DNA from: a virus
Virus record (IMG/VR): IMGVR_UViG_3300025759_000428
Span: 1 to 30,973 of that record
DNA length: 30,973 bases
Direction: 5' to 3' (one strand)
Part shown: in pieces, positions 1-30,973 of the stretch
How the letters are laid out: every line of letters begins with the position of its first letter
Numbering within the stretch: the first letter of the stretch is position 1
The notes under the pieces: model-generated
The model's input: the letters and a program-made list of their open reading frames with translations, nothing else
Database searches by the model: none
What the model was told of the DNA's origin: nothing
Translations under genes and position numbers: made by a program

Positions 1-1
1 T

Positions 2-700
2 AGAACTGATGCCTTAGTGCAAATTGGAGTTTCTAGTGATGGTAACCACGTAAGCACAGGAGATGGTACAAGTGGTATTTATATTTGGGGTGCACAAATA
101 GAACAACAATCACAAGCTACTGCATACATAAAGTCAGATGGTATAGCAGCAGTAAGAAAATCATCTACTACTAATTTAGTAGATTATAGTGAAGATTTTA
201 GTGATTGGACAAAAACAGGAACAACTACAATAAGTGCTACAAATTTAACAAGTCCAATAGGTACTACAAATGCAACTAGAATTACAGGATTAACAGGTTC
301 AGGTAGTAATGATTTGAGATTTACACAGGGTTCAGACCCTGCATCTAAAACATTTACTTTGTCAGTTTATCTTAAAGGTAGTGGTACTTTACGATTACAA
401 TTAAGTAACAACGTAGATAATGCAGGTAGTACAATAATAACACTAACTTCTGATTGGGTAAGGTACAGTCATACACATACTTTTAATAGCACATCAGGGA
501 GTTTAGCAATAACTTTAGATGATAGTGGTGCTACTGCTACTACTTTTGATGTTTGGGGTGCACAGTTAGAAGAACAAACACAAGCAGAAACGTATGCACC
601 AACAAAAGGTATACCTGTAACAATAGATTTATTCAAAGAAAATAATTACGGTACTACCCAAGGAGGTGTAATACAAAAGGACGTACCTAGAAATTTATAA
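2..700 (+). CDS. Tail fibre/adhesin-like protein with jelly-roll repeats (5' end missing)
   Basis: The reading frame is open from base 2, so the gene begins outside the window and only its C-terminal ~232 residues are seen. An internal GTG at 17 could be called as a start but is unlikely to be real. The sequence is rich in Ser, Thr, Gly and Asn and low in charge, as in beta-structured receptor-binding or tail-fibre proteins. Two copies of a segment resembling WGAQ[IL]E[EQ]Q[ST]QA are spaced 156 codons apart. Between them lies a beta-sandwich-like stretch (NLVDYSEDFSDW, then SVYLKGSGTLRLQLS) resembling the carbohydrate-binding modules often found in phage fibres. It ends with a unique tail of about 30 residues (IDLFKENNYGTTQGG). 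A role in binding surface polysaccharide is inferred from fold type; no enzymatic motif is seen. Confidence 0.6.
   Translation, partial: RTDALVQIGVSSDGNHVSTGDGTSGIYIWGAQIEQQSQATAYIKSDGIAAVRKSSTTNLVDYSEDFSDWTKTGTTTISATNLTSPIGTTNATRITGLTGSGSNDLRFTQGSDPASKTFTLSVYLKGSGTLRLQLSNNVDNAGSTIITLTSDWVRYSHTHTFNSTSGSLAITLDDSGATATTFDVWGAQLEEQTQAETYAPTKGIPVTIDLFKENNYGTTQGGVIQKDVPRNL
84..594 (+). repeat. Two copies of a ~43-bp coding repeat, 468 bp apart, inside the fibre gene
   Basis: The copy at about 84-126 and the copy at about 552-594 both begin TTTGGGGTGCACA and then diverge mildly at the DNA level while encoding closely similar peptides (WGAQIEQQSQA and WGAQLEEQTQA). The spacing is exactly 156 codons, so this is the conserved end of a repeated protein domain. 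At least one further repeat probably lies upstream of the window. Confidence 0.75.
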
Positions 701-718
701 AATTAAAAATAAAAACAA

Positions 719-967
719 ATGATATATACAACACCACCTACAAGTTTATTAGAAGAGGTTGACGAGGAAGGAAACCCAGTAGTTGATTTCTCTCAAATAG
801 TAGAAAACTCTGCAGCAACTGTTAGACGTTCTTTAGATGGAACAAAGTTTATTGCTAAGTTTTACGGCGAAGCTCCTTCTTTTTTAGAAGGATTAGACCA
901 ATATACTCACGAGGAAATACTAGCAATAGTAAGAGGATCAGAATGGACAGACAACTCTGAGATTTAG
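719..967 (+). CDS. Small conserved phage protein, function unknown (82 aa)
   Basis: The ORF starts at ATG 719 after an A-rich leader without Shine-Dalgarno. It encodes a short acidic protein with a central block, RRSLDGTKFIAKFYGEAPSF, and a C-terminal helix (THEEILAIVRGSEWTD). I recognise this block from similarly placed small proteins in marine phages but know of no assigned function. There is no signal peptide, membrane segment or catalytic motif. Its position between a fibre gene and the terminase cluster, in the same orientation, suggests a late-expressed virion or assembly accessory protein; that is inference. Confidence 0.6.
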   Translation: MIYTTPPTSLLEEVDEEGNPVVDFSQIVENSAATVRRSLDGTKFIAKFYGEAPSFLEGLDQYTHEEILAIVRGSEWTDNSEI

Positions 968-1020
968 ACTATCGAGTAAACGTGTAATAATATTAATAAA
1001 TAACAATTAAATTAAATAAA

Positions 1021-1308
1021 ATGACAGAAAAAGATAACATAGTGGATTTAAATCCAAAACCAGAAAAAATAACCCCTTCACAACTTGAAAAAGTACAAAA
1101 GGCTGTTAGTGATATTAACAGGGTTCAACTAGAAATAGGTAGACTTGAAACTCAAAAACATATGTTAAATCACGAAACTGTAAAAATGCAAGATGTTTTA
1201 AAAGAAATACAGGACGAGCTTGAAAAAGATTACGGAACTGTAAACATTAGTATTGAAGACGGTACTATACAATATCCAGAAGATGAGCAAGCTGATAAGG
1301 AAGATTAG
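1021..1308 (+). CDS. Small coiled-coil phage protein, function unknown (95 aa)
   Basis: This begins at ATG 1021 behind an A/T-only leader. Residues ~18-76 are strongly helical with heptad-like spacing of Leu, Ile and Val (QLEKVQKAV, QLEIGRLETQK, DVLKEIQDELEK), so a coiled coil is likely. After it comes a conserved-looking segment, DYGTVNISIEDGTIQY, and an acidic tail. The core plus the Y-G-x-V-N-I segment matches a small protein type that I recall from many uncultured marine phages, always without a known role. The next gene starts inside its 3' end, so the two are translationally linked. Confidence 0.65.
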   Translation: MTEKDNIVDLNPKPEKITPSQLEKVQKAVSDINRVQLEIGRLETQKHMLNHETVKMQDVLKEIQDELEKDYGTVNISIEDGTIQYPEDEQADKED

Positions 1309-1504
1309 TATAGGTAAAGACTATAAAAACGAAGCAATGCATTACTCCGTGGGCCAAGAGGTCTACGGAGGACATGTAATCTCTGATATATTAGAAACTG
1401 CTGAAGGCTATTCTATATATATAAAAAAAGGTGGCAATATTTTACCATGGAAAGACTTTAACAAAAACATGGCTATTGCTATAGAGTATAACTTGCAATA
1501 TTAA
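1283..1504 (+). CDS. Small conserved phage protein, function unknown (73 or 83 aa)
   Basis: Two in-frame starts exist: ATG 1253 (83 residues, 56-base overlap with the gene before) and ATG 1283 (73 residues, 26-base overlap). I chose 1283 because the recognisable block, LIRKISIGKDYKNEAMHY followed by VGQEVYGG, begins right after it and the overlap is smaller; neither start has a Shine-Dalgarno sequence. The block recurs in marine phage small proteins as I remember them. The compact alternation of strands (VYGGHVISDIL, YSIYIKKGG) suggests a small beta fold. The stop codon TAA ends at 1504, and the next gene begins at that same base, so stop and start overlap. Confidence 0.6.
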   Translation: MSKLIRKISIGKDYKNEAMHYSVGQEVYGGHVISDILETAEGYSIYIKKGGNILPWKDFNKNMAIAIEYNLQY

Positions 1505-2100
1505 TGAAAAGTGTTTATGATTTTGTTGTTAAACCTTTAAACTCTAGGTATAACAATAAAAAAATTATTAATGGCAAAGAGCTTTTAATAAACACAAACA
1601 TTTACAACCATGAGTTTACTAGTAGAGAGGCTGTTGTTAAAAGCCTGCCTATAATAGGTAAGACAAATGTAAAGGTTGGTGATATTGTTGTTGTTCACCA
1701 CAATCTTTTTAGAAGGTGGCACAACGTGAGAGGGGAAGAAAAAAATAGTTACGGTTATTTTAATGAGGAAAATTATTTTGTTTCAAAAGACCAAGTGTTT
1801 CTTATAAAAAGAAACGGAAAGTATATAGCTGTTGATGGTTATTGTTTTGTAAAACCAATATTCTCTCAAGACAAGTTTAACGTTAGCAAAGAACAACCGT
1901 TAAAAGGAATTTTAAAACACGCTGACACAAAAGCAAAATCTTTTGGTTTAAAAGAAGGAGACTTAGTAGGTTTTAGTCCTTTTGATGAATATGAGTTTGT
2001 TTTAGACGGGCAAAGAATGTACAGGGTCATGACACAATTTATTACAATTAAATATGAATATCAAGGAAACGAAAAAGAATATAATCCAAGCTGGGCATAG
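1504..2100 (+). CDS. Tandem GroES-like (co-chaperonin) domain protein
   Basis: This 198-residue protein appears to hold two GroES-like domains in tandem. Domain 1 (~4-105) has FVVKPL at its start, REAVVKS, then VKVGDIVVVHHN and, after a tyrosine-rich insertion, SKDQVFLIKR. Domain 2 (~112-186) has CFVKPIF, PLKGILKHAD, LKEGDLVGF and then FVLDGQRMYRVM. The order KPL, G-[EI]-V/L, VKVGD-V-hydrophobic, [IV]DG-[EQ]-x-[YL], I-x-x-I is that of GroES, and VKVGDIV is identical to the core of E. coli GroES. In domain 1 a long segment (~14-40, containing LLIN) sits where GroES has its mobile GroEL-binding loop; the domain 2 loop is short. Phage T4 gp31 and RB49 CocO are precedents for phage co-chaperonins needed for capsid folding, and this gene lies just ahead of the head genes. 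The fold call is by eye; co-chaperonin activity is inference. Confidence 0.55.
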   Translation: MKSVYDFVVKPLNSRYNNKKIINGKELLINTNIYNHEFTSREAVVKSLPIIGKTNVKVGDIVVVHHNLFRRWHNVRGEEKNSYGYFNEENYFVSKDQVFLIKRNGKYIAVDGYCFVKPIFSQDKFNVSKEQPLKGILKHADTKAKSFGLKEGDLVGFSPFDEYEFVLDGQRMYRVMTQFITIKYEYQGNEKEYNPSWA

Positions 2101-2326
2101 AGCTGTTGAAGAGTTAATTAAAGTAGCTAAAGAAGATATTGTAGATAGTGATGATGATATATCAGCTGATAGATTAAAAAATGCTGCAGCTACAAAAAAG
2201 CTAGCGATATTCGATGCGTTTGAAATATTAAATAGAATCCAAGAAGAAGAAAACTTGTTAGAAGGTAAAGAGGTTGAAGAAAAGAAACAAGTGTTTAAAG
2301 GATTTGCAGAAGGTAGATCAAAGTAA
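2054..2326 (+). CDS. Probable small terminase subunit (TerS-like)
   Basis: A 90-residue, highly charged, all-helical protein directly before the large terminase. Key stretches are IIQAGHRAVEELIKVAKE, the acidic DSDDDISADRLKNAA and a helix AIFDAFEILNRIQEEENLLEG, ending in a basic tail. The size, helicity and gene position fit a small terminase or TerS-like packaging factor, but I see no clear helix-turn-helix, so the assignment is mainly by context. The only ATG (2054) lies 47 bases inside the preceding gene in another frame. No alternative start follows before the conserved helix, so the overlap is probably real. Its stop TAA shares a base with the ATG of the terminase gene (TAATG), a typical coupling arrangement. 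Confidence 0.5.
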   Translation: MNIKETKKNIIQAGHRAVEELIKVAKEDIVDSDDDISADRLKNAAATKKLAIFDAFEILNRIQEEENLLEGKEVEEKKQVFKGFAEGRSK

Positions 2327-4539
2327 TGTACGAGCAAAACTTATTTAAAATAGTTGAGCCAGTTAAAATCAATACAATTAAAAGGCTTAATAAAAAAAAC
2401 AAATGGAAATATGGATATAATAAAGAACATGATATTGTCGTTATATCAAAAACTGGGAAGATTGGTGAAATCATTGAGATGCAAGGTTTGCAAATTGCTC
2501 TGCCAATGCGACCAGTGCGTGTGTATAGCAACGAAGTAAAGAAGTGGCAACAATTTGAATATCCAAAAGAACTAGCAAGACTTAAAAATATATTTGACTG
2601 GAGAGCATACCCTGAAGAAAAGAAAGCGCAGTGGTATGATTATATAGACGAGGAGTTTAAAAGAAGAGAGGAAGGTTTCTGGTTTAATAACAACGGTACA
2701 CCAACATACATAACAGGTACGCATTATATGTACTTGCAATGGAGTAAAATAGATGTAGGTGCACCTGATTTTAGAGAGGCCAATAGACTATTCTATATAT
2801 TCTGGGAAGCTTGTAAAGCCGACAAAAGATGTTACGGGATGTGCTACCTTAAAAATCGTAGGTCTGGATTTTCTTTCATGTCTTCAGCAGAAACAGTTAA
2901 CCAAGCTACATTAGCAAGTGATAGTAGATTTGGTATACTTTCTAAAACAGGTGCAGATGCTAAAAAAATGTTTACAGACAAGGTGGTTCCAATATCAATT
3001 AACTACCCGTTCTTTTTTAAACCGATTCAAGATGGTATGGATAGACCTAAGTCTGAGCTTGCTTATAGGGTTCCTGCAAGTAAGTTCACGCGTAAAAAGA
3101 TTACTGCAAATGAACAGCAGGAAGACTTGGTTGGACTTGATACTACTATTGATTGGAAAAATACAGGTGACAACAGTTATGATGGAGAAAAGCTTCAGCT
3201 GTTAGTACACGATGAAAGTGGTAAATGGGAAAGACCCGATAATATTTTAAATAACTGGAGAGTTACAAAAACATGTTTACGATTAGGTAGTAGGATTATA
3301 GGTAAATGTATGATGGGCTCAACATCAAACGCATTAGACAAAGGTGGGGAAAACTTCAAAAAATTATACAATGCATCCGACGTTACTAAACGAAACAGAA
3401 ATGGACAAACAGCGTCTGGTTTATATTCTCTTTTTATCCCAATGGAGTGGAACTACGAAGGATTTATTGATGAGCACGGAAGCCCAGTCTTCAATACTCC
3501 GAGTGATGACGTCTTTGACCCCCATGGAGAGTTAATAGATATAGGTGTAATAGATAACTGGCAAAATGAAGCTGATGGTTTAAAAAATGATCAAGACGCT
3601 TTAAATGAATTTTATCGCCAGTTTCCAAGAACTACAGAGCACGCGTTTAGAGATGAAACTAAAAATTCTATTTTTAATCTTGTTAAGCTGTATGAACAAA
3701 TAGATTACAATGAAGAAATGTCTAGAAGTTTAGGTATTTCAACAGGTAATTTTCAATGGATTAACGGTGTAAAAGATTCAAACGTTATTTTTTATCCAGA
3801 CGCAAAAGGTAGGTTTAAAATAAGCTGGGTCCCACCTCAACACATGCAAAATAAAGTTGTAATTAAAAATGGTATAAAATATCCTGGCAACGAACATATA
3901 GGCGCTTTTGGTTGTGATAGTTATGATATATCAGGAACTGTAGACGGTCAAGGCTCTAAAGGCGCTTTACACGGTTTAACAAAGTTTAGCATGGAAGACG
4001 CGCCAGCCAATACTTTTTTCTTAGAGTATTTAGCAAGACCTCAGACCGCAGAGATGTTCTTTGAAGACGTTCTAATGGCTTTAGTTTTTTACGGGATGCC
4101 TTTACTCGCAGAGAATAACAAACCTCGTCTATTGTATTATTTAAGAAGGCGTGGTTACAGAGGTTTTAGTATGAACAGGCCTGACAAAATATGGAACAAA
4201 TTGTCTGTAGCTGAAAAAGAAATAGGTGGTATACCAAACTCAAGCGAAGATATAAAACAAGCTCACGCGGCAGCAATAGAAATGTACATACAAAACCACG
4301 TGGGCATGAAACAAGACGGAACATTTGGTAGTTGTTATTTTAACGAATTATTAAATGACTGGTCAAAATTTGACATAAACAAAAGAACAAAGCATGATGC
4401 TTCTATAAGTTCTGGATTAGCAATTATGGCTAATAATAAAAACTTATACCGGCCAAATGCACCAGTACAAAAACCAAAACTAAACATAAATATATCTAAA
4501 TATAAAAATACTGGATATAATTCACAAATAATAAAATAA
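2326..4539 (+). CDS. terL: Terminase large subunit (packaging ATPase and nuclease)
   Basis: This 737-residue protein is the DNA-packaging motor. The N-terminal region carries EGFWFNNNGTPTYITGTHYM, a block I know from terminases of Bacteroidetes phages. The ATPase has a variant Walker A, CYLKNRRSGFSF (~173-184), and a Walker B with catalytic carboxylate, LQLLVHDESGKWE (D296, E297), followed by a coupling segment MGSTSNALDKGG. The C-terminal nuclease of the RNase H fold shows FGCDSYD (D531) and a late TKHDASISSG (D691), fitting two of the metal-binding acids. Length is above the 450-600 residues common for T4/T7-type terminases, mostly from the N-terminal extension. It is coupled to the gene before by a TAATG overlap, and the portal gene starts 2 bases after its stop. 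Confidence 0.93.
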   Translation: MYEQNLFKIVEPVKINTIKRLNKKNKWKYGYNKEHDIVVISKTGKIGEIIEMQGLQIALPMRPVRVYSNEVKKWQQFEYPKELARLKNIFDWRAYPEEKKAQWYDYIDEEFKRREEGFWFNNNGTPTYITGTHYMYLQWSKIDVGAPDFREANRLFYIFWEACKADKRCYGMCYLKNRRSGFSFMSSAETVNQATLASDSRFGILSKTGADAKKMFTDKVVPISINYPFFFKPIQDGMDRPKSELAYRVPASKFTRKKITANEQQEDLVGLDTTIDWKNTGDNSYDGEKLQLLVHDESGKWERPDNILNNWRVTKTCLRLGSRIIGKCMMGSTSNALDKGGENFKKLYNASDVTKRNRNGQTASGLYSLFIPMEWNYEGFIDEHGSPVFNTPSDDVFDPHGELIDIGVIDNWQNEADGLKNDQDALNEFYRQFPRTTEHAFRDETKNSIFNLVKLYEQIDYNEEMSRSLGISTGNFQWINGVKDSNVIFYPDAKGRFKISWVPPQHMQNKVVIKNGIKYPGNEHIGAFGCDSYDISGTVDGQGSKGALHGLTKFSMEDAPANTFFLEYLARPQTAEMFFEDVLMALVFYGMPLLAENNKPRLLYYLRRRGYRGFSMNRPDKIWNKLSVAEKEIGGIPNSSEDIKQAHAAAIEMYIQNHVGMKQDGTFGSCYFNELLNDWSKFDINKRTKHDASISSGLAIMANNKNLYRPNAPVQKPKLNINISKYKNTGYNSQIIK

Positions 4540-4541
4540 AT

Positions 4542-6959
4542 ATGGCAGAGGCAGTTGTAAGAAGTTATTTTCCTAGCCAAGTTGTAAGCGACTTGGAAAA
4601 AATGAGTCCTGAATATGGACTTAAAGTAGCTAAAGCTATTGAAAACGAGTGGTTTGTTTCTTCTAGAACTTCTAACAGATGGAATTCTTCAAAGAACAAT
4701 TACGAAAAACTAAGATTATACGCTAGAGGAGAACAATCAATACAAAAATATAAAGATGAGTTATCTATAAACGGTGATTTGTCTTATTTAAATTTAGACT
4801 GGAAACCAGTACCTATTATATCAAAGTTTGTTGATATTGTAGTTAACGGTATATCAGAAAGAACTTATGATATAAAAGCATACTCACAAGATCCATATGG
4901 CGTAGCAAAAAGAACAAGGTACATGAAGTCTTTGCAGGCTGATATGATGTCTAAAGACCTAAACGATTTTGCTGCCGAAGCTTTTGGTGTTAACTTGTAC
5001 ACAAACAAAAAAGAAGAATTACCAGAAACAAAAGAAGAGTTAGACTTACATATGCAGCTAACGTATAAACAAGCTGTTGAAATAGCTGAAGAACAAGCTA
5101 TTAATGTTTTAATGGAAGGTAATAGATACGAGTTAATTAAAAAAAGATTTTACTACGACTTAACAGTTTGTGGTATTGCAGCTGTTAAAAACAATTTCTC
5201 AACATCACAAGGTGTTACTATAGATTACGTTGACCCAGCAAATCTTGTTTATTCTTACACTGAAGATCCTTATTTTCAAGATATTTACTATGTTGGAGAG
5301 ATTAAAAGTATACCTGTAAACGAATTAATAAAAGAATTCCCTCATTTAACTCAAGAACAGTTAGAAGATATTGTTCAAGATCCTTCTTATAACAATTCTA
5401 ACTACGACAATTCTTGGGACTACAACAACACTACAGATGCTAACAAGGTTCAGGTTTTGTATTTTAATTACAAAACTTATATGAATCAAGTTTACAAATT
5501 AAAATCTACAGCTGCGGGTGGTGAAAAAGCAATAGAAAAAACAGATTCTTTTAACCCTCAAGAAAACGAAAACTTTTCAAAACTTTCAACGGCAGTAGAA
5601 GTGCTTTACGAAGGAGCTTTAGTTTTAGGAACAAACAAGTTGTTAAAGTGGGAAATGGCTAAAAATATGATGAGGCCAAAAAGCGATTACACTAAAGTTA
5701 AAATGAATTATAGCATTGTGGCACCTAGAATGTACAAAGGAGTTGTTTCTTCTTTAGTAAAACGTATTACAGGTTATGCTGATATGATACAGCTTACTCA
5801 CTTAAAGCTACAACAAGTATTGTCTCGCATGGTACCAGATGGTGTTTATTTAGATGCTGATGGTTTAGCTGAAATAGATTTAGGTAACGGAACAAACTAC
5901 AATCCACAAGAAGCTTTAAACATGTTCTTCCAAACAGGTTCTGTTATAGGTAGATCATTTACTTCTGAAGGTGATATGAACCCAGGCAAAGTACCTATTC
6001 AAGAAATACAATCAGGTAGTGGTGGTGCTAAAATGCAAAGTTTAATTGGTACATATAATTACTACTTGCAAATGATAAGAGACGTGACTGGTCTTAACGA
6101 AGCTAGAGATGGTAGTTTACCTGATAAAAATGCTTTGGTTGGAGTACAAAAGTTAGCAGCTGCAAATAGTAATACTGCAACAAGACATATATTACAAGCT
6201 GGGTTGTATTTAACACAAAACATGGCGGAATGTCTTTCTTTAAGAATATCTGATATATTAGAATATTCACCGACAGCTGACGCGTTTATACAGCAAATAG
6301 GCGCTCACAACGTTGCTACATTAAGCGAAATGCAAAATCTTCATTTGTATGACTTTGGTATATTTATAGAATTAATGCCTGACGAAGAAGAAAAACAAAT
6401 GCTAGAAAATAATATACAAGTGGCAATTGCTCAGCAAAGTATAGATTTAGAAGATGCTATTGATATTAGGGAAATTAAAAACATAAAACTTGCTAATCAA
6501 CTTTTAAAATTAAGAAGAGTTAAAAAGCAACAAAGAGACCAGGCTGTTCAACAGCAAAATATACAAGCGCAGTCACAAGCTAATATGCAAGCTCAACAAG
6601 CTTCTGCACAGCTTGAGGTTCAAAAAGCTCAAGTGCTAGCACAAAGCGAAGCGCAATTAGAACAGTTAAAAGCTGGATTAGATTCTCAAAAACAAGCGCA
6701 AGAAGTTGAATACAAAAAACAACTAATGCAATTAGAGTTCCAAATGAACATGCAGTTAAAGAATATGGAAGTTGAAGGTCAAAAATCTAAAGAAAAAGAA
6801 AAAGAAGATCGTAAAGACGAAAGAACAAGAATACAAGCTACGCAGCAAAGCGAGCTTATAGATCAAAGAAAAAGTGAAAAACCACCTAAAAACTTTGAGT
6901 CTGCAAGTAATGATATATTAGGAGGCGGATTTGATTTAGGTGCGTTTGACCCTAGATAA
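4542..6959 (+). CDS. Portal protein
   Basis: This 805-residue protein immediately follows the large terminase, as portals do. The N-terminal half has LRLYARGEQSIQKYKDEL, NLDWKPVPIISKFVDIVVNG and a clip/wing-type region including VDPANLVYSYTEDPYFQD. A later segment, QMIRDVTGLNEARDGSLPDK, matches the pattern of portal stem/crown regions in T7-type and crAss-like phages. From about residue 636 to 785 the chain turns into a long Gln/Ala/Lys/Glu-rich coiled coil (QQQNIQAQSQANMQAQQ and similar), then ends in a glycine-rich GGGFDLGAFDPR. It should form the dodecameric DNA entry ring at one capsid vertex and bind TerL, the scaffold and the connector proteins encoded downstream. The long coiled coil could form a barrel/crown reaching into the capsid, as in P22 (inference). 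Confidence 0.88.
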   Translation: MAEAVVRSYFPSQVVSDLEKMSPEYGLKVAKAIENEWFVSSRTSNRWNSSKNNYEKLRLYARGEQSIQKYKDELSINGDLSYLNLDWKPVPIISKFVDIVVNGISERTYDIKAYSQDPYGVAKRTRYMKSLQADMMSKDLNDFAAEAFGVNLYTNKKEELPETKEELDLHMQLTYKQAVEIAEEQAINVLMEGNRYELIKKRFYYDLTVCGIAAVKNNFSTSQGVTIDYVDPANLVYSYTEDPYFQDIYYVGEIKSIPVNELIKEFPHLTQEQLEDIVQDPSYNNSNYDNSWDYNNTTDANKVQVLYFNYKTYMNQVYKLKSTAAGGEKAIEKTDSFNPQENENFSKLSTAVEVLYEGALVLGTNKLLKWEMAKNMMRPKSDYTKVKMNYSIVAPRMYKGVVSSLVKRITGYADMIQLTHLKLQQVLSRMVPDGVYLDADGLAEIDLGNGTNYNPQEALNMFFQTGSVIGRSFTSEGDMNPGKVPIQEIQSGSGGAKMQSLIGTYNYYLQMIRDVTGLNEARDGSLPDKNALVGVQKLAAANSNTATRHILQAGLYLTQNMAECLSLRISDILEYSPTADAFIQQIGAHNVATLSEMQNLHLYDFGIFIELMPDEEEKQMLENNIQVAIAQQSIDLEDAIDIREIKNIKLANQLLKLRRVKKQQRDQAVQQQNIQAQSQANMQAQQASAQLEVQKAQVLAQSEAQLEQLKAGLDSQKQAQEVEYKKQLMQLEFQMNMQLKNMEVEGQKSKEKEKEDRKDERTRIQATQQSELIDQRKSEKPPKNFESASNDILGGGFDLGAFDPR

Positions 6960-6972
6960 CAATTATTAATTA

Positions 6973-6991
6973 TTATTATATTATATTATGG
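6973..6991 (+). promoter_or_regulatory. Leader copy 1 (TTATTATATTATATTATGG), ahead of the scaffold gene
   Basis: This 19-base string includes the ATG of the scaffold-like gene and is identical to bases 9705-9723 in front of the 276-residue gene. It has no Shine-Dalgarno sequence. It may be a translation leader, a late promoter element or a simple A/T repeat; the sequence alone cannot decide. Confidence 0.35.
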
Positions 6992-8184
6992 AAGAAAATA
7001 ATCAGGAACAGCCAGCTGTTGATAACAGCGCGGCTGATTTAAAAGTAAAACCAAAACTATCAGGTCAACAACAAGATGATTACAAGATAGATTTGTCAAA
7101 ACCAATAGAGCCAAAAGAAGAAAAAAATGAAACCACAGAAAAAGTTGAAGAAAACAACCCTGACAACGAGGGAGTGGCTGGAGTCGATGAAAGTGCCGAT
7201 GCCACAGAAAAACAAGAAGAAGTACAACCGGAAAAACAAGCACAAGAAGAAACTCCAGTATTAGAAGAAATTACTGAAGAAGAAGTTCAAGAGCAAACAG
7301 AAGAATTAGCTGAAGAAGTAACTGAAGCTATAGAACAAGCTCAAGAAACTGGTCAAGCAATACCTGAAAATTTACAAAAAGTTGTAGATTTTATGGAAGA
7401 AACTGGTGGTACATTAGAAGATTACGTTCGTCTTAACCAAGATTATTCTAGTTATGACGACATGACAGTATTAAGAGAGTACTATAAACAAACAAAATCT
7501 CACTTAACAGGAGATGAAATTGAATTTTTAATTGAAGAGTCTTTTTCATATGATGAAGATGAAGACGAAGAAAGAGAGATTAAAAGAAAAAAAATAGCGT
7601 TAAAAGAGCAAGTTGCCAACGCTAAAAGCCACCTAGACGGGCAAAAGTCTAAATACTATGAAGAGATTAAAGCTGGTTCAAGATTAACTTCTGAACAACA
7701 AAAAGCTGTAGATTTCTTTAATAGATACAACAAAGAATCTGAGGAAACAAAGAAAATAACAGAAAAACAAACTAACACTTTTAAATTAAAAACACAACAA
7801 GTTTTTAACGATAAATTCAAAGGTTTTGAATACAACGTCGGAGATAAAAAGTATAGGTTTAACGTGAAAAATCCTAACGAGATTAAGACAACACAAAGCG
7901 ATATTAATAATTTTGTCAAGAAGTTCTTGAATGAAAAAAATGAAATGTCAGATGCAAAAGGTTATCACAAATCTTTATTCACAGCGATGAATCCCGATGT
8001 TATTGCTAATCACTTTTACGAGCAAGGCAAGGCAGATGCTTTAAAACAAAGCGTTGCAAAAGCCAAAAACGTTAATATGAACCCAAGGCAGACTCATGGT
8101 GAAAACAAATTACAGAGTGGGCCTAAGTTTAAAATATTAGACACTGTTTCTAAAAATTCTAAGTTAAAATTTAAAAACAAATAA
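6988..8184 (+). CDS. Probable capsid scaffolding protein
   Basis: The 398-residue protein sits exactly between portal and major capsid genes, the usual place of the scaffold. Residues ~1-130 are extremely acidic and low in complexity (EEITEEEVQEQTEELAEEV is typical) and probably disordered or helical. Residues ~130-250 include YDEDEDEEREIKRKKIALK and look helical. The C-terminal third becomes basic (NPDVIANHFYEQGKADALKQ, then a Lys-rich end). An acidic N-terminus with a basic helical C-terminus that binds capsid protein is the common layout of phage scaffolds such as those of P22 and T7 (gp9). No protease motif is visible, so a protease-scaffold fusion is unlikely. The function is inferred from position and composition, not from recognised homology. 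Confidence 0.65.
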   Translation: MEENNQEQPAVDNSAADLKVKPKLSGQQQDDYKIDLSKPIEPKEEKNETTEKVEENNPDNEGVAGVDESADATEKQEEVQPEKQAQEETPVLEEITEEEVQEQTEELAEEVTEAIEQAQETGQAIPENLQKVVDFMEETGGTLEDYVRLNQDYSSYDDMTVLREYYKQTKSHLTGDEIEFLIEESFSYDEDEDEEREIKRKKIALKEQVANAKSHLDGQKSKYYEEIKAGSRLTSEQQKAVDFFNRYNKESEETKKITEKQTNTFKLKTQQVFNDKFKGFEYNVGDKKYRFNVKNPNEIKTTQSDINNFVKKFLNEKNEMSDAKGYHKSLFTAMNPDVIANHFYEQGKADALKQSVAKAKNVNMNPRQTHGENKLQSGPKFKILDTVSKNSKLKFKNK

Positions 8185-8206
8185 TTAACTAAATAAATAT
8201 AAAAAT

Positions 8207-9640
8207 ATGGCAGCAGTAGTCCCGGTGTATAACGGAGCGGCAACAATAACTCCGGCACCAACAAAAACGGCCCTTGCAAGTAACTATATTGATTTCACAT
8301 CTGCTGGAACAAATAGTGCAAACTGGGCACAACAATATTTACCTGAGCTAATGGACAAAGAAGCTGAGGTATACGGCAACAGAACGATTTCTGGATTTTT
8401 AGCGCAAGTAGGTGCTGAAGAAGCTATGGAGTCTGATCAAGTAGTATGGTCAGAGCAAGGTAGACTTCACCTTACGCAGAAAGCAACAGCAGCAACTGTA
8501 CTAGCAACGTGTGTAATTGACTTTGGAGCGGCTCACCCGTTTAAAGTTAATGATACAGTTATGGTTCATGGTGTAGATGGTGGTAACGCACTTGGTATTG
8601 GAGCAACATTAAAATGTCTTGTTACAGCACTTCCAACTGCTAATAAAATTACAGCTATTCCTTATACTCAAGCAAATTTTACTGGTACTTTTCACGCGTC
8701 AACGCACTTACAAGTACTAAAGTATGGTACTGAGTTAGCGAAAGGTAAAACTTATGACCGTGATCCAATCACTCCTGGATTCAAAAGTCATACTAACAAG
8801 CCAATCATATTAAGAGACAAGTATGAGATCAATGGATCTGATACAGCTCAAATCGGTTGGGTTGAAGTATCTGGAGAAGAAGGACAGAGTGGTTACATGT
8901 GGTACATTAAGGCAGAAGCTGAAACAAGATCAAGATTTGCTGATTACTTAGAAATGGCAATGATTGAAGGTGAATTAGTTTCTGGAACACAATTAGACGG
9001 TTTAGCTGAACTTGGAACTGTTGGAGCTGGTGGAGCTGGTACTGAAGGTTTATTTGCAGCAATCAGAACTAGAGGTAATGTTTTAACTACAGGTATGACT
9101 GGAACAGCTTCAAACGACTTGTTAACTTTTGATGAGATTTTAAAGAAATTTGATGCTCAAGGAGCAATTGAAGAAAACATGCTTTTCTTAAATAGAGATT
9201 ACTCTTTAAAGTTTGACGATATGTTAGCTGCAGTTGGTGGAAACGCTGGATCTGGATTTGGTTTATTCAACAACTCAGAAGATATGGCATTAAACTTAGG
9301 TTTCACTGGATTTAGAAGAGGTTCTTATGACTTCTATAAGTCTGACTGGAAATACCTAAACGATGTTTCAACAAGAGGAACAATCAGTGATATCAGTGGG
9401 GTTATTATTCCTGCAGGTACTTCAAATGTTTACGACCAACAATTAGGTAGAAACATTAGAAGACCATTCTTACATGTACGTTATAGAGCTTCTCAAGCTG
9501 ATAACAGAAAAATGAAGACTTGGTTAACTGGATCTGTTGGAGCAACAACATCTGATCTTGACGCTATGGAAGTAAACTACTTATCTGAAAGATGTTTAGT
9601 TACTCAAGGAGCGATGAACTTTATGTTAATGGCTACTTAA
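8207..9640 (+). CDS. Major capsid protein
   Basis: This 477-residue protein follows the scaffold and precedes the only strong terminator in the window, the expected position of the most abundant late product. It opens with a small, Ala/Thr-rich N-terminus, then NWAQQYLPELMDKEAEVYGNRT, which is typical of capsid N-arms in marine Bacteroidetes phages. The middle has RDKYEINGSDTAQIGWVEV and the long helix KAEAETRSRFADYLEMAMIEG. A domain follows with LTFDEILKKFDAQGAIEENM, then QQLGRNIRRPFLHVRYRASQ and an ending NYLSERCLVTQGAMNFMLM. An HK97 fold is expected but cannot be proved by eye. The region of about residues 90-160 (HPFKVNDTVMVHGVDGGN) looks like a small inserted beta domain. Confidence 0.85.
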   Translation: MAAVVPVYNGAATITPAPTKTALASNYIDFTSAGTNSANWAQQYLPELMDKEAEVYGNRTISGFLAQVGAEEAMESDQVVWSEQGRLHLTQKATAATVLATCVIDFGAAHPFKVNDTVMVHGVDGGNALGIGATLKCLVTALPTANKITAIPYTQANFTGTFHASTHLQVLKYGTELAKGKTYDRDPITPGFKSHTNKPIILRDKYEINGSDTAQIGWVEVSGEEGQSGYMWYIKAEAETRSRFADYLEMAMIEGELVSGTQLDGLAELGTVGAGGAGTEGLFAAIRTRGNVLTTGMTGTASNDLLTFDEILKKFDAQGAIEENMLFLNRDYSLKFDDMLAAVGGNAGSGFGLFNNSEDMALNLGFTGFRRGSYDFYKSDWKYLNDVSTRGTISDISGVIIPAGTSNVYDQQLGRNIRRPFLHVRYRASQADNRKMKTWLTGSVGATTSDLDAMEVNYLSERCLVTQGAMNFMLMAT

Positions 9641-9661
9641 TAGTTATTAACTATCATTATT

Positions 9662-9697
9662 AAGAGGGGTGAACCCTTGTTTGCCCCTCTTTTTTTA
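9662..9697 (+). terminator. Rho-independent terminator after the capsid gene
   Basis: The stem AAGAGGGG (9662-9669) pairs perfectly with CCCCTCTT (9684-9691) around a 14-base loop, and a run of T residues follows (9690-9697). It lies 21 bases after the capsid stop codon. It is the only textbook intrinsic terminator I see in the window and would separate the head transcript from the connector/tail genes or lower read-through into them. Confidence 0.9.
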
Positions 9698-9704
9698 TTA
9701 ACTT

Positions 9705-9723
9705 TTATTATATTATATTATGG
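9705..9723 (+). promoter_or_regulatory. Leader copy 2 (TTATTATATTATATTATGG), ahead of the 276-residue gene
   Basis: This is an exact 19-base match to 6973-6991, again with the gene's ATG embedded near its 3' end. Since it follows directly after a terminator, a promoter here would be useful, but I see no clear Bacteroidetes -33/-7 pair (TTTG, TAnnTTTG) and the call stays weak. Confidence 0.35.
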
Positions 9724-10550
9724 CAAAAAAACAAAAAACTGAAAAGGTAGAGGTACCTGTTGTTGAAACACCAGTTGTTGAAACACCAAAACCTAAAAAA
9801 ACAAAATCTGACAAACCAAAACCTGAGCAAGACTGGGTTATAAAAGACAGAACTTATCTTTTAAAAGATGGTGCTGAGCCAGTAACCTTAACTTTAGGTT
9901 GCAGTGCAATATATTGGTTTGATGAAGAAAAAGGTTATGAAAGAGAATTAAGATATACTTCTAACCAAAAAACTCCTTTTGTAGACGAGTTTGTTGGAGA
10001 TTCTAGATTAGCTCACGTAACTTTTTATGATGGTGTATTAACTGTTCCAAAGCAAAAAACGGTTTTACAAAAGCTACTTTCTTTGTATCACCCAGCTAAA
10101 GATAGAATTTATTACGAGTTCAACCCTGTTCAAGAAGCTCAAGATGACTTAGAAATGTTAAATTTAGAAGTTGAAGCGTTAATGATAGCAAAAGACATGG
10201 ATATAGATATGGCAGAAGCTATTATGCGTGTAGAGCTAGGCTCTGAGGTATCAGAGATGAGTTCTAAGGAAATAAAACGAGACGCGTTACTTTACGCTAA
10301 AAGAAACCCTGTTTTGTTCTTAGAGTTAGTTAATGATGACAATGTTCAGCTTAGAAATTTTGGTATTAAAGCTACTGAAATGGGAATAATAAATCTTTCT
10401 CAAGATCAAAGAACTTTTTCTTGGGCTACTAACGGGAGAAAACTAATGAATGTTCCGTTTGATGAACATCCATACTCAGCATTAGCTGCTTGGTTTAAAA
10501 CCGATGAAGGTATGGAAATTTACACTAATATTGAAAAACAATTAAAGTAA
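9720..10550 (+). CDS. Virion-associated or head-completion protein, unknown (276 aa)
   Basis: The N-terminus (~1-38) is a low-complexity Lys/Pro/Val linker with an exact tandem duplication of VVETP. It is followed by a beta-type domain (~40-140) with YLLKDGAEPVTLTLGCSAIYW, and then a helical region with EMLNLEVEALMIAKDMDIDM and RVELGSEVSEMSSKEIKRDA. The C-terminal portion includes NDDNVQLRNFGIKATEMGII. This last part plus AKRNPVLFLELVNDDN resembles a helical segment I recall in structural proteins downstream of capsid genes in crAss-like and marine phages, with no defined role. It is the first gene after the capsid terminator. A head-decoration or portal-connector role is possible from position alone. 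Confidence 0.5.
   Translation: MAKKQKTEKVEVPVVETPVVETPKPKKTKSDKPKPEQDWVIKDRTYLLKDGAEPVTLTLGCSAIYWFDEEKGYERELRYTSNQKTPFVDEFVGDSRLAHVTFYDGVLTVPKQKTVLQKLLSLYHPAKDRIYYEFNPVQEAQDDLEMLNLEVEALMIAKDMDIDMAEAIMRVELGSEVSEMSSKEIKRDALLYAKRNPVLFLELVNDDNVQLRNFGIKATEMGIINLSQDQRTFSWATNGRKLMNVPFDEHPYSALAAWFKTDEGMEIYTNIEKQLK
9759..9788 (+). repeat. Exact 15-bp tandem duplication (GTTGTTGAAACACCA twice)
   Basis: Two identical in-frame copies, 9759-9773 and 9774-9788, encode V-V-E-T-P twice in the N-terminal linker of the 276-residue protein. Perfect DNA identity suggests a recent slippage event in a disordered, length-tolerant region. Confidence 0.9.
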
Positions 10551-10555
10551 AAACC

Positions 10556-10598
10556 TTTGTAGATGCAGTCGCTCTACGGGGCGATTGCAAACTACAAA
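10556..10598 (+). promoter_or_regulatory. Two-part intergenic hairpin with an alternative pairing
   Basis: The 61-base gap between two structural genes folds well. The outer stem TTTGTAG (10556-10562) pairs with CTACAAA (10592-10598). The inner stem GCAGTCGC (10565-10572) pairs with GCGATTGC (10581-10588) with one G-U, leaving the loop TCTACGGG. A competing helix GTAGA (10559-10563) with TCTAC (10573-10577) uses the same 5' arm. No T run follows on this strand, so it is not an ordinary terminator. It could be an RNA processing or stability element, or a translational control structure for the connector gene that starts 14 bases later. Confidence 0.6.
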
Positions 10599-10611
10599 TT
10601 AAAAAGAAATT

Positions 10612-11583
10612 ATGGCGGTAAACGTTGATACAGTATATCAAAGAGTGTTAGCAATAGCTAATAAAGAACAAAGAGGTTATATAACACCTCAAGAGTTTAA
10701 CTTATTTGCTAACCAAGCTCAAATGTCTATATTTGAACAGTATTTTTACGATATAAATCAATTTGACAGGCTGCCAGGCAACGATACTTCATATTCAGAT
10801 ATGATAACGTTGCTAGAAGAAAAAATAAGCATATTTAAAAAAAGACATCAAGCAGTTGCGATAACTAATGAGTTTGGAGACGGAACTTTACCGGCTGACA
10901 TGTATAGGTTGGGAACTTTATTAAGATACCCTTTAACTGGTGTTGCAAACTCTACAACCGCTGAAATACAAGTAATAACTGAAGAAGAGTTATTATATTA
11001 CAACGCCTCTCCACTTGCAGCACCTTCAGTGCAAAGACCCGTATATTTAAGAACGGGCTCTAATTCTATAAAAATATATCCTCATAGCGCCACGCCATCG
11101 TTATCTGCAGCTGTTTATTTTACACAACCACAATGTGTTTTAGTTGGTGGTAACACAAGCGTTACGATAAATAACGTTACTGGTAACTTTAGCTTTATAG
11201 AACCTGGCCAAACAGTAATTCACGGTAGCATTAACGCTAATACTACTGTTGATTCTATTGTTGACAATGGTAATGGTACTGGTACTTTAGTTCTTAGTGC
11301 AGCGCCTACATCAGGTGGTACTGTATCTTTAACATTTGCTTCTGATGATATAAAATGTAATTATATAAGAAGACCTATTAACGCGGCATGGGGTTACACC
11401 TCTGTAAACTCTACAGCTTTATATAATTCTGGTTTATCAACTGATTTTGAACTACACGATTCAGAAGAAACTAACTTAGTAATAAAAATATTAGCATTGG
11501 CAGGTATTGCTTTAAAAGACCCTAGTATGTATCAGATAGCTACTAGTGAAGAAAACAGAAGTATTCAACAAGAAAAATCATAA
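10612..11583 (+). CDS. Head-tail connector-like structural protein (323 aa)
   Basis: The protein begins with a helical segment (VYQRVLAIANKEQRGYITPQ, EFNLFANQAQMSIFEQYF), continues with a beta-rich middle and ends in a helical block, DFELHDSEETNLVIKILALA, followed by GIALKDPSMYQIA. N- and C-terminal helices enclosing a beta core is the layout of connector/adaptor proteins that dock under the portal. I recall the C-terminal block from marine and crAss-like phage virion proteins in this gene position. Residues ~176-245 (VTINNVTGNFSFIEPGQ up to APTSGGTVSLTF) look like an extra Gly/Thr-rich beta domain inserted into that core. Start ATG 10612 lies just after the hairpin described at 10556-10598. 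The next gene starts 3 bases after its stop. Confidence 0.6.
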   Translation: MAVNVDTVYQRVLAIANKEQRGYITPQEFNLFANQAQMSIFEQYFYDINQFDRLPGNDTSYSDMITLLEEKISIFKKRHQAVAITNEFGDGTLPADMYRLGTLLRYPLTGVANSTTAEIQVITEEELLYYNASPLAAPSVQRPVYLRTGSNSIKIYPHSATPSLSAAVYFTQPQCVLVGGNTSVTINNVTGNFSFIEPGQTVIHGSINANTTVDSIVDNGNGTGTLVLSAAPTSGGTVSLTFASDDIKCNYIRRPINAAWGYTSVNSTALYNSGLSTDFELHDSEETNLVIKILALAGIALKDPSMYQIATSEENRSIQQEKS

Positions 11584-11586
11584 TAA

Positions 11587-12471
11587 ATGGGGTTACTAAA
11601 ACAAACACAAAAACAATATTACAGCACAGCTTCTCCTTCTAGGTTTGGCGATTATCAATTTATCACTCTTGAAGATATTATAAACAATTTTATAGTTGCG
11701 TATGTTGGTGAAAATAAATTAATAAGCAAAATTCAAAGAAATGACGTAGCTTTTCACGCTCAAAGAGCTATGCAAGAATTAAGTTACGACACGTTTAAAA
11801 GTCAAAAATCTCAAGAAATTAAAGTTCCTGATTCTTTAACAATGGTATTACCACAAGACTACGTCAACTACGTTAAGATAACATGGTCTGATAGCAAAGG
11901 TGTGGAAAGAATAATATACCCAACTGGAAAAACTTCAAACCCGTTAAAAATATCTCAAGATGTTAACGGTGTGTATGAATTTACTGGAGACGATTTAACT
12001 ACATCTAATGACTCTACCACTTGGCAAAATTTTAAGTCTGACCCTGCTGTCCCAAGCACAAGTGAAGGATATAAATTTGACGACGCTGCTTACGATTACA
12101 ACGTAGGTCAAAGATATGGTATAGACCCTCAATATGCCCAAGCAAATGGGTCTTGGTATATAGATCCATTAACAGGTAAAATACATTTTGGGTCAAGTTT
12201 AGGTGGAAAAACTTTAATACTACACTACATAAGCGACGGCCTTGGCACTGATGCTGAAATGGTAGTTCCTAAATTAGCTGAAGAAGCAATGTACAAGTGT
12301 ATAGCATACGCTATAATGGCTACAAGGTCAAATGTTCAAGAGTATATCGTTAGAAGGTATCAAAAAGATAAATTTGCAGCTGTAAGAAAAGCAAAATTAA
12401 GGTTGTCAAATATTAAATTAGAAGAATTAAGTCAAATACTTAGAGGTAAGTCTAAGCAAATAAAACATTAG
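11587..12471 (+). CDS. Tail tubular A/adaptor-like protein (294 aa)
   Basis: This looks like the podovirus adaptor between connector and nozzle, in the role of T7 gp11. N-terminal helices (TLEDIINNFIVAYVGENKLI, DVAFHAQRAMQELSYDTF) precede a beta core with MVLPQDYVNYVKITWSDSKG and RIIYPTGKTSNPL. A central beta/loop segment has SWYIDPLTGKIHFGSSLGGK and LILHYISDG. The C-terminal helices carry VPKLAEEAMYKCIAYAIMAT and a very basic end, RRYQKDKFAAVRKAKLRLSN. I recognise the LPQDYVNYVK segment and the basic C-terminal helix from conserved virion proteins of Bacteroidetes phages. It sits between connector and nozzle genes with 3-base spacers on both sides, so these three are almost surely co-translated. 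Confidence 0.62.
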   Translation: MGLLKQTQKQYYSTASPSRFGDYQFITLEDIINNFIVAYVGENKLISKIQRNDVAFHAQRAMQELSYDTFKSQKSQEIKVPDSLTMVLPQDYVNYVKITWSDSKGVERIIYPTGKTSNPLKISQDVNGVYEFTGDDLTTSNDSTTWQNFKSDPAVPSTSEGYKFDDAAYDYNVGQRYGIDPQYAQANGSWYIDPLTGKIHFGSSLGGKTLILHYISDGLGTDAEMVVPKLAEEAMYKCIAYAIMATRSNVQEYIVRRYQKDKFAAVRKAKLRLSNIKLEELSQILRGKSKQIKH

Positions 12472-12474
12472 ATA

Positions 12475-15400
12475 ATGGCGGATATCAAAAACACTTTCAC
12501 ATCAGGGAAAATGAATAAAGACCTTGATGAGAGATTAGTGCCAAATGGGCAATATATTGATGCAATGAACATAGATGTTGCGGCATCAACAACCGATAAC
12601 GTTGGGTCTGTTCATAATTCTTTTGGAAATACAAGAAAAGATTCTGCAAATATTGCTGGTGGTGTTTGTGTTGGTTCTGTTTTAGATAAAGAAACTCAAA
12701 CTATAATATGGTTTGTTTGTGGAACAACTTACGATGGTATAATACAATACGATCCAGTTACTCAAAAAAGTTTTCCTGTTTTAATATCTGCAAAAGAAGG
12801 TGTTGCAGGTGCTTTTTTAAATTTTGATTCAAGCCGTTTAATAACAGGTATAAATGTTATGGACGGCTTTTTGTATTGGACAGATAATTATTCTGAACCA
12901 AAAAAAGCTAACATTGAAAGGTGTAAGTCAGGCGTTGCATCATCTAATATTTGGACTACAATAACTAAGTTTATAAAAGAAGACGGTACTGAAGACGGTA
13001 ATATTTTAGAAAAACACTTAACTATAATAAAAAGATATCCTCTTGAAGCTCCAGGTATAGAATTATCAAAAACAAAAAGAACAGGAGAAGATTCATCTTC
13101 GCTTTCACAACAACCGCAAAATACTTCTTTTGTTGGAGGTGAATTTGGAGATGGTAGTTTAGACAAACTTTCTAATATATACACTAGAGGTTCTGGAGAT
13201 GTTGTTGTTTACAATCAAGACTTGACTTTTGATATAGGCGCTACAACAAACCAGTTTGCAAACACGATAACTATTGACACATCTGGTTTAAATGAAAGGC
13301 ACTGGCAATCTATTACAACAGACTGGTATTTTTTTACAAGTCAAAATAATAGATATGAAAAAGTTTCTGCAATAAACTACTCTGCTCACACGGTTTCTTG
13401 TGCTAACGGTATAGCTAACGGGGTGACAAATGCCGATACTATAACTTTTGTAAACTTTCACGAGGCTTATAACAACAACTCTTTTTGGACTTATAAAGAC
13501 TCTAGTGGTGACGTTAATATAAAACCAGTTGGTACTAGCGCTAAATGGACTAACGGTTTAAGAGACGCTGGTCTTTTAAATGATGGTACTGGTAGTGACA
13601 TAATTATAGATTCAAGTGCAGTTGGTGGAACGGGTTATGCAGCTGGAAGTTCTAGCAACGAGTTTACCTTAACAACTGGTGGTAGTGGTGCAATATCGTC
13701 TACTGGTAACATAATACCTGGTCTTATAGCTGGTCACATTTATAAAGTTGAAATAGTTGTTAGTAACTATAGCGGTAGTGGTTATGTAGGCTTAACAACT
13801 GACAATGTTGGTGCTAGTAGAACTCCTAGAACAAGTGCTAACGGAACCTTGTATTACACATTTAAGTGTAGAACTTCTGGAAACTTACAACTTCAAAAAG
13901 AAAGTACAGCTGCAGCTACATTAAAAGTTTCTGTTGTATGTTTATCAGGACCAAGAGAAGTTAAAATTCAAGAATTAATTTTTGACGGACAAGTTGATTA
14001 CAACGTTGGAGACGTGATAAAATTAACAAAAACATTGCAGCAAAACAGTTCTAACGAAGAAGATGAGGTTTCTGTAAGGGTTAAACTAACCGAAGAAAAT
14101 AAAGATGCTACTGGTATATCGGCACCTACAAGTCCTGGTGGGTCAAACCAAGATTATGGTGGAACAGGTTCAAACGGTTTTAGAAAAGTATTTAATTGTG
14201 AAATAATAAGCATAGACTCTGGAATAGCAAATTTAACACCTGCGGACGCATCAACCGGATGGGATTGTAAAAGAGAAAAAGATGATTCTTTATTTACAAA
14301 TATTTTTCCTAGATTTGGGTATAGATGGAAATATATGGATAATGAGTATTCTGCAATATCTCCATTTACAGAAGTAGCTTTTTTACCTATAGATAATGAG
14401 TACGAGTATGATTCTATTTCTGGCTACAACGTTACCATGGAAAATGACGTTAGATCTATTGTTTTAAAAGACTTTCAACAAATTCCAAATGACGTTATTG
14501 AGCTAGACATATTATATAAAGAATCTAACAACACTAATATATATACTATAAAAACCTTAAAAAAGCAAGAACTTGAAACTTTAACTAGTTACGAGGTTAC
14601 AACAGAGCTTTTGCAAGGCTTACTACCCTCTAATCAACTTTTAAGGCCTTATGACAACGTGCCTAGGAAAGCAAAAGCACAAGAAATAACTGGTAATAGA
14701 CTTTTATACGGAAACTACACGCAACAATACAACATAGAGCAAGATATAAATATCGACGCTGGTTTAATTTCCACCGTTGTAACTGACAACAAGCCAGTTA
14801 AATCTGCAAAATCTATACGAACTTACCAAGTGGGTGCTAGTTTATTAGATAAGTATGGTAGGCAAACTCCAGTTTTTTCAAGTGACAACGCTGTTGTTGA
14901 AGTAAAACCTGGCGATGCTAACAATGCTACATCTATTTCTGCAAAAATAAATTCAACAGCTCCTAGCTGGGCGACTCACTACAAGCTTTTTGTAAAAGAT
15001 AATTCTAGTGAGTATTACAATTTAGCTATGGATAGGTTTTATCAAGACGAATCAGACGATCACGTTTGGCTTTCTTTTTCATCTAATGACACAAACAAAA
15101 TTGACACTGATGATTTTATAATATTAAAAAAGAAACATGACTCAAAAGACCATTTAAACACTGCTCAATCAAATATAACGGCTAAATACAAAGTGTTAGC
15201 GAAAGAAAACTCCGCTCCAGCTTTTATAAGAAAAAGAAAAGTTAGCATAGGTAGGTCAGAAGATGGTTTAAACTTTGCCACAAACAATAGTGTTACCGAC
15301 GGTTATCCTCAAGAAGGTTTAGTGTTTTTTACAATTAGGGCGGCGAACATAGCTGCGTTTACACAAACTTTTGAAGAAGTTGCTGGTGTTCAGTTAATGG

Positions 15401-18400
15401 AGAATAAATATATAAAAATATGTAATTCTAGATCTGGAGCTACAACAGACTATTATCAAATAGAAAGTGTTGAGTGGAGTGTTACAGATTTAAAAGCAGG
15501 GGCTGTTTATTATACTTTTAGACTAAAAGAACCTTTTGGCAAGGATATATCACTTGTTGGTAATCCACCCGGTAGTTCAACAAGAGGTATATACGCTGAG
15601 TTTTTTGAAGAACAAGACAACAAAAATTTAATTGAATTTGAGGGTAGATTTTTTGTAAAAATATTAAGAGACGATATATTAAACGAAAATGTTTTAAAAG
15701 CTCAAAATAACGAAAACTATATTGTTGTTAATTCTCAACAAATGTATTGGGTTCATACATATGCTAGAGCAGCCGTTGGAACTTCCCCTGGGCCTTACAC
15801 ACCAGGCAACACTTTAGGTATGATTCAAGGTGGTGTTACTATTAATAGTAATGAGTTTAATTCAAATTATTTAAGAGATCCTAGCGTTTTTAGCTGGGTA
15901 ACACCGGTTAGCACTGACGATGACGGGTCAAAGTACGACACCAACAATGTTGTTACTAGTAATGCTGCCCAAAGGCTTTTAGCGGGTACAAAAGAACTTT
16001 CGGATTACTATTTAGGAACAAACGTTCAGGGTTGGGCTATAGACAGTGCTTGGTCATGGCACTTAACAAAAGATTTAAAGCTGCATGCTACTGGTAGTAA
16101 CTTAGCTAATGATGTTGAAAACAGGTATATGGGTCATGGTTTTATTCCTGGAGAAGATCATTGTGACTTTAGAGTATTTAATTTAGGCGAGGGTGCCGTT
16201 GCTAATCATTATAAAACTGAAAAAGGTTATAAATTCCCACCCCAAAACAAGGATATACAAAATTACGAGATTTTTAAAGCTTTAACAACACCTGGAACAA
16301 AGTTTAGGTGGAGTAATGATCCTGGGGAATATATAAACGGTGCTTGGAACGGTAAATCAACAATTTATACCGTTTTAGCGTCGGAAATTATAGACACAGC
16401 TAATGTAACAACTAAATTTAAAGCTGGCACGTCAAATTTTGATAAAGCAACAAACAAGGGTGTTAGAATACATTTAAAGTTAGATAAAAAAATTACATGG
16501 AGTCCAGCAGATCCAACCTCTGTAGATATTGACTCAAATTCTTCTAATATATTATTTTTAAATGGTACATCTTCTCGTAGACAATCATCTAACACTTCTA
16601 CGTTAGAAATATTACAATTAGATCCAACTGAAAATACGTTTTCAACAAAAGATCCAGCTGTTTTTGAAACAGAACCAAAAGAAAAAGTAGATTTAAATAT
16701 ATATTACGAAACACCTCAATCTGATTTAATAATTAGAGATGGCATGAGTATATCTACAACTTACATTGATCCTAACACAGGTGTAAGCGCTTTAACATCT
16801 AGTGCTACTGTTAGCAAGTACAAAACATGGAGCCCAAGTGCTTTTCAAGTTTCTCAAAACCATTTAACCTGCACTATACCCGCAGGGCAATCAATAACTA
16901 TATTTACAAAAGATGCCAATGGCAAAGTTGAATTTTCAAAAAGCTTTACACTGCCTAACGAAATAGCAAAGTTTCCAGGAGCAACTAAAACCAACGGCGT
17001 GTGGAATGGTGTAAGTGGTAATCCAGTTCAAATATTACAAATACCAGCAACACAACTTAAATGGCATAATTGCTATAGTTTTGGTAATGGTGTAGAGTCA
17101 AACAGAATTCACGACGACTTTAACGCGGTAACAATAGATAAAGGGCCTAAAGTTTCTGCTACGCTTGATGACAAATATATGGAGGAGATTAAAACAAATA
17201 GCTTAATATACTCTGGTCTTTACAATAAAAGCAGTAGTTTGAATAATTTAAATCAATTTATACAAGCTGAGAAAATAACTAAAGACTTAAATCCAGAGTA
17301 TGGAACAATACAAAAGTTGTTTACTAGAAACACTAATGTTGTTGTGTTTTGTGAAAATAAAATTTTAAAAGTTTTATCAAATAAAGATGCTTTATTTAAC
17401 GCCGACGGAAACCCAAACGTTATTGCTACAAATAAAGTTTTAGGACAAACAGTTCCGTTTTTAGGCGAATTTGGAATATCTAAAAACCCAGAATCTTTTG
17501 CTAACTACGGTTATAGAATTTATTTTAGTGATAAAGATAGAAACGCGGTTTTAAGATTATCTGAAGACGGTTTAACAGATATATCAAAAACTGGAATGGC
17601 TACTTATTTTAGAGATAATTTAAAGCCGTCAGATAAAATTATAGGAAGTTATGACGAAGATTCTAGAGTATACAATTTAACTTTAAATAATGAAACAGTA
17701 AGCTTTTCAGAAGATGTTAAAGGTTGGACTAGTAGAAAGTCTTTTGTTCCAGAAAGTGGGTTGTCAATGGACAGTGGTTATTATACTTTTAGAACTGGTA
17801 AACTATGGCTTCATGGATCTAATGAGTTGAGAAATAATTTTTACGCAGTTCAATATTCTCACGGTTCTAGCGTTAAGTTTGTGTTTAACCAATCGCCTTC
17901 TACTGTAAAAACTTTTAAAACATTAAGTTACGAAGGTACAGAAGGTTGGATTGCTGACTCTATAAAGACAGAATTACAATCAGGTAAAATACCTAGCTTT
18001 ACGGAAAAAGAAGGGCTATGGTTTAATTATATAAAAGGCGACGCTAACACAGAGGCTAATTTAGACGAAAAACAATTCACAACACAAGGGTTAGGCAGCG
18101 TTGATACTGTTAGTTTAGGTTCTTACCCTGTGTATCACGAGCTTGTCTCAACAGCTGGAATTAGTTCTTCTACTGAACTTAGGTATTTTGTTAACACTTC
18201 TACAAATACTAATAACAAAGAAAACGTAATAACAACAAACTACGAAAAAGATGAAACCTCATTTAGCAGTGTTGTTTTTTACGTTCATTCAAATATTGTA
18301 AACGGACAAAAGTGGGAAATAAACGCAGCTGGTACGACAGCTACTATTAGTTCTGTTGTTGGCTTGACTATAGGTACTCCGGTTTTAACAGAATCAGGTA

Positions 18401-18513
18401 GCGGTGCTGATAAGCATGTTATATGCACAATCCCTGTAAGTGGAACTATGCCTAATAACCCTGCGTCTTTTACTTTAACTATTTCAAGCACACCAATACT
18501 AATACAAAACTAA
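12475..18513 (+). CDS. Giant tail nozzle/DNA-stabilisation-type protein (2012 aa)
   Basis: The N-terminus TSGKMNKDLDERLVPNGQY followed by DAMNIDV is a block I know from tail 'stabilisation'/nozzle proteins of crAss-like and marine phages (functional counterparts of P22 gp10 and T7 gp12). Early blades show WFVCGTTYDGIIQYDP and FLYWTDNYSEPKKANIERC. The C-terminal third resumes the propeller-like pattern: KNLFTRNTNV-type strands (YGTIQKLFTRNTNVVVFCEN), FLGEFGISKNPESFANYG and YFSDKDRNAVLRLSEDGL (~1680). About residues 335-500 form a Ser/Gly/Thr-rich insert with a jelly-roll look, and ~1880-2012 a terminal beta sandwich. At 2012 residues it is far longer than T7 gp12 (about 800), because of such inserts. 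It should form the distal tail tube that closes and releases DNA. Confidence 0.7.
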   Translation: MADIKNTFTSGKMNKDLDERLVPNGQYIDAMNIDVAASTTDNVGSVHNSFGNTRKDSANIAGGVCVGSVLDKETQTIIWFVCGTTYDGIIQYDPVTQKSFPVLISAKEGVAGAFLNFDSSRLITGINVMDGFLYWTDNYSEPKKANIERCKSGVASSNIWTTITKFIKEDGTEDGNILEKHLTIIKRYPLEAPGIELSKTKRTGEDSSSLSQQPQNTSFVGGEFGDGSLDKLSNIYTRGSGDVVVYNQDLTFDIGATTNQFANTITIDTSGLNERHWQSITTDWYFFTSQNNRYEKVSAINYSAHTVSCANGIANGVTNADTITFVNFHEAYNNNSFWTYKDSSGDVNIKPVGTSAKWTNGLRDAGLLNDGTGSDIIIDSSAVGGTGYAAGSSSNEFTLTTGGSGAISSTGNIIPGLIAGHIYKVEIVVSNYSGSGYVGLTTDNVGASRTPRTSANGTLYYTFKCRTSGNLQLQKESTAAATLKVSVVCLSGPREVKIQELIFDGQVDYNVGDVIKLTKTLQQNSSNEEDEVSVRVKLTEENKDATGISAPTSPGGSNQDYGGTGSNGFRKVFNCEIISIDSGIANLTPADASTGWDCKREKDDSLFTNIFPRFGYRWKYMDNEYSAISPFTEVAFLPIDNEYEYDSISGYNVTMENDVRSIVLKDFQQIPNDVIELDILYKESNNTNIYTIKTLKKQELETLTSYEVTTELLQGLLPSNQLLRPYDNVPRKAKAQEITGNRLLYGNYTQQYNIEQDINIDAGLISTVVTDNKPVKSAKSIRTYQVGASLLDKYGRQTPVFSSDNAVVEVKPGDANNATSISAKINSTAPSWATHYKLFVKDNSSEYYNLAMDRFYQDESDDHVWLSFSSNDTNKIDTDDFIILKKKHDSKDHLNTAQSNITAKYKVLAKENSAPAFIRKRKVSIGRSEDGLNFATNNSVTDGYPQEGLVFFTIRAANIAAFTQTFEEVAGVQLMENKYIKICNSRSGATTDYYQIESVEWSVTDLKAGAVYYTFRLKEPFGKDISLVGNPPGSSTRGIYAEFFEEQDNKNLIEFEGRFFVKILRDDILNENVLKAQNNENYIVVNSQQMYWVHTYARAAVGTSPGPYTPGNTLGMIQGGVTINSNEFNSNYLRDPSVFSWVTPVSTDDDGSKYDTNNVVTSNAAQRLLAGTKELSDYYLGTNVQGWAIDSAWSWHLTKDLKLHATGSNLANDVENRYMGHGFIPGEDHCDFRVFNLGEGAVANHYKTEKGYKFPPQNKDIQNYEIFKALTTPGTKFRWSNDPGEYINGAWNGKSTIYTVLASEIIDTANVTTKFKAGTSNFDKATNKGVRIHLKLDKKITWSPADPTSVDIDSNSSNILFLNGTSSRRQSSNTSTLEILQLDPTENTFSTKDPAVFETEPKEKVDLNIYYETPQSDLIIRDGMSISTTYIDPNTGVSALTSSATVSKYKTWSPSAFQVSQNHLTCTIPAGQSITIFTKDANGKVEFSKSFTLPNEIAKFPGATKTNGVWNGVSGNPVQILQIPATQLKWHNCYSFGNGVESNRIHDDFNAVTIDKGPKVSATLDDKYMEEIKTNSLIYSGLYNKSSSLNNLNQFIQAEKITKDLNPEYGTIQKLFTRNTNVVVFCENKILKVLSNKDALFNADGNPNVIATNKVLGQTVPFLGEFGISKNPESFANYGYRIYFSDKDRNAVLRLSEDGLTDISKTGMATYFRDNLKPSDKIIGSYDEDSRVYNLTLNNETVSFSEDVKGWTSRKSFVPESGLSMDSGYYTFRTGKLWLHGSNELRNNFYAVQYSHGSSVKFVFNQSPSTVKTFKTLSYEGTEGWIADSIKTELQSGKIPSFTEKEGLWFNYIKGDANTEANLDEKQFTTQGLGSVDTVSLGSYPVYHELVSTAGISSSTELRYFVNTSTNTNNKENVITTNYEKDETSFSSVVFYVHSNIVNGQKWEINAAGTTATISSVVGLTIGTPVLTESGSGADKHVICTIPVSGTMPNNPASFTLTISSTPILIQN

Positions 18514-18514
18514 C

Positions 18515-20209
18515 ATGGCGGGAAAAATAAACAACATATTAGAGAAATGCACATCAGGTTCTTTGGTAAATATTACCAATGACGAGTACAGTGTTACTGG
18601 CGCTCCTTTTACGCCAAATACCGCTTTTAGCCAAACTATAACCGCTGATTCTAATTATGTTTTTAAAACGCCTCCATCTATATTTTTTGACGATGTAGAG
18701 TTTCCAGGCGATTATTCTGTTACTGTTACAGACACAGGTTCTATTGCTAATAACAACTTAACAGCAAGGCAATTTTCAATTGTATACAAGCCTAGGACAA
18801 AAAAACCAATTGGTGACGTTATTACTTTTGAAGCTAAAGCTGAAGAAAATTTTACAGCAAGTACTAATAATATTTACGCTTATAGAATGGACAAGTCGCC
18901 TTTAAACAACTTAGGCGAAACTAGAGTTATTCAAGTTTTTGGAGATCCTGGTGCTAAATATACTATAGACATTGATAACGAAACAAGCGGTTATGGTGGT
19001 CAGGATATTTCCGGAGGAGCTGTTGTTCAAACAATACCTCAGTCTGGTATTCACGAGTATAGATTAATAATACCTGGTTTAAAGTATTGGAACGGTGATA
19101 TAGCTAGTGGTGCTTCTTTATATGACCAACAAATAAAAATTGTATTTGGTCCAAATAGTGGTAGTACGCTTCATTTTTCAGACACAACTGTTTACCTTAA
19201 TCAGTATAGAAATACAAACGTTTATTTAAACATTAGTAAAGGCGCGTCGGGAACTGCTTGGCAAATCGCCGGTGGCACCGTTATAACTTCTAATGAAGAT
19301 TTATGGACGCACTCAAATACTAACACCGCCGGTTGGAGTACGGCTGGTAGTATTGCTGTAGCTGGATTTTCTAACCAAATTCAAATAACAAATAACAGTG
19401 GTAGCATAACAGTTCAAGAAAACGCTAGTTTAAAGGCTTTGTGTTCAGGAACAACACCTAACTTTGTTGTTGGAGATACTTACGAAATGACTTTTAACGC
19501 TAAAACAACAGGAAACAGTGGTCGTATAGATTTTCAAATAAAATCTTCAAGTGGCTCAAGACTAGTCGTTGTTTCTAGCACGGGAGACACATCAAACTAT
19601 AGACCGGTTAAAATGCAGTTTACACCAACAACAACCGATTGTAAGTTTTTTGTTGGAGGGCAGGAAAACAATGGTAAATTACAAGTTGGTCAGGTTGTTT
19701 CTGTAAAAGATTTTGTTGTTAAAAAGTTAAAAACTAATGCTAGCGCTGTTTTGACAGCAAAAGCTGGTAGTGAAGAGGGTACTTCTTACGATTTTAAATT
19801 TGATGTTTATTTACCAACAGCAAATAAAAAAATAAAGTACAACACTTACACAGCTAGTGGTAGCGAGAGAGATTCTTATGCTAACGACGCTAGCGCGTCT
19901 GGCGACATAGCTGCAAACGAAAGCGTTACCATTATAAACCCTTCAAATTTTGACGCTTGGAGAAAAGACAACACTGTAGCAAAGCAAGGAAGTCTTAAAA
20001 ACAACGTTTCTACAATAATGGAGTATGCAAATGGTTGTGTTGCTTCTATTGGTGGTATAAACGCTTTAACGACTTATGGCGCTGCTACTGATAAAGCAAA
20101 ATTAACAATAACAGGAAACTTACAAATAATAAAATATCCAACTGGTAACGATGCTGTGGTAGAGTTTTGTTTACCTAGTTGGTTTGATCAATCTGCAAAT
20201 TCATTTTAA
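18515..20209 (+). CDS. Beta-rich virion protein with carbohydrate-binding-like domain (564 aa)
   Basis: It starts one base after the nozzle gene ends. Nearly the whole chain is beta strand by composition. The N-terminal part (~1-100) has VTGAPFTPNTAFSQTITAD and YVFKTPPSIFFDDVEFPGDY. The middle part includes ETRVIQVFGDPGAKYTIDID. Residues ~260-405 (EDLWTHSNTNTAGWSTAGS, YEMTFNAKTTGNSGRIDFQI, QVGQVVSVKDFVVKKL) match the pattern of CBM4/9-type jelly rolls: a W-bearing first strand, a 'YEMTFNAKT' strand and a closing 'V-DFVVKKL' strand. The C-terminus ends with a compact domain containing NGCVASIGGINALTTYGA. A tail-tip or side-fibre role in binding host glycans is inferred from the domain type and gene position. 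No enzymatic motif is visible. Confidence 0.55.
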   Translation: MAGKINNILEKCTSGSLVNITNDEYSVTGAPFTPNTAFSQTITADSNYVFKTPPSIFFDDVEFPGDYSVTVTDTGSIANNNLTARQFSIVYKPRTKKPIGDVITFEAKAEENFTASTNNIYAYRMDKSPLNNLGETRVIQVFGDPGAKYTIDIDNETSGYGGQDISGGAVVQTIPQSGIHEYRLIIPGLKYWNGDIASGASLYDQQIKIVFGPNSGSTLHFSDTTVYLNQYRNTNVYLNISKGASGTAWQIAGGTVITSNEDLWTHSNTNTAGWSTAGSIAVAGFSNQIQITNNSGSITVQENASLKALCSGTTPNFVVGDTYEMTFNAKTTGNSGRIDFQIKSSSGSRLVVVSSTGDTSNYRPVKMQFTPTTTDCKFFVGGQENNGKLQVGQVVSVKDFVVKKLKTNASAVLTAKAGSEEGTSYDFKFDVYLPTANKKIKYNTYTASGSERDSYANDASASGDIAANESVTIINPSNFDAWRKDNTVAKQGSLKNNVSTIMEYANGCVASIGGINALTTYGAATDKAKLTITGNLQIIKYPTGNDAVVEFCLPSWFDQSANSF

Positions 20210-20211
20210 CT

Positions 20212-20565
20212 ATGCCTAATATAGATATAACACTTACACAAGAACTTAACGTTTCACTACAAGCAAAGCCTATAGCTAATAATTCAGCTTGGGATATGGT
20301 ATATTTTGTTAGAGATGGCGAAACAAAAACTAGGTTTTTAGGAGAGTGCATAGCGTTAAATAGAGATACTAAAACTATAACAGTAAGAGTGCAAGGAACA
20401 ATACCAACGCCAACTGCTGCTGATTTTATATTTTTTGTAAAAGACACAGAGGTTGGTATGTCTGGTATTAGTGGTTACTTTGCTAAAGTAGAAATGAAAA
20501 ACACGTCGACCTCAGAAGCTGAAATATTTGCCGTTGGTTCTGACGCTGTAGAAAGTAGTAAATAA
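20212..20565 (+). CDS. Small conserved beta-barrel-like virion protein (117 aa)
   Basis: A 117-residue protein starting 2 bases after the previous stop. The pattern is a small beta fold: LNVSLQAKP, DMVYFVRDG, CIALNRDTKTITVRVQG, then AADFIFFVKDTEVGMSGISG and the end YFAKVEMKN, EAEIFAVGSDAVESSK. The segment 'DFI-F-KD--V-MS---GY-A-V---N-S---AE-F-V---', with its SSK terminus, is one I have met in small virion proteins of marine phages from several groups, where it lies just before the internal protein genes as it does here. The biochemical role is unknown to me. Confidence 0.6.
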   Translation: MPNIDITLTQELNVSLQAKPIANNSAWDMVYFVRDGETKTRFLGECIALNRDTKTITVRVQGTIPTPTAADFIFFVKDTEVGMSGISGYFAKVEMKNTSTSEAEIFAVGSDAVESSK

Positions 20566-20605
20566 CACATAAAAAGTGTAATTATAAATAAATAAAGAAC
20601 AAAAC

Positions 20606-21289
20606 ATGAGTGATTCAATTTTTGATAAATTAAGCAAGAGTCTCGGTTTAGAGGATATGAAAAAAACAGAAAAGCTAGGGCTTATTGAAGGTGTGGCTGG
20701 TATAACCACTGGTTTAATAGGTAGAAGAGCTAGAAGAGAAGACCAGTTAAAAGCCGATAGATTATATAAAGAAAGAATGGAAAACTATTCTAACATGGAC
20801 ACTAGTAATTTAGCAGCTGGCTTTCAAAATACCTTTACGGAAAACGTATATGAAGATATTACTGTTAACACACAGCAAGCAGATTTTATGGCACAACAAC
20901 AACAACAAAACCAAGCCAACATTATGCAAAGCTTAAGTGGAGCTGCTGGTGGTTCTGGTATTGCTGGTTTAGCACAAGCGTTGGCAAATCAATCGACTAT
21001 TGCAAATCAAAAAGCCTCTGCGTTAATAGGTGCTCAAGAGCAAAAAAATCAACTTTTAATTGGTAAAGGTGAACTAGCCGTTCAAAAAGGAGAAATGATG
21101 GCACAGCAAATACAATATAAAGGAGCCGAAATGGCAAGAAAAATGGAAACTGACAAAGAAGCTACTTTGCTTGGAATGTCTCAAATGGAAAAAGCAGCCG
21201 CAGACAAAGCTGTGGCAGATGCAAATTCCGCGTTGTATGGGGGTATTGGTAAAGTAGTTGGTTCAATAGTAACTGGAAAAATAACATAA
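20606..21289 (+). CDS. T7 gp14-like internal virion (ejection) protein (227 aa)
   Basis: The protein has a glycine-rich hydrophobic N-terminal stretch (LGLIEGVAGITTGLIGRRAR, ~23-42), a Gln-rich middle (a run of five Q near residue 95) and a Gly/Ala-rich block (SGAAGGSGIAGLAQALANQ). A long amphipathic helix with many Met, Gln and Lys follows, and the chain ends in another small hydrophobic segment, GGIGKVVGSIVTGKIT. T7 gp14 (196 residues) has the same order of features and forms the outer-membrane part of the DNA ejection channel. The gene is also first of three, followed by a mid-size and a giant protein, exactly as gp14-gp15-gp16. The similarity is architectural, not sequence-level. The ATG at 20606 follows a 40-base A/T-rich gap with no Shine-Dalgarno. 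Confidence 0.6.
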   Translation: MSDSIFDKLSKSLGLEDMKKTEKLGLIEGVAGITTGLIGRRARREDQLKADRLYKERMENYSNMDTSNLAAGFQNTFTENVYEDITVNTQQADFMAQQQQQNQANIMQSLSGAAGGSGIAGLAQALANQSTIANQKASALIGAQEQKNQLLIGKGELAVQKGEMMAQQIQYKGAEMARKMETDKEATLLGMSQMEKAAADKAVADANSALYGGIGKVVGSIVTGKIT

Positions 21290-21291
21290 AC

Positions 21292-22833
21292 ATGGCGGCA
21301 GATAAAAATTTAATACAAGGGCAGTTAACAATGCTTGAGGCGGGTAGAGACACTTCTGTTTCTTCTTTTTTTGGCGAACTAACTAGTCAAATGAAAAAAA
21401 TTCAAGAAGAAACCCAAAAAGAAGGGGCTAAAATAGACGCTTGGCTAAGTAAAATTGGTACGCCAGAAAACGTGGTAAAAATAGAACCCGGTTATAGACC
21501 TATTATAGATAAGTGGGTAAAAGAAAAACAGGCTGAATTTATTAGCATATCAGAACAGTATGAAGAAAGTCAAGACCCAGAGGACAGGCAAAAATTAGAG
21601 AATATACAACTTGAGTTTGCTACATTAAATGACCAGTTAGGTAGGTTAGCGCTAGATAAAAAAGCTTATGCAAAGGCTGGTGGTCAACAAATGTTAAAAT
21701 TAGGTGTTTTAGGTAGCGAGTGGTATGTTGGTAATTACGCTAAAGATGATGACAGCACGGGTGATGTTGAAGGAACTTTTAGTGTTGAAAGCTCAGGTAA
21801 AATATTTTTTGGCAACGATTCTTTTGATAGTAGAGAAGGTAAGTGGAACGTGAAAAACGTAACATCAACTAATAATATAAAAACAAGGGTGTCAAACGCA
21901 CAAAAACAAGCTCTTAATGATGGTAGAACTGGTGATAAAAACTTTATATGGGACAATGCTTATAACGCTTATAAAAAAGACTTTGACCTTACGGGCGCTG
22001 AGGGAATTATGGTTTTAGCACAAACTGATTTAGTAGAAACAGATAACAACCCAATGACTTTTGCTGACCAATGGAACCAAGGTGGTTTAGATGAATCGTT
22101 TTACACTGAGTTTCCAAAAAACGGTGGTAACGACTGGATGCAAAAACCAGAAAATTCTGATAAACTATCAGCAATGATGGCTAAGTACTTGTCTAATGCA
22201 GAAGAAGATATATACAACAATACTTGGCAAGGAAGTTTTGACAAAGAATCTAACATATCGTTCTTAGATAGACCTAACAAAGGGCTTTATGTTGGTGCTA
22301 CGCAAAGCACTGTTCCTAGGGACCAAGGTGTTTACTTGCTTGAAAGTTTAAAAGAAGGTACTGGTGATTTTGTGTTTATGGGTAGGCGAGTTACTTATGA
22401 TCCTATAAACGACGTATATACAACTCAATATGGCGATGAAGCGCTTAGAACTTACAATGGCGTTGAAGAGTTTGTTAGCAAAATGGGTATTACTGACCCT
22501 GCATTTAAAAATTTAGTTGTAAAAGGAAGAAAAAAGCCAAGTAACAACAACGATGATGATGATGGTGGTGGTGGTGATGAAAAACCTCCTAAACCAAAAG
22601 GAATTGATAGAAATTACTTTAAAGGTCCTATGACGCCAGAAAGAGTATTAGAAATTGAAAAACTATATCCTGGTTTAAAAATGACCAAGGGAAAAGGTGA
22701 CAACTATATTCTTACTTTTAACGGTAAAAATCCGGTTAAAATTGTAACAAACAGAACTGATAATTTTACAGGACAAAGATCTTTAAAGTCTAAAAATAAA
22801 TTTGACAATTATATAAATAAATATATAAAATAA
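21292..22833 (+). CDS. Mid-size internal virion protein (gp15 position), unknown fold (513 aa)
   Basis: It starts 2 bases after the gene before and ends 1 base before the giant gene. The N-terminal ~110 residues are helical and charged (FFGELTSQMKKIQEETQKEG, ISEQYEESQDPEDRQKLENI). The middle (~135-400) is mixed, with EWYVGNYAKDDDSTGDVEG, KNFIWDNAYNAYKKDFDLTG and YLLESLKEGTGDFVFMGRRV. Near residue 420 a low-complexity hinge of consecutive Asp then Gly residues links to a C-terminal basic domain that has MTPERVLEIEKLYPGLKMTK and LTFNGKNPVKIVTN. No catalytic motif is recognised. The place between a gp14-like and a gp16-sized protein makes a periplasmic tunnel or core-stack role plausible; this is inference from context. 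Confidence 0.5.
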   Translation: MAADKNLIQGQLTMLEAGRDTSVSSFFGELTSQMKKIQEETQKEGAKIDAWLSKIGTPENVVKIEPGYRPIIDKWVKEKQAEFISISEQYEESQDPEDRQKLENIQLEFATLNDQLGRLALDKKAYAKAGGQQMLKLGVLGSEWYVGNYAKDDDSTGDVEGTFSVESSGKIFFGNDSFDSREGKWNVKNVTSTNNIKTRVSNAQKQALNDGRTGDKNFIWDNAYNAYKKDFDLTGAEGIMVLAQTDLVETDNNPMTFADQWNQGGLDESFYTEFPKNGGNDWMQKPENSDKLSAMMAKYLSNAEEDIYNNTWQGSFDKESNISFLDRPNKGLYVGATQSTVPRDQGVYLLESLKEGTGDFVFMGRRVTYDPINDVYTTQYGDEALRTYNGVEEFVSKMGITDPAFKNLVVKGRKKPSNNNDDDDGGGGDEKPPKPKGIDRNYFKGPMTPERVLEIEKLYPGLKMTKGKGDNYILTFNGKNPVKIVTNRTDNFTGQRSLKSKNKFDNYINKYIK

Positions 22834-22834
22834 T

Positions 22835-25800
22835 ATGCCAAGGTACGTACACGCTAACGGTTTTGAGTACAAAAAAGAGGATTTAGAAAAATACGCTGAA
22901 GCCGACGGGTTGTCTTTAGACGATTATATGAGTCAAAACAATATTAGTGTTGACGAGTCTGACGATATTTCTATAATTGAAGGTTTAAAAAACGAAATAT
23001 TAAACACTAAAGGTGAGGCCGCTAAAATAGGTTATGATATATGGACTGCTGCAGCTGAAGGTTTTATAAAACCTGTTTTAGGAGAAGAAGCAGCTTTGTT
23101 TTTTTTAGGCGGTGATGTTAGTGATAAAACTGGCTGGGTAGACCCTGATAACGGGCAAATAGTAGCGTTTGACAAAGCCGCTTATGACAGAGACGGTTAC
23201 GATGCTGTTGAAAATAGAAGGTACTACGAGCTGGCTAAAGAAAACCAAAAATACGGTGTTAGTATACAACAAGTAAACGTTGAAACAGGAGAAGACATTG
23301 GTGTTGCTTACGCTAAAATGCTACAGCAAAGATTTAACGAAGGTAAAGAAATTGAAGAAAGCAGAAGACAAACTGTAGATGTTGGTAGCGAAGGATTTTT
23401 AAACGCTGTGAAATCAGGAGAGTTTGATGATGCTCTTGTTGCTGGTATAGGTTTTATAAAACAGACCGCTATGCACGCTATTGCCGCTAGACTTACGCTT
23501 GGTGGTAGTATGGCTGCAACAATGATAGGTAGTTCTTGGGTCGCTTATAACGAGCAAAAAGCAAAAGCTATTTACGGTGATGATCCAGATGGTTTTTCTA
23601 AACTAGTTGAAAATGACCAAGATGAGTCCGCAATACCAGCTGCTTTAGGAGCTATTGGATATGTTATGGAAAGAGCTGGTTACAAAGGCATGATGAAGGA
23701 ATTAGCTAAAAAATCTTTTACCGGTAAAAAAGCTGTTTCTCTTCTTATGACAGGTAATAAAGAGGGTGTAACAGAATACGGACAAGGCTTGACAGAAAGA
23801 CTTAACGAAAACTTAGGTAAACAAATGAGTTTAGAAGAGTCTGTTAAAGATGTTGGTAGCTACATGTGGACTGAAGAAGCTTGGGACAATTATTTTGCAG
23901 GACTTATTGGTGGTACAGGTATGACTGGTGGTGGAAAAATTGTGCAAGGAGCTTTAAGATCCGACCCTACAAGCAATCAGTTCGTAAACAAAAAAATAAA
24001 CAACATAGCCGGTCTTACAGAAAGCATGGCTAAAGCAACTTCTGAAAAGGAGTTAAAAGATATTCAAGATCAAATTCAAATAGAAGAAACAGATCTTAAA
24101 GATTATTTAGAATCTAATAAAAAGCTTAGTGAATATTTAAATGAAGGTGAAATTACAAGTTTAACTGATCTTGTAAATGAAAGAAGAAACACAAGCGCTG
24201 AAATAGTAAGCTTAAAAAAAGGTTTAAACAAAGGAGCCATATCACAAGCTAGTTTTGACATTCAAGTTAAAGATTTGTTTGAAAGTTTAAACAATATAGA
24301 TGCTAAGGTAAAAAATATTAAAGTTGATGCTAACATGCGTTTGTTAAAAGCTGATTTAGATTCTGGAGATGTTTTTGTAGGTGATGTAAAAGGTTTAGAA
24401 CAAGTTAGATACGAAACTAACGAAGAGTTTTTAAAAGCTTTAGAAAAAGAATATAAACTTCAAGGCATTAAAATGCCTGACATGAAAAAAGTAAGAATTA
24501 ACGGTACAAAAATTGGTAATAAGTTACTAATAAATATGGAAGTTGCTGCAGAGCAAAATGCAGTAGCCACAAGCACGCACGAAGTATTGCACGGTATTGT
24601 TAAGTCTACTTTACAAGCTGATGACGCTAGTGGTAATCTAAGCGCTAAAGGAGAAAACATGGTTAAAATGTTTATTAACCAAATAGGTAGTAGCACTTTA
24701 GCTAAAATAGAAAAAGAACTTGAAAAAGGTGGTTACAAATTAAACGATGACGGCACTGAAAAAGATTTTAAAGAATATGGTGAAGAGTATTTAACTATAT
24801 ATGCACAGCTTTCAAAAGCTGGGGCGTTAAACAAAAATTCTTTACAAAAAGCGGCTAGTTGGTTTACAAACCTTTGGAATAACAATAGTGATTTTAAAGA
24901 AATAGGGTTTGAAACAGGTGAGCAAATACAAAACTTTTTAGATGCTTATGTTCAAGATACTAAGAAAGGTAAGTTCAGACAAGAGTTTAAAGACTTAGCA
25001 GCTTTAGGTGTTAAAATGAAAGGTGGTAAAGTAGATTTTTCTAAAACACAAAAAGACGTTGCAAAGAAAACATTAGACGATATAGGTAAAGCAGAAAACT
25101 TTGATGCTTCTAACAAAGAAATAACAAACCAACTTCCTGCTATGGTAAAAGTACAGGTTGATAACTACTTTAATAATAGACCATCTTTAAAAGCTGATAA
25201 ATCAGTTAGAGAAGAAGTACAAGCTGAAATTTTGTTTAGATTAATAAACCCATCAAAAACAGGTAGAACTGATATAAACGGTTTTAAACCTAAAATAAAT
25301 GATTCTTTATATGGTTATTTAAATAAAAGAATTAACTATAGGATGTTAGATACTTTTAAAGAAAACCCTACTATAGTTCCTGATTTTACAAAAGTAGATC
25401 TTGAAGATGCTGCAAAATTTTTAACAACAGAAGACGCTACTACTACTAAAAAAACAGAAGGTGTAAAAACAAAATTAGTTCAAACAAAAGCTAGACAACT
25501 TACAAGTTTAGCTGATTTAGATATAGAAAACGAAACCGTAATTGTTGATGGTGCTAAAACCACTATATTAAAAGAAGTTGCTAAAAAGCAATTAAATAAA
25601 ATAATTGAAGAAAGTCCTGCAAACACTGTAGAGCAAATAGAACAAACATTAATACCTGATTTAGCAGAATTTATAAGAAAAGAAATGGGTGTTATAGGGC
25701 AAAAAGACGGTAAGTTAAACATACCTGAATCCTACAAGGCTTATTTAGCAAATACTTACGAACAAACAGTCTCTAGTATGGAAATACTTAAAATAAGAAC

Positions 25801-28800
25801 TAATTATAAGAACTTATTTAAAAGAGAAAATATGGGGTTTGCAGATTATAAAACTAAAAAATCTGACAAGCCTAGCCTTAAAAAAGATAGTAACTATAGA
25901 AAAGAAATTTTTAGAAACATAACTACAAAAGCTGAGTTTACAAAGTATCATACAGAAGGAAAAAAGAATAAATTAATAGCTAATCAAAGAAATTTAGCTT
26001 TAATGAGGGCTGAAGCCGAGGCTGTTAGAGCTGCTGAAAATTATATACAAAATAACTCCACAAATCCAGGGCAGCTTTTTAGCTCGTCACTTAGAACTTT
26101 TGTTGATAGCAAAACTGTAGAAAAACAAAAACTTGAAGACAAGAGCTTTGACAGCGTTAAATATTCTAAGGAAATTATTAACACTACTTTTTTAATTTCA
26201 GACGCGTATATGTCTAATAAAAATGTTTTTGATAATAACGGTAAGCTATTACCTCCATACAATGGTTTTTTAAAAGATAAAAAAACTATGCAAAGTATTG
26301 GTGATTTTGTTTGGGCAAACACACCTTTGCTTCAAGGGTACCAAAGTTTTAATCAATTTATAAAACGCGCTTATGATAAACTTGCTGACGCTGGTCAAAG
26401 AGGCACTGATTATGAAAGAAATTTAATTGATGCGGCTATAACTGTTGAAAAAACAATTAACGACCCAAAAATATTTAAAGTTATAAGCAGGGAACCTAAC
26501 GAAAAAGACGCTAATCCAGATGTGGTAGTAGAAATACACGGTGTTCAAATGAACATTGAGGCTAAAATGTTTGATGCTCAATACGGTAGTTTTACACATA
26601 GTGTTGTAAATAAAGATGGAAAACAAATTTTTAATGTTAAAAAAGAATATTCGCCAGAACTAAAGAAAATTTTAAAAGAATTAGAAAAAGAGACTTTAAA
26701 AGGTATTGAAGCTGCTAGAAAGTTTTTGAAATCACCAAAAGATAACAACGGTAATAACAAGCAAGTCATTGAGTGGGACGGTATAAAAATAATACCAACA
26801 GAGGGACATAACCAGCTTCTTTATAATATTAATCCTGAAACTGGAAAAAGTTATTTTAGAGGTATAGGAGCTACAATACCATTTCCTTTAAAATATATTG
26901 CAGAGCTTTATAATCTTAAAAAACACGAGGTGTATTTAATACAGTTAATGGGCAGAGGGCTGTTTAGCATGGGTGGTGATATTTACGGTTTTGGTTTAAC
27001 ATCGTTAGAAAGCGGTGGTGATGGTTTTGTGACTATGCGAGTTAGTTCTAACACTTATAAAACTGCAGCAACGGAAGCTGACGCTAAAAACATGCCAAAT
27101 AAAAGTATGTTTAAAAACGGTAAAAATGGTAAAAAATGGAAAGTACCAAGACCGTTTAAAAAATACGCTTTTAGATCTTTTCCAGGCATAAACAAGCAGG
27201 TATTAGACAAGATGCAATCGCCACAAACAGTTGAAAACATTGCTGGAATACAGAAAATAATTAACGACAAGCGTGTTCAAATGGGATTAGAAGCTATTAA
27301 GTTTTCTAAAACTTTGGTTGAAAAAGCTAATGAATCTGAAGGGTTATACAACGCTATTAATTTTTCAAGAACAATACACAAGCCAAAGGGCATAACTGTT
27401 TTAGATTTTGATGATACGCTGGCTACGACTAAATCTTTAGTTAAATACACAACTCCAGACGGTAAGACAGGCACTTTAAACGCTGAACAATACGCGAGCA
27501 CTTATGAAAGTTTATTAGACAAAGGCTATGAATTTGATTTTTCTGACTTTAATAAAGTTGTAAAAGGTAAATTAGCGCCGTTGTTTAACAAAGCTATAAA
27601 ACTTCAAGGTAAGTTTGGGCCAGAAAATATGTTTGTATTAACAGCTAGGCCACCAGAATCCGCTCAAGCTATATTTGACTTTTTAAAGGCCAATGGTTTA
27701 AATATACCTTTAAAAAATATAACTGGATTAGCTAATTCTACATCTGAAGCAAAAGCATTATGGATAGCTGGTAAAGTTGGCGAGGGTTATAATGATTTTT
27801 ATTTTGCTGATGATGCGTTGCAAAACGTACAAGCGGTTAAAAACATGTTAGATCAATTTGATGTTAAATCAAAAGTGCAACAAGCTAAAGTTAAGTTTAG
27901 CAAAACACTAAGTGATGATTTTAATGACATATTACAAGATGTAACTGGTATAGAGTCTGGAAAAAGGTTTAGCACTATGAAAGCTAGAAAGCGTGGCGCT
28001 AGCAAAGGTAAGTTTAGATTTTTTATACCACCGTCACACGAGGACTTTATAGGCTTATTATACAACTTTATGGGTAAAGGTAGAAAAGGAGACGTTCATA
28101 GAGATTTTTTTGAAAAAGCTTTAGTTAGACCTTTAAATAGGGCTTATAGAGAAATAGACACTGCCAAACAAGCTATTGCAAACGATTACAAAGCGCTAGG
28201 TAAACAAATGCCTGACGTTAGAAAAATGTTAACTAAAAAAACACCTGACGGAGATTATACGTATCAAGATGCTATAAGAGTATACTTATGGGACAAACAC
28301 GGTTATTCAATACCAGGTTTAAGCGAGGCTGATCAAAAAAGTTTAGTTGATATAGTAAAGCAAGACCCTAACTTACAGGCTTACGCTGAAAGTATAAACG
28401 CTATATCTAAACAAGAAAACTATGTAGACCCAGGTCCTAACTGGGAAACTGGTAATATAAGAATAGACTTAATAGATGCAACTGGTAGAGTTGGTAGAGC
28501 TAAGTACTTTGCAGAGTTTCAGGAAAACGCTGACACAATATTTAGTGAAGAAAATTTAAATAAAATTGAGGCCGCTTACGGTAAAAGCGTTAGAGAAGCT
28601 TTAGAAGACATGTTGTATCGAATAAAAATTGGTGTTAACAGGTCTAAAGGAGCTAACGCAAAACCAAATATGTTTATGAATTGGTTGAACGCTTCTGTTT
28701 CAGGTGTAATGTTTTTTAACACTAGATCTGCATTGCTACAGCAAATGTCAAACGTAAACTATTTAAATTTTGCTGACAACAATATACTTGCTGCTGGTAA

Positions 28801-29992
28801 AGCTTTCGCCAACCAACCGCAATACTGGAAAGACTTTGCGATGATATTTAACTCTGATATGCTAAAGCAAAGGCGTGGTGGTTTACAAACAGACATTAAT
28901 GGTGCTGAGCTTGCTGAAGCTATCAAAAGCGCTAGACCAGGAAGCTTATTTGATCAAATAGCTATAATTGTTGGTAAAGCTCTTAAATTAGGATTTTTAC
29001 CTACTCAAATTGGTGATAACATTGCGATCGCTACAGGTGGCGCTGCTTTTTATAGAAACAGAGTTAATAAATATATTAGAGAAGGTTTTCCTGTAGACCA
29101 AGCTGAAAAAAAAGCTTTTACTGATTTTCAAAACATCACACAATCAACTCAGCAGTCTGCTAGACCAGACATGACTTCTTACCAGCAAGCTATATGGGTA
29201 GGAAAATTAGTGTTAAACTTTTTAAACACGCCATCGCAATATAACAGAATAATTAAAAAAGCAGGTCTTGATCTTTTAAACAGAAGAATAACACCACCTA
29301 ACACCACGCAAACACAGAGCGATATGTCTAACATGTCTAGAATATTGTACTACGGCGCTGCACAAAACTTAATATTTTACAGTCTACAAACCGCGTTATT
29401 TGCAGTAATGTTTGGAAGCGAAGACGAAGACGAAGATGAAAAAGCTGAGCAGTTTTTAAAGAAAAAAGAAAGAGTTATAAACGGAACAATAGACACTATA
29501 CTAAGAGGTTCTGGTATATACGGAGTTGCAGTTTCTACTTTAAAAAACATGGCTATTAAGTTTATGGAACAAAGAGAAGCTGGTTACAACAAAGACGAAA
29601 GCGCTGTTATTATGGAGCTATTAAACTTTTCACCTGTTGTGGGTATTAAAGCTAGAAGAATTGTTAACGCAGAAAAAACTTTAAATTATAATAAAAAAGT
29701 AATTGAAGAAATGGAAACGTTTGACATAGACAACCCTGTGTGGTCTGCTGTTACAAATTATACCCAAACTATTACTACAGCACCAACAAATAAAATTTAC
29801 CAAAAAACAATAAATCTTAGAAACGCTGCTGATAGAGATTATACAGCTTTACAAAGATTGTTGTTTTTATCTGGTTATACTACTTGGAGTTTAGGTCTTG
29901 GTGATACTAAAAAAATGAAAAAAATAAAAGAAGAAGTAAAAGCTAAAAACAAAAAGAAAAGAAAAAGAAAATCTAAGTCTGTAGGTTTTTAA
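22835..29992 (+). CDS. Giant polyvalent internal virion protein: zincin, PD-(D/E)XK nuclease, HAD phosphatase
   Basis: At 2385 residues this is the largest gene and sits in the gp16 position. Layout: residues 1-400 with an N-terminal YVHANGFEYKKEDLEKYA block and glycine-rich hydrophobic segments (~205-240, ~350-370); ~400-720 a helical part plus a zincin with H582-E-V-L-H586-G and possible third ligand E647/E650/E651; ~740-1100 a helical region including GYLNKRINYRMLDTFKEN; ~1115-1480 a PD-(D/E)XK nuclease (E1194, P1228-D1229, E1242-A-K1244); ~1515-1685 a HAD domain (D1524-F-D1526-D-T, T1603, K1640, D1659-D1660); ~1690-2385 a helical module with SVSGVMFFNTRSALLQQM, FLPTQIGDNIAIATGGAAFY, a membrane-like segment (~2172-2196) and a Lys/Arg-rich end. 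The peptide [VI]x[FY]S[KR][TE] recurs at the domain junctions. 'Large polyvalent proteins' of phages (Iyer, Aravind and colleagues) are the nearest described concept. No transglycosylase motif is seen. Confidence 0.75.
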   Translation: MPRYVHANGFEYKKEDLEKYAEADGLSLDDYMSQNNISVDESDDISIIEGLKNEILNTKGEAAKIGYDIWTAAAEGFIKPVLGEEAALFFLGGDVSDKTGWVDPDNGQIVAFDKAAYDRDGYDAVENRRYYELAKENQKYGVSIQQVNVETGEDIGVAYAKMLQQRFNEGKEIEESRRQTVDVGSEGFLNAVKSGEFDDALVAGIGFIKQTAMHAIAARLTLGGSMAATMIGSSWVAYNEQKAKAIYGDDPDGFSKLVENDQDESAIPAALGAIGYVMERAGYKGMMKELAKKSFTGKKAVSLLMTGNKEGVTEYGQGLTERLNENLGKQMSLEESVKDVGSYMWTEEAWDNYFAGLIGGTGMTGGGKIVQGALRSDPTSNQFVNKKINNIAGLTESMAKATSEKELKDIQDQIQIEETDLKDYLESNKKLSEYLNEGEITSLTDLVNERRNTSAEIVSLKKGLNKGAISQASFDIQVKDLFESLNNIDAKVKNIKVDANMRLLKADLDSGDVFVGDVKGLEQVRYETNEEFLKALEKEYKLQGIKMPDMKKVRINGTKIGNKLLINMEVAAEQNAVATSTHEVLHGIVKSTLQADDASGNLSAKGENMVKMFINQIGSSTLAKIEKELEKGGYKLNDDGTEKDFKEYGEEYLTIYAQLSKAGALNKNSLQKAASWFTNLWNNNSDFKEIGFETGEQIQNFLDAYVQDTKKGKFRQEFKDLAALGVKMKGGKVDFSKTQKDVAKKTLDDIGKAENFDASNKEITNQLPAMVKVQVDNYFNNRPSLKADKSVREEVQAEILFRLINPSKTGRTDINGFKPKINDSLYGYLNKRINYRMLDTFKENPTIVPDFTKVDLEDAAKFLTTEDATTTKKTEGVKTKLVQTKARQLTSLADLDIENETVIVDGAKTTILKEVAKKQLNKIIEESPANTVEQIEQTLIPDLAEFIRKEMGVIGQKDGKLNIPESYKAYLANTYEQTVSSMEILKIRTNYKNLFKRENMGFADYKTKKSDKPSLKKDSNYRKEIFRNITTKAEFTKYHTEGKKNKLIANQRNLALMRAEAEAVRAAENYIQNNSTNPGQLFSSSLRTFVDSKTVEKQKLEDKSFDSVKYSKEIINTTFLISDAYMSNKNVFDNNGKLLPPYNGFLKDKKTMQSIGDFVWANTPLLQGYQSFNQFIKRAYDKLADAGQRGTDYERNLIDAAITVEKTINDPKIFKVISREPNEKDANPDVVVEIHGVQMNIEAKMFDAQYGSFTHSVVNKDGKQIFNVKKEYSPELKKILKELEKETLKGIEAARKFLKSPKDNNGNNKQVIEWDGIKIIPTEGHNQLLYNINPETGKSYFRGIGATIPFPLKYIAELYNLKKHEVYLIQLMGRGLFSMGGDIYGFGLTSLESGGDGFVTMRVSSNTYKTAATEADAKNMPNKSMFKNGKNGKKWKVPRPFKKYAFRSFPGINKQVLDKMQSPQTVENIAGIQKIINDKRVQMGLEAIKFSKTLVEKANESEGLYNAINFSRTIHKPKGITVLDFDDTLATTKSLVKYTTPDGKTGTLNAEQYASTYESLLDKGYEFDFSDFNKVVKGKLAPLFNKAIKLQGKFGPENMFVLTARPPESAQAIFDFLKANGLNIPLKNITGLANSTSEAKALWIAGKVGEGYNDFYFADDALQNVQAVKNMLDQFDVKSKVQQAKVKFSKTLSDDFNDILQDVTGIESGKRFSTMKARKRGASKGKFRFFIPPSHEDFIGLLYNFMGKGRKGDVHRDFFEKALVRPLNRAYREIDTAKQAIANDYKALGKQMPDVRKMLTKKTPDGDYTYQDAIRVYLWDKHGYSIPGLSEADQKSLVDIVKQDPNLQAYAESINAISKQENYVDPGPNWETGNIRIDLIDATGRVGRAKYFAEFQENADTIFSEENLNKIEAAYGKSVREALEDMLYRIKIGVNRSKGANAKPNMFMNWLNASVSGVMFFNTRSALLQQMSNVNYLNFADNNILAAGKAFANQPQYWKDFAMIFNSDMLKQRRGGLQTDINGAELAEAIKSARPGSLFDQIAIIVGKALKLGFLPTQIGDNIAIATGGAAFYRNRVNKYIREGFPVDQAEKKAFTDFQNITQSTQQSARPDMTSYQQAIWVGKLVLNFLNTPSQYNRIIKKAGLDLLNRRITPPNTTQTQSDMSNMSRILYYGAAQNLIFYSLQTALFAVMFGSEDEDEDEKAEQFLKKKERVINGTIDTILRGSGIYGVAVSTLKNMAIKFMEQREAGYNKDESAVIMELLNFSPVVGIKARRIVNAEKTLNYNKKVIEEMETFDIDNPVWSAVTNYTQTITTAPTNKIYQKTINLRNAADRDYTALQRLLFLSGYTTWSLGLGDTKKMKKIKEEVKAKNKKKRKRKSKSVGF

Positions 29993-30541
29993 ATGAAAAA
30001 GTTGTTAATACTTTTTTTTATGTTTTCGTGTTCAAAAGAAGTTGATGATCTTGGCTTTAGAATTTATACAATACCCGCGGGTGAGCATAGTTCAGGTAGT
30101 TTTTTAAACCACCCAGATAACTCTAGAATAAGTTTTCAATTTATATTAGATGAATCAGCTATATATACTAGTGAAATACCAGAAAACCAACACGACGTAA
30201 ACAAAATATACGGCATGAGTGATTTTGGTTTGCGTCATCAAAAATACTCTATAAGACTTGGTTGGAGGTATATAAACAACGAGTTACAACTTTGCTGGTT
30301 ACGCCATGAAGAAGGTAGGCATAGTTCTGCTACAATAAGAACTATAGAGCCAGATGTAATTTATGACGCTACAATTGATATAAAAACGTTTTATTATGTA
30401 ATAGTAATAGATAACGATACTACGCTTGTGCGTAGAAGACCTGAGGGTAATTGGGGTTTGCTACGTAGATATTATCTATATCCCTATTTCGGTGGTAATG
30501 AATATGCACCGCATGATATAACAATTAAAATAAAAGAATGA
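29993..30541 (+). CDS. Bacteroidetes-type lipoprotein, beta-sandwich, possible surface protein (182 aa)
   Basis: The ATG directly abuts the stop codon of the giant gene. MKKLLILFFMFSC is a short lipoprotein signal peptide with the acylated cysteine at C13; the residues before it (M-F-S) are a relaxed lipobox. It is followed by SKEVDD, close to the acidic lipoprotein export signal (Lys plus Asp/Glu pairs after Cys) known for surface lipoproteins of Bacteroidetes. The mature part is beta-rich: YTIPAGEHSSGSF, ISFQFILDESAIYTSEIPEN, DVNKIYGMSDFG, YSIRLGWRYINNELQL and YYLYPYFGGNEYAPHDITIK. I recall this SAIYTS...PEN...YPYFGG..APHDI pattern from Bacteroidetes proteins of unknown function. Possible roles are superinfection exclusion or envelope alteration (inference); a spanin is less likely given the size and fold. 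Confidence 0.65.
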   Translation: MKKLLILFFMFSCSKEVDDLGFRIYTIPAGEHSSGSFLNHPDNSRISFQFILDESAIYTSEIPENQHDVNKIYGMSDFGLRHQKYSIRLGWRYINNELQLCWLRHEEGRHSSATIRTIEPDVIYDATIDIKTFYYVIVIDNDTTLVRRRPEGNWGLLRRYYLYPYFGGNEYAPHDITIKIKE

Positions 30542-30973
30542 AAAAACTAATTATAATAATGTGTATAGCATTGGCAGCTTGCGCAGCGCCAAAAAAATGT
30601 TGTTCACAAAACTTTAAGAAAATATTTAAGTTCTCCACGTTTTACGCAGCTGCAAATGGTGGTACATCTATATCAGATGTAGAAACATTTTCAGTTACAA
30701 ACGGGCTAGAAACAGCTACAATACAAACACCTTATGATTACAACTTAGCGTTAGGTATACGTAAAATAGCTAGGTTTGGTTATGAAAACAGAGCACAAAC
30801 ATTTTACGACGGTACTGAAAACTCGTGGTCAGATGGTGCTAACGTAGGTAAAGTAAAAGGATTAGAATTTTTATTTGAAATAGATTATAAAAGACAACAA
30901 GGTAATGAATATTTAGATCAGCATCACTTTATAAGATTTGTTGACAACAAATATATACTTAAGGGTGAGTATT
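30538..30973 (+). CDS. Second lipoprotein, conserved phage family (3' end cut by window)
   Basis: ATG 30538 overlaps the preceding TGA (ATGA), so the two lipoprotein genes are translationally coupled. At least 145 residues are visible and the frame is still open at the window end. MKKLIIIMCIALAAC is a signal peptide with a canonical lipobox, L-A-A-C, giving acylated C15. The following APKKCC lacks acidic residues, unlike the neighbouring lipoprotein, and has two more cysteines. The mature part opens with FKFSTFYAAANGGTSISDVE, then TPYDYNLALGIRKIARFGYE and NRAQTFYDGTENSWSDG, then GLEFLFEIDYKRQQGNEYLD. This last sequence with QHHFIRFVDNKYILKGEY looks like alternating outer-membrane-type strands. 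I recall the family from marine phage genomes without a known role. Confidence 0.6.
   Translation, partial: MKKLIIIMCIALAACAAPKKCCSQNFKKIFKFSTFYAAANGGTSISDVETFSVTNGLETATIQTPYDYNLALGIRKIARFGYENRAQTFYDGTENSWSDGANVGKVKGLEFLFEIDYKRQQGNEYLDQHHFIRFVDNKYILKGEY

Follow-up and report, generated by a model that had tools for sequence, protein, structure and literature searches.

Introduction

Injected polyvalent proteins of phages are known mainly from domain catalogues, and experimental cases are few. As described by Iyer et al. (2017; PMC5512222), they are injected multidomain proteins with zincins and probably process themselves; their metallopeptidases have three strands, one N-terminal helix, and two C-terminal helices, with HExxH on the first and a Glu residue on the second. 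In crAss001, giant virion proteins are ejected as cargo and act before phage transcription (PMC10172136). Here, we compare with these systems a giant protein encoded in an IMG/VR viral record of 30,973 bases, the whole of which is called the window below. The coordinates of the protein, its domains, and its virion neighbours are on the plus strand of the window.

Results

Gene, genome context, and protein family

Positions 22835–29992 form a single uninterrupted frame encoding 2385 amino acids, which confirms that the one long chain read here by a first-pass annotation of the sequence is real. The gene is the last large one of the virion module, and the window genes run on one strand in the order terminase (large subunit, TerL; 2326–4539), portal (4542–6959), major capsid protein (MCP; 8207–9640), other head proteins, hub, smaller virion genes, and giant gene. 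Since related records reach 60–70 kb, the window is probably about half a genome. As judged by terminase, portal, and capsid proteins, the nearest named phages are an uncultured Manatee Spring podovirus, Flavobacterium phages of the genus Elemovirus, Maribacter phage Panino, and Cellulophaga phages of Pervagoviridae and Pachyviridae. Upstream of the terminase gene, a 198-aa ORF (1504–2100) is homologous to proteins of elemoA and Calle phages that bear the annotation GroES/Cpn10 co-chaperonin.

The whole 2385-aa protein gave no significant match in Pfam and PHROG and, by tblastn, none at E 0.01 in 50,697 phage records. Scanning IMG/VR with the C-terminal alignment revealed at least 561 related encoding stretches, of which 80 were retrieved for comparison; the giant protein is single copy in 21 of 21 records. 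The family consists of giant proteins of podovirus-type phages related to Cellulophaga, Flavobacterium, and Maribacter phages. Its layout is constant in the 83 relatives with a complete front and both motifs, HExxH and DxDxT: the HExxH motif lies 195–1657 residues from the N-terminus, DxDxT follows after a median of 974 residues (interquartile 933–1041), and the C-terminal module (~700 residues) after a further median of 168. Among the GTDB contigs with the giant protein (L112–L118) are members of bins labelled Woesearchaeota, Aliivibrio, and Maricaulis MAGs, which are probably misbinned phage contigs; one Cryomorphaceae MAG (L117) agrees with the expected host group. A weak SidC_C match (E 3e-4) was seen in the giant protein of one member of alignment A1.

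Zincin and variable N-terminal part

Two multidomain AF2 models of the window protein were available, both of moderate confidence (mean pLDDT 70). Residues 1–519 (22835–24391) are variable and mostly helical in the model; residues 1–200 are common only to the window protein and one relative (L002), and residues ~200–560 to about ten relatives. The following segment, residues ~520–725 (24392–25009), contains HEVLH at 582–586 and a third ligand, E651. In a 37-sequence alignment, H582, E583, H586, and E651 are the sole invariant residues over 1–1117. An alignment of the zincin alone, with 44 sequences and a mean column identity of 24%, leaves no invariant residues besides H, E, H, E, and one F; over the alignments of 37–44 divergent relatives, mean column identity is 16–24%. 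The model places a strand at 522–526, a helix at 529–542, strands at 557–560 and 563–567, HExxH on helix 579–593, and E651 on helix 645–661, a topology equal to that described for polyvalent-protein metallopeptidases.

The zincin alignment had no meaningful match among PDB profiles, and Foldseek of the first multidomain model gave no PDB match below E 0.001, the matches being helical noise. Among the matches listed by VIA-align, which were filled by long-helix matches, there was no zincin chain. Profile and fold searches having given none, the zincin is assigned by the invariance of its motif and by topology. The HExxH zincin proposed in the first-pass annotation stands, with H/E/H/E invariant in 37–44 divergent relatives and a predicted secondary structure equal to the zincin core, and a metallopeptidase is well supported by alignment and model.

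Middle region and candidate nuclease

Residues ~934–1117 (25634–26185) constitute an alpha/beta domain common to the window protein and 12 relatives, with AF2 strands at 996–1007 and 1019–1029. A candidate PD-(D/E)XK nuclease follows at residues ~1118–1490 (26186–27304), with the motif residues E1194, P1228-D1229, and E1242-x-K1244. These are invariant in the four available homologues only (alignment A7; 25–82% identity to the window sequence). In the model, E1194 is on helix 1172–1208, P1228-D1229 at the start of strand 1230–1234, and E1242-x-K1244 on strand 1237–1244, which is followed by helix 1274–1299. Neither comparison of the nuclease alignment with PDB profiles nor Foldseek of the model yielded a confirming match, and no PD-(D/E)XK chain was among the matches listed by VIA-align. 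Hence, of the earlier nuclease claim, the motif set and the helix-strand-strand-strand-helix arrangement hold, but a fold or profile match does not accompany them; a PD-(D/E)XK nuclease is plausible from motif and model, and it is a lineage-specific piece rather than a family feature. In many relatives lacking the PD-(D/E)XK region, an 'EHxxP' motif and further residues are conserved ~120 aa ahead of the HAD domain (A5, A6), and another domain may replace the nuclease there.

HAD phosphatase and C-terminal module

Residues ~1515–1690 (27377–27904) contain the motifs of a HAD phosphatase (D1524/D1526/T1528, T of LTAR, basic residues, and D1659-D1660), each of which shows little or no variation in an alignment of 46 relatives (A10). 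The modelled Rossmannoid fold aligns with dozens of HAD structures in VIA-align, the top two being T4 polynucleotide kinase/phosphatase (1ltq, Z 11.5, 131 residues, 2.8 Å; 2ia5, Z 11.0). The HAD alignment had no meaningful match among PDB profiles; HAD enzymes led the Foldseek matches of the second multidomain model, none below E 0.001 in PDB. Motifs and predicted fold thus bear out the complete HAD domain of the first-pass annotation, and the assignment is well supported. Structure prediction had been proposed there as a check on the enzyme domains: the HAD fold was recovered, but the models gave no zincin or PD-(D/E)XK fold among the matches listed.

In five relatives (L018, L084, L101, L113, and L118), a P-loop kinase (Pfam AAA_33/Zeta toxin) is inserted right after DxDxT, at the HAD cap site (L018:2109-2306 aa, with Pfam E about 1e-12; L084:2466-2663 aa; L101:2225-2421 aa); L022 has a kinase immediately preceding its C-terminal module. 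The Pfam scan found no kinase in the window protein. The pairing of kinase and phosphatase recalls PNKP, and the insert could equally be a zeta-like kinase; as modelled, the PNKP-like HAD would point towards healing of nucleic-acid ends. As far as our searches of open-access papers show, a PNKP-like HAD with cap-site insertions is new. In the giant protein of L020, an insert in the HAD region (residues ~2219–2321) carries an ART-PolyVal-like motif (YHGG...FAYFSQD...A..YA; Pfam ART-PolyVal E 0.18).

The conserved C-terminal module, residues ~1691–2385 (27905–29989), is all-helical in the model and 40–86% identical across the family. Its basic tail, with 15 K/R versus 3 D/E in the final 40 residues, agrees with the first reading; the hydrophobic or membrane-like character also ascribed to the protein is not supported by hydropathy, the best 19-residue Kyte-Doolittle mean (1.35) being below the usual cut-off of 1.6. 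Beyond close relatives, Foldseek of the C-terminal model against BFVD matched giant phage proteins with E from 1e-12. Several matches were named 'large polyvalent protein associated domain', 'ART-PolyVal-like', or 'PolyVal ADP-ribosyltransferase' (E 1e-7 to 1e-4, TM-scores ~0.3 of the query); the similarity to polyvalent proteins is a remote structural one because these TM-scores are low.

Sigma-70 region-2-like domain

Residues ~766–850 (25130–25384), which the earlier account had passed over, resemble region 2 of sigma-70 factors in profile and structural comparisons, and the domain containing them occurs in ~54 relatives. When profile A8 was compared with PDB, sigma factors of RNA polymerase (RNAP) accounted for 14 of the 18 matches (best E 0.0012), in register with region 2; with profile A13, they were 11 of the 13, including the top 11, again in register. 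With the more homogeneous subset A14, one of five PDB matches was a sigma factor. Moreover, hhalign of the domain against a primary-sigma profile, made from fetched genomes plus E. coli RpoD and RpoS, gave a probability of 94.7% (reported range 90–95%), as against 0.1% for its reversed controls and 0.0–0.6% over all controls, in which the sigma profiles were reversed or the domain was replaced by others of the giant protein. Model residues 746–844 align to E. coli sigma-70 6psr_L (Z 6.5, 74 residues, 2.2 Å), and the model also aligns to E. coli sigma-70 8to8_L (Z 6.0, 92 residues, 3.4 Å). Among the matches listed, sigma-70 chains were the only ones confined to 746–844, with Z values that are modest for a helical domain. 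The sigma-like stretch is degenerate in the window protein itself, and a low-power test found no sigma region 4 in the ~330 residues that follow it.

A separate full sigma factor of ~246–255 aa, with Sigma70_r2 and an HTH region, is present in 8 of 19 related records (L142–L149, from G018, G022, G013, G024, G017, G015, G021, and G014); no such gene was found in the cultured relatives tested. Copying of the sigma-like domain from the phages' own sigma gene was considered and rejected, the similarity being weaker than that to primary sigma factors. None of the 19 related records contained a multisubunit RNA polymerase, for which the control was positive in 14 of 14. With their own sigma factor in 8 of 19 and a multisubunit polymerase in 0 of 19, a natural target would therefore be the host RNA polymerase. 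The domain seems to point at least as much to this enzyme as to the counter-defence that had been proposed for the protein. A sigma-2-like domain in a probable virion protein appears to be new, as no such case was found in our searches of open-access papers.

Conserved back and exchanged front

In relatives whose TerL is mostly 86–93% and portal 59–85% identical to those of the window, the HAD domain and C-terminal module share ~75–86% protein identity and 73–84% nucleotide identity, the latter over a block at 27345–29976 detected by blastn. In most relatives tested, nucleotide similarity starts at 27,345–27,386 and ends near 29,976. A sharp boundary, which the first-pass annotation did not contain, separates the exchanged front from the conserved back at residues ~1490–1515; the front was covered to less than 30% in 23 of 41 pairs with 80–90% C-terminal identity. 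Conservation of MCP is intermediate (55–64%), and the variation of the tail hub and of the gp15-like protein is roughly that of the giant's front. Because the back tracks terminase and portal while the fronts are often unalignable, the last ~870 residues appear to evolve as core virion machinery does, and the first ~1500 as expected of cargo specific to the host. Horizontal spread of the C-terminal block alone among unrelated phages was rejected, as terminase and portal show the phages to be close relatives; the front is therefore the varying part. As far as could be found in our searches of open-access papers, such a sharp boundary is new. The conserved block may not end with the giant gene, since the next gene (30538–30972) is likewise 69–87% identical in nucleotides to that of most relatives tested.

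The fronts of a handful of 72 relatives (A4–A6) contain SLT, glycoside hydrolase 108, phage lysozyme, or peptidoglycan-binding domains. Cell-wall hydrolases at this place are expected, because ejected proteins must cross the cell wall.

Virion neighbours and packaging

The record of Cellulophaga phage phi18:3 carries the note 'experimental MS/MS proteomics' for portal, MCP, hub gp114, gp120, gp121, and gp123 (1935 aa), and in its order TerL-portal-MCP-hub-gp120-gp121-gp123 the window giant sits at the gp123 position. The 2012-aa virion structural protein of the window (12475–18513; phrog_14478, 4.9e-134) is a homologue of gp114, and the 227-aa neighbour at the T7-gp14 position (20606–21289) is homologous to gp120 (iterated HMM, 2.7e-40); gp114 and gp120 are both among the phi18:3 proteins detected by MS/MS. 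The 513-aa neighbour at the T7-gp15 position (21292–22833), which is fast-evolving, lies where phi18:3 has the likewise detected gp121. The link between gp123 and the window giant is positional only, because no similarity in zincin, HAD, or C-terminal module is detectable between them. In Flavobacterium phage elemoA, the giant encoded at this position (gp21, 3694 aa) has a zincin homologous to that of the window protein (E 2.7e-11), with HEIFH at 1543. The C-terminal module showed no similarity to the giants of phi18:3, phi38:1, elemoA, MW202828, and Panino. The positional giant of Maribacter phage Panino (L028:13229-18718), deposited as 'tRNA methyltransferase', is unlike the window protein.

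From the synteny with the MS/MS-detected phi18:3 proteins, together with the one homologous neighbour, we infer on good grounds that the 2385-aa protein is packaged in the virion; its ejection is likely. The 'T7 gp16 position' assigned to it earlier agrees with the gene order, but no sequence relationship to T7 gp14, gp15, or gp16 is detectable (hhalign probability ≤0.4% against the single sequences, a low-power test).

Discussion

Taken together, these data are best explained, in our judgement with reasonable though by no means full confidence, by a polyvalent protein that is packaged in the virion and ejected, and whose gene takes the internal-virion-protein position in a podovirus of the flavobacteriophage type. 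The fixed HAD domain and helical C-terminal module would then probably serve packaging, portal exit, and/or as a DNA-entry conduit, and the first ~1500 residues would be exchangeable, host-specific cargo delivered at entry, ahead of or with the DNA. Presumably, the zincin would cut the polypeptide into separate effectors, or it would cleave host proteins. The sigma-region-2-like domain would dock on the beta-prime clamp helices of host RNA polymerase, recruiting the enzyme or displacing the host sigma factor; the PNKP-like HAD would dephosphorylate nucleotides or the ends of nucleic acids, and the nuclease would attack host or rival nucleic acid.

A mainly structural role would account for part of the same data. 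The C-terminal module and the helical front could form a trans-envelope channel like that of T7 gp15/gp16, with the domains serving DNA entry only, by cell-wall cutting or self-cleavage. The T7-like gene order, the cell-wall hydrolases in the fronts of relatives, the 227-aa neighbour homologous to a virion protein, and the basic, helical C-terminus are all compatible with such a conduit, as is the variation of the front, which resembles that of the tail hub as expected of contacts with the host envelope. It is not obvious, however, what use a conduit would make of a sigma-2-like domain, of inserted P-loop kinases, or of a PNKP-like HAD that is invariant, and we regard a pure conduit as unlikely. 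Far less probable still is an early-made, self-cleaving polyprotein absent from the virion. Processing by the built-in protease is plausible, and the idea has been raised for polyvalent proteins (PMC5512222); however, the giant gene follows virion genes on the same strand after a one-base gap, its positional equivalent is found in phi18:3 virions, and its C-terminal module equals terminase and portal in conservation.

A further alternative concerns the sigma-2-like segment, which may be a convergent three-helix arrangement that does not bind RNA polymerase, so that the protein would be an enzyme package without a role in transcription. The weak signal of the most homogeneous subset (A14), Z values within the chance range for helical bundles (6.0–6.5), and the lack of conservation of the residues of the -10 recognition helix are in line with convergence; against it stand the predominance of sigma factors, in register, among the PDB profile matches of A8 and A13, the hhalign probabilities of 90–95% as opposed to at most 0.6% in reversed or unrelated controls, and the confinement of the sigma-70 chains, alone among the structural matches listed, to this stretch. 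We consider convergence a somewhat improbable, but serious, possibility. The specific proposal that a virion-delivered sigma-2-like domain, released by the zincin, engages host RNA polymerase at genome entry, by recruitment or by displacement of host sigma, is itself tentative and rather doubtful. If it is true, a sigma-type takeover from the virion replaces the virion RNA polymerase and is carried on an exchangeable front, as opposed to the fixed HAD and packaging module.

With the packaged polyvalent protein as the preferred reading, a very abundant marine phage group offers a set of orthologues that are conserved like terminase in one part and exchanged in the rest; cargo and packaging roles are therefore separable by sequence and can be tested singly. 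The sigma-2-like domain provides a direct test of whether a virion-borne sigma piece can seize host RNA polymerase. The PNKP-like HAD, sometimes with a cap kinase, suggests that an early target is the repair of nucleic-acid ends or signalling by nucleotides.

Comparison with known systems

The 'polyvalent protein' label of the first-pass annotation is upheld by the disparate catalytic domains, the zincin hub, the polyvalent-like C-terminal structure, and the cell-wall hydrolases of relatives. As in the proteins of PMC5512222, several unrelated catalytic domains occur in one phage polypeptide, which is encoded with virion genes and has a zincin hub with HExxH plus E, and the C-terminal module has a remote structural similarity to viral proteins annotated as LPD/ART-PolyVal. 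The window protein differs in that no Pfam polyvalent domain was detected in it and in having a HAD and a sigma-region-2-like domain; PMC5512222 nowhere uses the words 'sigma' or 'phosphatase', and, as far as that paper could be checked, this module order is undescribed there. Like phi18:3 gp123, phi38:1 gp101, and elemoA gp21, the window protein is encoded by the last giant gene of a homologous virion module; it resembles gp123, itself detected in virions, by position only and has the zincin in common with gp21, whereas these three proteins contain no detectable C-terminal module, HAD, or sigma-like domain.

With T7 gp14-gp15-gp16, the locus shares the small-medium-giant gene order and the internal-virion position. 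T7 gp16 has an endolysin domain, to which the SLT or lysozyme domains in the fronts of a few relatives correspond, but the window protein has no transglycosylase match in Pfam. T4 Pnkp is the top structural match for the HAD phosphatase fold, and five relatives add a P-loop kinase; in contrast to Pnkp, in which the kinase is N-terminal, the kinase of these relatives is at the HAD cap site, and the window protein has none. PF00940 had no match in the related records, nor did its control match anywhere. The virion RNA polymerases and cargo of N4 and crAss-like phages are likewise giant ejected proteins, which the window protein would resemble if it is ejected as we suppose; unlike them, it has no RNA polymerase domain in Pfam and carries a sigma-like piece instead.

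Follow-up and report, generated by a model that had tools for sequence, protein, structure and literature searches.

A recurring peptide between exchangeable modules, largely on one side of a zincin-like region, in a giant protein of a crAss-like phage and its relatives

Described systems and the gene neighbourhood of the giant

Polyvalent proteins of phages, as described in the available text of Iyer et al. 2017 (PMC5512222), are very large chains that combine several enzymatic modules with a zincin hub and exchange these modules, and their zincins were predicted to free the domains by autoproteolysis. The available text proposes no cut site for this splitting and contains no recurrent link peptide of the kind reported here. 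The same source has phage P1 DdrB cut before packaging and the N4 virion RNA polymerase packaged uncut; both are zincin-bearing and virion-carried, and we liken them to the protein studied here by description and not by sequence. In phage P1, too, the prohead protease Pro cuts DarA (PMC12810830). In phage crAss001, the cargo proteins gp45-gp47, gp49 and gp50 were detected in virions by mass spectrometry (PMC10172136).

The window (the whole stretch of DNA analysed, 30,973 nucleotides) carries a crAss-like phage head-tail cluster that runs from a GroES-like gene, TerL, portal and structural genes through the muzzle and smaller genes to an ORF for a giant multidomain, polyvalent-protein-like protein of 2,385 aa (22835..29992, on the plus strand, as are all features below). 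The head/tail gene module is of the Crassvirales type, with strong E-values throughout (TerL, portal, structural PHROGs), and the crAss muzzle C-terminal domain PF25729 was matched at E 2.7e-12. Read as pairwise identities, the window TerL is 64% identical to that of MW202828, 46% to that of Elemovirus and 32-38% to those of Pervagoviridae and Pachyviridae phages. The gene order is that of Flavobacterium phage elemoA and Cellulophaga phage phi38:1, where the position of the giant is occupied by a gene annotated as a structural protein (gp21 in elemoA; gp101 in phi38:1, annotated by similarity to phi18:1). Elemovirus elemoA gp21 (3,694 aa), phi38:1 gp101 and the MW202828 protein (3,859 aa) share with the giant a place after the muzzle and small structural genes, but they have no sequence match to it (E 1e-3) and lack the FSK/FSR peptide. 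The crAss001 cargo proteins are similarly encoded near the muzzle gene, and unlike the giant they have no recurring link peptide, with a single IKFSRK in gp49. That the window giant may be packaged and injected is suggested by its gene position and by the annotation of relatives. The peptide is also absent from the named HExxH relatives in MW202828, elemoA, Gundel_1 and crAss001 (gp47). Among 50,697 named phage records the giant had no match at E 1e-3, and a search of a genome collection gave seven matches, all of them contigs inside metagenome-assembled genomes of unrelated taxa, so we assign no host.

Similar to polyvalent proteins, the giant carries at least two disparate enzymatic domains in one chain (a zincin by sequence, a HAD by weak fold match and a nuclease-like module by sequence motif), one relative (L099) additionally carries AAA_33/Zeta kinase, and the relatives exchange modules as polyvalent proteins do. 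No LPD or other curated domain was found at cut-off in the window protein, which gave one sub-threshold Pfam hit, and the 17 of 99 giants (defined below) that were compared with Pfam matched eight families, none of them LPD, ART, PBECR or MuF. We therefore describe the giant as working like a polyvalent protein and not as a curated member of that group.

Modules and junction peptides of the window giant

The zincin-like metallopeptidase region (aa 562-722, 24518..25000), recognised from its sequence, holds HEVLH at aa 582-586 (24578-24592), and its profile matches 68 of 99 giants. HExxH lies upstream of the C-terminal module (C-module) in 87 of the 92 giants that have their 5' end, and in the structure alignment of the zincin, made from 51 rows chosen among the giants, HExxH is invariant, as is a Glu further along (E122 of the first row); a Foldseek search with the model of this region gave no match to a solved structure. 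The middle module M1 (aa 873-1101, 25451..26137), to which we assign no function, has its profile in 18 of 99 giants. It is followed by a PD-(D/E)xK nuclease-like module (aa 1121-1480, 26195..27274; profile in 4 of 99 giants) with the motif NPDVVV...NIEAK, at which strands are predicted; this module has no Pfam match. The HAD-fold phosphatase-like module with DFDDTL (aa 1518-1684, 27386..27886) is present by profile in 96 of 99 giants, and its Foldseek matches, all weak, are to HAD phosphatases (best E 0.05, probability 0.99). The chain ends in a conserved all-helical C-module (aa 1695-2375, 27917..29959), shared by all 99 giants because of how the set was constructed, and its model is helical at low confidence (mean pLDDT 59).

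An earlier note on this DNA had pointed to five [VI]x[FY]S[KR][TE] peptides at domain boundaries of the giant, and we find all five at the residue numbers given there. VDFSKT (aa 733-738, 25031..25048) stands just past the zincin profile, VKYSKE (aa 1108-1113, 26156..26173) follows M1, and IKFSKT (aa 1488-1493, 27296..27313) directly precedes aa 1494, from which two relatives (L005 and L008) match the giant. INFSRT (aa 1508-1513, 27356..27373) lies 20 aa beyond the third peptide and close to aa 1516, where the similarity to another relative (L004) begins, and VKFSKT (aa 1686-1691, 27890..27907) has homologous junctions in relatives. The placement of the domains proposed in the note is correct by family profiles from homologues, and all five peptides fall between profile matches. 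The note also considered chance unlikely, which agrees with our shuffles, since none of 20,000 composition shuffles of the giant reached five strict peptides (mean 0.024 matches, maximum 2). The strict pattern occurs in no other ORF of the window (17 ORFs translated).

In an AlphaFold2 model of aa 530-1720 (1,191 aa; mean pLDDT 66, pTM 0.32), four of the five junction peptides have pLDDT of about 52 or below, and the one at aa 1508 lies at the end of a helix with pLDDT of about 68-75. Foldseek with this 1,191-aa model gave no match at E <0.001, and the HAD alone was recognisable, weakly.

Enrichment, sidedness and module exchange

To count the peptide in homologues we used two sets of giants. 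Set 1 consists of loci found through the whole protein (22) and through the C-module (80 kept of 594 relatives matched), which together with the window gave 99 distinct giants after 4 of 103 had been removed as repeats; its module profiles were built from the segments of the window giant. The polarity count covers 87 of these, with 7 of 99 left out for want of a 5' end and then 5 of 92 for want of HExxH, and in its final form takes in matches before aa 60 and inside N2 or HAD. Set 2 consists of 60 giants found through one more distant C-module (80 kept of 519 relatives matched) and through other scans, 53 of which contribute to the counts, and both sets together give 140 HExxH giants.

The core peptide [VIL]x[FY]S[KR] is strongly enriched between the zincin and the C-module [140 HExxH giants, 205 observed vs about 23 expected] and not on the N-terminal side of the zincin (9 observed vs about 13 expected). 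In set 1 there are 132 core peptides between HExxH and the C-module vs 14.2 expected, 8 N-terminal of HExxH vs 8.6 expected, and 16 within the C-module vs 8.6 expected, the last mostly a single homologous site near +206. The new giants of set 2 agree (73 vs 9.5 from zincin to C-module, 1 vs 5.1 N-terminal, 6 vs 4.8 in the C-module). Chance or composition as a source of the peptides is rejected by the shuffles and by the expected counts in both sets of giants. Other ORFs of at least 250 aa at the same loci are hardly enriched, with 17 core peptides vs 11 expected.

The enrichment depends on the identity and order of the residues, as the true core pattern is enriched 8.9-fold in the 140 giants and its swapped or substituted versions at most 2.8-fold ([VIL]x[FY]S[DE] 1.3-fold, [VIL]x[FY][KR]S 0.4-fold). 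Once repeated contexts are removed, FSK is, jointly with FDF, the most over-represented tripeptide in these giants, and the excess of FDF is attributed to the HAD module, whose conserved sequence would account for it. At 146 [VI] sites the Ser codons are about half AGY and about half TCN, and TTT makes up 0.90 of the Phe codons vs 0.91 in the background; because codon use at the sites is ordinary, it is the peptide that is conserved and not the DNA, and a DNA-level recombination site is ruled out.

The earlier note had suggested asking of homologues whether the motif stays at junctions while domains are gained or lost, and this is what we observe. The 132 sites of set 1 represent 35 upstream and 31 downstream contexts in 51 combinations. 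On the HAD side there are 36 sites, preceded by 17 different upstream contexts, and on the M1 side 11 sites, followed by 5 different downstream contexts. Much of the peptide count is nevertheless inheritance: one upstream context is common to 49 of the 132 sites, and the sites collapse to 15 groups when any shared flank joins them. Individual giants illustrate the exchange. L020, whose similarity to the window giant begins at aa 1680, has no match to the HAD profile, yet its C-module is still preceded by LKFSRN. In L099 an insert of about 470 aa separates HAD from the C-module, and each end of this insert bears the peptide (IQFSRG and IQFSKK at one, IQFSKD at the other).

Nor is the motif equally common inside domains, the other outcome that the note had named as unfavourable. 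By our reading of the matches in the 99 giants, with the window-made profiles, none lies inside the zincin, M1 or nuclease profiles, two lie at the same place inside HAD (L009 and L018), one lies inside N2 (L024), and the C-module holds the single homologous site at about +206. The break-point statistics are mixed. End points of similarity lie within 10 aa of a peptide in 33 of 166 bins vs 4.4 expected, with L071 and L099 alone supplying many of them; start points do so in 49 of 1,243 bins vs 30.3 expected (maximum of 1,000 draws, 51), and those start points that lie upstream of HAD are rare near the peptide (1 of 473 bins within the same distance vs 6.6 expected).

Readings of the peptide

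That one peptide recurs between exchangeable modules, and nearly always to one side of the protease in the chain, suggests cutting into working pieces. We consider the chances even that the giant is a virion-carried polyvalent protein in which the peptides are cut-site signatures for its own zincin, releasing the modules. The zincin would cut, or license cutting, at [VI]x[FY]S[KR]-(S/T/D/N) peptides carried by the flexible links C-terminal to it, and the nuclease, HAD and other modules would be freed from one another and from the helical C-module. Since the signature would be a portable peptide at the links, modules could be exchanged without loss of release. We infer the proteolysis, the zincin as its enzyme, the exact bond and the timing, which could be head assembly, ejection or after entry.

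The type of zincin bears on this reading. Among the five giants first scored as lacking HExxH, four (L038, L053, L056 and L077) carry HHDxxH within a stretch that otherwise resembles a zincin, one (L021) has HExxxH, and a search added one further HDxxH giant (L242, with HDGLH identical to that of L053). The peptide occurs downstream of the zincin in 0 of 5 HDxxH giants vs 101 of 140 HExxH giants (Fisher 0.002, with relatedness left in), the HDxxH cases representing 2-4 events of which few are independent. In 3-4 independent pairs the junction peptide goes in the expected direction or is tied, a number at which 0.05 is out of reach. Zincins are usually weakened when Asp replaces their catalytic Glu. 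Zincin clade as a predictor of the peptide is weak only: on FastTree trees of 145 rows the presence of the peptide changes 28 times for the zincin and 31 times for the C-module (shuffled means about 38), and the peptide at the C-module junction gave 21 and 20 changes in an earlier set of 92 rows.

The earlier note had left open whether a protease of the host, of the virion or of the chain itself cuts at the peptide, or whether it is a docking or secretion linker. Of the three proteases we favour the chain's own zincin as the putative enzyme, given the one-sidedness and the absence of the peptide with HDxxH zincins, and neither a docking peptide nor an inert linker fits the sidedness, the placing at junctions and the HDxxH cases as well as cut sites of an onboard zincin do. 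Several points stand against zincin cut sites. The note's refuting case, homologues with the same domains and no motif, does occur, as 39 of 140 HExxH giants have no K/R form downstream of the zincin; in close relatives the link between HAD and C-module reads only FSN, FSE or FSQ, and many junctions have these forms; zincins of very different sequence occur with one and the same peptide; there are the named HExxH relatives without the peptide; and Iyer et al. have the N4 virion RNA polymerase packaged uncut. A docking peptide, which would bind a partner (C-module, portal, scaffold, chaperone or virion RNA polymerase) to pack or thread an uncut chain, seems to us rather unlikely. A short hydrophobic-aromatic-Ser-basic peptide in flexible links suits binding as well as cutting, zincins differing widely in sequence (HELQH, HEVGH) accompany the same peptide, and the absence N-terminal of the zincin could reflect a separate structural half; docking, however, leaves the zincin boundary and the absence with HDxxH zincins unaccounted for, and the number of peptides before the C-module varies from none to six per chain.

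We think it quite unlikely that the peptide is a linker of a structural or neutral kind, with a strand or turn that caps one module, is inherited with that module and spreads by recombination, and has no function of its own. Similar segments often stop 0-15 aa past the first residue of the peptide, as though the peptide closed the module upstream of it, and D[VI]R[FY]S in unrelated polyvalent-like proteins also mostly ends one domain type; the peptide nevertheless follows 35 different upstream contexts, model confidence is low at four of the five sites in the window giant, and a set order of Ser and Lys/Arg would be needless in a plain linker. Cutting by a separate phage or host protease during head maturation has its precedent in P1 DarA and Pro (PMC12810830), and we regard it as very unlikely here. 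A search of 11 related contigs (57-71 kb) for S78 and Clp-type proteases found none, the other ORFs of the loci show hardly any excess of the peptide, and a separate protease leaves its restriction to the C-terminal side of the zincin unaccounted for.

For the idea of zincin splitting, a named one-sided peptide that persists where junctions are exchanged would narrow the bond to a definite region, and with it module boundaries could be marked in many phage giants that lack annotation. In the literature searched we found no published description of the peptide, the motif strings meeting only unrelated work. A broader proposal, which we hold to be unlikely, is a portable release code of phages with giant multi-enzyme proteins, in which any module plugged in would be cut free through a [VI]x[FY]S signature at its exchangeable junctions, on the downstream side of a zincin in the same chain. 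As a lead, D[VI]R[FY]S may be a sister form used by unrelated polyvalent-like proteins. In a wider set, 79 of 80 loci found via a module peptide carry polyvalent-like ORFs of a different kind (72 after removal of repeats), and in these 72 proteins D[VI]R[FY]S was observed 12 times vs 0.1 expected, mostly after one domain type, and [VIL]x[FY]S[KR] 14 times vs 11.6 expected. The form [VI][RK][FY]S has 19 sites in 7 upstream contexts in polyvalent-like proteins, 12 of them in one context, and in 33 polyvalent-like ORFs it occurs 11 times after HExxH (2.8 expected) and 0 times before it (1.3 expected).

Repeat-bearing ORF beside the capsid-type genes

The 398-aa ORF at positions 6988-8184 of the window carries GAA-rich 24-base repeats and is flanked by portal and capsid-type genes. 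When this ORF was compared with family profiles, no profile matched above its cut-off; it possibly encodes a scaffold.

Tandem copies of the link peptide and similar motifs

The link peptide is present as a tandem pair in the window giant (aa 1488/1508), and tandem pairs are also found in six other giants (L007, L027, L072, L051, L067 and L074), with a spacing of about 15, 20 or 27 aa within the pairs. At about +206 of the C-module, giants such as L037, L040 and L075 read IIFSKE, which fits the pattern yet lies inside a conserved domain, and the window giant has FSEE at this place. In the polyvalent-like proteins of another kind (L120-L199) we observed D[VI]R[FY]S, preceded by a domain ending in GNVIPLSxRF.

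Domain variants among the giants

In the zincin-like region of giants L038, L053, L056, L077 and L242, HExxH is replaced by HHDxxH (HDxxH), and the link peptide is absent from these giants as well. MW202828 (L106:741-12320) encodes at the equivalent position a 3,859-aa giant with two HExxH motifs, and its annotation as a reticulocyte binding/rhoptry protein is probably a misnomer. The HAD match is split in L017, L042, L048, L097 and L099; in the last of these, an AAA_33/Zeta-type kinase (aa 2476-2608 of L099:149-12280) sits between the two portions, resembling the polynucleotide kinase-phosphatase arrangement.
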